The notes below the pieces were generated by a model. It did not search any database, had not been told where the DNA came from, and worked only from the letters and a program-made list of their open reading frames with translations. The translations under genes were made by a program, and so were the position numbers. A DNA stretch of 49,479 nucleotides from Parabacteroides sp. AM08-6 (GTDB taxonomy: Bacteria > Bacteroidota > Bacteroidia > Bacteroidales > Tannerellaceae): assembly GCF_003473295.1 (NCBI RefSeq), contig NZ_QRMP01000026.1, forward strand, positions 6,427-55,905, written 5' to 3'. Numbering within the stretch: the stretch's first letter is position 1; each line of letters begins with the position of its first letter. Shown one piece after another: positions 1 through 49,479 of the stretch.

Positions 1-1
1 G

Positions 2-361
2 CTGTTGAACACTGAAATGCGTATTGTAAAATGGCGCATTAAGTACCCTGAACAATTCAAACAGCACGCAAACAAGCTGTTTCTTTCCCCTCTCCATTTA
101 GCTGACAAAACAAGCCTTGTCAATATCATGGAAATAGTCAGCGGTTTATTTCTTTCCAAACGCATCGTATATCAGAATGGCAAACCCGTTCACCTGACGG
201 ACTTAGGCAAAGCCTTTGAATGGCTCTTTAATATAAAATTGGGGGACTATTACCAAAAACATGAAGATGTTATAAAGCGAAAATCTACCAAACTAACGGA
301 ATTTCTTAATGGATTAATAGCCTTTATCCGAAAGGAACACGAAAATAAAGGGTATAGATAA
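2..361 (+). CDS. rteC: RteC-family regulator, C-terminal part (cut by window edge)
   Basis: The reading frame is open to the window edge, so this is the 3' end of a longer gene; the first in-frame ATG is internal. The protein shares the LGDYY motif and the general C-terminal layout with the complete RteC-like protein at 33839-34684. In CTnDOT, RteC is the activator that links tetracycline induction to excision genes. Here it lies just upstream of small HTH genes and belongs to the element that ends near 6623. The family call is from the motif and context. Whether this copy is intact cannot be told because its N-terminus is outside the window. Confidence 0.7.
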   Translation: MLNTEMRIVKWRIKYPEQFKQHANKLFLSPLHLADKTSLVNIMEIVSGLFLSKRIVYQNGKPVHLTDLGKAFEWLFNIKLGDYYQKHEDVIKRKSTKLTEFLNGLIAFIRKEHENKGYR

Positions 362-384
362 TCAATGACTTAGCATCAATTTAT

Positions 385-408
385 ACGGGGTAGCACATAC
401 TACCCTGT
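385..408 (+). terminator. Hairpin after the partial rteC
   Basis: ACGGGGTAG and CTACCCTGT form a 9-bp stem with one G-T pair around the loop CACATA, 24 nt after the rteC stop. The following T-richness is weak (AATTTCTTT), so termination may be partial. Confidence 0.45.
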
Positions 409-464
409 AATTTCTTTGCTTCCATTTTCTGAACTTTGCTTCATCAATCGATTGGTAATCATTT

Positions 465-815
465 ATGTGTAACCTGAAAAATGAAGCAAATATGTATGTA
501 GATAGTTACGAGTTCAAAGACTGGATGCAAAAACTACTCGATAAACTGGAAGAAGTTGGCAAAGATGTAAAGAGTTTGCAAACCAACCCCGAAGTAATGC
601 CGGGTGACAAGCTATTGGATAATCAGGACTTGTGCCTGTTGTTCAAAGTGAGTACCCGAACATTGCAGAGATTGAGAAGCAAAAAACTACTGCCCTTTAT
701 GATGATTAGCGGAAAAGCCTATTATCGGGCTTCCGATGTGCGTGAGTTCATAAAGGAAAGGTTTGATGTGGGTACGCTCCGCAAGTTTGAAAAACAACAC
801 GGAACGGACAACTAA
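465..815 (+). CDS. Small helix-turn-helix (excisionase-like) protein
   Basis: A protein of about 116 residues with a C-terminal MerR/excisionase-type HTH. The pattern LLDNQDLCLLFKVSTRTLQRLR followed by ...FMMISGKAYYRASDVREFI is split here as LLDNQDLCLLFKVS and TRTLQRLR. The N-terminal third is probably helical (FKDWMQKLLDKLEEVGKDV). Such proteins are Xis-like DNA benders or regulators in Bacteroides conjugative transposons. The start could instead be the ATG at 492 (MYVDSYEF), which would give 107 residues. It follows rteC, as HTH genes do in CTnDOT-type excision modules. The family is clear; its role as an excision factor is inferred. Confidence 0.75.
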   Translation: MCNLKNEANMYVDSYEFKDWMQKLLDKLEEVGKDVKSLQTNPEVMPGDKLLDNQDLCLLFKVSTRTLQRLRSKKLLPFMMISGKAYYRASDVREFIKERFDVGTLRKFEKQHGTDN

Positions 816-881
816 GAAAGAAACTATCCCGAAGTTGTACACGTGGCAACTCCGGGATTTTTCTTGTTGGGCAAGCTGTTT

Positions 882-1331
882 TTATTCCTCCGCTGATATT
901 GTCCCCTCTCTTTGGTAGGACTGTTCAAACCGTCTGCTTAACATTACTATCATTTCATTGGTCTTTATCAGTTCCAAAGTACATTGTTCCAGTTTATAAA
1001 GCAAAGCAAGTGCTTTCTTTTCTGAAAAATTGGAATGAAGTTCTTTCACTACCTGATTATAATTCTGTCCTATACTCCTGAATTGTGAGTAGAACTGTGT
1101 TAGCTGAATGTAATAATCAATCTTACTTTTATCCCTGACTATTACCTTAAACGACTTACCGAAAATACAGTTCTTAATGAAATGCGCTTTAACCGTATAA
1201 CCTGACCTGTCAAAGAATGATAGGAATTTGGCGTTCTCCACATCGTCCAAATTAAACGAATAACGGTGTGTGCGTGGGTCAAGTTTAGGCTTGCGCCCTC
1301 CATTGTGTTGATACTTCTTTTTCTGTTCCAT
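882..1331 (-). CDS. mobA: MobA-like relaxosome accessory protein (orphan copy)
   Basis: 149 residues from the ATG at 1331 (MEQKKKYQHNGGRKP). It is clearly homologous to the MobA at 21392-21814; both contain NYNQVVK, then LH/NFSEKKAL and a LYKLE segment. The family binds oriT with the relaxase. The upstream DNA (1338-1452) is oriT-like, as at the other copy. In this element, however, no relaxase follows: the DNA downstream on this strand is occupied by the opposite-strand HTH and rteC genes. The element may therefore depend on a relaxase supplied in trans. Family call is firm; lack of the relaxase is seen directly within the window. Confidence 0.75.
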   Translation of the reverse strand: MEQKKKYQHNGGRKPKLDPRTHRYSFNLDDVENAKFLSFFDRSGYTVKAHFIKNCIFGKSFKVIVRDKSKIDYYIQLTQFYSQFRSIGQNYNQVVKELHSNFSEKKALALLYKLEQCTLELIKTNEMIVMLSRRFEQSYQREGTISAEE

Positions 1332-1337
1332 AATTAT

Positions 1338-1452
1338 AATTTTTACAAGGTTTACGACTTCGGAGTAAATCAAACCACCTTATCAGGTGGCAAGGTTTTG
1401 AGGTGCAAAAAACGAAGTGCGGACCTCAAAACACACCTTGCTATGTTCTAAT
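1338..1452 (-). other. Candidate oriT of the left element
   Basis: Read on the minus strand this region has the blocks AGCAAGGTGTGTT, then CCTTGCC, then ACTCCGAAGTCGTAA, in the same order and similar spacing as at 21279-21372. It contains an outer inverted repeat GCAAGG/CCTTGC, an inner GAGGT/ACCTC arm and a CCACCT-GATA-AGGTGG hairpin. It sits directly upstream of mobA, the usual place for oriT in this family. The nick site is not determined. Confidence 0.6.
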
Positions 1453-1821
1453 GAACATAAAAATCCTCCCTACGGTCAGATTGCCAAAGCAAGCGGTTCG
1501 GCTTCTTCCTCTGTCTGTTTATCGATTACAAAATTACAGACAGCAATTTGTCTTTGAAATATAGCCTACTACGCCAAATTGCGACACTAACCGTCAAAGT
1601 AACCCTATTTTAAAAAGCGTCTGTTTTTACCCTTTTCTTTGCCAAAAAATGATTGAATGAAAGCAATATATAAGACTACCAAACAATCTTTAGAAATGGC
1701 TTTAAACTATGCTTGAAAGCTATTTAAAGAAAAAGCGATATAGCTATAAAACTGGCTGGCTTTCTTTCAATCAGTACCAGAAATCAATCAACTTATTTAT
1801 AAACCATTAAAAATTGAAAGC
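1453..1821. other. Intergenic region between oriT and the DUF3408 gene
   Basis: No coding sequence is supported. The stretch is AT-rich with several TTTG and TTTC tracts and must contain promoters for the leftward mobA and the rightward DUF3408 operon. I could not fix either promoter with confidence. Confidence 0.4.
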
Positions 1822-2109
1822 ATGGAAGAAGTAAAACAATCATTACAACAGAAACAGGAGAACTACAAAGCGGCGTATCTCCAAAAGCGAACAATCTGCA
1901 ACCGTCAAAGTGTGTATATAAGCGGAGAGGTACAGAAACGTATCATGCAGATTTTAGGCGTGATTACAGGCAAACAGGTAAGTATCGGAAATTTCATTGA
2001 TAATGTACTGGAAGAACATTTGAATACGCACAATGATGTTCTTTCGGCTCTCTACCGGGAAGAAATGCAAAAAGGAATATTCAACCAGCCAAAAGAGAAA
2101 AACGTATGA
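1822..2109 (+). CDS. DUF3408 family protein
   Basis: 95 residues, matching the C-terminal core of the DUF3408 protein at 19622-20050: both have a basic segment, then a stretch like QSVYISGEVQKRIMQILGVI, then VSIGNFIDNVLEEHL. The predicted fold resembles ribbon-helix-helix DNA-binding proteins encoded in Bacteroides conjugative elements. It lacks the long charged N-terminus of the other copy. Its stop overlaps the next start (ATGA at 2106-2109), so the two genes are translationally coupled. Function is not experimentally known to me; DNA binding is inferred. Confidence 0.7.
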   Translation: MEEVKQSLQQKQENYKAAYLQKRTICNRQSVYISGEVQKRIMQILGVITGKQVSIGNFIDNVLEEHLNTHNDVLSALYREEMQKGIFNQPKEKNV

Positions 2110-2411
2110 ATATCGTAACTGTTGAGGAACAGACCTTTAAACAGGTGTGCGGTCGGTTTTCCGGCTTCGCCAGTCAGGTGGAAAGGATTTGTAAAGGGAA
2201 TACCCGCCAGCCGGATGAATGGCTGTCAGGTCGTGAAGTGTGTGCCCTGCTGGGTATCAGCATCCGAAGTTTGCAGAACTACCGGGATAGCGGTAAACTG
2301 GGCTACTCCCAAATAGGTAACAAGCTGTACTATAAATCTGCCGATATTGAAAGACTGATTGCAGAATGTACGGAAAACAAGATAACGAATTATAAATCAA
2401 ATAATAAATAA
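2106..2411 (+). CDS. Helix-turn-helix excisionase-like protein
   Basis: 101 residues with a central HTH_17-type domain (WLSGREVCALLGIS, then IRSLQNYRDSGKL) and the typical wing ending in YYKSADIERLIAE. It overlaps the DUF3408 gene by 4 bp and is followed 10 bp later by a DUF3876 gene, forming a small operon. Resembles Xis2-type proteins of CTnDOT. The recombination role is inferred from family and position near the integrases. Confidence 0.75.
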   Translation: MNIVTVEEQTFKQVCGRFSGFASQVERICKGNTRQPDEWLSGREVCALLGISIRSLQNYRDSGKLGYSQIGNKLYYKSADIERLIAECTENKITNYKSNNK

Positions 2412-2421
2412 ATATTGTCCT

Positions 2422-2724
2422 ATGGAAAAGAAAGAAGAAAATAATACGGAAGTAAACCAGTCATTCAAATTGTCTGCTATTGTCGGAATATGGGAAAGTT
2501 TAAACCTTCATCCTACGGTGATGATATACCAAAGCAAGAAAAAGTATTTCCTTTCGATGCTCCATGTATCTGATAACGGACAGGCGAAACCTGCCGTTTA
2601 CGAGATACAGAAAGAAGATAACCGTTACTTTATCGTTGAAGCCTTTAAACGGCTTTATATCGGTTATGACAAGGCAAAAGACAGCCTTTCCATTTCTTAT
2701 TATGGCGAGTATCTGCGTAATTGA
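2422..2724 (+). CDS. DUF3876 family protein
   Basis: 100 residues, no signal peptide. It resembles the lipoprotein-like DUF3876 protein at 15267-15623 in having an N-terminal GIWESL/GEWVHV-type segment, a central basic beta-rich part and a C-terminal glycine-tyrosine end (YYGEYLRN). It is cytosolic as far as can be seen. It lies 10 bp after the HTH gene and within the same operon. Function unknown. Confidence 0.6.
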   Translation: MEKKEENNTEVNQSFKLSAIVGIWESLNLHPTVMIYQSKKKYFLSMLHVSDNGQAKPAVYEIQKEDNRYFIVEAFKRLYIGYDKAKDSLSISYYGEYLRN

Positions 2725-2783
2725 CGGGTGTATGTCTGTCAATCATTCAAACGAATTATAAATCAATATAACGATATAACAAT

Positions 2784-3077
2784 ATGGAATTGATAAACGG
2801 CAACAGTGAAATAATTAAAGATTTCTCTCAGTCTATGGATAGACTGTTAGACGGTATCAGCCGACTGGCAAAGGAAAACAAACCGCACTTGAACGGTGAA
2901 AAGTTTCTAAGCAACAGGGATGCAGCCAAATGTCTGAAAGTAAGTATCCGCACGCTGCAAGAATGGAGAGATACGGGCGTTATCCCTTACATTCAGATAA
3001 AAGGAAAGATTATCTACCGTCAAAGCGATATAGAAAGGCTTTTGCAGACCTACTATAACAAGGAACGGCAGGAATAA
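2784..3077 (+). CDS. Third small helix-turn-helix protein
   Basis: 97 residues with the same architecture as its neighbours: an N-terminal helix (IIKDFSQSMDRLLDGI), HTH (FLSNRDAAKCLKVSIRTLQE) and wing (IIYRQSDIERLLQTYY). It is separated from the DUF3876 gene by 59 bp. Paralogous to the HTH genes at 465 and 2106, so the element carries three. One or more are likely excisionases; which one is not decidable from sequence. Confidence 0.75.
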   Translation: MELINGNSEIIKDFSQSMDRLLDGISRLAKENKPHLNGEKFLSNRDAAKCLKVSIRTLQEWRDTGVIPYIQIKGKIIYRQSDIERLLQTYYNKERQE

Positions 3078-3363
3078 CCTATCCCCCTTTAAAAAACACA
3101 TTTTTTTCCGAAACTGACTAAGAACATTAACTTTATCAGTGTAGTAGTCCGTCTGTGCAAGCCTTTGGAAGAAAATACTACCCGAACATCGTGAGGTGTG
3201 GAGATTTTCTTTCAAACCCGCAGGGCTTGGGCTTGAACGGACGGAATACGGAGCTTACCTTTGTTAATGTTTTATTCAGCTTTGGAAAAAGTACGAAAGC
3301 CGGATAGTAATTGCTTGTATTTTTCTATCTTCGTGAAAATTTAAATTTTAAAGTATTACCAAA

Positions 3364-3663
3364 ATGGAAGATTTAAGCGAAAATGAAAATACGGTTGCTA
3401 TACTGACTATTTATTACAAGGAAAAACAACTGACAAATCTTGTTTTTAAAAGGCGTGAAATGGCTGATAAATTTGTTGATACCTTGCAACAACTATTGAA
3501 TGAAGAGGGGAAAAAGGATTTTTCTTTCAGTGGTTCAATTACTACGGTTTATGACAGTCAGACGCTTGAAAATGAATTGGGCGGTTTTCTGAATGGAACA
3601 ATCAAACCTAAAGGTACATTGGCAGAGATAATGCAACTAATCAAGGTGGCAGGAATGAATTAG
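3364..3663 (+). CDS. Hypothetical protein, 99 residues
   Basis: I do not recognise a named family. The protein is soluble and mixed alpha/beta with no signal peptide or membrane segment. It lies alone between the HTH genes and the leftward integrases and shares a bidirectional terminator with the latter. A weak promoter-like TATCTTCG (3326-3333) lies 30 bp upstream. A good AT-rich leader and clean start support it as a real gene. Confidence 0.6.
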   Translation: MEDLSENENTVAILTIYYKEKQLTNLVFKRREMADKFVDTLQQLLNEEGKKDFSFSGSITTVYDSQTLENELGGFLNGTIKPKGTLAEIMQLIKVAGMN

Positions 3664-3677
3664 CAGGACTGAATTAA

Positions 3678-3706
3678 AAAGAAGATAGGTTTTGCCTATC
3701 TTCTTT
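3678..3706. terminator. Bidirectional terminator between converging genes
   Basis: AAAGAAGATAGG and CCTATCTTCTTT form a perfect 12-bp stem with loop TTTTG. A-run and T-run flanks suit both strands: the hypothetical gene ends at 3663 and the integrase at 3717. Confidence 0.8.
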
Positions 3707-3716
3707 AACCAGTATT

Positions 3717-5039
3717 TTATTTCTTTTCAGGAAATATTTGTTTCACTTTCAGCCATTGAGAAAATTTCTTGTGTGCTATGTCCGAAGTAATGTCACTTTC
3801 AAGGACTTGGTATTTACCGCTTACTTTAGTAAAGAGTTTTTTCATATCCTCGTTTACTTTCTGATTGGTTATTTTGGCATATAACTGTGTCGTTTGAATA
3901 GAACAGTGTCCCATGAGTTTGGAGAGCGTTTCTATCGGAACTCCCTGTGAGATACACGTTTGAGTTGCATATGTATGTCTTGCCATGTGATAGGTTAAAT
4001 TCCGGTCTATACCGCATAATTTGGCTATTTCTTTCAGGTTGATGCAGATATTGGAAAGGCTTATCATGTTAAACACCTTATCCGTTTTCCGTTCGTCCTT
4101 GTACTTCTCAATAATCATCAAAGGAATACTTAATAGTTTGATGCTGCATACCGTCCCTGTCTTTTGGCGTGGTATCTTTATCCATGTGCTGCCATCCTGT
4201 TCCGTTATCAGGTTATCAACCGATAAGGCGCACATATCCGCATAAGACAGACCCGTAAAAGACGAAAATACAAACCAGTCCCTTGTACGGTAGTATCGTT
4301 TGGTTGTTATAGGAGTGGTGAGTAACTTTTGAAATTCTTCTTCCGTCAAATGTCTGTACTTTTTCAAAGGCTGTTCCACTACATAGTTCATAAACGGGTT
4401 ACGTCTTAGTGTTCCCTGATTGATGGCACGGGTGATTATTTTTTTCAATGCAATCATACGTCCTAAAACGGTGCTTGCCTGCATACGCTTTTCTACCCTC
4501 AAATAGAAATCAAAATCATTTACAAACTTATGTGTCAGGCTGATTAACGGTACATCTTCCGAATTGTATTTCATGCGGATAAAGTTTGAAAGATGCTTGT
4601 ACGTCAGCAAATAGGAATAATAAGTATCATAGACACGGTTCACGCCTACACGCTTTTCAAATTCGGTATTGTGTTCCTGAAATAGCTGTAACAGGTTGGA
4701 TGCTTTTTCACCTACCCCGTTCATGGCGTTCTTTACCCTTTCGGCTGTTACATACCCCTCTGTTTCCACTATCCGGGAATAGTGGGCTTTTACCTGCTTT
4801 TCCAAACGGTCAAGTGTCCGGTTTATCTCGGAAAGTTCTTTTCTTTCTTTTTTCGCCCGCCCTTTCTTTGCGTCCCAATCAGGGGAAGAAAGATTGATTT
4901 TCGTGCTGAACTGTACGGAATTTGTATCTACCGTTATACGTCCCACTATCGGACAAGTACCGTCTTTTCTACGTTTGGACGTATTGAGATAAAACAAGAT
5001 AGCAAAGGTGCTTCTTTTGGCTTTTGTATTCTTTTCCAT
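3717..5039 (-). CDS. Tyrosine recombinase (IntDOT-type integrase), downstream copy
   Basis: 440 residues. It has an N-terminal arm-binding domain, a SAM-like core-binding domain and a C-terminal catalytic domain. Visible catalytic elements are a Lys in PRQKTGT, HMARHTYAT (HxxR), MGH and the nucleophile Tyr in TTQLYAKI. The box that normally carries the first catalytic Arg reads FTGLSYADM, with Ser at that position, as in IntDOT. It starts 26 bp after the stop of a second recombinase and is probably in the same transcript. It likely takes part in integration or excision of the left element; whether both enzymes are needed is unknown. Confidence 0.85.
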   Translation of the reverse strand: MEKNTKAKRSTFAILFYLNTSKRRKDGTCPIVGRITVDTNSVQFSTKINLSSPDWDAKKGRAKKERKELSEINRTLDRLEKQVKAHYSRIVETEGYVTAERVKNAMNGVGEKASNLLQLFQEHNTEFEKRVGVNRVYDTYYSYLLTYKHLSNFIRMKYNSEDVPLISLTHKFVNDFDFYLRVEKRMQASTVLGRMIALKKIITRAINQGTLRRNPFMNYVVEQPLKKYRHLTEEEFQKLLTTPITTKRYYRTRDWFVFSSFTGLSYADMCALSVDNLITEQDGSTWIKIPRQKTGTVCSIKLLSIPLMIIEKYKDERKTDKVFNMISLSNICINLKEIAKLCGIDRNLTYHMARHTYATQTCISQGVPIETLSKLMGHCSIQTTQLYAKITNQKVNEDMKKLFTKVSGKYQVLESDITSDIAHKKFSQWLKVKQIFPEKK

Positions 5040-5065
5040 ATTAATAGTTATTTAGAATGATTTAT

Positions 5066-6298
5066 TTATTGTTCTACGTCAACCAACCGGAATTTATCTT
5101 TTATCCGTTCTTCCAGTTTGTCGGTGTCTTCCGAAATTTTATTATTGCTGATTTTGGCGTATATCTGCGTGGAACGTAAATCCCTATGTCCTAACATACG
5201 GCTGACGGTTTCTATCGGTACGCCTTGCGACAGGCAAATTTCCGATGCGTATGTATGCCTTCCGGCATGAAAAATGAGTTTTCGTTTCAGTCCGCAAAGT
5301 TGGGCGATAACTTTCAGGTTCTTGTTCAGCCTGCCACAGCTTTGCATTGGTAACAGTTTACCGTCAGGGGCTAAACCCTTGTATTTGTCAAGGATTTGCA
5401 GGGGGATTTCCATCAGGGGAATTTCACAAGGCGTTCCGGTTTTCTGCCGGGTGGTTTCTATCCATAGCACGCCATCGGAAGCCCTTGCAATATTCTTTTC
5501 CGTAAGGTTGCAAATATCCCTGTATGCCAATCCGGTGAATACAGAGAATAGAAACATATCACGGGTTAAATATCTGCATGGATGGTCTAAGGGTGTGGTT
5601 ATTATCTTGTCTAATTCTTCACGTGTCAAATATTTCTGTTCGGCTTTTGGTCTTTCAGGTGAATAACCGTCAAACGGGTCACGGATTATAATTCCCTCAC
5701 CAATGGCGAGTTTTATCATTTTACGCAAGTGGCGCACGATACCCAATATTGTGTTGGGCTTTAATTTCAATTCCACACGCAGATAAAAATCGTATTTCTC
5801 GATGAAAGGAAAATCAAGCTGTGTAAATGGAATATCCGATAACTTGCATTTCAGGGACATAAACCGTTTAAGATGGTTCAGGGAGTTTTCATACTGTACC
5901 TGTGTGGATAACTCACGGTTCACGCCTACACGTTTCTTAAAATCTTCATTGTGGCGTGTAAAGTATCTGATTAGTGTTTCCTGCTGGGATGCGATGCCCT
6001 GAAATGCGTTCTTTACCTCGCTTGCGGTGATAGTGTTCTTTTCTTCCTGCAATTTGCGGTAACTGGTGTTTATCGCCACGCTTATTTTATCCAATGTAGC
6101 GTTTATTTCGGTGGCGTGTTTGCTCTTGCCTGTCACCCTGCCTGAAACAATATCCCAAAGGGATGCTTTGGCGGTAACTTTTGCACTGAACTGTGCAACG
6201 TCTTTTCCGATGGTGATTTTTCCGATTACGGGACACTCACCGTTTTTCTTTTCATCGGTCTTTCTTAAGTAGAAATGTACTTTCAAATCTGTTTTCAT
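5066..6298 (-). CDS. Tyrosine recombinase (IntDOT-type integrase), end-proximal copy
   Basis: 410 residues from the ATG at 6298 (MKTDLKVHF). The longer reading frame upstream has no homologous start, and its sibling begins in the same way near its first FYL segment. Catalytic elements are RQKTGT, HAGRHTYAS, LGH and Tyr in STQIYAKI. The first-Arg position reads FTGLAYRDI (Ala instead of Arg), another IntDOT-family feature. It lies about 320 bp from the junction at 6619-6628, the usual place of an integrase beside its attachment site. It is paralogous to the 440-residue enzyme. Confidence 0.85.
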   Translation of the reverse strand: MKTDLKVHFYLRKTDEKKNGECPVIGKITIGKDVAQFSAKVTAKASLWDIVSGRVTGKSKHATEINATLDKISVAINTSYRKLQEEKNTITASEVKNAFQGIASQQETLIRYFTRHNEDFKKRVGVNRELSTQVQYENSLNHLKRFMSLKCKLSDIPFTQLDFPFIEKYDFYLRVELKLKPNTILGIVRHLRKMIKLAIGEGIIIRDPFDGYSPERPKAEQKYLTREELDKIITTPLDHPCRYLTRDMFLFSVFTGLAYRDICNLTEKNIARASDGVLWIETTRQKTGTPCEIPLMEIPLQILDKYKGLAPDGKLLPMQSCGRLNKNLKVIAQLCGLKRKLIFHAGRHTYASEICLSQGVPIETVSRMLGHRDLRSTQIYAKISNNKISEDTDKLEERIKDKFRLVDVEQ

Positions 6299-6618
6299 AT
6301 CTCTGTTTTTTAAGTTGATAAAATTACTTCCAACAGAGTTATTTGAAATGATGCAAGCCACTGACAAACAGACCGTTCAAAGGTCTAATGAGGACAGCGA
6401 AAAGAAAGAAACGAGCCGGTTTGCAGAAGTCCGTCCTAATTCCTTGTTTTGCTGTCTGTTGCCGACCTCTAAAAAGGGTAACGGATAAGCAACGGAACTA
6501 CTGCCTGAATACGCTCCTTTTTTCTTTTTCAAGGGTGGACAGCTAACGACTACAAACGACAAACATACATGATTATCTGCGCTTTACGTTCTATTGCTAA
6601 TGATTACCTTTTCTGTAT
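6299..6618. other. Terminal region of the left element
   Basis: No credible gene. It contains the leftward integrase promoter region (minus-strand TAATTTTA near 6324-6331 is a weak -7 candidate) and several short direct repeats such as ACAAAC and CTGTCTGTTG, which could be integrase arm sites. It ends at the insertion point inside the neighbouring integrase gene. Confidence 0.45.
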
Positions 6619-6628
6619 ATACTTTTGC
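6619..6628 (+). other. Attachment core at the element junction (ATACTTTTGC)
   Basis: The sequence fits the CTnDOT-type core pattern GTANNTTTGC at nine of ten defined or free positions, with A instead of G first. The TTTGC is also the start of the TTT-GCC codons for Phe-Ala in the conserved HTFAT motif of the interrupted integrase gene. This places the crossover in that gene. Confidence 0.6.
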
Positions 6629-6812
6629 CACGACCACCACGCTGTCAAAGGGCGTACCCATTGAAACGGTTTCCAAGATGCTGGGACACACCAATATCGA
6701 AACGACACAAATCTACGCCCGCATCACCAACAGCAAGATTGGCAGCGATATGCAGGGGCTTGACAAGAAGTTTGTCGGCATCGAGAAGATTTACAAGGAA
6801 GCCGCCATGTAA
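6624..6812 (+). pseudogene. C-terminal remnant of the conjugative element's integrase
   Basis: The frame from TTT-GCC encodes FATTTTLSKGVPIETVSKM, then LGHTNIETTQIYARI: the end of the HxxR motif, the LGH box and the catalytic Tyr of a Bacteroides tyrosine recombinase. The preceding frame codes for nothing related. The N-terminal two thirds, including the HxxR Arg, are missing here and are expected on the far side of the inserted left element. As it stands this gene cannot make an active recombinase. A terminator at 6916 follows. Confidence 0.85.
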
Positions 6813-6819
6813 ATTTCCA

Positions 6820-6867
6820 GTTACCTATATACCGTTGGTAACAGAACAGGTAACGATTTCGGTAACG
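6820..6867. repeat. Cluster of GTTACC/GGTAAC repeats
   Basis: Four copies occur in 48 bp: GTTACC at 6820, GGTAAC at 6837, GGTAACG at 6849 and 6861. Similar CGTTAC units occur near the right end of the element at 41041-41057. They may be recombinase or regulator binding sites. Confidence 0.4.
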
Positions 6868-6915
6868 AAATTTCACCTAACAAACTATATCCCAGCATTG
6901 TACATTTTTCCACCT

Positions 6916-6948
6916 TGCGGGCAGTCCACCGACTACCCGCATTTTTTA
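6916..6948 (+). terminator. Terminator of the integrase remnant
   Basis: TGCGGG and CCCGCA (6916-6921 and 6936-6941), with additional inner AGT/ACT pairing, are followed by a T-run. The hairpin lies about 100 bp after the integrase stop. Confidence 0.75.
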
Positions 6949-7484
6949 TATCCTTTTCCAACTGGCACATTCCCCGAAACGCCAGCCGTGCGTGGCATGG
7001 CTGACTGTATTTCGTGAAAAGAGCCGTTGGAAACCCGCACAAGCGTACCGCAAGGTAAACTTGCCATACCCTTGTCTTTCCCGCCCGCATGGAGTGTTCC
7101 CTAAAAGATGAAAGGGAACAGGCACTTTTCCCCGGTTTCCCTATCTGTAAATCTTCCTCTTACGCAGTCCCCCAGCCGGGACAGTCGTTTTAATCATTTC
7201 AATAGGCAAAGGTAGCTACGGGGGCTTTTGGCTCTGCAAATTGGGTTTCATCGAAAAAAATTGTTCCAGCTTCCCGTTGGTCGGAAAAAATTTTTGTCGG
7301 AAAAATTTGCATAGCAAGACCCCTTCACAAACCAGCCTATGTGAAACGAAAACGACCGACCCGACCGGAAGACGCATAAAAAAAAAGTCGGATTTACGGG
7401 AAACAGGAAAAAAGTTCAGTGAAACTTCAACTCCCTCACCTCTCAAATCCGCATAAAATTAAAAACATTAAAAATCAAAAGGAT
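6949..7484. other. Long leader region upstream of ardA
   Basis: About 535 bp with no supported gene. It includes a pair of near-identical units GTCGGAAAAAATTTTT and GTCGGAAAAATTTGCA (about 7270-7302) and a GC-rich stretch resembling other conserved leaders in these elements. A promoter for ardA should be here, but no clean TAnnTTTG box is evident. The gene-poor GC-rich part may carry a structured RNA leader; I cannot show one. Confidence 0.35.
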
Positions 7485-8018
7485 ATGGAAGCAAAGGTAT
7501 TATCAGAAGCAAAAGTTTATGTAGGCACTTACGGCAAGTACAACAACGGTTCATTGTTCGGGGCATGGCTCGACCTTTCGGACTATTCGGACAAGGAAGA
7601 ATTTTACGAAGCCTGCCGGGAACTTCACAAGGACGAGGAAGATGCGGAATATATGTTTCAGGACTGGGAGAACGTGCCGGAGGGCTTAATCGGCGAAAGC
7701 TGGATTTCTGAAAACTTCTTCGCCCTGCGTGATGCGGTGGAGGATTTGGACGATACCGAGCAGGAAGCCTTTTTCGTGTGGTGCAACTACAAAAGCCATG
7801 ATTTGAGCGAGGAAGATGCGGACGACCTTGTGCGTGATTTCCGGGACGAGTATCGGGGGCAATATGACGATGAAGAAGATTTCGCCTATGAAATTATCGA
7901 GGAATGCTACAACCTGCCGGAGTTCGCAAAGACCTATTTCGATTATGAAAAGTTCGCCCGTGACCTGTTTATGTGCGATTACTGGTTTGATGACGGTTTT
8001 GTGTTCCGGGCGGCATAA
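7485..8018 (+). CDS. ardA: Antirestriction protein ArdA
   Basis: 177 residues from the ATG at 7485 (MEAKVLSEAKVYVGTYGKYN). The very acidic protein has the ArdA pattern KVYVGTYGKYNNGSLFGAWL, then a C-terminal domain rich in Asp and Glu. ArdA dimers mimic bent B-form DNA and block type I restriction enzymes, protecting incoming single-stranded-transfer DNA after it becomes double stranded. The site is the leading side of the conjugative element, adjacent to the integrase remnant. The first 22 residues of the longer frame have no RBS and were excluded. Confidence 0.9.
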   Translation: MEAKVLSEAKVYVGTYGKYNNGSLFGAWLDLSDYSDKEEFYEACRELHKDEEDAEYMFQDWENVPEGLIGESWISENFFALRDAVEDLDDTEQEAFFVWCNYKSHDLSEEDADDLVRDFRDEYRGQYDDEEDFAYEIIEECYNLPEFAKTYFDYEKFARDLFMCDYWFDDGFVFRAA

Positions 8019-8098
8019 CCGAATACTAATCCGGGCGGGGTGTCAAAGCCCTGCCCGCCAAAATAACAAAGTTCATAACCATTAAAAAATAGAACATC

Positions 8099-8317
8099 AT
8101 GCAGTCACTTAACAAAAACGGGGTAAGCATTACCCAAACACCGGGAGAAGAAAAGTTCGTGAAATGCTGTTTAGGGGCTTTCAGGGGACAGATTTATATT
8201 CAATACGACTACCGCCATACCGATATGGAACTTTTCAGCACGGTAGCCAAAACGCTGGACGAGTGCCGCCGCAGGCGTGACGAGTGGGTAGCGAAGAAAG
8301 AACGGGGTAATAAATAA
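8099..8317 (+). CDS. DUF3873 family small protein
   Basis: 72 residues. MQSLNKNGVSITQTPGEEK is typical of DUF3873 proteins found next to ardA-like genes in Bacteroides conjugative elements. It is soluble, ends in a basic tail (RRRRDEWVAKKERGNK), and is followed 15 bp later by the next gene. Function unknown. Confidence 0.75.
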   Translation: MQSLNKNGVSITQTPGEEKFVKCCLGAFRGQIYIQYDYRHTDMELFSTVAKTLDECRRRRDEWVAKKERGNK

Positions 8318-8332
8318 GTAAATTTTAGGGAC

Positions 8333-8815
8333 ATGAAAACAACAGAAGTAAACAAAGGGCTTATCGGCAGACGTTGCGAGTGCATTTTTACAGGCTTAAT
8401 GGTAACGGGCGTTATCGAGGACATCCAAGACGAGCAACATTCGGCGGCGGTCAAAGTCCGTTTCGACCACCCGCACCAGTGGGGCGATGATTTGTATAAT
8501 GATGTGTGGGCGTGGGGGCGCAAAATTGACGGGTTCGGCACGTTGCGCCATTTGCAACTGCTGGAGGACAAACCGGACTTTCAGACAATGACCGTAGTTT
8601 TCGGCGAGCCAATCAGCCGGATAGACCGCAGTGTTTTTGAAGATGTTGCAACGTGGGGCGTCTGTTCCCTGCAAGGCTGGGTAAACAGCTACGAGAGTGT
8701 CCGGTTTGTAGCCATAAACGACCATACGGCAATTATCACGGGCGAATACAACATGGAACAGGTAAAGGTGTGGTTAGAGAAATATACGTCCATAAAGAGC
8801 CTTAAAACCAGTTGA
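8333..8815 (+). CDS. Hypothetical accessory protein, 160 residues
   Basis: I do not recognise a defined domain. The N-terminal half resembles a beta-rich small domain (GLIGRRCECIFTGLMVTGVI followed by a segment with HPHQWGDD and W residues). The C-terminal half is a mixed alpha/beta part. No signal peptide. It is likely in the ardA-DUF3873 operon, since only 15 bp separate it from the previous gene. It is followed by strong terminator hairpins. Function unknown. Confidence 0.65.
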   Translation: MKTTEVNKGLIGRRCECIFTGLMVTGVIEDIQDEQHSAAVKVRFDHPHQWGDDLYNDVWAWGRKIDGFGTLRHLQLLEDKPDFQTMTVVFGEPISRIDRSVFEDVATWGVCSLQGWVNSYESVRFVAINDHTAIITGEYNMEQVKVWLEKYTSIKSLKTS

Positions 8816-8819
8816 TAGA

Positions 8820-8842
8820 GAACGGCGGCAAACAGCCGCCGT
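8820..8842 (+). terminator. Terminator after the ardA operon
   Basis: AACGGCGGC and GCCGCCGTT form a 9-bp GC-rich stem with loop AAACA, just after the stop at 8815. The trailing T tract is interrupted (ACTTTCTTCC). Confidence 0.7.
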
Positions 8843-8883
8843 TACTTTCTTCCGTGAGCCTGCCAGCGGGTGAAGAAAGTAAC
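8841..8883. repeat. 12-bp perfect inverted repeat
   Basis: GTTACTTTCTTC (8841-8852) and GAAGAAAGTAAC (8872-8883) are perfect inverse complements around a 19-nt loop. It may be a second hairpin of the converging-gene terminator or a protein site. Confidence 0.55.
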
Positions 8884-8915
8884 AAAGAAGCCGTCCGTTT
8901 TCCCTATCATGGAAA

Positions 8916-8943
8916 CAGCCCGCCGATGCTTCCCGGCGGGCTG
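8916..8943. terminator. Hairpin between converging genes
   Basis: CAGCCCGCCG and CGGCGGGCTG form a perfect 10-bp stem around ATGCTTCC. There is no T-run, so this could end transcription from the tra operon only with help from Rho or other factors. Confidence 0.5.
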
Positions 8944-9018
8944 TCTGCCCGATATTTACGCCTTGCGTATCATTCCATATCCGGTTTCCCAAAAGGATGA
9001 TGAAAACGAATGTCACGA

Positions 9019-9339
9019 CTATAAATCCTCACAGTGAATAAATTTTACACTAAGTATGCACACGGTTTCTTCTTCCTCTATGTCGTATTTCCATGTCCGC
9101 TTAGTGACAAGCATTTCCGTGTCGCAATCGAACCATACCATTACGGGCGCATCATCTTCTTCGTCCGCCCATTTGAAAACCTGATTGGACGGCGTTTTCC
9201 ACAATTCAGCCCCGTCACGTTCGGAAATACAGTCCTTGTCCACAATGATGATGTCACCTACTGCCGGAACTATATCCGTTTCCAACGTGGTTTCTATATA
9301 CCACGAGATGCCTTTTATATCCAATTCTATTTTTACCAT
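9019..9339 (-). CDS. Hypothetical protein at the end of the tra operon
   Basis: 106 residues, soluble and acidic. Its start is 1 bp after the traQ stop, so it is the last gene of the transfer operon. MVKIELDIKGISWYIETTLE begins a beta-rich protein without signal peptide. I do not recognise its family. Position suggests an element-specific accessory protein rather than a core part of the machine. Confidence 0.6.
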   Translation of the reverse strand: MVKIELDIKGISWYIETTLETDIVPAVGDIIIVDKDCISERDGAELWKTPSNQVFKWADEEDDAPVMVWFDCDTEMLVTKRTWKYDIEEEETVCILSVKFIHCEDL

Positions 9340-9340
9340 G

Positions 9341-9805
9341 TCATTTTATCTGTTTAGGGGTTATTGTTTCCGTTTCTTCCCCGCTGTTGTCATTATTGAA
9401 CGATAGCGAAAGTTGCTGCACCTGCCCGAAGCAGTCGATGATATAAATGTCAATCGTCTGCTGGTCGGTCGATGCCGAGGTGTAGTAGAGCCGGAACGTT
9501 TCTTTTTCCAGCGGGTACAGGTCATTGGGCAGGAACACCGTGCCGTTATCCATTTCCAGCTTCCCTTTGCCGTCCGGCTGGAAGTACCTTATTTGATAGG
9601 TAGTCGGCTGGTAATAGCCGCCACGCACCAACTGGCAGCGTATTTCGGCGGTTTCCCCGACTTTCAGCCTTTTGGGTACTGGCAGCGTTTCGATGCTGAA
9701 CGGGTACGCCTGCTGAATATCCAAGTTGTCATTACAGGCGGTGACAAGCACAAGGGCGGCCACGATGTAGCAGCCCATGATGATTTTATACATTACATTC
9801 TTCAT
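9341..9805 (-). CDS. traQ: TraQ, DUF3872 conjugative-transposon lipoprotein
   Basis: 154 residues. A lipoprotein-type signal ends at Cys in VLVTAC, and the mature part has an immunoglobulin-like pattern (FSIETLPVPKRLKVGETAEI). DUF3872 is the TraQ family of CTnDOT-type systems. The ATG at 9805 was chosen over 9811 because the homologous relic at 46547-46834 begins the same distance before the shared MGCY. It is likely an outer-membrane-side accessory of the transfer pore. A truncated relative lies at 46547. Confidence 0.85.
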   Translation of the reverse strand: MKNVMYKIIMGCYIVAALVLVTACNDNLDIQQAYPFSIETLPVPKRLKVGETAEIRCQLVRGGYYQPTTYQIRYFQPDGKGKLEMDNGTVFLPNDLYPLEKETFRLYYTSASTDQQTIDIYIIDCFGQVQQLSLSFNNDNSGEETETITPKQIK

Positions 9806-9824
9806 ATACATTATTATATAGCGG

Positions 9825-10406
9825 TCAGTTGATAATGAATTTCAGTCCCAAAGATACCTGCGTGTGGAACTTGCCTATGTCCGAGCCGAACAACGCCCGT
9901 TCCCTTGCGTTCAGTAGCAGAGCCACCCGGTCAGTCAGATAGGCTTCCAGTTCCAGCGTCAGCGCACCGCCGTAAATGAAGCAGTCCTTATCCAGCAAGG
10001 TAGAGCCGTCCGGCAGCAGCTTTTCGCTGCGGTTGCTGGTTTCATACCCGGCGAGAGCCGACAATCCCAATGAAAGGAAAAAGGTCTTTCGCCTGTCCGA
10101 TAGGAATTTCAGGTAATAGCCGCCCTCTGCGGTGAACTGTTCGACCGGAATACGCATATCCTTGTAGTCATACTTCTTGTGCAGGTATTCCCCGCCAATC
10201 ACCCAGCGGTTGGCGTTCTTGGTGTAAACGCTGTACGCCGCCCCGATGTGGTAGGCGAAATCCGTGTCGGAGTTCCAATGTACCCCGTCCGCCATGCCCG
10301 CCGTGACCTGCAAGCCTTTCATGCCCGGCAGGTATCTTTGCGCGTGTGCCTGAAACGAGGTCAGGCACAGCGCAAAGAGCATCATTATAAAGACGTGTCT
10401 TTTCAT
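9825..10406 (-). CDS. traO: TraO conjugal transfer protein
   Basis: 193 residues with a signal peptide (MKRHVFIMMLFALCLTSFQAHA) of the Sec type; cleavage follows AHA. The mature protein has alternating beta strands and ends in a hydrophobic strand (QVSLGLKFIIN), typical of small outer-membrane barrel proteins. TraO follows TraN in all CTnDOT/ERL operons. The 3-bp gap to traN shows tight coupling. Function in detail is unknown; probably part of the outer-membrane end of the pore. Confidence 0.85.
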   Translation of the reverse strand: MKRHVFIMMLFALCLTSFQAHAQRYLPGMKGLQVTAGMADGVHWNSDTDFAYHIGAAYSVYTKNANRWVIGGEYLHKKYDYKDMRIPVEQFTAEGGYYLKFLSDRRKTFFLSLGLSALAGYETSNRSEKLLPDGSTLLDKDCFIYGGALTLELEAYLTDRVALLLNARERALFGSDIGKFHTQVSLGLKFIIN

Positions 10407-10409
10407 TCC

Positions 10410-11345
10410 CTATTTGATTTTTAGTTCGTCAATCACTTCTGCGTTCACGATGTCGGCGTTTTCCACCCGGATAACCTGATGCCGCCCGCCGTTCTTCTCG
10501 TAGAGTTCCACCAACAGCAGTTTGTCGTCAGGAATGGTGAACTTCGGCAGGGCGTACACCGTGCGCACGGTACTTTTTCCTGCAATCTCTACCACCTCGT
10601 TGTAGCTGCGTACCGCATCCAGTACCGTTTCCTGAATGGCGGTGCGTTTCGGCACTTTCTTATCGACTATCTTAAACCTGATGAAGTCAGTATCGAAAGG
10701 CACGTTGGAACTGTTCTTTGTCTGCGTGTGTACATAGAGCATCCCGTTATAGGTATAAATGCCCTTGATTAAGAACTGTATGCCGAAACGCTTGCTACCC
10801 AAGTGGCGCACTTTCCGGTCATTGTTCTTGTAGATGCTTTGCATTATCAGTTTCACCAGCAGCGGGCTTTCATTACCCAGTTCCCGGAAATAGATGTTCA
10901 TGCGGGTATGCGAAAAGTCGCTGGTGTCCTCGTTCTCCAAGAAGTCTTTCATTTCGATGTTGAGCATTTCCGGTTCACGGGCGTACTTGGCGTTGAACGA
11001 AAAGAAACTGCCGTCCTCGCAAATGACGGAGAAGTTCGTTTCGCCCGGAAAGCCCTCTGTCGTGGCTTTCACCCGGATTACGTTCTCCGCTCCGTCCGCC
11101 TTGCCCGCTATGATGTGGTTGCTTCCCAAATCGACATAGCGGACGGCGGCGGGAAAGATGATATGCACCGTCTTGGCAAAGGTCACTTCCACACCGTAGG
11201 GCGTTACCATTTGGCGGTACGGGAGTTTCCGGGTAATACCCCGGTACAAGTCGTTTCCAGCCGCATACTTCACGGTGTCAGTAGTTTGTGCGTTTGCCGC
11301 ACACACGCCCAGCAAGAGGGCGAACAATACAAAAATCTGTTTCAT
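10410..11345 (-). CDS. traN: TraN, VirB9-like outer-membrane complex protein (DUF4138)
   Basis: 311 residues, Sec signal peptide ending in CAANA, then a beta-rich protein with the DUF4138 pattern (TKTVHIIFPAAVRYVDLGS-like segment from residue 55). TraN is regarded as the VirB9-equivalent in the Bacteroides type IV secretion system. The gene follows traM with a 29-bp gap that holds one of four copies of the ACCACTAAAATTTCAATTA leader motif, immediately before the start codon. Confidence 0.9.
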   Translation of the reverse strand: MKQIFVLFALLLGVCAANAQTTDTVKYAAGNDLYRGITRKLPYRQMVTPYGVEVTFAKTVHIIFPAAVRYVDLGSNHIIAGKADGAENVIRVKATTEGFPGETNFSVICEDGSFFSFNAKYAREPEMLNIEMKDFLENEDTSDFSHTRMNIYFRELGNESPLLVKLIMQSIYKNNDRKVRHLGSKRFGIQFLIKGIYTYNGMLYVHTQTKNSSNVPFDTDFIRFKIVDKKVPKRTAIQETVLDAVRSYNEVVEIAGKSTVRTVYALPKFTIPDDKLLLVELYEKNGGRHQVIRVENADIVNAEVIDELKIK

Positions 11346-11348
11346 CGT

Positions 11349-11369
11349 TAATTGAAATTTTAGTGGTTG
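11349..11369 (-). repeat. Leader motif copy at traN
   Basis: On the minus strand it reads CAACCACTAAAATTTCAATTA, shown as CAACCACTAAAAT and TTCAATTA, and ends 3 bp before the traN start. Related copies are at 18847, 26752 and 30255. Confidence 0.6.
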
Positions 11370-11374
11370 AATAA

Positions 11375-12694
11375 TTATTGTTGTTTGGCGTAAAGCATGA
11401 CTTTATAGCCTGCTTTCAGTTTTACTTTTACAATCCTGAACTTTTTCGCAAGATAGCCGGACGTTCCTTGCAGCAAGCCCCTTGTCACGTCCATAGCCAC
11501 CTGCTGCCCTGCACTCCGTGCAAAGGATATGCTTGTGCCCAGCCCGCTGCCTATATTCGCCATTGCCTCGTTGAACGCTTCCTGCTCCATTGAGGACGGG
11601 ACGGAAAGCCCTTTTTGCCCGTCCGTATCGAACACGGCGAGTTCAACCGGAATAATGTTGCCCGCATACTCAATCGAGGACACCTGTATATCGAGCCGTT
11701 CACCCTGCACTTTTGCCGTCCCCGCCACAAGGGTATTCTTCGGCACAACGATGTTCCCCGCCTGCATGGGTTCGAGCAGCCGTAGTTTCACCGCCTGCCC
11801 GTCCACCAGCGTTTGGTCTTGGTGGATGCAGGCGGCTACCGTGTTCTTTCCCATAGCGTACCCCGTGCCTACCGCCGTGTTGAAGCCGTAGTTTCGTGGC
11901 TGGCTGTAAGCCCGGATGAAGTCGGCATCGCTCATGGGCTGCTGCAATCCCGAAACGGTCGTTTCCCTGACAGCCTGCACCGCCACCGCATCCGGCTTGC
12001 GGTTAATGTCGCCCGTTACCGGGACTTGTGCGACTTGTCCCTGCCCGCCGTTCATGTACTTTGCCGCCAGCTCGTAGGACTTTTCCAAGAGTGCCATTTG
12101 GTCGTCAGCCGTAGGCGTGGCATTCTGCTGCTGTTGCAGTCGGTCTGTCAGTTCCGCCACCTGCCGCTTCAAGTCCTCTTTTTCCTCGTCCACCGCCGGA
12201 CTTTCATAGAACGTGCTTAACTGGCGGTTGATGTCCCGGTAAGCGTATGCCGAAGAAGCACCGCCGCCCCTTTGGGGCTTCATATCTTCTTCTTCCGGCA
12301 TCAGGTCGATTTCCGCTTGCGGTTCTTCCGCTTCATCGTTCCCGGTGAAACCGAAGTCCTGCAAGGATTGTATCTTGTCCTGCTGTTTGCGGCTCATCAT
12401 CGCCTGCTCGTATGCCTTTTGCTTGTCGGCTATAATCCCGTCCTCTGCGGGCAGGGGTATGTCGGCGTTGAAGCCGCCCACGCTCTCCACGTTCACGTCC
12501 TCTTTGCCGGAGGGGGCGAATATCAGGTACATGCACCCGGCAAAGGCAAGGAACATCAGCGGGAAGACTATCATTTTCCTGCGCTGCTGCACTTGCTGGG
12601 GTGTCAGTTCCTTTTCGGGCTTCTTTTCCTTTTCAGGCTGCTTGCCCGGTTGCTGCACGGTCGTGCCGTTCTCATTCTTCTGTACTTCTTCCAT
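11375..12694 (-). CDS. traM: TraM, VirB10-like conjugative transposon protein
   Basis: 439 residues. N-terminal cytoplasmic region rich in Lys, Glu and Pro, then one transmembrane segment (IVFPLMFLAFAGCMYLIFA) at about residues 42-60. A long Gln/Glu-rich periplasmic part follows, with a helical stretch LKRQVAELTDRLQQQQ. The C-terminal domain has the TraM/VirB10 features. It spans the envelope and links the inner and outer-membrane complexes. It overlaps traL by 23 bp. Confidence 0.9.
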   Translation of the reverse strand: MEEVQKNENGTTVQQPGKQPEKEKKPEKELTPQQVQQRRKMIVFPLMFLAFAGCMYLIFAPSGKEDVNVESVGGFNADIPLPAEDGIIADKQKAYEQAMMSRKQQDKIQSLQDFGFTGNDEAEEPQAEIDLMPEEEDMKPQRGGGASSAYAYRDINRQLSTFYESPAVDEEKEDLKRQVAELTDRLQQQQNATPTADDQMALLEKSYELAAKYMNGGQGQVAQVPVTGDINRKPDAVAVQAVRETTVSGLQQPMSDADFIRAYSQPRNYGFNTAVGTGYAMGKNTVAACIHQDQTLVDGQAVKLRLLEPMQAGNIVVPKNTLVAGTAKVQGERLDIQVSSIEYAGNIIPVELAVFDTDGQKGLSVPSSMEQEAFNEAMANIGSGLGTSISFARSAGQQVAMDVTRGLLQGTSGYLAKKFRIVKVKLKAGYKVMLYAKQQ

Positions 12695-12968
12695 GTTCCG
12701 GTCTGTTTAAGGGGTTGATACTGTTGATTGTGTCGTTGCCTTGCAACGGCAGTTGTTTGATATGTTCTATTTGCAGCCGCCTGCCGTCCCGTTTCCCGAT
12801 ATTGTAGATTGATGAAACGGTGATGTAGATAGACAAGCCGCCGAAAAAGAGGAACATCACGAGGATAACCGCCAGCCTTTTGCCCGGCGTAATCCGTCCG
12901 CACATTCGGCGCAGGCGGTCGTCCGCCCAGTCCTGCACCGTTTCGATATAGTTTCGTTTTCTCTCCAT
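12672..12968 (-). CDS. traL: TraL, small membrane protein (DUF3989)
   Basis: 98 residues with a basic cytoplasmic N-terminus and one transmembrane helix (RLAVILVMFLFFGGLSIYITV). Belongs to DUF3989, the TraL position between traK and traM. Probably an inner-membrane part of the transfer pore. Its 3' end overlaps traM by 23 bp and its start is 4 bp downstream of traK. Confidence 0.85.
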   Translation of the reverse strand: MERKRNYIETVQDWADDRLRRMCGRITPGKRLAVILVMFLFFGGLSIYITVSSIYNIGKRDGRRLQIEHIKQLPLQGNDTINSINPLNRPEHGRSTEE

Positions 12969-12972
12969 AAGG

Positions 12973-13596
12973 CTATCTCTTAATGGTTTGTAAATCCTTG
13001 TTCTCGGTAATGGTGAACGCTTCGATGATGAAGCCGTGCGGGTTGTTATCGCTCCGTGTGGCGTTGAGCAGGCGGCACGAGGTCACAAGGCTTCGCACCG
13101 TCAGGCTGCTTTCCCGGACAATCAACTGGCGGGCATACGTGTTCACCTTGTAGGGGTACTGGTCGAAGTTGCACTTTACGCTGTCAATCTCAACCGTCTG
13201 CGTGACGTTTCCGGAAATCACCCGGTTGTAGTAGCCCTTTTCCGCCAAGTCCTTGTAATAGTTGAAAGCGGTCTTATCGGCGAGGAACAGCGAGCGTTTG
13301 ATGTTACTTTCGATAGCCCCCTTGTCGGGCGAGAGCGTGAAGAAAAGCTCGTGGAAACGCCGCACGTGCGATTTGGCTTCCACGGGTCTGTTCTGTGCCA
13401 TGTCCTGCGAAAGAGCCAGCATCAGGCTTTTACCGTTGTCGAGGACGTAAATCTTCTGCCGTTGCTTTTCGGCGAAGCTGTACGAGTTCCACACGGCAAA
13501 GCCCGTCACCAGTGCGCACAGGCAGATGAATACCAGCGCAAAAAGCCGGATTTGCCGGAAACTCGTTTCGATGTTTGTCAATGACTTAAATTCCAT
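12973..13596 (-). CDS. traK: TraK conjugal transfer protein (VirB8-like position)
   Basis: 207 residues with a single N-terminal membrane anchor (LFALVFICLCALVTGFAVW) at about residues 18-36, and a periplasmic NTF2-like alpha/beta domain. TraK is placed as the VirB8-type scaffold in these systems. The start MEFKSLTNIETSFRQIR is the family start. Located between traJ and traL. Confidence 0.85.
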   Translation of the reverse strand: MEFKSLTNIETSFRQIRLFALVFICLCALVTGFAVWNSYSFAEKQRQKIYVLDNGKSLMLALSQDMAQNRPVEAKSHVRRFHELFFTLSPDKGAIESNIKRSLFLADKTAFNYYKDLAEKGYYNRVISGNVTQTVEIDSVKCNFDQYPYKVNTYARQLIVRESSLTVRSLVTSCRLLNATRSDNNPHGFIIEAFTITENKDLQTIKR

Positions 13597-13616
13597 ATTC
13601 TAAATTTTGATGTTGG

Positions 13617-14630
13617 TTATTTGAGTAGTTTCCCGGCTACTTTCCCGGTTGCCGCACCGACCGCCGCCCCGGTTATCGCCCCCGCTTTCGCCCCCGCTTT
13701 CGCCACGTTCCGGTTGTAGGCGGTAGTGCCGCCAGCCGACACAATCCAGCCTGCCACCGTTGGAATGGTGAAGTAGCCCACGATGCCGATAATCATAAAG
13801 ATTACGTACACGGTGCTGCTCCCGTCAGGAATGAAATTCGGGTCTGAAAGCTGCTCGATGTCCTTTTGGAGCATCAGCGTTTGTATGCGTGCCAGCACGC
13901 TGCTGAACAGGTCGGACACGGGCAACCACAGGTAAATGGAGATATAGCGTGAAATCCACTGGGTCAGCGTGCTTTGGAAACCGTCATAGACGGAAATCGC
14001 AAACGCCAGCGGACCCAGTATCGAAAGCACAATCAGGAAGAACGTGCGCAGCGTGTCTATAATCAGCCCCGCCGCCTGAAAGAGCATTTCCAGCAATTCC
14101 CTGAACCAGTCCCGGACGGACTTCTTGATGTTGTAAGCCGCCCTATCCATATACATACCCGTCATAGTCACCATGTCGGACGGCGACCAGCCCAGTTCTT
14201 CCAGTTGTCTGTCAAATTCCTCGTCCGATGCGAGGTAAGCCGTTTCGGGGCTACGCATCAGGGCTTCATATTCCAGTCGGTCTTTCTGCGCCCGGTACTC
14301 GTTCATGTCGAAAGTCTGCGTTTCCATAAGCTGGTTGCACCCTTTCACCACTGGCGACAGCACCGTGTTGATAGTCCCTAATACGAACGTGGGAAAGAAC
14401 ATGATGCACAGCCCCAGCGCAAAGGGGCGCAGGAGCGGGTACACGTCTATGGCTTCCGCCCTTGCGAGCGACTGCCACACTTTGGCGGCTACATAGAACA
14501 GCGCACCCAGCCCGGCTATCCCTTTGGCTACCCCCGTCATGTTGCTGCACAAGGGCATCATTTCATCATATAGCACCCGCAACACTTGGTGCAGGTTGTC
14601 AAAATCCACCGCTGCTAATAACATAGGCAT
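13617..14630 (-). CDS. traJ: TraJ, polytopic inner-membrane protein (VirB6-like)
   Basis: 337 residues with several hydrophobic segments, for example ALGLCIMFFPTFVLG, FFLIVLSILGPLAFAIS and YVIFMIIGIVGYFTI, and a glycine/alanine-rich C-terminus (GAKAGAITGAAVGAAT). TraJ of CTnDOT-type elements fills the VirB6-like role in the inner-membrane channel. It starts 13 bp after traI ends and is followed 20 bp later by traK. Confidence 0.9.
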   Translation of the reverse strand: MPMLLAAVDFDNLHQVLRVLYDEMMPLCSNMTGVAKGIAGLGALFYVAAKVWQSLARAEAIDVYPLLRPFALGLCIMFFPTFVLGTINTVLSPVVKGCNQLMETQTFDMNEYRAQKDRLEYEALMRSPETAYLASDEEFDRQLEELGWSPSDMVTMTGMYMDRAAYNIKKSVRDWFRELLEMLFQAAGLIIDTLRTFFLIVLSILGPLAFAISVYDGFQSTLTQWISRYISIYLWLPVSDLFSSVLARIQTLMLQKDIEQLSDPNFIPDGSSTVYVIFMIIGIVGYFTIPTVAGWIVSAGGTTAYNRNVAKAGAKAGAITGAAVGAATGKVAGKLLK

Positions 14631-14643
14631 ACCGATTTATATG

Positions 14644-15270
14644 TTACCAGTAGCGTTCATCCGCCGAGCCGTAGAGAGCCAGCACCCGGTCGGTGTCGTT
14701 CTTCTTCTTCGCCCGCAGGTAGGACACGGATATGTTCTTGCGGGTGTAGTAGTTCACGAGGTTGCGGTAATTCAATAGACTTCGGTAGGCATTATCAATA
14801 ATAGCCAGCCGTTCGGCATCCGTCAGCGACATACCCGTGATGTTCACTACATTCTTCAAGTCCTGCAACACGTCCGAGCTTTCCGACATCAGTTTGGCAT
14901 AGCCGAACGAGATTGCGGAAAGTTCGTCAGCCGTGAAATTCGGGTCTGCCAGCATGTTTTGGAAGTTGCGCACGTAGATTTCGGAGATTTCCGCCACCAG
15001 TTCGATAGACTTTCCCACCTTGACACCGCCCTTGACAACATCGTGTACCGATTTGAGCGCATCGTAATATTTTTTACCCTGCTGGAAAATCTTCTGCGCT
15101 TCCATGAATCCGTCCAGCGTGTTCTTGGCTGTGGTGGAAGTCTGCACTATCTGCTTGGTGGTGTTGATGATACCCTGCGCCAAGTTGCCGGGGTCTGACA
15201 CCACCCATTGGGCGGATGCCTTGCCGATGAAACAGCAGCATACCGCCATAAGGAGAATTGTTTTCTTCAT
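14644..15270 (-). CDS. traI: TraI, DUF4141 periplasmic protein (VirB5-like position)
   Basis: 208 residues with a signal peptide (MKKTILLMAVCCCFIGKASA) and a helical mature protein with the start QWVVSDPGNLAQGIINT-type pattern typical of VirB5/TraI proteins. This TraI is not a relaxase despite the name. Its start overlaps the end of traH by 4 bp (ATGA-type). Confidence 0.9.
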   Translation of the reverse strand: MKKTILLMAVCCCFIGKASAQWVVSDPGNLAQGIINTTKQIVQTSTTAKNTLDGFMEAQKIFQQGKKYYDALKSVHDVVKGGVKVGKSIELVAEISEIYVRNFQNMLADPNFTADELSAISFGYAKLMSESSDVLQDLKNVVNITGMSLTDAERLAIIDNAYRSLLNYRNLVNYYTRKNISVSYLRAKKKNDTDRVLALYGSADERYW

Positions 15271-15623
15271 CTTTTTCTGTTTTTAGGGTTTGTAACTCGT
15301 TTGTATTCGCCGCCGGGTGAAAGGGTTATCCGGTCACGTCCCTTGTCATACGTCAGCAGTATGGCAAAGCCTGTTTCGATAAACAGCTTTCCGTCCCGTT
15401 CCGACACTTGATAGGCGGTTTCCAGCACCCTGCCCCTGACATTCGCTTTCCGGGTGACGGTGTATCTGCCGCCCGTTTCCGAGAGCGTGAAAGCCGGGTG
15501 TCCCTTGACGTGTACCCATTCGCCACGCATCTTTTCCAGTTGTTTTTCCCCGCTGCCAGTACAGCCAGCCAATGACAGGCAGGCGCATAGCAGCATGGGA
15601 AACAGTCTGTTTGTCCGTTTCAT
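15267..15623 (-). CDS. traH: TraH-position lipoprotein, DUF3876
   Basis: 118 residues. The lipobox LSLAGC near residue 20 indicates a lipoprotein. The small beta-rich mature domain (GEWVHVKGHPAFTLSETGGR) matches DUF3876. It overlaps traI by 4 bp and starts 11 bp after traG. A cytosolic DUF3876 relative exists at 2422. Function in transfer is unknown. Confidence 0.8.
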   Translation of the reverse strand: MKRTNRLFPMLLCACLSLAGCTGSGEKQLEKMRGEWVHVKGHPAFTLSETGGRYTVTRKANVRGRVLETAYQVSERDGKLFIETGFAILLTYDKGRDRITLSPGGEYKRVTNPKNRKR

Positions 15624-15634
15624 GTTTCTTTATT

Positions 15635-18148
15635 TTAAGTTGTTGATGATTGGGGATTACGTTTGCTTTCGGCAAGCCGTTTGATAGCCAGTTCAAGGTT
15701 GCCGCCCAGCTTCTCGGCGAGGGCGAACAGTTCCATTTTCTCGCTTTCCTCTGTCGTGTACGTGTAGTATTCTTCCAACGAAACTTCTGTGGCATATACC
15801 GCCGACTGCGTGCCGCCCAGCGAGAAGAAAACTTCCTTGTACTTCCGTCCGGGGTGGTTCGCCATGTTGATAGACAATATCTGCGAACGTTCCTTGTCGG
15901 TCAGTCCGAGCAGATTTTGTATGCTGTCGAACTTGTTAAGATATTTTCTTTGGTCTAACAGGATTTTGCAGTCCGAGTTATTGATGATACTTTCTTTCAC
16001 GATAGGGGAAGAAATAATATCTTCCACTTCCTGCGTTACCACAATCGCTTCCCCGAAATACTTCCTGACGGTTTTGTACAAATATTTTATGTAGTCCGCC
16101 ATGTTCGCCGATGCAATCGCTTTCCACGCTTCCTCAATTAGTATTAACTTCCTTATTCCCTTTAACTTGCGCATCTTGTTGATGAACGCTTCCATGATGA
16201 TGATAGTCGTTATCGGGAATAAAATCTTGTGGTCTTTGATGTTGTCCAACTCAAAGACAATGAAGCGTTTATGCAGCAAATCCAGCTCCTTGTCAGAGTT
16301 CAGCAGGTAGTCGTATTCACCGCCACGATAGTACGGTTCAAGCACGTTCAGGAAATTGTCAATGTCAAAATCCTTTTCCCTGACGTTCTTCTGTTCAAGC
16401 TGTCGGCGGTAATCATCCCGCACAAATTCGTAGAACGTGTTGAAGCAGGGCGTTACCGACCTGTCGCCCGTGATACGTTCAATATAGGCACTCACGGCGT
16501 TTGACAACGCCACTTCTTCCGACCGCTTGGGGGCTTCATCGTCCCGCTTCCATAAAGTAAGGATAAGCGTCTTGATACTCTCTTTCTTCTCGATGTCAAA
16601 TACCCCGTCCTCGACATAGAACGGGTTGAACGCTATCGGGTTCTCGTTGGAGTACGTGAAATAAATCCCGTCCTCGCCGTGCGTGCGGTTGTGGATAAGC
16701 TGGGACAGCCCCAAATAGCTGTTACCCGTATCTACCAGCAGCACGTGCGCACCCTGCTCGTAATACTGACGCACCATGTGGTTGGTGAAGAAAGACTTTC
16801 CCGACCCGCTCGGCCCAAGTATGAACTTGTTGCGGTTGGTCGTGATGCCTTTCTTCATGGGCAGGTCTGAAATATCAATGTGCAACGGTCGCCCGCTTAC
16901 CCTATCCACCATTTTGATACCGAACGGGGAAAGCGAACTCTTGTAGTTCGTTTCTTCCACGAACAGGCAGAGAGCCTGCCCCAAGAACGTGTAGAAACTT
17001 TCCTCTGCCGGGAAGTCGGATTCGTTGCCGGGTATGCCCGCCCAAAAGAGCGTGGGCGTGTCGGTGGTGTTGTGCCGGGGCTTGCACTCCATTAGCGCAA
17101 GCTGGCTTCCCACATCGTTGCGTATGCGTTTGAGTTCTTCCCGGTCGTCACTCCATGCCATGACGTTGCAGTGGCAGCGTACCGATACAAGCCCCTTGCT
17201 GTGGGCTTCGTTCAGGTACTCGTCTATCCACTCCTTGTTCACTTGGTTGGCACGGGAATAACGGGAGAGCGATTGCATATTCCTTGCGGTCTGCTCGAAG
17301 TTCTTCAGGTTTTCGGAGTGGTCGTCTATGAAGATGAACTGGTTATAGACGTGGTTACACGACAACAGCACGCCCACCGGGGCGGCGAATGACAGTCGGC
17401 AGTCGCTCCGGTCGGTGGACAGCTTCTCAAATCGGCAGTCCGTCCCGACCTTGCCCGGCAAATCTTCCACGTCCGAAAGCGTGTGCAGGCACAGTATGTC
17501 GTCCCCGACACGCATTTCTTCCGGGTACAGCCCGATGTCTTTCAGGCAGGTGGTATCTGTCTGCGAGAGCGAGAAGTATTTCTCGATGATGCCCGCCTTT
17601 CCGTCCTGCCCGGTGATTTCCGATGCCGCCAGCCGGGTAAGGGTGACAAACCCGCTGTCGTTCATGATGCGCTCAAACTGCCCGACCGCCTCGATGAACT
17701 TTGCCGCCGCTTCCTTGTCGGCTATCTCCTGCGGGACAATCCTGCCCCGGCAGAGGGTGGAGAAGTCGCTCTGTCGGCGGCTTCTCTCCCTTGTCGTCTT
17801 TGTCAGGAACAGGTAGCAGTAATGGTTCAGGAACGGGCGTTCATTGAAGTGCCGTTCAAAGGAGCGGCTTAAAAAACTAAGTTCGTCCCTTTCGGTGTCG
17901 GGCTGGTAGTTCTCCTTGATGAAGAAGTCCTGCTTGTGTACTATGGAGTAGTCGGGCAGCACCTTGATTGCCTTGTACCACGCCGAATGTATGGCTTCGT
18001 ACTCGGCACTGGTAACGGTGAACAGTTCGGGCAGTTCCACCCTGAAAGCCACCGTTATGTCGGCATCCTTTGAAATGATGCAGCCGTTCTCCACCGCCAA
18101 AAGGGGAAATTTCCTTTCCAGCGTGGTAGCCTTTAATGTATTCCTCAT
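15635..18148 (-). CDS. traG: TraG, VirB4-type conjugation ATPase
   Basis: 837 residues from the ATG at 18148 (MRNTLKATTLERKFPLL), which overlaps the traF stop by 4 bp. The longer upstream frame runs antisense-free through traF and is an artefact. Walker A is LGPSGSGKSFF at about residue 445 and Walker B LILIEEAWKAI at about 670. It powers assembly and substrate passage in the type IV secretion system. It is the largest and most conserved gene in the transfer operon. Confidence 0.95.
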   Translation of the reverse strand: MRNTLKATTLERKFPLLAVENGCIISKDADITVAFRVELPELFTVTSAEYEAIHSAWYKAIKVLPDYSIVHKQDFFIKENYQPDTERDELSFLSRSFERHFNERPFLNHYCYLFLTKTTRERSRRQSDFSTLCRGRIVPQEIADKEAAAKFIEAVGQFERIMNDSGFVTLTRLAASEITGQDGKAGIIEKYFSLSQTDTTCLKDIGLYPEEMRVGDDILCLHTLSDVEDLPGKVGTDCRFEKLSTDRSDCRLSFAAPVGVLLSCNHVYNQFIFIDDHSENLKNFEQTARNMQSLSRYSRANQVNKEWIDEYLNEAHSKGLVSVRCHCNVMAWSDDREELKRIRNDVGSQLALMECKPRHNTTDTPTLFWAGIPGNESDFPAEESFYTFLGQALCLFVEETNYKSSLSPFGIKMVDRVSGRPLHIDISDLPMKKGITTNRNKFILGPSGSGKSFFTNHMVRQYYEQGAHVLLVDTGNSYLGLSQLIHNRTHGEDGIYFTYSNENPIAFNPFYVEDGVFDIEKKESIKTLILTLWKRDDEAPKRSEEVALSNAVSAYIERITGDRSVTPCFNTFYEFVRDDYRRQLEQKNVREKDFDIDNFLNVLEPYYRGGEYDYLLNSDKELDLLHKRFIVFELDNIKDHKILFPITTIIIMEAFINKMRKLKGIRKLILIEEAWKAIASANMADYIKYLYKTVRKYFGEAIVVTQEVEDIISSPIVKESIINNSDCKILLDQRKYLNKFDSIQNLLGLTDKERSQILSINMANHPGRKYKEVFFSLGGTQSAVYATEVSLEEYYTYTTEESEKMELFALAEKLGGNLELAIKRLAESKRNPQSSTT

Positions 18149-18480
18149 GTTCTTTCTTCCTTTCTTCTTTTGTAGTTGAACAGCCGGGGTATCGCCTTTC
18201 GGCTGATAATGAAGCGTGGGTGTCTTTTGCGTGCGGCTGCTTTCATCAGCCCGTGCGTGCCGTACCGTGCGTTGAGCCGGAACGTCTGCCACACGAGCAG
18301 CAGCGAAGCCGACACGATGAAACCGATACATAGCCACTGATTCACGCCTGCCATGAACAGGACGATGAACACTACGAAGACGGCGAGCAAGCCGCCGCAA
18401 AAGATAAAGAGGTACTGGCTTTTCAGTCCCTTGAACTCCACCGGCTTCCCGATACCCCTGTTTACCGGATATTCAGACAT
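18145..18480 (-). CDS. traF: TraF, DUF4133 inner-membrane protein (VirB3-like)
   Basis: 111 residues from the ATG at 18480 (MSEYPVNRGIGKPVEFKG), the family start; the longer frame overlaps into the traE end. Two adjacent transmembrane helices lie at about residues 27-70 (YLFIFCGGLLAVFVVFIVLF and WLCIGFIVSASLLLVW). DUF4133 proteins fill the VirB3-like place. It couples to traG by an ATGA overlap. Confidence 0.9.
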   Translation of the reverse strand: MSEYPVNRGIGKPVEFKGLKSQYLFIFCGGLLAVFVVFIVLFMAGVNQWLCIGFIVSASLLLVWQTFRLNARYGTHGLMKAAARKRHPRFIISRKAIPRLFNYKRRKEERT

Positions 18481-18490
18481 AGCCGCCGTT

Positions 18491-18787
18491 TTAGAGGAAG
18501 AACGAACGCAGGATAGTGGCGGCGACAATCAGGAAGATACACGCCCCGAACCAACTGGCGGCGGTCTTTGAGGTGTCGGGGTCGCCGCTTGAAAACTTGT
18601 TATACACTTTTACCCCGCCAATCAAGCCGCAGACCGCCCCGATTGCGTACACTAATTTTGTTCCGGGGTCGAAATACCCGGTTATCATGTTCGTGGCTTC
18701 GGTGATGCCCGCCTGCCCGTTGCCTTGTGCGTAGGCACTTACCGCAGCGGCAAGGATAGCCGCCGACAAGAAGATTTTCTTTCTCAT
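18491..18787 (-). CDS. traE: TraE, DUF4134 membrane protein (VirB2-like)
   Basis: 98 residues, N-terminal signal-like segment (MRKKIFLSAAILAAAVSAYA) and two hydrophobic helices separated by a short basic loop, the layout of VirB2-type pilin subunits. DUF4134 is the TraE family. It starts 170 bp after the traD-like gene and that gap holds one of the four leader motifs (18847-18867). Confidence 0.85.
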   Translation of the reverse strand: MRKKIFLSAAILAAAVSAYAQGNGQAGITEATNMITGYFDPGTKLVYAIGAVCGLIGGVKVYNKFSSGDPDTSKTAASWFGACIFLIVAATILRSFFL

Positions 18788-18846
18788 TGTGATTTGTTTT
18801 TAATGCCGGGCGGCGGGTGGGAAGTCCGCCTTTCCCGGCTGGTGAA

Positions 18847-18867
18847 TAATTTGAAATTTTAGTGGTC
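18847..18867 (-). repeat. Leader motif copy upstream of traE
   Basis: Minus strand: GACCACTAAAATTTCAAATT, 60-80 bp upstream of traE. One variant base pair and one extra A compared with the traN copy. Confidence 0.55.
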
Positions 18868-18956
18868 GGGAACACTCCCGTTTGTCTGTTTGGTTTTCAG
18901 GTTGCCAATCAACCGTAATCACGTTGTTTCATGGTGTCAGGTTATACATTATTATA

Positions 18957-19619
18957 TTATAGGAAGTCGTTCATGTCGAACGCTTCGTGTTCCTTGCTTG
19001 TATTGCCAACTTCGGCAGGGACGGCAGCCGCAGCCAGTTCCGCTTCGTTGCGTCCCAGCAGTTCCGCCACCTTTGCCAGCCCGCCGTTGATGTTCTCCAC
19101 CACCGCATCGTAGAGGTTCGTTCCCTCAATCCTTTCCAGCGTCCCGGCGGCTTGCCACTGTTCCGCTTCGGTGGGGTTGTCGGCGTTCGCCGTGCGTACC
19201 GCTTCGCCCAGTTCATCGAAGCTCACGCCCGTAGCCCGCCCGGTATCATCGTCACCGTCCATGTACCCGGCTATTTCCTCGTCCTCGTAGTCGGGTTCGT
19301 CATTCTCGTAACCGGGTGTTTCATCCGCTCCGGGGGCTGCTTCCGAAATGTTTTCTTCCGGCTGTCCGGCAGCCTGCGGCGCAAAAATAGCATCATTTTC
19401 AGCCGCTTGCGGGAGGTGTCCCGATTTGTCCTGCGCTGTCTGAAATTGTCCGCCCTTGTATCGGCTTTCTCCTATCAGCGTGTAACCTGAAACCCCGTTT
19501 CGTGGAAGCGGCGCATCATCCGTTTTGCCCGGTGATGTCTGGCTGTCCGTGTAGCGATACCACAACCACAGGGCGATATAGTACACCGCCAGTCCGGTAA
19601 GTATGAAATAGACTGCCAT
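18957..19619 (-). CDS. TraD-position membrane-anchored protein
   Basis: 220 residues with an N-terminal transmembrane segment (VYFILTGLAVYYIALWLWY) and a long, acidic, low-complexity cytoplasmic region, ending in a helical Asn/Ala-rich part. It occupies the place of the early tra gene between the DUF3408 gene and traE. The 19417-19451 pair of 15-bp motifs lies inside it. I do not assign an enzymatic role. Confidence 0.7.
   Translation of the reverse strand: MAVYFILTGLAVYYIALWLWYRYTDSQTSPGKTDDAPLPRNGVSGYTLIGESRYKGGQFQTAQDKSGHLPQAAENDAIFAPQAAGQPEENISEAAPGADETPGYENDEPDYEDEEIAGYMDGDDDTGRATGVSFDELGEAVRTANADNPTEAEQWQAAGTLERIEGTNLYDAVVENINGGLAKVAELLGRNEAELAAAAVPAEVGNTSKEHEAFDMNDFL
19417..19451 (+). 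promoter_or_regulatory. Paired 15-bp motif inside the traD-like gene
   Basis: TGTCCCGATTTGTCC at 19417 and TGTCTGAAATTGTCC at 19437 start exactly 20 bp apart. The first 24 nt (19417-19440) equal 21085-21108. See the other pairs at 21085 and 26654. Confidence 0.5.
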
Positions 19620-19621
19620 AG

Positions 19622-20050
19622 CTAAAAGGGTTTTTGGAAGTGGCTTTCGTACAGAGCGTTTATCTCGTCTTGGTATTGCTCAAAGTGGCGCAGCAGAATG
19701 TTTTCCACGTAGCTGCTTACCGTCACCTTTCGCCCGCCTATCACCGTCACGATACGCATCAGCTTCTCGTGCGTGGTGCGGCTTACATACAAGGGCTGTC
19801 GGTCTGCCAGTTCCACTTTCTGAAAGTAGGTTTCTCGGTAGTCACCCGAACCGCCCTTGCGCTTGCGGGGTGTCGTTTTCTCCACCCGCACCGTTTCCGT
19901 CTGCCGTCCCTCTTGGGCAGTTCCCGTTTCGCCGCCGGGCTGCGGTGCATCATCCGGCTGGCTTTCCCGCTTGGCGGGTACGCCCTGCGAGATAAGTTCT
20001 TTCATGAAATCCTCGTCTATCTTCGGCATCCCGCCGCTTTGCTTTGCCAT
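19622..20050 (-). CDS. DUF3408 family protein of the transfer operon
   Basis: 142 residues with a disordered, charged N-terminal half and a C-terminal domain with YVSRTTHEKLMRIVTVIG and VSSYVENILLRHFEQY. It is the second gene of the operon, directly after the ParA-like gene (start 1 bp upstream of the parA stop). The family is thought to bind DNA; here it may act with ParA. The shorter relative at 1822 contains only the conserved core. Confidence 0.8.
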   Translation of the reverse strand: MAKQSGGMPKIDEDFMKELISQGVPAKRESQPDDAPQPGGETGTAQEGRQTETVRVEKTTPRKRKGGSGDYRETYFQKVELADRQPLYVSRTTHEKLMRIVTVIGGRKVTVSSYVENILLRHFEQYQDEINALYESHFQKPF

Positions 20051-20051
20051 A

Positions 20052-20819
20052 TCATTGTAATTTGATGTAGTACACTATTTCGGTTATCAGTTCTTCCAAG
20101 TTGCTTCCCCTTACCAGCGGGCGGCTGGCGGGAAAGAGCGTGGAGCGGAACACCGCCTTTTTATCCGCCACCAGTTCCTTTTTGTAGCGTTTGGTGTCGG
20201 GGATAAAGGTTCTCATCAGCGGCAGTTCCAGTTCCTTAATGGTTTTGTCATAGGCAGTGTAAAGGTCTGTTTTCTCCCGACCGTCCACCATGTTCCAAAA
20301 GAGGTACAGCCCGGCAAGTCGGCAGGCTTCATTCTTCACTAATAGCTTTTGGATAGCCATTGCGAACGACAGGCTGCTTTCCAGCACCACCTTGTCGGCT
20401 GAAATGGGGGTGAAGATGTAGTCCATGCCCGCAAGGGAGTTTATCACGCCCTCGCTGTTCACCGTGCCGGGCAGGTCGAAAAAGACAATATCCGGCACGT
20501 GTCCGGCGGCTATATACCCGTCAGCCGTTGCAATCGCCTTTTCAGGTGAACTGCACAATACCGGGTAGGCTTTCTTTCCCAGCTGGGTAAACTGTTCATA
20601 CGCCATGCGCTTGTAATCTTCATCCGCCCCGACCTGCTCGGCATCCCGCTTGCGCATCCCGGCAATGGAGTGTTGCGGGTAGTCGCAATCGACCACCGCC
20701 ACATCGTAACCTTTGAGGTAATAGAGGTAGCTCGCCGCCAGCACGGTAAAGGTGGTTTTGCCGACCCCGCCCTTTTGGGTGGAAAAGGCGACATAAAGGG
20801 GTGTTTTCTCGTTTTCCAT
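20052..20819 (-). CDS. traA: TraA, ParA-type partition ATPase
   Basis: 255 residues from the ATG at 20819 (MENEKTPLYVAFSTQKGGVG). The deviant Walker A motif KGGVGKTTF lies at residues 15-23. Later motifs VVDCDYPQHS and VFFDLPGTV fit the ParA/MinD family. The first gene of the transfer operon, preceded by the TTTCAATCTTG repeat cluster. No ParB homologue is seen next to it, so its partner may be the DUF3408 protein or the repeats themselves. Confidence 0.9.
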   Translation of the reverse strand: MENEKTPLYVAFSTQKGGVGKTTFTVLAASYLYYLKGYDVAVVDCDYPQHSIAGMRKRDAEQVGADEDYKRMAYEQFTQLGKKAYPVLCSSPEKAIATADGYIAAGHVPDIVFFDLPGTVNSEGVINSLAGMDYIFTPISADKVVLESSLSFAMAIQKLLVKNEACRLAGLYLFWNMVDGREKTDLYTAYDKTIKELELPLMRTFIPDTKRYKKELVADKKAVFRSTLFPASRPLVRGSNLEELITEIVYYIKLQ

Positions 20820-20824
20820 ATTTC

Positions 20825-21039
20825 TTTCAATCTTGGTTTGTTTATTTCTTTCAATCAATCTTTCATTCTATCAACCTTTCAATCTTGAAATATTGAAAGA
20901 CTGTTTTATTTCAATCTTGTTTTCTTGTTTTCATTCTTTCTTGGAATATTGAAATCCTGCAATCCTGCTTTCTTGAAATCATGTTTTCAATCATTCTTTC
21001 CTGATTGGAATATTTCTTTCAATCTTGCTTTCAATCTTG
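20825..21039. repeat. TTTCAATCTTG repeat cluster upstream of the tra operon
   Basis: Exact copies of TTTCAATCTTG start at 20825, 20877, 20909, 21017 and 21029. Degenerate copies such as TTTCAATCAAT, TTTCATTCTAT and TTTCAATCATT lie between them. In the transcribed direction the unit is CAAGATTGAAA. It could be a centromere-like site for ParA, an operator array or a special leader RNA. Confidence 0.7.
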
Positions 21040-21084
21040 AAATCCGATGCAAAAAAAAGGAGAAAAAACGTCCCCTGAAAACCT

Positions 21085-21119
21085 TGTCCCGATTTGTCCT
21101 GCGCTGTCCCGATTTGTCC
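21085..21119 (+). promoter_or_regulatory. Paired 15-bp motif between tra and mob operons
   Basis: TGTCCCGATTTGTCC occurs at 21085-21099 and again at 21105-21119, start to start 20 bp. The pair lies between the divergent tra and mob transcription units. The -7-like TTACTTTG at about 21156-21163 lies 37 bp further. Confidence 0.55.
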
Positions 21120-21278
21120 ACCAACTACCTATTTTACAGCATTATAAATCACCGTTACTTTGCAGCGGAGTAACGAACCGCAGGAGGCGGGGTGTAAAAC
21201 CGGGCTGGTGAACGACCGGGCTTGCCGCTTCACGCTAACCCCAATCCGTCACGGACGGATTTCGATTTTCGTCAGAAA

Positions 21279-21372
21279 ATAGCAAGGTGTGTTCTATGGC
21301 ACATAGAACCGTTTTCCGTGCCTGAAAACGCCTTGCCCCTTGCGGGGGTAAAAAATCACTCCGAAGTCGTAA
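21279..21372 (+). other. Candidate oriT of the conjugative element
   Basis: Directly upstream of mobA. Blocks AGCAAGGTGTGTT, CGCCTTGCC and ACTCCGAAGTCGTAA; inverted repeats GCAAGG/CCTTGC, GTTCTATG-GCA-CATAGAAC and CCCC-TTGC-GGGG. The left element has the same block order and hairpin plan with different inner bases, suggesting conserved structure. A further palindrome, AATCCGTC-ACG-GACGGATT, lies at 21243-21261. Confidence 0.7.
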
Positions 21373-21391
21373 TTTTTTAATTCAAAGAAGT

Positions 21392-21814
21392 ATGGAAACA
21401 AGGAAACCCAACAAGGGCGGTCGTCCCGCCCTCGCAGACCCGGCGAAGCACCGCCATGTCCTTTACCTGAACGACCGGGAGAACGCCCGCTTCCTCTCGC
21501 AGTGGGAGCAGTCGGGTGTCACGAGCAAGTCCCGTTTCATCGCCGCCCGGCTGTTCGGCGAGCCGTTCCGGGTGGTAAAAGTGGACAAGTCGGCGGTCGA
21601 GTATTGCGCCCGGCTGACTGAATTTTACGCCCAGTTCCGGGCGGTAGCGGTCAATTACAACCAAGTTGTAAAGGCGTTGCACGGCAATTTTTCCGAGAAA
21701 AAGGCACTGGCTTTTCTCTATAAACTGGAGAAAGCGACCACCGAACTGGCTATGTTGAACCGTCAGGTTATCGACCTGACAAACGAGTGCAGGGAACTAT
21801 GGTTGCCAAAATAA
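21392..21814 (+). CDS. mobA: MobA, oriT-binding relaxosome protein
   Basis: 140 residues. Basic N-terminus (ETRKPNKGGRP), ribbon-helix-helix-like DNA-binding part and the C-terminal helix of the family. It assists the relaxase MobB at oriT. It overlaps mobB by 16 bp. The left-element copy at 882 is a divergent homologue without a relaxase partner. Confidence 0.85.
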   Translation: METRKPNKGGRPALADPAKHRHVLYLNDRENARFLSQWEQSGVTSKSRFIAARLFGEPFRVVKVDKSAVEYCARLTEFYAQFRAVAVNYNQVVKALHGNFSEKKALAFLYKLEKATTELAMLNRQVIDLTNECRELWLPK

Positions 21815-23046
21815 GCACGGGCGGCAATATGTTCGGCGCACTGGCTTACAACCAAAACAAGGTGGACAGCGAAGAAGCAAAGGTGCTTTTCTCCAACCGG
21901 ATGCTGTTAAGCGAGGACGGGAATTTCTCTATCGGCGAGTGTATGCGCAGCTTTGAGATGCAGATGCCCGTCCAGCTATCCACCAAGAAGCCGATACTTC
22001 ATATTTCCATAAACCCGCACCCGGAAGACGTGCTGACCGACCAGCAGCTTTCCGACATTGCCAAAGAGTATATGCGGAAGTTGGGCTATGGCGACCAGCC
22101 TTATTTGGTTTACAAGCATACCGACATCGACCGCCACCATATCCACATCGTTGGCTTGCGGGTGGACGAGAACGGCAAACCGCTGAATGACAGGTTCGAG
22201 CATCGGCGCAGCAAGCAAATCACCCGTGAACTGGAAAAGAAATACGGGCTGCACCCGGCAGAGCGAAAGGAGCGTGCCGAACGCCCGGAACTTAAAAAGG
22301 TGGACTATGCCGCCGGGGACGTGAAGCACCAAATCGGCAATACCGTGAAAGCGGCTTGCTACGGCTACCGCTTCCAGTCGTTCGGGGAGTACAAGGCTTT
22401 GCTTGCCGCTTACAACGTGTGCGCCGAGGAAGTCAAGGGTGAGATAAACGGCAAACCCTATCAGGGCATAGTCTATTCCGCCATGAACGACAAGGGCGAA
22501 AAGACAGGCAACCCGGTAAAGGCTTCCCGCATCGGCAAGTCGGTGGGTTATGAAGCGGTGCAGCGCAGAATGGAGAAATCGGGCGAAGTAATCAGGAATG
22601 GAAAGCTGAAAGAGCGCACCCGGAAAATTGTCGCCGCCACCATGCAGACCGCCCGCAGCCGCAAGGAACTGGAACAGCAGCTAAGGAAGCAGGGTATTGA
22701 CGTGGTATTCCGTCAGAACGACAGCGGGCGCATCTATGGCGTTACGTTCATCGACCATGACAGCCGGGTGGTGCTGAACGGTTCACGCTTGGGAAAGGAG
22801 TATTCGGCGAACGTGTTCAACGAACTGTATTCCGATGAAAGAAAAACGGATATACGGCAGGAACAATCCACGCATCAGGAACAGCCGAACTTCATATCGA
22901 AAGCCGACATCGTTTCGGGCGTGGCTTCCTTAGTAAGTGCGTTCGGTGGATTGTTAGGCGGCGGTGCATCAGGCGGTGACGAGCCGCAAGACATAGCCCG
23001 CCAAAAGAGAAAGAAGAAAAAGAAGCGCACAAGGCGCATCGACTAA
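21799..23046 (+). CDS. mobB: MobB, MOBP-type relaxase
   Basis: 415 residues from the ATG at 21799 (MVAKISTGGNMFGALAYNQ); the GTG further upstream has no family support. The HUH metal-binding motif HTDIDRHHIHIV is at residues 107-118. It nicks one strand at oriT and stays bound through a tyrosine in the N-terminal domain. The C-terminal region is basic and ends in a Lys/Arg-rich tail (KRKKKKKRTRRID). It is followed 17 bp later by the coupling protein gene. Confidence 0.95.
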   Translation: MVAKISTGGNMFGALAYNQNKVDSEEAKVLFSNRMLLSEDGNFSIGECMRSFEMQMPVQLSTKKPILHISINPHPEDVLTDQQLSDIAKEYMRKLGYGDQPYLVYKHTDIDRHHIHIVGLRVDENGKPLNDRFEHRRSKQITRELEKKYGLHPAERKERAERPELKKVDYAAGDVKHQIGNTVKAACYGYRFQSFGEYKALLAAYNVCAEEVKGEINGKPYQGIVYSAMNDKGEKTGNPVKASRIGKSVGYEAVQRRMEKSGEVIRNGKLKERTRKIVAATMQTARSRKELEQQLRKQGIDVVFRQNDSGRIYGVTFIDHDSRVVLNGSRLGKEYSANVFNELYSDERKTDIRQEQSTHQEQPNFISKADIVSGVASLVSAFGGLLGGGASGGDEPQDIARQKRKKKKKRTRRID

Positions 23047-23063
23047 CTTAAAAACATACAATT

Positions 23064-25073
23064 ATGCAGCAAGAAGATGATTTAAGAGGGCTTGCAAGGG
23101 TCATGGACTTTATGCGGGCTGTCAGTATTCTATTCGTGGGAATAAACGTGTACTGGTTCTGTTACTCCACCCTGAAAGAATGGGGAGTAACCTTTGAAGT
23201 GATAGACAAGATACTGTGGAACTTCCAGCGCACCACCGGGTTGTTCTCGTCCGTTCTTTGGACGAAACTTTTTGCGGTGGTGTTCCTCGCCTTGTCGTGT
23301 ATCGGCACTAAGGGCGTGAAAGAGGAAAAGATAACGTGGACGAAGATACATTGCAGCCTTACAGTAGGAGTAATTTTGTTCTTTCTGAACTGGTGGCTGC
23401 TGGAACTGCCACTGCCACATACGGCGGACACCGTGTTTTATATCGCCACGCTGTCGGCGGGCTATATCTGTATGCTCATGGCGGGTACATGGATGTCCCG
23501 GTTGTTGAAAAACAACCTCATGGATGATGTCTTTAATACGGAAAATGAAAGTTTCCAGCAGGAAACAAGGCTTGTCGAGAACGAGTATTCGGTAAATCTG
23601 CCTACCCGGTTCTACTATAAGAAGAAATGGAATAATGGCTGGATAAATGTTGTAAACCCGTTCCGTGCCAGCCTTGTATTGGGAACGCCGGGCAGCGGAA
23701 AATCTTATGCGGTGGTAAACAGTTACATAAAACAGCAAATCGAGAAAGGTTTTGCACTCTATTGTTATGATTACAAATTTCCTGACCTTTCAGAAATCGC
23801 TTACAATCACCTACTTAATCACTTAGACGGTTACAAAGTCAAGCCTAAGTTCTATATTATCAATTTTGACGACCCCCGCAAGAGCCACCGATGCAACCCT
23901 ATAAACGCCAGCTTCATGTCGGACATTGCGGATGCCTACGAAGCCAGCTACACGATAATGCTTAACCTCAATCGCAGTTGGATAAGCAAGCAAGGCGACT
24001 TCTTCGTGGAAAGTCCGATTATCCTGCTTGCAGCCATTATTTGGTACTTGCGCATCTATCAGGGCGGCAAGTATTGCACGTTCCCCCATGCCATTGAACT
24101 GTTGAACAAGAAATATGCCGATGTTTTTACCATTTTGCGCAGCTATCCCGAACTGGAAAACTATCTTTCCCCGTTTGTAGATGCTTGGGAATCAGACGCT
24201 CAAGAGCAGTTGCAGGGTCAAATAGCAAGTGCAAAAATCCCGCTTTCAAGGATGATTTCACCCGCTCTTTACTGGGTAATGACGGGTGATGATTTTTCGC
24301 TGGACATCAACAACCCGAAAGAGCCTAAAATCTTGGTTGTCGGCAACAATCCCGACCGTCAGAACATCTATTCGGCGGCACTGGGATTATATAATTCCCG
24401 TATCGTGAAGCTGATAAACAAGAAAGGTCAGCTTAAAAGTTCGGTGATTATAGACGAGTTGCCAACGATTTATTTTCGTGGGCTTGACAATTTGATTGCG
24501 ACCGCCCGAAGCAACAAGGTTGCGGTTCTGCTGGGCTTTCAGGATTACAGCCAGCTTACCCGTGACTACGGGGACAAGGAAAGCCGGGTAATCCAAAATA
24601 CTGTGGGCAACGTGTTCAGCGGTCAGGTAGTCGGTGAAACGGCAAAAATACTGTCGGAGCGTTTCGGAAAGGTGTTGCAGAAACGGCAGAGCATGACGAT
24701 AAACCAGCGGGAAAAGTCCACCTCGATAAGCACTCAAATGGACAGCCTGATACCCGCCAGTAAAATATCCAACCTCACGCAAGGTATGTTCGTGGGTGCT
24801 GTGGCGGACAACTTCGATGAACGGATAGAGCAGAAGATTTTCCACTGTGAAATCGTGGTGGACAATGAAAAGGTGAAGCGGGAAACCGCCCGTTACGTGA
24901 AGTTGCCGCAGATAATCGACTTCACCGACAAGGACGGCAACGACCGGATGCAGGAGGAGATACAAGCCAATTACGACCGCATCCGTCAGGAAGTCCGTCA
25001 GATTGTCGAGGACGAGATAACCCGGATTAAGAACGACCCGGAGCTATGCCACCTGATAAGAGAGGAAGAATAA
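23064..25073 (+). CDS. mobC: MobC, VirD4/TraG-type coupling protein
   Basis: 669 residues. Several N-terminal hydrophobic segments (residues about 15-35, 65-85 and 90-140), then a hexameric ATPase domain with Walker A LGTPGSGKSYAV at about residues 206-217 and Walker B-like SSVIIDELPTIYF at about 455. It brings the relaxase-DNA complex to the secretion channel. MobC of CTnDOT is this coupling protein, not a relaxosome protein. Confidence 0.95.
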   Translation: MQQEDDLRGLARVMDFMRAVSILFVGINVYWFCYSTLKEWGVTFEVIDKILWNFQRTTGLFSSVLWTKLFAVVFLALSCIGTKGVKEEKITWTKIHCSLTVGVILFFLNWWLLELPLPHTADTVFYIATLSAGYICMLMAGTWMSRLLKNNLMDDVFNTENESFQQETRLVENEYSVNLPTRFYYKKKWNNGWINVVNPFRASLVLGTPGSGKSYAVVNSYIKQQIEKGFALYCYDYKFPDLSEIAYNHLLNHLDGYKVKPKFYIINFDDPRKSHRCNPINASFMSDIADAYEASYTIMLNLNRSWISKQGDFFVESPIILLAAIIWYLRIYQGGKYCTFPHAIELLNKKYADVFTILRSYPELENYLSPFVDAWESDAQEQLQGQIASAKIPLSRMISPALYWVMTGDDFSLDINNPKEPKILVVGNNPDRQNIYSAALGLYNSRIVKLINKKGQLKSSVIIDELPTIYFRGLDNLIATARSNKVAVLLGFQDYSQLTRDYGDKESRVIQNTVGNVFSGQVVGETAKILSERFGKVLQKRQSMTINQREKSTSISTQMDSLIPASKISNLTQGMFVGAVADNFDERIEQKIFHCEIVVDNEKVKRETARYVKLPQIIDFTDKDGNDRMQEEIQANYDRIRQEVRQIVEDEITRIKNDPELCHLIREEE

Positions 25074-25106
25074 CCGATATTCTTTCCTGACAGACAGTAT
25101 TTTTAC

Positions 25107-25114
25107 TAATTTTG
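25107..25114 (+). promoter_or_regulatory. Bacteroides -7 box TAATTTTG upstream of the AlbA_2 gene
   Basis: Exact TAnnTTTG, 12 bp upstream of the start codon region. The short leader suggests that the gene has its own promoter despite following mobC closely. Confidence 0.55.
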
Positions 25115-25125
25115 CAGACAAAGAA

Positions 25126-26478
25126 ATGATTATGAACGAAAACCAAAATACGGAATGGAAAGAAAGCTGGCGTGACGAGTATCTGAAATGGATATGCGGC
25201 TTTGCCAACGCCACAGGCGGCAAGATATATATAGGTATGAATGACGACGGTGAGGTAATTGGCGTTGCCGATGCCGACAAACTGCTGGAAGACATACCGA
25301 ACAAAGTGCGTGACGTGCTGGGTATCATCGTGGACGTGAACCTGCTGGAAGAAAACGGGCTGAAATATATCGAGATTGATGTGCCGCCTTATTCCAATCC
25401 TATCAATTACAAAGGTCAGTACCACTATCGCAGCGGCAGCACGAAACAGGAGTTGAAAGGTGCGGCGTTGAACCGTTTTATCCTGCAACGTACTGGCAGG
25501 CATTGGGACGAATTTCCCATAGAGTGGGCGGGCATAGAAGAACTTTCCACCAGCGCATTAGACCGTTTCCGCAAGGAAGCGGCGAGAAGCGGGCGTGTGG
25601 ACGAAGATGTGTTGAAAGATACTACCGAAAATTTGCTGCACGATTTGCGGCTGATTGACACTCAAACCAACCGCCCGACCCGTGCCGCCTTGCTGTTGTT
25701 CCACCCCGACCCGGAACGCTTTGTAACCGGGGCTTATATCAAGATAGGTTTCTTCCGGGATGATAAGGGTAACTTGGAGTTTCAGGACGAGGTTCACGGC
25801 TCTTTAATGGAACAGGTAGATAAGGCAATGGACTTGATAAAGACCAAATACCTGATTTATCGCATTTCATACGAGGGCATTTCCCGGCGTGAAACACCGC
25901 AGTTCCCGGTGGAAGCTGTCAGGGAGTCACTGATGAATTGTGTGGCACATAAAGACTATGCCAGTGCCGTCCCCATTCAGATTAGTGTGTTCCCCGACCA
26001 TATCACCTTTTGGAACGCCGGGCAGTTGCCGGAAAGCTGGACGACCGAAAAACTTTTTGAAAGCCACCCGTCCTCTCCCTATAACCCGTTAATCGCCAAC
26101 GCCTTTTTCAGAAGCGGGGATATTGAAAGCTGGGGACGTGGTTACAAGCGTATCTTGGAAGCTGTCAGCGCATACAAGTTGTTGCCGCCCAAACTTGAAA
26201 TGTTAAGCGGTCTGATGATTACCTATTATACCGATATACGTTCGCAGTTATTGGCGCAGCGGGTGGATGAAAGGTATATACCCATTATTGAGTATGCAGC
26301 CCAAAATGGAAGCGTTACCAACTCGGACGTTCAAAGAATATTGAACACCAATCGGACTACTGCATATCGTTTGTTGCAACAAATGGAAGCGTGGCTGGAA
26401 ATGCAGGGTGTTACAGGGAAAAGCACTTATTACACAATCAAAGGCTTGCCAAACGCTTCACAAACGCTCCAAAAATAA
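25126..26478 (+). CDS. AlbA_2 (Schlafen-type) ATP-binding regulator-like protein
   Basis: 450 residues. N-terminal AlbA_2 domain (EWKESWRDEYLKWICGFANA, then GGKIYIGMNDDGEV); a middle domain with ATP-binding and HATPase_c_4-like features (ESLMNCVAHKDYA and GDIESWGRGYKRI); and a C-terminal winged helix (NGSVTNSDVQRILNTNRTTA). Proteins of this type act as DNA-binding regulators or in defence. It sits between the mob operon and topB with its own promoter and terminator. The start may be the second ATG at 25132. Role in the element unknown. Confidence 0.8.
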   Translation: MIMNENQNTEWKESWRDEYLKWICGFANATGGKIYIGMNDDGEVIGVADADKLLEDIPNKVRDVLGIIVDVNLLEENGLKYIEIDVPPYSNPINYKGQYHYRSGSTKQELKGAALNRFILQRTGRHWDEFPIEWAGIEELSTSALDRFRKEAARSGRVDEDVLKDTTENLLHDLRLIDTQTNRPTRAALLLFHPDPERFVTGAYIKIGFFRDDKGNLEFQDEVHGSLMEQVDKAMDLIKTKYLIYRISYEGISRRETPQFPVEAVRESLMNCVAHKDYASAVPIQISVFPDHITFWNAGQLPESWTTEKLFESHPSSPYNPLIANAFFRSGDIESWGRGYKRILEAVSAYKLLPPKLEMLSGLMITYYTDIRSQLLAQRVDERYIPIIEYAAQNGSVTNSDVQRILNTNRTTAYRLLQQMEAWLEMQGVTGKSTYYTIKGLPNASQTLQK

Positions 26479-26574
26479 GCTGTATTTCAGTCTTGTTCTA
26501 TGTGTATGGCTCATTATTAGCTTGTTAGCAAGACGGCAAACGCTTCATAAACGCTTCACAAAAGGCTCACCCCA

Positions 26575-26605
26575 AGAGAGTGATTAACTTCGCTCTCTTT
26601 TTTTA
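26575..26605 (+). terminator. Terminator after the AlbA_2 gene
   Basis: AGAGAGTGA and TCGCTCTCT form a 9-bp stem with one T-G pair around TTAACT, followed by a run of T. Confidence 0.8.
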
Positions 26606-26653
26606 TGCCCTTTTCAATTCTGCAACCAATGGTTGCGGAATTTCGTCCCACCC

Positions 26654-26688
26654 GGACAATTTGGGACATCGTAGGACAAATTCGGACA
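26654..26688 (-). promoter_or_regulatory. Paired 15-bp motif upstream of the DUF3945-topB operon
   Basis: GGACAATTTGGGACA at 26654 and GGACAAATTCGGACA at 26674, start to start 20 bp. They are reverse-strand versions of the TGTCCSRAWTTGTCC motif and lie about 40 bp upstream of the -7 box at 26727. Confidence 0.55.
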
Positions 26689-26726
26689 GCCCTTGCCGCC
26701 CGTCCAAATATAGCATATTTAGTCGC

Positions 26727-26734
26727 TACCTTTG
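26727..26734 (+). promoter_or_regulatory. -7 box TACCTTTG of the DUF3945-topB operon
   Basis: Exact TAnnTTTG, 40 bp before the start codon at 26775. The leader between holds one copy of the ACCACTAAAATTTCAATTA motif. Confidence 0.6.
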
Positions 26735-26751
26735 GACGGGACTATTCCCGT

Positions 26752-26771
26752 AACCACTAAAATTTCAATTA
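26752..26771 (+). repeat. Leader motif copy at the DUF3945 gene
   Basis: AACCACTAAAATTTCAATTA ends 3 bp before the start codon, exactly as at traN on the other strand. Confidence 0.6.
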
Positions 26772-26774
26772 TTT

Positions 26775-28091
26775 ATGGCAAACAGAATGACCCTGCCCGC
26801 AGAGGGACAGGAAAAAGACGTGCTGCTGGTCTTGGATAAACAGCAGGGAAAGGTGAGTGCCGTTAAGGGTATCGACAAGGACGGCAATTTGCAGACCGTA
26901 CCGCCGACACGTGGCGGCGAGTTCATGCAGGTGGACAGGAACAGCGATGTGTTCAGCAACTTCATTTCCAATTTCTTCCGCAAGTTCCAAGACACTTCCG
27001 GGCTGGAACTTTTCAGTGTCAGGGCTTCCGAGGTGGAGCTACACGCAAAGGCAATCGAGGACAACCACCGCAACCCTACACCGGAGGGCAACAAGCGGGC
27101 TGAAATGTTACGAGTTCCGAAGCCCGACTTCCACGAGTTCAAGCAGGGCTACCGCTTCGACCCGGCAAAAATCGACTGGGAGAACCTGAAAAAAGTCGGC
27201 ATCACCGCCGACACCCTGAAAAACACGAGGGACTTCGACCGGGTGATGCGTGGCTATAAATCACGCAACACCTACACCGTTTCGGGAACGGTGGGCGGCT
27301 TCTACCTCAAACCTACCGATGTAAAACTATCATTCTATCAGGCAAAAGACGGCACGGTAGTACCCAAGCTGCACGGCGTACAGCAGGACGAGAAACTGTT
27401 GCAACGCCCATACAACGGACACGAGTTTACCAAGCAGGAGCAAAGTAACCTGCAATCTATCGGTAACTTAGGAAGCATCGCCCAAATCAAAGACCCGAAA
27501 AGCGGCGAGCCAATCCCCGTGTTCGTCAGCCGGGACAGGTACACGCACGAACTAGAGTATATGCGGGCTGACAAGTGGAAATGCCCCGACACCATTTGCA
27601 ACGTGAAAGTCAGCCCGGAACAGAAAGCCGCCTTTGAAGCTGGGCAAGCGGTGAAAATGGAAAACCTGCAATTCAGGGACGGCACGAAGCGCAGTGCCTA
27701 TTTGCAGGTCAGTGCGGTGGAGCGTGGCTTGGAATTCCTGCCGAGGTCTGCCGTCCAGTTCTTGCAGCAGGGACAACAGCCCGCAGAGCAACAAGTCGCT
27801 GGCATAAAGGACGGCAAGGGCGTTGAGTTCAACGGTCATGTGCAGCCCGGTGCACAGGGCAAATCCCCCGACAAGATACAGCCGAAAGACGTTACCCCCG
27901 CCGCCGAGAGCCGGACGCAGGTAGCGGTCAATTCGGAGGGCAAGACCAACGAAGCCACCAAGCAGGGCAAAGAGCCGCTGAAACAGGGGCAGGACAAGCC
28001 CACCGCCAAGCAGAAAGAGAAGCAGGAGAAAGCGCAGGACAAGAGCCTGAAAGCGGACAAGCCCAAGAAGTCCAAAGGAATGAAAATGTAA
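26775..28091 (+). CDS. DUF3945 family protein
   Basis: 438 residues. N-terminal region (VLLVLDKQQGKVSAVKGIDK) and a central repeated beta-rich part (GTVVPKLHGVQQDEKLLQRP) typical of DUF3945 proteins encoded next to topB in conjugative elements. The C-terminal 100 residues are low complexity, rich in Lys, Gln and Glu. No signal peptide, so it is cytoplasmic. Probably a partner in DNA processing, inferred only from its constant neighbour. Confidence 0.8.
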   Translation: MANRMTLPAEGQEKDVLLVLDKQQGKVSAVKGIDKDGNLQTVPPTRGGEFMQVDRNSDVFSNFISNFFRKFQDTSGLELFSVRASEVELHAKAIEDNHRNPTPEGNKRAEMLRVPKPDFHEFKQGYRFDPAKIDWENLKKVGITADTLKNTRDFDRVMRGYKSRNTYTVSGTVGGFYLKPTDVKLSFYQAKDGTVVPKLHGVQQDEKLLQRPYNGHEFTKQEQSNLQSIGNLGSIAQIKDPKSGEPIPVFVSRDRYTHELEYMRADKWKCPDTICNVKVSPEQKAAFEAGQAVKMENLQFRDGTKRSAYLQVSAVERGLEFLPRSAVQFLQQGQQPAEQQVAGIKDGKGVEFNGHVQPGAQGKSPDKIQPKDVTPAAESRTQVAVNSEGKTNEATKQGKEPLKQGQDKPTAKQKEKQEKAQDKSLKADKPKKSKGMKM

Positions 28092-28117
28092 TATCCACCA
28101 TTAAAAAGTAAAGAATT

Positions 28118-30205
28118 ATGATTGCATTGATAGCAGAGAAGCCCAGCGTGGCAAAAGACATCGCCCGCATCATCGGGGCGACCCAGAGTAATGACGGTTA
28201 TCTTTCCGGCAACGGGTATATGGTGACATGGGCGTTCGGCCACTTAATCCAGCTTGCCATGCCGGAAGCCTACGGCGTGGCGAACTTCCGCAGGGAGAGC
28301 CTGCCCGTACTGCCGACCGATTTCCAATTAATCCCCCGTCAGGTGAAAGCGGAGAAAGGTTACAAGGCAGACCCCGGCGTTCTGAAACAGTTGAAAGTGA
28401 TAAAGGAAGTGTTCGACCAGTGCGACAAGATTATTGTAGCCACCGATGCCGGGCGAGAAGGTGAGTTAATCTTCCGCTATATCTTCCACTACCTGAACTG
28501 CCGCAAGCCCTTTGTCCGCTTGTGGATAAGCAGCCTTACCGACAAGGCAATCCGTGAGGGGTTGGAAAACCTGCAACCGGGCGGGCGTTACGATAACCTC
28601 TACCTCTCTGCCAAGTCCCGTAGTGAAGCGGACTGGCTGATAGGGATAAACGCCACCCAAGCGTTGAGCGTGGCAGCCGGGCAGGGCGTGTTCTCGTTGG
28701 GCAGGGTGCAGACACCCACGCTCGTGATGATATGCAGCCGCTATTTGGAGAACAAGAATTTCGTACCCGCCAAGTTTTGGCAACTCAAAAACCATACCAC
28801 CAACGGGGAAATAAGTTTCACCGCCCAATCGACCGCCAAATGGGAGCAGCAGCCCGAAGCCATAGCCGCCCTGCAACGGGTAAAGGATGCCGGGCAACTT
28901 GTAGTTAAATCCGTTGAGAGGAAAGAAGCCAGCCAAGAACCGCCGCTTTTGTACGACCTTACCACGCTGCAAAAGGAAGCAAACACGAAGCTGGACTTTT
29001 CGGCAGACAAGACGCTTTCCATAGCGCAAAGCCTATATGAAAAGAAAGTGATGTCCTATCCGAGAACCGGAAGCCGCTATATATCTGAGGACGTTTTCGA
29101 TGAAATGCCGGAGCGTGTCGCCCTGCTGAGGCAATACTCCCGCTTTGCCGGGTATGCCGCTGGGCTGGACGGCACACCCCTGAACCGCCGCAGCGTGAAT
29201 GACGGCAAAGTGACCGACCACCACGCCTTAATCATTACCGAGAACCTGCCCGGCGAACTCTCCAAAGACGAACGGGCGGTTTACGAGCTGGTAGCCGGGC
29301 GTATGCTTGAAGCCTTTTCAGGCAAGTGCGTGAAAGACGTTAGCACCGCCGTGCTGTCAGGGGGAGATACCGACTTCACAGTGAAAGGGTCTGTGATGAA
29401 AGAAGCCGGGTGGCGTGCCGTGTTCGGCGAGCAGGAAACGGGCGGTGATGAAGAAGCCGCCAGCCTACCGCCACTCCAAGAGGGCGAAAGCCTGCCGATT
29501 TCCAACGTGGAACTGTTGGAGAAGCAGACCAAGCCGAAACCGCTGCACACGGAAAGCAGCCTGCTTGCCGCAATGGAGAACGCAGGCAGGGAACTGGAAA
29601 ATGCCGAACTGAAAGCCAGCCTGAAAGATGCCGGGATAGGCACGCCCGCCACCCGTGCGGCGATTATCGAAACGCTGTTCGCCCGCCAGTACATCGTGCG
29701 TGAGAAGAAGAACCTTGTGCCTACCGAGAAAGGGCTTGCCGTTTACAAGATTGTCAAGGACAAGAAGATTGCCGATGTCGAAATGACGGGCATGTGGGAA
29801 ACCGCCCTTTCCAAGATAGAAGCGGGCAGCATGGATGCCGACACGTTCCGAAAGGGCATCGAGGTGTACGCCGCCCAAATCACGGCGGAACTGCTTTCGG
29901 TGCAGTTGTCTGTCGCCAATGGCGAAACTTGTTCCTGCCCCAAATGTAATAACGGGCGTATCTTGTTCTACCCAAAAGTGGCGAAGTGTTCCAACGTGGA
30001 CTGCACGCTTACTATATTCCGTAACAAGTGCGACAAGCAACTGACTGACAAGCAGATTGTCGAACTGGTAACGAAACGCAAGACCGGGCTAATCAAGGGG
30101 TTCAAGGGCAAGAACGGCAAGGCTTTCGATGCCTCGCTGGTACTGGACGGGCAGTTCAATGTCGGTTTTTCATTCCCCGAAAAGAAAGCGAAACCGAAGA
30201 AATAG
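28118..30205 (+). CDS. topB: DNA topoisomerase III (TopB family)
   Basis: 695 residues. TOPRIM domain (MIALIAEKPSVAKDIARIIG, ATDAGREGELIFRY), type IA topoisomerase domains and a C-terminal Cys4 zinc region (CPKCNNGRI, CSNVDCTL). The catalytic Tyr is residue 314 in MSYPRTGSRY; the usual Asp after RT is Gly here. The equivalent gene in CTnDOT is exc. It could relax or decatenate DNA during excision or transfer. It ends 96 bp before the converging RibD-like gene. Confidence 0.95.
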   Translation: MIALIAEKPSVAKDIARIIGATQSNDGYLSGNGYMVTWAFGHLIQLAMPEAYGVANFRRESLPVLPTDFQLIPRQVKAEKGYKADPGVLKQLKVIKEVFDQCDKIIVATDAGREGELIFRYIFHYLNCRKPFVRLWISSLTDKAIREGLENLQPGGRYDNLYLSAKSRSEADWLIGINATQALSVAAGQGVFSLGRVQTPTLVMICSRYLENKNFVPAKFWQLKNHTTNGEISFTAQSTAKWEQQPEAIAALQRVKDAGQLVVKSVERKEASQEPPLLYDLTTLQKEANTKLDFSADKTLSIAQSLYEKKVMSYPRTGSRYISEDVFDEMPERVALLRQYSRFAGYAAGLDGTPLNRRSVNDGKVTDHHALIITENLPGELSKDERAVYELVAGRMLEAFSGKCVKDVSTAVLSGGDTDFTVKGSVMKEAGWRAVFGEQETGGDEEAASLPPLQEGESLPISNVELLEKQTKPKPLHTESSLLAAMENAGRELENAELKASLKDAGIGTPATRAAIIETLFARQYIVREKKNLVPTEKGLAVYKIVKDKKIADVEMTGMWETALSKIEAGSMDADTFRKGIEVYAAQITAELLSVQLSVANGETCSCPKCNNGRILFYPKVAKCSNVDCTLTIFRNKCDKQLTDKQIVELVTKRKTGLIKGFKGKNGKAFDASLVLDGQFNVGFSFPEKKAKPKK

Positions 30206-30254
30206 CCTATCTTTACCGCTGAAATTTCATTGTGATAGGTTTTGCCACTTATGA

Positions 30255-30275
30255 TAATTGAAATTTTAGTGGTTG
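30255..30275 (-). repeat. Leader motif copy between converging genes
   Basis: Minus strand CAACCACTAAAATTTCAATTA, shown as CAACCACTAAAAT and TTCAATTA. Unlike other copies it does not precede a gene start; it lies after the RibD-like gene. Confidence 0.5.
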
Positions 30276-30303
30276 CGCCCGGCGGGAACCGGGCGCATTT
30301 TTT
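30275..30303 (+). terminator. Terminator of topB
   Basis: GCGCCCGG and CCGGGCGC form a perfect 8-bp stem around CGGGAA, followed by ATTTTTT. It also overlaps the end of the leftward gene at 30302. Confidence 0.85.
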
Positions 30304-30820
30304 ATACGCACCCACTAAACAGGTAGGTCGAGCGGACAACCCCGTTATCCAGCACCCCGCTTTCCGAGAACTTCCACAGCGAGCCGAGTGTTTCCCCTAT
30401 GAAGCCGATGCCTTTTCCCACCATGACCGGGACGGTGTAGATTGTCAGGCTGTCCAGCAGTCCGGCTTTAATCAATGAAGTAAGCAGCTTGCCGCCGCCC
30501 ACCACCAGTATGTCGGTTTCCTGTTTCAGTTCATAAATCCTTTGCAGCGGTTCTTCGGTCAGGAACTCCACGCCGCAGTCAGGTGTCACGTTGGTATCAT
30601 AGTGTGACACCACAAAAGACCGCTTGCTTTTGTGCGGCCACCCGCCCCAGTGTTCAAAGATGTAGTTGTAGGTGTTCGCCCCCATAAGCAGGCAATCTGC
30701 ATCCAAATAGTATTTGCCGATGATAGCTTTTACTTCATCAGGCAACCAGTCCAATTCTTGGTCTAAGGTGGCTGTATGTCCGTCAAGAGATACGGCGATG
30801 TGCGCTTTAATTTGTTTCAT
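30302..30820 (-). CDS. RibD C-terminal/dihydrofolate-reductase-fold protein
   Basis: 172 residues from the ATG at 30820 (MKQIKAHIAVSLDGHTA). The DHFR-like fold is shown by the nucleotide-binding pattern DILVVGGGKLLTSLIKAGLL and by GANTYNYIF. Members are NADPH-dependent reductases of uncertain substrate. It is not one of the classical trimethoprim-resistance enzymes. It belongs to the accessory part of the element; a paralogue is at 37255. Confidence 0.8.
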   Translation of the reverse strand: MKQIKAHIAVSLDGHTATLDQELDWLPDEVKAIIGKYYLDADCLLMGANTYNYIFEHWGGWPHKSKRSFVVSHYDTNVTPDCGVEFLTEEPLQRIYELKQETDILVVGGGKLLTSLIKAGLLDSLTIYTVPVMVGKGIGFIGETLGSLWKFSESGVLDNGVVRSTYLFSGCV

Positions 30821-30899
30821 CCTATCAGGTGTTAAACAGTTGATAATTCTTTTCAAATCGCCCGCCTGCATCTCAAAAAAGAAGCGTGAACTTACACTG

Positions 30900-31027
30900 C
30901 TCCAAAGTAGAGGTACTGGCATACCTTAAATGACGAAACAGGCAAGCCCACGCTATGACAAAGCATAGCATAGACATTGCGCTGAAAATCTCGTCATTTT
31001 TGAAAAGTGCCAGTTTTCTACTTTGAG
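30900..31027. mobile_element. MITE-like inverted-repeat sequence
   Basis: About 37-bp imperfect inverted repeats (left CTCCAAAGTAGAGGTACTGG.., right ..GTTTTCTACTTTGAG) enclose about 54 bp with its own short palindrome GCTATG/CATAGC. The arms match CTC-AAAGTAGA, ACTGGCA and AAATGACGA in both. It contains no coding sequence. A small non-autonomous element or a long structured leader of the RibD-like gene are both possible. Confidence 0.45.
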
Positions 31028-31224
31028 ATATTCGGCGAACGAATATGTTATATATAAAGACGAAATTACAACCGAGGCTGTTCAATCGCCGTTATTCTCT
31101 TATATTGCTTTTGCAAAAGTAGTTAAAATCACCGGAATAACCTTGTAAACAGAAAAAATCCTGCCGTGTTTCACAACAGGACAGGACACAAGCACCTAAA
31201 AATACACAAGTTCCGCCCATACGC
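31028..31224. other. Intergenic region before the primase end
   Basis: No gene seen. Minus-strand TACTTTTG (31115-31122) is an exact TAnnTTTG box that could drive the RibD-like gene through the MITE-like leader. An inverted repeat ACACAAG/CTTGTGT with GCCC/GGGC (about 31206-31243) overlaps the last codons of the primase and could be its terminator. Confidence 0.4.
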
Positions 31225-33297
31225 CTACGGGCAGCTTGTGTTCCATTGAAGATTATATGACCCGATGACAAAATAGCTTTGGTTCGCCATGTCTTTGGTG
31301 ATGATGTCCCTTTCCCGCATGAAGCGGATATAACTCTTTGCGGTACGTTCCTTGATGTCCAAGACCTGCTGCAACTGCTCGCAAAGGTCTATGTAGGTGA
31401 TGCGTGTCTGTCGTCCAAAAATGTCCCGTGCGACATTCACCAGCTCCCTTTCCTTGCGCTTTTCCTTTTCCTCTCGTGGTTTCTCGCCCTTGTACACGTG
31501 CATCCCGGCTTCCTTGTCCCATGCAAAGAGCATCAGCGGCACGTCCAGCGGGCTTCCGTCCCTTACTTTCAGGGCTTTCACGACCGACTGGGCGGGTTCA
31601 TCGTCTTTTTCAATGGACAGGATAGTAGCCGCCTTGCGTTGCAGTTCGCTACCCAAATGCCCACGCAGCTTCAAGCCGTTTGGGACAAAATGCAATACAC
31701 ACAGAATACACGTGTTATAGATGCCCGCCAACCGATAAAGTTCATCTATCACCGCCACGCTTTCCGCTTCATCGTTGGCACTTTTCACAAGGTCTGCGAT
31801 GCCGTCAATGACGACCAACCGGATGCCGCCGTATTGGTAGTGAAACTTGTCCATGCTCTGTACAATGGCGTTCAGGCGTTCTTTGCGTGACATACCCGTC
31901 AGGCAGAACGCTTTCAGTTCATCGGGTTTGTCCGGCTGTTTGGCACGTGCCAGCAGGTTGCTTACGTTCTTGAACAGTTGCACTTCCGACTGTTCGGTGT
32001 CATAGAGCAATACTGCCTTGTGCCTGCTATTGGCGGTTATCTGTATGCCCAGCGTATCTGTTTCCGCACCAACCGGGCAGATACAGCCCGCCACGATTGC
32101 GGCTACATAATTGCTCTTTCCCGTTCCCTCGCCCCCGGTGATGCCGAACAGGTTGCCTTGTGTTCCTAACGGAACTTCACCCGCCGAAATAATCACTTGC
32201 GCTTTGGCGGGCGGGTTGTTGAAATCTATCTCGCACGATTTAAGCATAATCAATGTGTCGCTATACAGGTTGTCTAAAAATTCGATAAACAGCTTCAGGA
32301 AATCTTCACGGGTGTTCCCGGCTTTGAAGTAGTCGGATATGTCTTTTTCCTCTTTCGTACCCGGAAGCGGGAGCAGCAGGCGTTTCACGCCAAATTCTTC
32401 CAGTAGTTTTTCCTGCTTGCATGAACTCTCCCTGCCCGTCTTGTCCATGTCAAAGAGCAGGACAATGTGCTTGAAGCGGAACGTCAGCCGGTAAACCAGC
32501 GTGGGCGGTATCGTCACCGTTTCGCTGTTGAAGCAGATAGCGTGAAAGCCGTGCGCCGCCAGCGAAAGCACGTCTTTCTCGCCGCCCGTGATGAATAAGG
32601 TATCGCCTTTGGCTGGCAGTTGTTCCAGCCCGAAACAGTAGTTTTCGCCGAAGCTGCCGCCGTAGAGGAAGCGGGGCGTGGAGAATGGGCGGTACAGCTT
32701 AATGTGCTGTTTGCCCTTGTAGCCGTACATGGGTTCTGCCACCGATGATGTGTAGGTGTACGGTTTGCCTTCTGCCGTTTCGCTGTGGTATTCCCGGAGC
32801 GAGCAGACCTTGTAACGTTCCAGCAGTTCGGACGTGATGCCGTACTGTTGCCAGTACACCAGCTCGGCAAGCGGGAACTTCTGTTCCCGGAACTGGTAGG
32901 GCTTGACGGGCTTTTGGGTTGTTTCTTCGGTTTTGTCCGGCACTGCCCGACGGACGGTTACCGGGGGAACGGAAACCGGAGTGCCGGAAGCCAGCCCCAA
33001 GCCCAAATCCCGGTCGATGATTTCCAGTATCTCCACGAAGTCAGCCGCCCGGTTGCAGTCCAGCCCCTTTAACTGCCCCACGAGGAAGAAACAATCGCCG
33101 CTGTAACTGTCGTTGCCGAAATCTTTCATCTTGTATATGCTGCTCCGGCGGTCGAAATAGATGTTGCAGGAAGCCTTGCTGTCCCCGTACAGCGGGTTAA
33201 GGAAGTTGCGACCTATGCGCCAGTTTCCGGGCAGGTAGTGTTTGAACACCGCCAGCCCGTTACTTGTTCTTTCTAAGATTTCTTCTTTCCTTAGCAT
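31225..33297 (-). CDS. Toprim primase-helicase fusion protein
   Basis: 690 residues. N-terminal primase-like zinc-binding part (residues 1-100), Toprim domain with LFITGGEKDVLSLAAHG at about 230-250 and VLLFDMDKTGRE, and a RecA-like ATPase with Walker A GGEGTGKS at about 388 and Walker B LVVIDGIADL at about 490. The end carries a small winged or helical domain. It probably makes primers and unwinds DNA to replace the complementary strand after transfer. It fills the TraP/primase role. Confidence 0.85.
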   Translation of the reverse strand: MLRKEEILERTSNGLAVFKHYLPGNWRIGRNFLNPLYGDSKASCNIYFDRRSSIYKMKDFGNDSYSGDCFFLVGQLKGLDCNRAADFVEILEIIDRDLGLGLASGTPVSVPPVTVRRAVPDKTEETTQKPVKPYQFREQKFPLAELVYWQQYGITSELLERYKVCSLREYHSETAEGKPYTYTSSVAEPMYGYKGKQHIKLYRPFSTPRFLYGGSFGENYCFGLEQLPAKGDTLFITGGEKDVLSLAAHGFHAICFNSETVTIPPTLVYRLTFRFKHIVLLFDMDKTGRESSCKQEKLLEEFGVKRLLLPLPGTKEEKDISDYFKAGNTREDFLKLFIEFLDNLYSDTLIMLKSCEIDFNNPPAKAQVIISAGEVPLGTQGNLFGITGGEGTGKSNYVAAIVAGCICPVGAETDTLGIQITANSRHKAVLLYDTEQSEVQLFKNVSNLLARAKQPDKPDELKAFCLTGMSRKERLNAIVQSMDKFHYQYGGIRLVVIDGIADLVKSANDEAESVAVIDELYRLAGIYNTCILCVLHFVPNGLKLRGHLGSELQRKAATILSIEKDDEPAQSVVKALKVRDGSPLDVPLMLFAWDKEAGMHVYKGEKPREEKEKRKERELVNVARDIFGRQTRITYIDLCEQLQQVLDIKERTAKSYIRFMRERDIITKDMANQSYFVIGSYNLQWNTSCP

Positions 33298-33619
33298 ACA
33301 GTTGGTGGTTGGTTATCAGGTTGTCGATGTTCTCCTTGTTGCTCCTTATCAGGCGTTCTTCCAGCATCCGGCGTATCTCGCTGACCTTGTAGAAGTAGCG
33401 TCCCCTGATGTTGGAATAGGCGATAGTCCCCGATACCCGCAGGCGTTGCAGGGTCTTTTCGCTTATTTTCAGGAACGTGCAGACCTCGTAACTGTCCACC
33501 CACATATTTTCCTCGCTTGTCTTTTCCACTTCCGAATGATTGAATACATAATCGGCAATGGCGGTAATCTTGTTATCCAGTTCCTTGTAGGCTTTGGACT
33601 CGAATGTTATTATTTCCAT
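33260..33619 (-). CDS. Helix-turn-helix excisionase-like protein
   Basis: 119 residues from the ATG at 33619 (MEIITFESKAYKELDNK). Contains the same HTH (WVDSYEVCTFLKISEKTLQR) and wing as the three genes at 465-3077. It overlaps the primase-helicase start by 38 bp. It lies beside rteC, as do Xis genes in CTnDOT. Likely regulates or assists excision. Confidence 0.8.
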   Translation of the reverse strand: MEIITFESKAYKELDNKITAIADYVFNHSEVEKTSEENMWVDSYEVCTFLKISEKTLQRLRVSGTIAYSNIRGRYFYKVSEIRRMLEERLIRSNKENIDNLITNHQLYAKERRNLRKNK

Positions 33620-33783
33620 AATGGTAACTGATTGATTTGCCGCAAAATTGCATCTTTCTGCGAGATAAAAAATACAAGGTTGTACCAACTTGGTTGAAAT
33701 TTTTTTTAGTGCTTTTTGGGGTGGAATTTAAAGGTGCATTATACTTTTTATTCCTATTTATGTGCTTAATTTGTGTAAAAAGA

Positions 33784-33817
33784 AAAACTACCAAGTTGGT
33801 GGTAACTTGGTAGTTTT
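33784..33817. terminator. Strong hairpin terminator of rteC
   Basis: AAAACTACCAAGTT and AACTTGGTAGTTTT form a perfect 14-bp stem around GGTGGT, 21 bp after the rteC stop. The same ACCAACTTGGT is found inverted at about 33684-33694, which could add a longer-range fold. Confidence 0.8.
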
Positions 33818-33838
33818 CTAATCAGCTAAATATCTTAT

Positions 33839-34684
33839 TTACAAATTATCATCATCCATACGCTTTTGTAGTTGTTCTACTATGAATGTGAAAAAAGCTG
33901 TTCGGTCTTTCTTCCGGTTTTTAAGGCTTAGGTAGGTTCGGTAATAGTCGCCCAGTTCGATGTCAAAAGTATCTTCTACAAATGTCATTACTTCTTTTAT
34001 TGTAGCATTACCATTATTCAGAATTTTAGCAGCAAATAGTCCATATCCCCATTCTATTGCTTCCGATTTCGTCCCAGTCCATTTCAACTTGAAGTTTGAT
34101 AGTTCCGTTTGGGTTTTGTCTGACTGCTGTTTCTTATCCAATAATTGGAGTTGTTGGTTTAGATAGATATTCAGCATATCATTACATAAAATTTTTGCTA
34201 CTTTATAATCAAAGCCTGTCGAAAATGCAGGGTCTTTATCAAGAAAGGAACTATCGGTGCATAGTTGGAAATTCATATATCCCCTTATAAAATAGTAATT
34301 ATCTAAATGGGTTGCTTTTGAACGGTAATACTGGTAGAAGTCTAAATTCCTGTCAAAGAAATATTTCAAGTTCCCTAATTCGCTTGTAAAGTATTCCCTT
34401 TGGGTTTCTGTACTGCCAATAGGACATTTCGTTATGATATTGCATATTTTGTTGTAATAAAGGTATCTGCTTAATATTTCTGGCTTTAATCTCTTGAAGA
34501 AGTCTATTTCGTCTTTTTCATCCTCAAATTTAAAGAGTGATACGTTTGCACGAAGTTCCCAAAATAGTGGTTTGATAAAGTTTACCATATGTGAAGTTTG
34601 TTCCAATGAAAACATATCATCGGAACAAACTTGTGCTATTTCATTCTCTATCTTTTGCAATATATCTTTCGCAAACTGTATCAT
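33839..34684 (-). CDS. rteC: RteC-family regulator
   Basis: 281 residues. RteC domain pattern from the start (MIQFAKDILQKIENEIAQVC) through the C-terminal IELGDYYRTYLSLKNRKKDR. In CTnDOT, RteC binds upstream of the excision operon and activates it. No rteA, rteB or tetQ genes are present in this window, so its inducer is likely different. It starts 8 bp from the end of the cyclophilin-like gene and may be cotranscribed with the cargo operon. Confidence 0.85.
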   Translation of the reverse strand: MIQFAKDILQKIENEIAQVCSDDMFSLEQTSHMVNFIKPLFWELRANVSLFKFEDEKDEIDFFKRLKPEILSRYLYYNKICNIITKCPIGSTETQREYFTSELGNLKYFFDRNLDFYQYYRSKATHLDNYYFIRGYMNFQLCTDSSFLDKDPAFSTGFDYKVAKILCNDMLNIYLNQQLQLLDKKQQSDKTQTELSNFKLKWTGTKSEAIEWGYGLFAAKILNNGNATIKEVMTFVEDTFDIELGDYYRTYLSLKNRKKDRTAFFTFIVEQLQKRMDDDNL

Positions 34685-34691
34685 CTATCCC

Positions 34692-35576
34692 TTATTCATT
34701 GACTAATTCAAAAGTCACATTTATGTCACCTGTATTTTTAAAGGCTTCCACACCGGAGTTGATTTTACCTAACTTCTGCATACTGAAATGCTCTCCGTTC
34801 TGTGCATACATAATCACGAAACTGTGCATTGGCGGGTAATAGACAATTTCCCCCACTTCATAACCACTATTATTTACATCATCCGTAGGTAGAGCTTCGG
34901 GAAAGCGGTAACACATTTCCCGGTTATATAAGTCCAGCATAGGTAGAGTTATCGGAAGTTTTTCCACGAATGCCCGTGTAGTGGCATTGTTTAACAGTGT
35001 AGCGGAAAGTTCTTGACTGCCAAATTTTACTTTAATGTTAAATGCTGATTGGTTCATATTATCTTCTGTTTGATTATTATTGTCTTTTCTTTCAATTACC
35101 ACATCAATAGTAGCGTCCAATTCCCTTATTCTATCAATATCATCTGTCACGTGTCCAATGACAACAATATTCCCAGTAGATGATGATGTTTCTTCATCAT
35201 CGTGGAAGATTACAAAGTCATTTCCTGTAACCCAAAATGCTAAATCCCCGTCTTTCCAGCCATTCTGTATTTCTTCTTCCTTGTACGAAAGGGCAGGGGT
35301 GATGTCACCGCAATAGTCGTGACCTGAATTTGTCAGACGTACCGTTACAGGCAATCGTGATAATAAATCTGTTGCCGCCGTATTGTTATTCAGATAAGCG
35401 TTCAAGACTTTATCACCTATGGTAAGTGTAATAGCTGTTTGCTCTCTATCCTCATTGCTACTTCCGGGATTTTCTATCGGATTTTCCGGTTCTTCTTGGA
35501 AATCATTCTCGCTGCCACAAGCAGAGAGGGAAAAGGTCAGTAACATAGACCACATCATTAAGAATATTCGTTTCAT
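34692..35576 (-). CDS. Lipoprotein with two cyclophilin-like domains
   Basis: 294 residues. Lipobox SLSAC at residue 20. Two related cyclophilin-like domains follow: residues about 48-165 (ITLTIGDKVLNAYLNNNTAA, HDYCGDI, DGDLAFW) and about 182-285 (FNIKVKFGSQELSATLLNN, MCYRFPE, VGEIVYY). They share the G-(x)-L-(x)-ATLLNN-type start and a later GD/GE-(x)-(A/V)-(F/Y) segment. The two are separated by an acidic linker with NNNQTEDN. Likely anchored on the outer or inner membrane facing the periplasm. Last gene of the cargo operon. Confidence 0.75.
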   Translation of the reverse strand: MKRIFLMMWSMLLTFSLSACGSENDFQEEPENPIENPGSSNEDREQTAITLTIGDKVLNAYLNNNTAATDLLSRLPVTVRLTNSGHDYCGDITPALSYKEEEIQNGWKDGDLAFWVTGNDFVIFHDDEETSSSTGNIVVIGHVTDDIDRIRELDATIDVVIERKDNNNQTEDNMNQSAFNIKVKFGSQELSATLLNNATTRAFVEKLPITLPMLDLYNREMCYRFPEALPTDDVNNSGYEVGEIVYYPPMHSFVIMYAQNGEHFSMQKLGKINSGVEAFKNTGDINVTFELVNE

Positions 35577-35582
35577 ACTTTT

Positions 35583-36704
35583 TTATTTGATTGTTCTTAA
35601 ATCTATAACATAACGGAATTTCACTTTTCCGTCTATCACATCTTGATATGCTTTGTCTATGGCAGAAGCATCAGCAGGAATAACCACTGTTTCAGGGTAG
35701 ATGTCGTGGGCTACCGAGTAATCGACTACTTCCTGTGTTTCCTTGATACCACCAATAATGGAAGTCGTGAGGTAACGACCACGCAAGGCTGTCACGCTGA
35801 TATGGGGCGTTTCCTTAGCCGCAGGCATACCGACCACAGCTAATGTGCCACCCACTTTTAAAATATTTATATACATCATAGGATTGTAGTTTGCTGGAAT
35901 AGTGGAAAGGATAAACCGTAAAGTGTTATTCATTCCCTGCAACTCTTCTTCACGTGTTACGTTGATATATTTCTTTGCCCCCAAGCGTAAAGCATCCGCA
36001 CGTTTTTCTTCTGTAATATCGAATACGGTAATTTCCGCCCCCAAGCTAACAAGGTATTGTACAGCCATGTGTCCCAAACCGCCGAAACCTGCTACGCCTA
36101 CTTTATCGCCAGCCTTGATGCCGCACTGCATAATGGGCGACCAAGTTGTAATCCCGGCACACATCAGCGGTCCGATTTTCTCTAACGGAGCATTTTTAGG
36201 GACGCAGATTGCAAAAGCTTCATCTACTACCATATTGGTTGAATAGCCGCCTTGTGTCATTTCACCGCCATGATAGATGTCTTTATTGGCGTAGGTCAGC
36301 ACACGTCCGTCTGTACAATATTGTTCTTGATTATCCTCGCAATATTCACAGTGACGGCAGGAATTTACCATGCAGCCTACCCCGGCAATATCGCCTACCT
36401 TAAATTTGCTTACGGCACTGCCCACTTTTACCACCTCACCTACAATTTCGTGACCGGGAACTATCGGATATGTTTCCTCTTTCCAATCGCTATGTACTTG
36501 ATGAATATCGCTGTGGCAGATGCCGCAGTATAAGGTGCGAATAAGTATGTCATGTTCACCTATGGAATGGCGGGTAAACTCATAGGGTTGGAAACTTCCG
36601 TCCTTGCTGAATAGAGCATAGCCTTTGGACGGTATTCTGTTCTCTTGTGCTGAAACGTGTGTACACATAATGATTGTTGTTAGAATTAATATTATCTTTT
36701 TCAT
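35583..36704 (-). CDS. Exported zinc-dependent alcohol dehydrogenase-like protein
   Basis: 373 residues. Medium-chain zinc alcohol dehydrogenase with catalytic ligands in YCGICHSD (C63, H64) and GHE (H85-E86), structural zinc cysteines at 116, 119, 122 and 130, and the Rossmann motif GFGGLG (206-211). The first 20 residues (MKKIILILTTIIMCTHVSAQ) look like a Sec signal peptide. That is unusual, since these enzymes use NAD(P)H in the cytosol. Close relatives act as NADP-dependent aldehyde reductases (YahK/AdhC type). Confidence 0.85.
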   Translation of the reverse strand: MKKIILILTTIIMCTHVSAQENRIPSKGYALFSKDGSFQPYEFTRHSIGEHDILIRTLYCGICHSDIHQVHSDWKEETYPIVPGHEIVGEVVKVGSAVSKFKVGDIAGVGCMVNSCRHCEYCEDNQEQYCTDGRVLTYANKDIYHGGEMTQGGYSTNMVVDEAFAICVPKNAPLEKIGPLMCAGITTWSPIMQCGIKAGDKVGVAGFGGLGHMAVQYLVSLGAEITVFDITEEKRADALRLGAKKYINVTREEELQGMNNTLRFILSTIPANYNPMMYINILKVGGTLAVVGMPAAKETPHISVTALRGRYLTTSIIGGIKETQEVVDYSVAHDIYPETVVIPADASAIDKAYQDVIDGKVKFRYVIDLRTIK

Positions 36705-36716
36705 CGTTTCAAAGAA

Positions 36717-37262
36717 TTAAAGTTTTCTGATTACCCGGCAAGGATTGCCCACAGCTACACATCTTGCCGGAATACTGCGTGTCACGACACTTCCTGCCCC
36801 GATAGTAGTGCCCTCTCCGATTTCCACTCCGGGTAGAATGACTACCCCGCCACCTATCCACACCTTTTCCCCTATTTTGATAGGTCGTACCGATGCTTTC
36901 CCGGCTGTCCTTTCTTCGGGGTCGATAGGGTGAATAGTGGTATAAAACTTCACGTCCGAGCCGATATATACATTATCGCCAATCTCCACGCCGCCTGCGG
37001 GCTGAAAGGTACAGTTGGCATTGATGAATACACGATGCCCGAAGCGGATATAATTGCCGCCATAGTTGCAGTGCATCGGCGGAGCAATGCTGACATCTTC
37101 CAACGATTGTCGAAAAAGTTCTTTCAATACTTGTTTATCTCCACTTGTATTGAAGCGAAGCATCGCTTTATGCGTTTCGTCCCTCAATGCTACCAGTTCT
37201 TTATCCCATGCCCGATATTCCGTTTCGGGCAATAAATTCTTTTCGTTCTTGTTTTCACTCAT
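36717..37262 (-). CDS. Hexapeptide-repeat O-acetyltransferase (maltose/galactoside type)
   Basis: 181 residues. N-terminal maltose acetyltransferase region (TEYRAWDKELVALRDETHKA), left-handed beta-helix with hexapeptide repeats (VEIGDNVYIGSDVKF), and the catalytic His in TTIHPID. Acetylates sugars or small hydroxyl compounds using acetyl-CoA. It overlaps the RibD-like gene by 8 bp and precedes the alcohol dehydrogenase by 12 bp. Confidence 0.85.
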   Translation of the reverse strand: MSENKNEKNLLPETEYRAWDKELVALRDETHKAMLRFNTSGDKQVLKELFRQSLEDVSIAPPMHCNYGGNYIRFGHRVFINANCTFQPAGGVEIGDNVYIGSDVKFYTTIHPIDPEERTAGKASVRPIKIGEKVWIGGGVVILPGVEIGEGTTIGAGSVVTRSIPARCVAVGNPCRVIRKL

Positions 37263-37989
37263 GGTTATTGTCTTTTTTATGTATTTTATATTTCAACCAT
37301 ACGACACCGTCCCTGCATTGCTTTATATCTATTAGCTCAAGTGATTGCCCATAAGCAGGATATGCGCAATTCTTTCCCTTGTATTCATAAATGGAGGAAA
37401 TGCCGGAAAGCGCATCAATACCCGGATAGATAACCAAGCTTAATTCGTCTATAAGCTGCTTTTTGAGGAATAGCCCGTTCAGCACACCGCCACCGTCCAA
37501 TAACACAAGGCGCATGGCAAATTCATCGTATAACGTATGCAGTGCTTTTTTGTAATCGTGTCCGTCCATTCCGGCAAAAAGATAGGATATGCCCGCTTGC
37601 CGCAGATGTTCCAAGTATTCCTCACTTACATTTTCGCCCAATACAGCTATAATGTTGTCGCCAAACACCTTATCATCCGTATATCTGATAAGACCTTTGG
37701 AATCGAATACGACAAGAGAACGTTTGCTATTCCGATGTCCGATGTAGGTTCGGGGAGCTGTGACAGGTGTAAATGTTTCATTGTCGAATGTTTCCGGAAA
37801 GAAGTGTTTCTGCACACTGTTTCGTCCCAATATCCACGCATCGGCGGAATATCCGTCTTTGATTTCTGTATAAACAGAAAGTACATCTTCGATGTCTTTG
37901 CCGTTGAAAGGCAACGTCCAGCGGTCTGCAACCAAGCGACCGTCCACAGAACTGTTTATGTGGCTTATTATTTTAGGTAATCGTTTCAT
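37255..37989 (-). CDS. RibD C-terminal-type reductase
   Basis: 244 residues. DHFR-fold reductase: the N-terminal HINSSVDGRLVADRWTLPF segment, and the LVLLDGGGVLNGLFLKKQLI segment near residue 165-185. Substrate unknown. No signal peptide, so cytosolic. Member of the AraC-controlled cargo operon, 2 bp after the flavodoxin gene. Confidence 0.8.
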   Translation of the reverse strand: MKRLPKIISHINSSVDGRLVADRWTLPFNGKDIEDVLSVYTEIKDGYSADAWILGRNSVQKHFFPETFDNETFTPVTAPRTYIGHRNSKRSLVVFDSKGLIRYTDDKVFGDNIIAVLGENVSEEYLEHLRQAGISYLFAGMDGHDYKKALHTLYDEFAMRLVLLDGGGVLNGLFLKKQLIDELSLVIYPGIDALSGISSIYEYKGKNCAYPAYGQSLELIDIKQCRDGVVWLKYKIHKKDNNHE

Positions 37990-37991
37990 AT

Positions 37992-38675
37992 TTATTTATC
38001 TTCTAATTCATTAAGCCAATTATCTATTTCAGCTTTCCAATCTCCCGATAGTGTGTAGCCTAAGCGTAATCCTTGTTTAATATCCGCATCCGGGATAGTA
38101 TTTCTGAAATCATCCATGCTTTGTTCTATTCCTACCGCCATGCTCGTGCAGAAAGGAATGACAGTCTTTCCCTTAAAATCATATTCGTTCAAGAAAGTAA
38201 GCACAGCCATAGGTTCACGATATACCCAAATGGGGAAACCGACAAAGACAATGCTATATTTCTCCATATTTTCTACATGGGAAACCAGTGCAGGACGGGC
38301 ATTGTCTTTTACTTCTTGTTGGGCGATAGCGGAACAGTCGCTATGTGATACAGGATAATTTCGCTCTGGGATAATCTCAAAAATATCTCCCCCGATTTGT
38401 TGCTCAATATAGTAAGCTACGGTTTGTGTGTTCCCTGCTTTATTGGTCGCACCGGAAACTCCGTCTGTGCCTTCCGGCACATAGTTCGCACGAGAGAAAT
38501 AGGCAATAAGCACTTCTTTATCATCAAAAGATATAGTATCTTCTGTGTTAGTCGTATCGTTATTGGAGTTATCCGTTTCTATTTCTTCATTTTTACTACA
38601 AAAAGCGAAAAGAAGCAGCAACAATGATAGCATACAAGCTGATAGGATGAATTTTACAAATGCTTTCATCTTCAA
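37992..38675 (-). CDS. Flavodoxin-family lipoprotein
   Basis: 227 residues. A long hydrophobic leader ends in LLFAFC (lipobox), followed by a Ser/Asp/Thr-rich linker and a flavodoxin domain (VLIAYFSRANYV, VFVGFPIWVYREPMAVLTFL and VIPFCTSMAVGI). Binds FMN and could pass electrons at the membrane surface. It is directly adjacent (1 bp) to the CMD-cupin gene. Confidence 0.8.
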   Translation of the reverse strand: MKMKAFVKFILSACMLSLLLLLFAFCSKNEEIETDNSNNDTTNTEDTISFDDKEVLIAYFSRANYVPEGTDGVSGATNKAGNTQTVAYYIEQQIGGDIFEIIPERNYPVSHSDCSAIAQQEVKDNARPALVSHVENMEKYSIVFVGFPIWVYREPMAVLTFLNEYDFKGKTVIPFCTSMAVGIEQSMDDFRNTIPDADIKQGLRLGYTLSGDWKAEIDNWLNELEDK

Positions 38676-39806
38676 TTATTTTAAGAGTTGATAATCTTCT
38701 TCATTTACTGCTTCCAACCATGTGTCCTTATTCTTTTCGGGATTGGGAATGACAGAAAGGTGACTGAACTCATGGCTTGCAGATGCCCCGTGCCAATGCA
38801 CTACTCCCGGACGAATGACAACAACATCTCCGGCTTGAAGTTCACGGGCTGATTGCCCTTGCTCCTGATACCAGCCTTTTCCGGCAGTACATAACAATAT
38901 TTGTGTCCCGGTATGAATGTGCCAGCGAGTACGTGAACCGGCTTCAAATGTTACATTACTGGCTTGGCATTGAGTGACGCTATCGCTCGATACTAAACGC
39001 TGGTTCCATACGGTTCCCGTGAAATAATCAGCAGTTGATATTCTACCTTTCGGAAATACATCTTCGATAGGACAGCCCATTGAAAACTTACGTTCGTATG
39101 CTGCACTCATTACCTTATTGGCACGGTAGGCTTCTTTGTTGCCAACTTGTTCTTTCAGCACATCTATGATGTTCCAAATTTGCATTTCGTTCAATCCTGC
39201 ATTGTTGGCGTAGCGAAGATGTGATTTAAACTGCCCCTCTGTCCCCTCTAAGGCAGACAAGGCAGAAAGGGTTGCCAATTCCCGGTCACTTTCGGAAATG
39301 TTGTCACGTCCGAATATATCGCCAAACAGATGTGCTTTTAGGTAATAATCTATTACCGGAGCAAAATTCATAGCACCACCTGTTACGGGATTGCCTGAAA
39401 GTCGGGTTTGTACTTCTGTCCCCAGTTCCAAGCTACTTTTATTATCAGGAAGTGGTGTTGCTTCTTTTCCTGTTTCATCTACAATTCCTTTGTCTGTTCG
39501 TTCTTTCAATACCGACATAAAGCAACTTATTCCGTTTAGGCTTCGAGGGAATCCGGTATAAGCATAAAGGTGTGTAAGCACTTCTTTGATTTCATTTACA
39601 GTCAGTCCGTTGTCCAGCCCTTTATTCAAGGCTGTACTTAAATTTTTCATATCTCCTTTGGCTGTAAAAGCGGCAATGGGGATAATGCTCTGTTGCCTTT
39701 TTGTCAATTCATTTTCCATATTTTGCGCCATTAAAGGATTGCATAAAGCCAATAGCAATACCCACGCAATCCACATTTTTCTGTTGATAAAACATTCTAT
39801 TTTCAT
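38676..39806 (-). CDS. Exported carboxymuconolactone decarboxylase-cupin fusion
   Basis: 376 residues. Sec-type signal (WIAWVLLLALCNPLMAQ), two carboxymuconolactone decarboxylase/AhpD-like segments (residues about 35-110 and 150-235; LTHLYAYTGFPRSLNG and ATLSALSALEGTEGQFKSHL), and a C-terminal cupin (TRWHIHTGTQILLCTAGKGW, HWHGASASHEF). The CXXC motif of AhpD is absent. First gene of the cargo operon, with its promoter 31 bp upstream. Confidence 0.8.
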   Translation of the reverse strand: MKIECFINRKMWIAWVLLLALCNPLMAQNMENELTKRQQSIIPIAAFTAKGDMKNLSTALNKGLDNGLTVNEIKEVLTHLYAYTGFPRSLNGISCFMSVLKERTDKGIVDETGKEATPLPDNKSSLELGTEVQTRLSGNPVTGGAMNFAPVIDYYLKAHLFGDIFGRDNISESDRELATLSALSALEGTEGQFKSHLRYANNAGLNEMQIWNIIDVLKEQVGNKEAYRANKVMSAAYERKFSMGCPIEDVFPKGRISTADYFTGTVWNQRLVSSDSVTQCQASNVTFEAGSRTRWHIHTGTQILLCTAGKGWYQEQGQSARELQAGDVVVIRPGVVHWHGASASHEFSHLSVIPNPEKNKDTWLEAVNEEDYQLLK

Positions 39807-39836
39807 ACTATTTTCTCTTTAATCATTTATATGTTG

Positions 39837-39844
39837 CAAAATTA
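39837..39844 (-). promoter_or_regulatory. -7 box TAATTTTG of the cargo operon
   Basis: Exact TAnnTTTG on the minus strand, 31 bp from the CMD-cupin start. Divergent from the araC promoter 90 bp away, so the AraC protein may control both. Confidence 0.65.
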
Positions 39845-39930
39845 GGGGATAGTTGGGAGGTGCTTTGTATATAAAACTCTGATGTTCCTACCATTTTCTC
39901 TGATGAATGAAGTATATCCAAATAATGTAG

Positions 39931-39938
39931 TAACTTTG
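39931..39938 (+). promoter_or_regulatory. -7 box TAACTTTG of the araC-like gene
   Basis: Exact TAnnTTTG on the plus strand, 26 bp upstream of the start at 39964. Confidence 0.65.
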
Positions 39939-39963
39939 TGACAGTTAAAACAATAATAGAGCT

Positions 39964-40866
39964 ATGAATGAATTGATAAAAGCAGATAATATCTGCATCT
40001 ATAATGAATGGGCAGGAGTAGAAACCAAGCATCCTTTGGTTAGTTTCATAGACTTCTCTACGGTGAAACCGTTACGTCATGCTCGCAAATTATACGGTTT
40101 TTATGCTATATTCCTGAAAGATGTAAAATGTGGGGAACTTCGTTATGGTAGGCAGTATTATGATTATCAAGACGGAACTTTGATTTTTGTTGCTCCCGGT
40201 CAAGTTTTTGGAGCAGAAGATAACGGAGAAGTGTTTCAACCTACGGGCTATTTATTAATGTTCCACCCTGATTTATTAAGAAATACCTCATTGGGCAAGT
40301 TGATGATGAAAGACTATACATTTTTTTCATACGAAACGAATGAAGCCTTGCATCTAAGTAGTGAGGAACGACAAGTGATAATGGATTGCTTTCACAAAAT
40401 CCAATACGAATTGCAGCATCCGATAGATAAGCACAGTAAAGGTTTAATAGTGGATAGCATCAAAATGTTTTTGGATTATTGTACCCGTTTCTATGACCGC
40501 CAATTTATTACTCGTGATAATGTGAATAAAGATGTTCTTGTTCGTTTTGAAGCACTACTGGAGGACTATTTTATGAAAGGGAGAGCAGAAAAGACTGGAT
40601 TGCCGACTGTTCAATATATAGCGAACGAACTTAATTTGTCTGCTAACTATTTGAGTGACCTTTTGAGAAAGGAAACGGGGAGTACCGCTTTACGTTATAT
40701 TCACGACAAGGTAATAGATGTAGCTAAGACGCAAATTGTTTCAACAGATAAAACTATTAGTGAAATAGCTTATTTGTTAGGTTTTCAATATCCCCAACAC
40801 TTTACACGGCTTTTCAAAAAGGAAGTAGGGTGTACGCCTAATGAATATCGGTTGCAAGTTGGATAA
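39964..40866 (+). CDS. AraC-family transcription regulator
   Basis: 300 residues. N-terminal cupin-like effector domain (residues 10-170) and a C-terminal pair of helix-turn-helix motifs (VQYIANELNLSANYLSDLLR and ISEIAYLLGFQYPQHFTRLF). It is transcribed away from the cargo operon and is the likely activator of it, in the common AraC plus divergent operon layout. Followed by a 17-bp perfect inverted repeat. Confidence 0.9.
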   Translation: MNELIKADNICIYNEWAGVETKHPLVSFIDFSTVKPLRHARKLYGFYAIFLKDVKCGELRYGRQYYDYQDGTLIFVAPGQVFGAEDNGEVFQPTGYLLMFHPDLLRNTSLGKLMMKDYTFFSYETNEALHLSSEERQVIMDCFHKIQYELQHPIDKHSKGLIVDSIKMFLDYCTRFYDRQFITRDNVNKDVLVRFEALLEDYFMKGRAEKTGLPTVQYIANELNLSANYLSDLLRKETGSTALRYIHDKVIDVAKTQIVSTDKTISEIAYLLGFQYPQHFTRLFKKEVGCTPNEYRLQVG

Positions 40867-40870
40867 AAAC

Positions 40871-40923
40871 TTAGTGCAAGGTGCAAGTATATATTTATAT
40901 ATATAGCTTGCACCTTGCACTAA
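40871..40923. terminator. Long inverted repeat after the araC-like gene
   Basis: TTAGTGCAAGGTGCAAG and CTTGCACCTTGCACTAA form a perfect 17-bp stem, and the loop is itself an AT-rich palindrome. There is no T-run, so it could equally be a recombination-protein site near the element end. Confidence 0.5.
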
Positions 40924-40947
40924 TCGCAGAAGATTTATTATCAATGA

Positions 40948-40979
40948 TTTGCGTATTTCAAAAGAAAGACTTATCTTTG
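40948..40979 (+). promoter_or_regulatory. Outward-facing Bacteroides promoter near the element end
   Basis: TTTG (40948-40951), 20 bp, then TATCTTTG (40972-40979), the full consensus. No gene follows within the element; transcription would pass into the tRNA-derived end at 41110. Confidence 0.6.
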
Positions 40980-41040
40980 AACCCGAAAGTTAGGCAGACA
41001 AACAGCGGTCAAAGTTGGACAGGCTTAACGGTTGAAAATC

Positions 41041-41057
41041 GTTACTGTTTCGTTACC
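41041..41057. repeat. GTTAC repeats near the right end
   Basis: GTTACT at 41041 and CGTTACC at 41051 echo the GTTACC/GGTAAC cluster at 6820-6867 near the left end. Confidence 0.35.
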
Positions 41058-41109
41058 TATTTGAAATTTTGAAAGCAAAGTAGCTGAAATATAAGCGGTT
41101 AGAGTTATA

Positions 41110-41133
41110 GGTTCAAAACCCTATCTCTCCGCT
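41110..41133 (+). tRNA. 3' fragment of a tRNA gene (probable tRNA-Ser), element right end (attR)
   Basis: GGTTCAAAACCCTA followed by TCTCTCCGCT fits T-loop (TTCAAAA), T-stem 3' strand, acceptor 3' strand TCTCTCC and discriminator G, which suits tRNA-Ser starting GGAGAGA. The 5' strand of the T stem is broken at ATAGG, and no GGAGAGA occurs in the 90 bp upstream, so only the 3' end is present. This is what is left at one end when an element integrates into a tRNA gene. The complete tRNA should be at the other end, outside this window. Confidence 0.6.
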
Positions 41134-41157
41134 GAACTAACCGGACAAAGAACAGTC

Positions 41158-41195
41158 AAGTTCCACAAATTCAACGATTTGTGGAACTTTTTTTT
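41158..41195 (+). terminator. Strong terminator following the tRNA fragment
   Basis: AAGTTCCACAAAT and ATTTGTGGAACTT form a perfect 13-bp stem around TCAACG, followed by eight or more T. Most likely the original terminator of the chromosomal tRNA. Confidence 0.9.
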
Positions 41196-41216
41196 ATCCC
41201 CTTATTTCTACACTAC

Positions 41217-41236
41217 CGGACATCATTTAGCCCTTA
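41217..41236 (+). repeat. 20-bp repeat, copy 1
   Basis: CGGACATCATTTAGCCCTTA; 19 of 20 bases match the copy at 43478-43497 in the same orientation. Confidence 0.7.
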
Positions 41237-41365
41237 TTTGTATATTTCAGGAATGACAATCGTGTATGATAGCTTACTGCAAAAGATATAGGTATTTATT
41301 GTATATATAAGAGTTTCCATGTACTTTTATGGCAGAATGAAAATAAGATATAATTTTATAGATGG

Positions 41366-42136
41366 ATGAGTAAACAACAACCTCGTTATTATCTACAGAA
41401 AGGTGCGACAACTATTGTAATCTTTATACATGGTATAGTTGAAGGACCGGATCAGTTTCTGGATTTAATGGAACTGGCTTCCGGATATGGCTTTGCTATA
41501 GCTTCTTTATTATTGCCCGGTCATGGAGGAACAGGAGAGGAATTTGCACATAGTTGCAGGCAGCAGTGGATGAAACATGTGAATTCTGAAGTAGGTCGTT
41601 ATAAAGAAATATACGATTCGGTTATCCTTGTGGGGCACTCTATGGGTAGTCTTCTTTCGTTTATCACATATGTGGAAAGTCCGGAGCAGGTTATTGGTAT
41701 TGTGGCGATAGATACACCTTTATATGTAAAGGTTAAGGGAAGAGCGATTCGGAATAATCTGAAAGTTGCTTTTTCGAAGCATATCGCAGAAGATGATCCG
41801 GCTTATGCTTTGCTGAAAGCGAGTAGTGTAGCCCCTTGTTCAATTTTTACTTATTTGACTTGGGCGCCGAGGATGATCGATTTGTTTCGTCTGATGAAGA
41901 AGACTAGGAAATTGCTATGTCAAGTATCTGTGCCTACGTTAGTTTTCCATGCTGCTGATGATGAATTAGTCAGCGCTTCCAGTGTGAAAGTTTTTAAGAA
42001 AACACTCCCCGCAGACTATTCCAGGATTGTTCTTCTGAAAAATTCAACCCATTTTATTTGTGAACAAGAAGACTTGGCATTACTGCATAAGACTTTTTGT
42101 TCTTTTCTGATATCTATTAAAGAAAGACATTTTTGA
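41366..42136 (+). CDS. Alpha/beta hydrolase
   Basis: 256 residues. Lipase-type fold with FIHGIVEGPDQF oxyanion region, nucleophile Ser92 in VGHSMGSLL, acid Asp198 or Asp199 in FHAADDELVS and His229 in STHFICEQ. Resembles monoacylglycerol lipase-type or carboxylesterase-type hydrolases; the substrate is not predictable. The first gene of the chromosomal flank after the element. Confidence 0.85.
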   Translation: MSKQQPRYYLQKGATTIVIFIHGIVEGPDQFLDLMELASGYGFAIASLLLPGHGGTGEEFAHSCRQQWMKHVNSEVGRYKEIYDSVILVGHSMGSLLSFITYVESPEQVIGIVAIDTPLYVKVKGRAIRNNLKVAFSKHIAEDDPAYALLKASSVAPCSIFTYLTWAPRMIDLFRLMKKTRKLLCQVSVPTLVFHAADDELVSASSVKVFKKTLPADYSRIVLLKNSTHFICEQEDLALLHKTFCSFLISIKERHF

Positions 42137-42223
42137 AGAACTCTTCTCAATTATTTTGTAGGAATAGATTCAGGTAATTCTCTTGCATGGCTGTTTTCAA
42201 TGGCATGATATTCTGCTTTTGAA

Positions 42224-43363
42224 TTACCATTTCTTAACCTCGCCTTGTGAGGTTTTCATGTCTTTATTTCCATTATAAATAGCAAAACATTGCTCAGGAG
42301 TTGCACCCGATAGCTTTGCCCATTTGGAGATACCCTTGAAAAAGTCAGAAGAGTATGTGACTCCTGATTTTATTTCATAGGCATATTGTTTGCCTTCCTC
42401 CGTGCACAATAAATCAACTTCATTGCCTATACTGTCTCTCCAAAATGAAAGGTTGGGCTCTTTTCCTTTATTATATGCTTCTTTGATAAATTCATTAATC
42501 ACAAGATTTTCAAATAAACCTCCACGAAGGAAATGAGTCGCTATTTGGTCGGCATTTCTTATGTCGAGCAGTGAACATGCTAATCCTGTGTCATAGAAAT
42601 AGAGCTTTGGAGCTTTTACCAGCCGCTTAGCATAGTTGTTATGATCAGGTTTTAATAAATAGCAAATGTAACTTACCTCCAAAATAGAAATCCATGAGGT
42701 TGCTGTGGTTACGGATACTCCACATTCATTGGCCAACGACGAAATATTGAGGAGTTGTCCAATACGTCCTGCACACAATTTAAAAAAACGGATAAATTTA
42801 CTTAAGTCACCAATGTTCCGCATCAAGCGCACATCCCGTTCTACGTATGTCTGGGTGTAGAATGGATAGTAGTCAGAAGGAGCAATGTCTTTATCGTAAA
42901 GACGAAGATACGCTCCTTTGAAAATCTCTTCGTTCACAGTAGGGGGAAGTATATTGCTTTCTTTTATTTCAAGATGAGAAAAAGGTAATAACCGAAGAAT
43001 TGCTGTTCTACCTGCAAGTGATTGGTTGATGCTCTCCATTAAAAGAAAGTTATGAGAGCCCGCAAGCAGGTACATTCCTACCCTATTCTCTTTATCGGTA
43101 TGAGTCTGGATATAGGAAAATATAGATGGCACTCTTTGTACCTCATCAATAATTGTTTTATCAGGATACGTAGTAAGGAAACCTCTTGGATCTTCAGTTG
43201 CAAACAATCTCATATCCAGTTCTTCTAATGATACGTATTTATACTCTGGAAATGATGTTTTGAGTAACGTCGATTTACCCGATTACCGTGGTCCCGTAAG
43301 GGTAACAATCGGATACTTTTCCGTTAGCTCCAATAGCCTGGTTCTTAATATTCTTTCTATCAT
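42224..43363 (-). pseudogene. DUF4143 AAA ATPase gene with nonsense codon in Walker A
   Basis: The frame runs from the ATG at 43363 (MIERILRTRLLELTEKYPIV) to 42224. At codon 27 (43283-43285) a TAA replaces the expected Gln codon in GPR(Q)SGKST. The rest is uninterrupted: Walker B-like TIIDEVQRVP, then a C-terminal DUF4143 domain with the EVDLLCTEEGKQYAYEIK nuclease-like region. The unaffected downstream ATG gives only 329 residues without a P-loop. Family members are ATPases of unknown job, often paired with toxin-like nucleases. Confidence 0.85.
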
Positions 43364-43477
43364 ATCGAATCTGTTTTATGCAAATCTACTATAAAAAAGT
43401 GGATTTGCAATTTATTACAGGGTTATTTTGATAAATGAATGATTTGTACTATCGTTGTGCAGTAATGTTTAGATGAA

Positions 43478-43497
43478 CGGACACCATTTAGCCCTTA
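43478..43497 (+). repeat. 20-bp repeat, copy 2
   Basis: CGGACACCATTTAGCCCTTA. The two copies flank the hydrolase and ATPase genes (41237-43477). Confidence 0.7.
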
Positions 43498-43537
43498 AAA
43501 GAGAATTGTTAGTAACCGAACTCATTAACAATTATAA

Positions 43538-44356
43538 TTAATCATTAAAATCTAAAACCATTTGGTTGTTTTCAGCTTCAGATTCTTCGACTAATAATGG
43601 CGGCATATGCAATATCCTATCAGTTATTTGTTCATAATTGAAAATCAAATCTGTTCCATTTTCATTAATATCACTAAAATCAAATTTTTTGTTTTTTATT
43701 TGCTCTAAATTAAGCTTTAAAACATTATCCCATTTATCATTTATATGTGCTATAATTTGTTTTCTTTCTCTTAAAGAAACAAGTAATCTTTTTACTATAC
43801 TATTTTGTTCCTCAAGAGCTGGTATAGGGATTAGTGTTTTTTCGACATCACTGTCAAGGATTGCAGGATAACTTGACCCTGTTGCAAATTTCCTAAACTG
43901 TTCCATTGTCGAATCTAGTCTTAACGCATAATGCAAATATAATGGATTCACATTATGTTTAGCCCTAATTACAGAAAAACCAGTAGAACAAATTTGTCCA
44001 TGTAAATTTTCTGGGATAACAGCAATTGCTCTTCTTGTCGGGCGACAAGTCGAAATTATAATATCATATGCTTGGACTAGTTTACGTGCTCTTGATGGTG
44101 CTTCAGCTCCCGTTAATTCTTGGATTCTTTCAACTTCACCTGTATCAATATTTATACCAGATATATCTATATACTGAAATATAGTATTAGCTTTTTTAGT
44201 TGGATCTTTTTTAATATGTATTACATCTGCAACTTCTGAAACTTTTTTTACAATACTTATATCAAATTGACGTATTAAGACTGGTGGTTCATGATAGTCA
44301 TAATCCCAACGTTCAGCTTTTATCAATTTCTTTTTGTATGTTTTCAAATATTTCAT
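43538..44356 (-). CDS. Half-size specificity subunit (HsdS-like)
   Basis: 272 residues with one target recognition domain and one helical spacer at the C-terminus (SIVKRLLVSLRERKQIIAHI). A normal HsdS has two of each and about 400 residues. A single-TRD subunit would act as a dimer and would read a palindromic site. It overlaps the methylase gene by 4 bp, so the two are coupled. Confidence 0.75.
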   Translation of the reverse strand: MKYLKTYKKKLIKAERWDYDYHEPPVLIRQFDISIVKKVSEVADVIHIKKDPTKKANTIFQYIDISGINIDTGEVERIQELTGAEAPSRARKLVQAYDIIISTCRPTRRAIAVIPENLHGQICSTGFSVIRAKHNVNPLYLHYALRLDSTMEQFRKFATGSSYPAILDSDVEKTLIPIPALEEQNSIVKRLLVSLRERKQIIAHINDKWDNVLKLNLEQIKNKKFDFSDINENGTDLIFNYEQITDRILHMPPLLVEESEAENNQMVLDFND

Positions 44357-46200
44357 TTCCAGCCTATTTCTTTGTGAAATAAATCTATAACATCTTGTAC
44401 TTCACTTCCTGTTTTACTACGTCCAGTAGCATCATATCCCAAATTTTCCACTTCTACAAGTAGTGCTGTACTATTAGGATTATGGGCCTCACTATTTTCT
44501 AGTTTTCTAAAAATACACAATGAAGTTTTAACCATTGCACCATAAGCATTAAATGCTTCTTCTGGAAGACTAATAATAGCTTTTATTTCCGCCACTTGTT
44601 CCACCCATTTTCTTACAAATTTAGCATTTTTATTTTTCAATAATCCATCGGGTAAAACAATTGCCATTCTACCACCTGGTTTAAGAAATTGAAAAGAACG
44701 CTCAAGACCCAAAATCTCCAATGGCAAAGATTTTTTCTTATCTCCCAAACTAAAACGGCCTATCATTTCTTTTACCTCTCCCCTCATGATACTGCCAAAT
44801 GGTGGATTTGTTAATATCATGCTAAAAACAGCAGGATCAGACTCACCATCATCTCTTAATGCTAAAATATCAGGATAATTTTCAAAGCTTAATAAAGCAT
44901 CCAAATTACGAATATTAGAGTGTCCATCATCATGCAACATCATATCGGTCATGGCAATTCTTACCATACGTTCTGATTTCTCAATTCCATGTAAATGAAA
45001 GAACTTAAACTCATATAAATCTGCTTCTTTTATTCTATCTCCATAATTTTTGACAACATAATCTAAGCTACTAGTCAGAAAATGTCCTGAACCACAAAAA
45101 GGGTCAAGTATCATATCATTAGGCGTTGGCTGTAAAATACCAACTGCAATTTCGACAATAGGGTCTGGAGTAAAGTATTGTCCCATACCTGCTCTAATTG
45201 CAGAACTTAAAACCCCTTGGAATGCTCTACCTTTAATATCTATAGCTGTATCTACAAGAGAATATTTTTGGAGTTTTTCAACAACACTATATAAAGCCGG
45301 GTCACTAAGCCTTATTTGTGTTTTAAAAACTCCTCTAGATCTCTCATAGTTAGGTATTCTTTTTGAGAAAATCTCTAATTCTTTATCCCTTGCTTCTTCA
45401 TATAGCACACGGATATTTGAAGCAACTTCAGAAGGGTTACTTGCACCATATATTTGAAATCTAAATTCAGCTTTATCTCCTTTTTTTATCGTTGTTTTTT
45501 CATCGTATATTTTCACATAAAGTACTTTTGACAATTCATCTAGGGCTTCATCTGCATGAAGTCCATCAATATCTCTCACAATACTATGGCAATCAAATAA
45601 AATTTTTTCATAATCTGCATTAATGGGAGTTAATCCGGTTTTTGTTTTATCTCCGCTTTCGGGAATCTCACGGACTAATTTGACTTGGCTTGCTTGACTT
45701 CCACCATAAGCGTAAATATCAGGTATATACTCAAAATCATTAGGATCTATTTTTTTTCTAATTGCTCTTACTTTATCACCGTCTGTCACGAGCCCTATAG
45801 TTGCTGTATGTGTTGAAGAAAGATAAGTCTCTAACTGTCTTTCGGCTTCATTAAACATCTCTTCCGAAATACCACGTTTTTTTACCTCAATATAAATAAA
45901 TGTTCGTCTTGTCGAGTTTTTTAATGATATATCTGCTTCTTTTTCTGTAGAACCCATTTTTACTGGTTCTTCAATAATTAAACGTTCACCTATCCATTCT
46001 TTAGGGTAATTATAGCAATTTATTAATTGATATAAAACCCACTGCCTGACAAACTCTTCAATATGAAATTCAGCACCTTCATAACTACCTTTATGTTCCA
46101 AATATGTTTGAGCTCTTCGTTTTGCCTCAATCACATCACCATGCGTTTCAAATAACCATTTTTCTGGTTCTATAGTGAAATAATTCCCAATTTTTGGCAT
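44353..46200 (-). CDS. Nuclease-methylase fusion protein (type I-like N6-adenine)
   Basis: 615 residues. The N-terminal part is HSDR_N-like with a PD-(D/E)xK pattern: D90 in EADISLK, and E105 and K107 in YIEVKKR. The C-terminal part is an N6-adenine methylase with DPFCGSGHF at about 364-372 and NPPF at about 462. No separate helicase-type R subunit is present. Together with the half S gene this forms a compact, possibly type IIG-like restriction-modification system. Promoter candidate at 46414. Confidence 0.85.
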   Translation of the reverse strand: MPKIGNYFTIEPEKWLFETHGDVIEAKRRAQTYLEHKGSYEGAEFHIEEFVRQWVLYQLINCYNYPKEWIGERLIIEEPVKMGSTEKEADISLKNSTRRTFIYIEVKKRGISEEMFNEAERQLETYLSSTHTATIGLVTDGDKVRAIRKKIDPNDFEYIPDIYAYGGSQASQVKLVREIPESGDKTKTGLTPINADYEKILFDCHSIVRDIDGLHADEALDELSKVLYVKIYDEKTTIKKGDKAEFRFQIYGASNPSEVASNIRVLYEEARDKELEIFSKRIPNYERSRGVFKTQIRLSDPALYSVVEKLQKYSLVDTAIDIKGRAFQGVLSSAIRAGMGQYFTPDPIVEIAVGILQPTPNDMILDPFCGSGHFLTSSLDYVVKNYGDRIKEADLYEFKFFHLHGIEKSERMVRIAMTDMMLHDDGHSNIRNLDALLSFENYPDILALRDDGESDPAVFSMILTNPPFGSIMRGEVKEMIGRFSLGDKKKSLPLEILGLERSFQFLKPGGRMAIVLPDGLLKNKNAKFVRKWVEQVAEIKAIISLPEEAFNAYGAMVKTSLCIFRKLENSEAHNPNSTALLVEVENLGYDATGRSKTGSEVQDVIDLFHKEIGWK

Positions 46201-46546
46201 ATCCTAATTATTCATTTTTTATTTTAAACAAATATGTTATAGCTTCCTATTCTTGCAGAATTATGACAAATCGTAAACTTAACATATTAAAACTATCTAT
46301 ATCCCGTCACAAGAAGTATTTATTATGATGCCAACTTTATTATAGAAAGATGTTGCATTAGCCATTTTTGATTTCCAACTTCATTCTTAACTTGTATCAG
46401 TTACTTCTCAGTGCAAAGATACACATTTCTATTATAGGCTGATTGTAATATGATAAAAATAAGTATTTATGAGATTAAACCCCATAAAATACTTATAGTG
46501 CTCTTTTTAGGAAAACTGTTACTCTATTTCTTTATCGCTATCATTA
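46201..46546. other. Intergenic region between the R-M genes and the traQ relic
   Basis: About 346 bp without a supported gene. It holds the R-M promoter candidate and an AT-rich hairpin, ATAAGTATTT..AAATACTTAT with one bulge (about 46463-46498). The rest of the traQ relic's tra neighbourhood is absent. Confidence 0.45.
46414..46421 (-). promoter_or_regulatory. -7 box TATCTTTG for the R-M operon
   Basis: Exact TAnnTTTG on the minus strand, about 213 bp upstream of the methylase start. The long leader leaves room for control of expression. Confidence 0.5.
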
Positions 46547-46834
46547 CTAAAACCAAATGTGAGCTGTCATATCCATCCCATCGGACATTTTCAGCGTTCC
46601 CGCTCCGTCCGGTTGGAAATAGTGGATGAAATATTTTGTTTCTAACCGTCCGTTCCGGTGAAGCAGGCAGTGTATTTCCACCGTTTCCCCCACCTTTAAT
46701 TTTTCCGGTACAGGTATCGTTTCGATACTGAACGGACTAGATTGCAGTATATCCACATCATCATTACACGCATCCACTAATAACAAGGCGATTACATAGC
46801 AGCCCATCAAAATGCAGCTTAAAATCTTTCTCAT
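46547..46834 (-). pseudogene. traQ: Truncated traQ relic (DUF3872)
   Basis: 95 residues. Clear similarity to TraQ at 9341-9805: lipobox VDAC, FSIETIPVPEKLKVGETVE. After about residue 80 the homology ends at SDGMD and a new short tail follows. The remaining 70 residues of TraQ are missing and no tra genes surround it, so this is a leftover from another conjugative element. Confidence 0.75.
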
Positions 46835-46927
46835 TTACACTAATCAGGAACACCACCCGGATGGAAAAGGCACTCGATTCAAAGAACAAACAAATTTGTC
46901 TCCCCTTACACTAACCATTTTCTACAA

Positions 46928-46959
46928 TTTGCACAACGAAAAAAATTACTATATCTTTG
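46928..46959 (+). promoter_or_regulatory. Consensus promoter of the S41 protease gene
   Basis: TTTG (46928-46931), 20 bp spacer, then TATCTTTG (46952-46959), ideal for the Bacteroides primary sigma factor. The start codon lies 60 bp downstream. Confidence 0.75.
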
Positions 46960-47019
46960 AATTCTTATTTTAGGCAGACAACGGATACATGAAGTTTTTA
47001 ACCTTTAAATTTTGAATAC

Positions 47020-48387
47020 ATGAAACCTACGAATAAAGAAAAGAATACGGTCAAGAACATTATGAGAGATAAATCTCCAATCATTTATGTTTCTGCTTTA
47101 TTGCTACTACTAACCATGCTAAACACACGCATCACTTATGGGCAATCCGTAGAAAACAATTTGGATGCACCTAAAAAAGCATTCATCCTATCTCGTTTCT
47201 GCAGTGAAGTGAAATACAACTTTGTTCATTACAACAAGCTTAAAATAAACTGGGATAGTTTGTGTATAGCAAACTTGCCTCGATTAACAGCAACTCATTC
47301 CGATGAAGAATTTATGGATGAATTGAAAAAAATATGCGCGCAACTGCATGACGGACACACATTCCTTTATATCGCAAATACCCCTGGGGATGAAGCAAAT
47401 TGGATACGTCCTTTTCCTATGGAGACAAAACGAATCGGAGACCGGGTGTTTGTAACTTCTGTTTACAATTCCAAATTCAAAGAACAGGGGCTTGATGCCG
47501 GTTGTGAAGTGCTAAAAATAGATGGAGAAAATGTGATAGAATATGGAGAACGCCATATCAGCCCATTTTTTCCTTCTTCAACACCCCAGTGGTCTAAATA
47601 TGCACCTTTTAATAACTTTGAGCTAACCAAGGACAAAGGGACAAAGGTTTCGACAATAGATTTTCGTACTCCGAAAGGTAAAACTTTTACTATAAGCAGT
47701 AATCGCAATATTTCTTGGGATATTGAAAACACTTCCTCTGTTTTTGATTTTAAAGTATTGAAAAACAAGATCGGAATTTTGACTATCAGAAATTTTCAAT
47801 CAGGAAACTTTAAAAAGGAAGATTTCGATAAAATATATAACGATATATTAGCAACTAATGCTTTAATCATTGATATTCGTAATAATGGAGGAGGTAACTC
47901 CAGTTATGCAGATTATGTAATACGTCATTTTGATAACAAACCTATTCGGGTAGGGCGTTGGAGTAGCCGGATGTACATTGCTGCTCATGCCTCCTGGAAT
48001 TTTCCTCAAGAATGGTATACGGAAAGCCCCGATGCCATGAATCCAATTTCCGATAAACCTATCTATAAAAAACCGCTTGCACTATTAGTAAACGCTTGTA
48101 CATTTTCTTCTGCAGAGAACTTCTGTGTCACGTTTCGCGGTTTAAATCGAGGGAAAATCATTGGTACTCCAACAGGAGGAAGTACAGGCAATCCAATATT
48201 TATAGACCTTGGTTTTGGGGTTAGCTGTGGTATTTGTACTAAGAATGAGTGGGATGTCGACAACAATGAGTTTATCGGAATAGGAATTATTCCTGATATT
48301 GAAGTTGAGGAAAATGCTTCAATTTATCTCAATGGTAAAGATAATGTGATTGAAACAGCAATTAATATGCTAAAAAAGAATTTATAA
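47020..48387 (+). CDS. Exported S41-family peptidase
   Basis: 455 residues. An N-terminal hydrophobic stretch (IIYVSALLLLLTMLNTRITYG) acts as signal peptide; translation may begin at the second Met (47062). The tail-specific protease domain contains the nucleophile region NACTFSSAENF at about 355-366 and GTPTGGSTG nearby. Probably periplasmic. Substrate unknown. It lies alone with its own promoter. Confidence 0.8.
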   Translation: MKPTNKEKNTVKNIMRDKSPIIYVSALLLLLTMLNTRITYGQSVENNLDAPKKAFILSRFCSEVKYNFVHYNKLKINWDSLCIANLPRLTATHSDEEFMDELKKICAQLHDGHTFLYIANTPGDEANWIRPFPMETKRIGDRVFVTSVYNSKFKEQGLDAGCEVLKIDGENVIEYGERHISPFFPSSTPQWSKYAPFNNFELTKDKGTKVSTIDFRTPKGKTFTISSNRNISWDIENTSSVFDFKVLKNKIGILTIRNFQSGNFKKEDFDKIYNDILATNALIIDIRNNGGGNSSYADYVIRHFDNKPIRVGRWSSRMYIAAHASWNFPQEWYTESPDAMNPISDKPIYKKPLALLVNACTFSSAENFCVTFRGLNRGKIIGTPTGGSTGNPIFIDLGFGVSCGICTKNEWDVDNNEFIGIGIIPDIEVEENASIYLNGKDNVIETAINMLKKNL

Positions 48388-48491
48388 CAATATAAAAGCA
48401 AAGAGAATCTTGACAATAATAGTAAAAATTTAAGGTGATTATATACTACTTTACACCTACTTCTATTTTTTTTACTCAAATCACACACAGG

Positions 48492-48869
48492 ATGAATAAA
48501 ATAATCAATATTGATATTTTCTGTAGAGACCTAATGGTACATTTTGGAAATAGAAAGGAGTTAAAGGATGTACTAAAGAGATATTGTGACAAACAGACCA
48601 TAAAGTATGTTATAAATGAAATAGACTTTTCTGCAAAAGGTTATACATTGTGTAATTCAAATAAAAAAGTACTAATTGTTTATATGCCCACTAAGCCCTA
48701 TGATTCAAAAAGTATGGGGTTTTTAATTCACGAACTTTTGCATGTTACTAATTGTATAATGGAAGAAATAGGCGTAGAACCATCCGAAAGTTCAGAAGAA
48801 GCTTACGCCTATTTGATTGGATTTCTTACGAGAAGAATAATAGATGAGTTTTCTATTTCTTTGTCTTAA
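48492..48869 (+). CDS. Small HExxH-motif protein
   Basis: 125 residues from the ATG at 48492, which has an AGG just upstream; a longer frame starts at 48435 in a hydrophobic, poorly ribosome-bound leader. HELLH (residues 80-84) is a zinc-binding HExxH motif, followed by Glu-rich residues that could give the third ligand. Resembles minimal zinc metallopeptidases, sometimes found with toxin or phage systems. No partner toxin gene is seen. Confidence 0.6.
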   Translation: MNKIINIDIFCRDLMVHFGNRKELKDVLKRYCDKQTIKYVINEIDFSAKGYTLCNSNKKVLIVYMPTKPYDSKSMGFLIHELLHVTNCIMEEIGVEPSESSEEAYAYLIGFLTRRIIDEFSISLS

Positions 48870-48993
48870 TCTCGATTTTATCCTTTTCAACAACAATTGT
48901 ATTAGGATGTTTTTTAGCATACTCTTTAGTCGTATATTGACCATTGTCTGCTCTTCTGGCTCTTTCCACTGTTTTCGTTTTTGTTTTTCCCAT
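48853..48993 (-). CDS. Small basic protein, 46 residues
   Basis: Reads MGKTKTKTVERARRADNGQY then ...EYAKKHPNTIVVEKDKIEIK and KTKK. The start has a plausible leader (minus strand TAACATCTTATATC before ATG). Small Lys-rich proteins with a TKEYAKKHP-type segment recur in Bacteroides genomes, often mislabelled. The 3' end overlaps the HExxH gene tail by 17 bp in antisense. Function unknown. Confidence 0.6.
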   Translation of the reverse strand: MGKTKTKTVERARRADNGQYTTKEYAKKHPNTIVVEKDKIEIKTKK

Positions 48994-49168
48994 GATATAA
49001 GATGTTAAGTTATGTGAAAATATTGCCATGACAAAATTATATAGAAAAATCGAGTTTTTCTACACCGGCGTAATAAAAAGCCGGGACCAGCCCTAAAACT
49101 CCGTTTCATACCTCGTTTAATAGATATAAATGTCCTATATTTAAGGAGTGTTACTAAAAAAATCAAAT

Positions 49169-49479
49169 ATGGACAGAAACAGAAACGTGGCTGGTCTCGA
49201 CATTCACAAAGATACGATTTATCTATGTGTAATGGACCATACCGCGACCATTATTTTTAAAAATGTTTATGGCACATTGACTCCTAATTTGCAACTTATG
49301 TGCTCCGATATGGTTTTTCACGGAGTAACAGAAGCTGCAATGGAAAGCACTGCGACCTATTGGATTCCGGTGTGGAATGCCTTGTGCGACAGCATGTCGC
49401 TCAAATTGGTAAATCCTTATTTTATAAAGCAATTACCCGGTCACAAAAGTGATGTGAAAGATGCCCAATGGATAGCGGA
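49169..49479 (+). CDS. IS110-family transposase, N-terminal part (cut by window edge)
   Basis: The frame starts MDRNRNVAGLDIHKDTIYLC, the IS110 N-terminus with the first catalytic Asp in LDIHKD, then Glu in EAAMESTATYW and DVKDAQW. The DEDD RuvC-like domain continues beyond the window. IS110 elements move with the help of a structured RNA coded in the non-coding end. The DNA just upstream (49060-49168) carries a CCGGCG/GCCGGG-type hairpin and may include it. Confidence 0.85.
   Translation, partial: MDRNRNVAGLDIHKDTIYLCVMDHTATIIFKNVYGTLTPNLQLMCSDMVFHGVTEAAMESTATYWIPVWNALCDSMSLKLVNPYFIKQLPGHKSDVKDAQWIA

Follow-up and report, generated by a model that had tools for sequence, protein, structure and literature searches.

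The window, that is, the whole 49,479-nucleotide stretch of DNA analysed here, carries transfer genes of a mobile element of Parabacteroides sp. AM08-6, and the genes and sites that concern us are collected in Table 1. The TraA protein matches CbiA/AAA_31 from residue 23 on, traB lies directly behind traA, and the only Pfam match of the window TraB is DUF3408, a protein of unknown function in that database. The gene around array A, called traD-like in an earlier note on this DNA, has no Pfam match and is named traC-like here.

Table 1. Genes, repeat arrays and -7-like elements of the window
Feature	Position	Strand	Remarks
traC-like gene	18957..19619	-	array A inside; no Pfam match
-7-like element TATTTTTG	19382..19389	-	6/6; 27 nt from array A; toward following tra genes; same offset in relatives
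array A	19417..19451	+	four TGTCC-type units, 10-bp steps; within traC-like gene
traB	19622..20050	-	142-aa DUF3408 protein; perhaps a ribbon-helix-helix; candidate array binder (favoured)
traA	20052..20858	-	ParA-type ATPase; listed ORF start TTG, ATG near 20819
-7-like element TTTTTTTG	21050..21057	-	5/6; 27 nt from array B; toward traA-traB
array B	21085..21119	+	four TGTCC units, 10-bp steps; between divergent tra and mob operons
-7-like element TTACTTTG	21155..21162	+	5/6; other side of array B; toward mobA
mobA	21392..21814	+	MobC_2 family (Pfam)
mobB	21787..23046	+	relaxase
mobC	23064..25073	+	coupling protein
array C	26654..26688	-	four TGTCC units, 10-bp steps; 5' of DUF3945-topB
-7-like element TACCTTTG	26727..26734	+	6/6; 38 nt from array C; toward DUF3945-topB
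DUF3945/DUF4099 gene	26775..28091	+	first gene behind array C
topB	28118..30205	+	topoisomerase
Xis2d-like gene	33260-33688		HTH_17 protein
rteC	33839-34684		RteC

Three sites of the element consist of a four-fold 10-base repeat, each 35 bp long, in which the unit TGTCC recurs at exact 10-bp steps; array A reads TGTCC/TGTCC/TGTCT/TGTCC. The earlier note had described three pairs of 15-mers, the members of a pair 20 bp apart. All three pairs are found where it had placed them, comparison of the sequences shows positions 19417-19440 to be identical to 21085-21108 over 24 bases, and the second 15-mer of array A has one mismatch to the consensus then given. The spacing stands, 20 bp being two steps, but repeat scoring led us to drop the 15-mer pair as the basic unit in favour of the 10-bp unit. 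Likewise, of the two dimers then pictured on one DNA face, the single face is retained, and the two 15-mers give way to four units one helical turn apart. Against the consensus (maximum 20) arrays A, B and C score 19, 20 and 20; the best score among 200 first-order Markov sequences, each read on a single strand, is 16, and the rest of the window, overlapping frames of the three arrays aside, reaches at most 14 among the best 12 per strand. A whole-genome scan allowing at most one mismatch gave 54 matches in 19 of 149 Bacteroides-genus genomes, against a single match for the pattern read backwards as control, and a search of a phage collection found short partial matches only.

Arrays and probable promoters in related elements

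Related Bacteroidota loci carry, in the same places as the window arrays, four TGNC units spaced 10-10-10 or 10-11-10 bp, and in several elements the variable letters of the unit change in concert between sites. A search limited to TGTCC detected arrays in 2 of 56 loci (L025-L080); the altered units surfaced in a repeat search that prescribed no unit, followed by searches for TGNC runs. When arrays of relatives were counted at a score of at least 14 with a -7 element at 27, 28, 37 or 38 nt, 131 of 134 arrays in 80 loci belonged to zone A, B or C (zone C being defined broadly), and the control offsets 22/23/32/33 gave 11. A DUF3945 gene stands in the right direction behind 22 of the 27 C-zone arrays tested. 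Both doubts that the earlier note had attached to the motif, namely that such pairs are common at random or that their spacing is lost in related elements, fail, since relatives keep the spacing and genomes seldom contain the motif at other places.

The Bacteroides -7 element was scored as TAnnTTTG with a threshold of 5/6 or better, scanning array offsets 0-51. Dropping arrays with similar 5' flanks reduced 135 arrays to a non-redundant set of 31 (with a slightly changed cut-off for the logo). In all 27 non-redundant arrays of mobile elements, which had been picked blind to promoters, a TAnnTTTG directed away from the array stands 27/28 or 37/38 nt from it; none of the 4 other arrays has one there. 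On the 3' side of the 31 arrays the -7 hits peak at 34-35 nt (14/20 hits). The two preferred distances between array and -7-like element, 27/28 and 37/38 nt, differ by one helical turn. A logo of the arrays, made without L085, L086, L101, L118, L119 and L121, revealed no -33 consensus in the gap between array and -7 element. Where tested, L085, L101 and L118 have no -7 element at the set offsets; L085 and L086 are the same repeat in two genomes, beside genes that by eye look like trmE, and the L101 array is a tandem repeat. L121, though kept out of the logo, has a DUF3408 gene in its vicinity. Because the -7 element stands at fixed distances in 27 of 27 mobile-element arrays, we think it very probable that the arrays are operators tied to the promoters of the tra, mob and DUF3945-topB genes.

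The candidate regulator

The earlier note had supposed that some unknown regulator occupies a single face of the DNA close to points at which transfer is controlled, and the later evidence agrees with this. The best candidate is TraB, a small protein that is perhaps a ribbon-helix-helix; its structural neighbours, all weak, include among those listed ParD, NikR, Arc, Reg576 and ArtA. Identity to the window TraB is 60-97% in TGTCC loci; among the TGGCT loci seven have 53-57% and two more 45 and 32%; it is 41-50% in mixed loci and at most 39% in the others measured. TraB divergence thus follows the operator class more closely than does that of RteC, HTH_17 or MobA, and among the binders that the earlier note had put forward (RteC, the AlbA_2, DUF3408 and HTH proteins) the DUF3408 protein is favoured over the RteC and HTH_17 proteins compared with it. 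A promoter-locked array (array plus -7 element) occurs in 15 of 40 loci picked for a DUF3408 gene; in the same loci shifted offsets gave 1, and six altered units gave 0, 0, 0, 0, 0 and 1. Among the papers listed by a literature search, no title or opening of an abstract described a DUF3408 function or such an operator.

Some smaller mobilizable elements (IMEs) carry the same kind of array. Among 40 IME loci, taken from the 48 best relaxase matches, it is present in 7 of the 11 with DUF3408 and in 1 of the 29 without (p = 0.00013), and once four TGTCC IMEs found by their arrays are added, in 7/11 versus 5/33 (p = 0.004). The loci left out of the 40 were L083, L084, L120 and L122, which bear arrays and were those added back later, and G155:C61, G033:C11, G120 and G130; L172, with TGCCA units, stayed in the count without DUF3408. 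L153, a short locus of G120, carries a TGGC-type array, though a weak one, and no DUF3408 match in its 3.6 kb; it stands in neither IME table. Four of the 5 array-bearing IMEs in the group without DUF3408 are of the TGTCC type with no DUF3408 nearby. The sole DUF3408 match of L083 lies about 9.4 kb from the array, and L084, L087, L120 and L122 have a TGTCC array with no DUF3408 match in the available stretch, so that a matching box occurs in mobilizable elements lacking the candidate regulator gene. The four array-bearing IMEs that were added back and the overlap of MobA identities (see below) weaken the argument for TraB as binder. By analogy, these cases suggest that TGTCC IMEs without a nearby DUF3408 may answer to the regulator of a helper, as SGI1 does to AcaCD.

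Proposed mechanism and its alternatives

We propose, as the probable reading, that a single regulator encoded by the element, most likely TraB, uses the arrays as its operators and coordinates the transfer genes of this integrative and conjugative element (ICE). Array B, common to both operons, would drive traA onward and mob, array A would provide the tra operon with a further, internal start, and array C would control DUF3945-topB. At each TGNC unit one ribbon-helix-helix dimer would probably grip the major groove, the dimers being aligned on one DNA face and ending just upstream of the would-be -33 box. The traB gene itself belongs to the tra operon under array B, and TraA, the ParA partner of TraB, may assist it in this role. 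The regulator would probably activate, since the distance between array and promoter steps by one helical turn and a -33 box is not seen, a pattern that points to a promoter needing help and not to one that is blocked. The latter is nevertheless a tentative possibility, TraB being then a repressor released at induction: ArtA of pSK41, one of the weak structural neighbours of TraB, is a ribbon-helix-helix master repressor whose six sites include all three tra promoters (PMC6540685), and traAB itself is preceded by array B.

It is unlikely that another element-encoded regulator (the Xis2d-like HTH_17 protein, RteC or MobA) binds the arrays, with DUF3408 as a mere neighbour. In CTnDOT the mob/tra intergenic region is bound by Xis2d, and tra is activated by Xis2c/Xis2d/Exc; HTH_17 genes flank the arrays in TGTCC IMEs, and relatives of HTH_17 and RteC are present in 20 of 20 genomes searched. 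However, their divergence does not follow the operator class: RteC identity in TGTCC elements is 37-40% for five and 61-65% for five others, overlapping the 37-38% of TGGCT elements, and HTH_17 identity is 72-74% in four TGGCT elements versus 62-63% in two TGTCC elements. MobA identity overlaps between the classes (59-60% in TGTCC type 2; 60-61% in the TGGCR loci L052, L071, L073 and L079), and the IMEs with an HTH_17 relative and no DUF3408 match (L157, L159-L170) lack an array by the criteria used. RteC and HTH_17 are thus disfavoured, the earlier note having suggested RteC and HTH proteins, and these two and MobA were set aside for their poorer concordance.

Rather improbable, too, is a mainly centromere- or overdrive-like role, in which TraB (ParB/VirC2-like) loads on the arrays, TraA (ParA/VirC1-like) brings the relaxosome or the excised element into position, and the closeness of promoters reflects autoregulation. 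A ParA-type gene directly precedes the small DUF3408 gene, each element has several arrays, array B adjoins mob, and its direct repeats lie upstream of traA-traB, as in parAB-like operons of type Ib ParA/ParB systems. A report on VirC1/VirC2 describes these ParA/ParB homologues, a ParA-type ATPase and small partner encoded near mobilization genes, as acting on overdrive (PMC8716806). Yet 27 non-redundant arrays, those of the C zone and of IMEs included, keep a fixed -7-like distance that positioning sites would not need, array A is intragenic and 27 nt from a 6/6 box, and the array-bearing TGTCC IMEs have no TraA match in the loci tested. In contrast to the VirC1/VirC2 and ParA/ParB systems, the arrays here are promoter-linked. 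That they are functionless inherited similarity, or chance, is hardly credible: although the close relatives L001-L019 have long DNA stretches in common, in 21 arrays (197 pairs) from loci hand-picked as diverse the spacers are 42% alike against 39% for the flanks and TG.C is 98% alike (partly circular, the arrays having been found by TG.C), and a chance origin is already refuted, the score being reached in 69 of 79 loci, whereas the other strand gives 8 and 237 shuffles give 1.

The proposed coordination by a single regulator such as TraB has parallels in other elements. SetCD is FlhDC-like, as is AcaCD of IncC plasmids, which has a 13-bp inverted-repeat motif; in contrast, the box here is built of direct repeats, four of them at 10-bp steps, and has a Bacteroides -7 box close by, and the candidate DUF3408 protein, if it binds, would be a regulator unrelated to FlhC/FlhD. 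In SXT/R391 ICEs a single regulator, SetCD, has boxes 5' of several transfer promoters, divergent ones among them, and one site within a tra gene, and a -35 motif is not recognisable (PMC4344509); the regulator proposed here would share this layout, and a -33 consensus is missing here likewise. The report on AcaCD places the helper's box at the SGI1 xis promoter, about 40 bp being protected, 31 bp upstream of the start, and suggests a class II pathway, so a mobilizable element bears a helper-type box in that system also (PMC4605294). With ArtA the candidate would share the ribbon-helix-helix fold and several sites in one conjugative element (PMC6540685), whereas ArtA belongs to a staphylococcal plasmid, represses, and recognises a pseudo-palindromic site. 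CTnDOT, controlled by RteABC and Xis2c/Xis2d/Exc, has related tra genes, and RteC controls its excision and transfer genes; a DUF3408 operator is not mentioned in the available part of that account (PMC1976400).

We infer that mobilizable elements with matching arrays, having their own DUF3408 or being of the TGTCC type without one, could fire along with a helper ICE and so hijack its regulator. A broader reading, which we regard as possible though doubtful, is that DUF3408 proteins are phylum-wide transfer regulators with an operator code of four TGNC boxes, each on its own turn of the helix, the third letter and the 10/11-bp step setting specificity; together with TraA, the arrays might be promoter switches and at the same time loading sites from which the excised element is brought to the transfer machine, and IMEs would either own a DUF3408 or copy the code of the helper. 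DUF3408 would gain a testable function. A sequence rule would also point to transfer promoters in the ICEs of Bacteroidota, elements by which genes spread between gut bacteria, and the DNA by itself would predict which helper a given mobilizable element could answer to.

Tandem arrays in the window and their setting

Three sites of paired 15-mers had been described in the window by the earlier note. All three are present in the sequence at the coordinates claimed and the pairing is real, but the repeat unit is instead TGTCC, occurring four times at exact 10-bp steps (see table). Arrays A, B and C explain every exact same-strand TGTCC pair 10, 20 or 30 bp apart in the window, and the array score reached a maximum of 16 across 200 Markov sequences. 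The window carries a Bacteroidota integrative and conjugative element (ICE), in which the tra genes run leftward from traA (ParA-type ATPase) and traB (DUF3408), and mobA-mobB-mobC, then an AlbA_2 gene and then DUF3945-topB run rightward. The nearest plasmid record comes from Parabacteroides distasonis (81% coverage, 91.6% identity), and relatives are found on numerous contigs of Bacteroides, Phocaeicola and Parabacteroides.

Features located in the window
Feature	Position	Strand	Observation
Array A	19417-19451	+	19/20 unit bases match; inside traC-like gene
Array B	21085-21119	+	20/20 unit bases match; between tra and mob
Array C	26654-26688	-	20/20 unit bases match; before DUF3945-topB
mobC-to-array C stretch	25126-26478		AlbA_2 gene
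Leader from likely tra promoter to traA	20820-21045		dense in TTTCAATC-like repeats
Similar stretches	1430-1450; 21280-21345		alike around AGCAAGGTGTG, each near a mob region (by eye)
Left-hand element	1572-1596; 1822-2109	-; +	own DUF3408 gene, degenerate array upstream
ORFs	3717-5039; 5066-6367		resemble tyrosine recombinases (by eye)
Recombinase C-terminal fragment	near 6625-6810		apparent (by eye)

The degenerate array of the left-hand element has three units (TGACG, TGTCG, TGGCG) at 10 bp and a -7-like box matching at 5/6. A period-8 repeat is the top match upstream of traA in many relatives. The likeness around AGCAAGGTGTG is a possible transfer-origin similarity.

Arrays in related elements

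Relatives were collected by a scan with a TraA alignment, from which the best 80 of at least 462 loci were taken; they are not independent, since several are near-identical elements. In loci L001-L024, a TGTCC array is present at B in 24/24, at A in 23/24 (L005 stops short of A) and upstream at C in 15/24, C frequently lying beyond the fetched stretch. More distant loci carry changed units at the same places, namely TGGCT, TGACC, TGTCT or mixed TGTCY/TGGCN/TGACY, and others carry TGGCA/TGGCG units with 10-11-10 spacing. Several elements have units altered jointly across sites: TGGCT occurs at A and B in L035, TGGCT-type units at A, B and C in L036, three or four TGTCT units at A and B in L045 and L049, the 10-11-10 spacing at A and B in L071, L073 and L079, and TGGCA-type units at three places in L074. 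Loci L038-L042 may be CTnDOT-type. Within 720 nt upstream of traA, scores of at least 14/16 were obtained on the expected strand in 69 of 79 loci (L075, too short, was excluded), on the opposite strand in 8/79 and in 1/237 shuffles. In TGTCC elements array C lies anywhere between ~5.8 and 9.1 kb away from traA, and therefore the mobC-to-C stretch, which holds AbiE-like genes in L081, resembles a cargo site.

Promoter distance, genome survey and mobilizable elements

At 31 non-redundant arrays, chosen blind to promoters, offsets of 0-51 were scanned for a box resembling TAnnTTTG (5/6 or better), the -7 element of the published sigma-ABfr consensus, which also has TTTG near -33 (PMC7366714). A box pointing away from the array at 27/28 or 37/38 nt was found for 27/27 mobile-element arrays vs 0/4 other arrays, and no -33 TTTG consensus was found in the array-to-box gap. 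On the 3' side, 14/20 box matches lie at 34-35 nt, facing mobA at site B of the window; on the 5' side, boxes pointing toward the array total 16. Among the best 80 of at least 462 loci, 134 arrays have the box at these offsets, compared with 11 at wrong offsets, and 131 of them lie within the A, B or C zones, the C zone being defined by an opposite-strand array >2.5 kb upstream of traA. Where the sequence sufficed, a zone array with box was present in 35/75 loci for A, 66/79 for B and 25/64 for C. A DUF3945 match follows the array, oriented as expected, in 22 of the 27 loci with a C-zone array; it is absent in L048, L064, L073 and L078, and the sequence of L003 ends too early.

The survey of 149 Bacteroides-genus genomes yielded 54 TGTCC arrays (at most one mismatch) spread over 19 genomes, and a single match to the reversed pattern. 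In 26 of 30 retrieved loci, tra/mob or DUF3945-topB genes lie beside the array; L101 is a tandem repeat, L096 a mobilizable element (IME; relaxase in L122), and L088 and L107, which lie on short contigs, match the IMEs in array sequence alone. The 54 arrays comprise 44 of ICE, 6 of IME and 4 of other type, 24 of them, lacking a retrieved locus, being typed by array sequence and position, some via loci from other searches. Two Phocaeicola genomes share an identical four-fold TGTCCC-rich repeat in the same chromosomal setting (L085:1545 and L086:9944), without a -7 box at the usual offsets in L085. Such a box is likewise missing at the TGTCC array of L121:931-965, which has a DUF3408 ORF ~450 bp downstream of it.

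TGTCC-type arrays occur in the IMEs L083, L084, L087, L120 and L122, and L123 and L124 were assigned from the array alone. These IMEs encode a relaxase, accompanied by integrase, HTH_17, VapE-like and primase genes in those that were scanned for them; their arrays have a box matching at 6/6 and placed at 28 nt, which in L084 points to HTH_17 genes. No DUF3408 match was found in L084, L087, L120 and L122, and in L083 one lies ~9.4 kb from the array. A second IME type combines TGGCR arrays with a box 37/38 nt away and carries a DUF3408 gene of its own no more than ~1 kb off (L174, L176, L177, L179, L180, L183). Across 40 IME loci, arrays are present in 7/11 with DUF3408 vs 1/29 without (p = 0.00013), or 7/11 vs 5/33 (p = 0.004) after adding four array-bearing TGTCC IMEs omitted from that set. 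A TGTCC ICE is co-resident in 3/5 TGTCC-IME genomes vs 13/144 others (149 genomes, p = 0.009). Counting G007, four of six TGTCC-IME genomes have a TGTCC-type TraB (66-86% identity), and G028 and G109 have no TraB match above 40%. In L155, whose relaxase is 92% identical, the IME keeps the -7 box upstream of an HTH_17 gene, and by eye its array is a degenerate TGTCC/TGTCT.

Candidate binding protein and proposed mechanism

Identity to the window TraB, the DUF3408 protein we favour as array binder, drops along operator class, from 60-97% (TGTCC) through 53-57% (TGGCT; outliers L035 at 45% and L036 at 32%) and 41-50% (mixed) to at most 39% in the others measured, still lower values elsewhere stemming from cut loci. 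Letter-wise exceptions are L045 and L049 (TGTCT, TraB 36-37%). TraA is equally concordant with operator class, and Pfam gives it ATPase domains only. MobA separates TGTCC from TGGCT by a margin as narrow as that of TraB, and its identities overlap between TGTCC type 2 (59-60%) and some TGGCR loci (60-61%). RteC divides the TGTCC elements, five being at 61-65% identity and five more at 37-40%; for HTH_17, identity is 72-74% in four TGGCT elements and 62% in G013, yet 62-63% in two TGTCC elements, the genes of both proteins being matched to elements via contig distance. When 40 loci were fetched via a DUF3408 gene (25-44% identical), a few of them ICEs or IMEs already counted in other tallies, an array with box was found in 15, as against 1 when the offsets were shifted and at most 1 for each of six altered units; dropping the box condition gave 20 vs 0 to 2. 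The DUF3408 C-terminal domain is modelled as an extended stretch plus two helices, and most of the proteins that it weakly matches are of the ribbon-helix-helix kind.

ArtA is the nearest regulator by fold and role, but it represses (PMC6540685). The closest working analogy is with SetCD and AcaCD, with SGI1 as follower (PMC4344509, PMC4605294); TraB is outside the SetCD/AcaCD family. We propose that one ribbon-helix-helix dimer may bind each unit, with the dimers on one DNA face, and that, placed just upstream of the missing -33 box, they would recruit RNA polymerase. Array B would then serve both tra and mob, in opposite directions, array A would provide a transcription start within the operon, and array C would drive DUF3945-topB.
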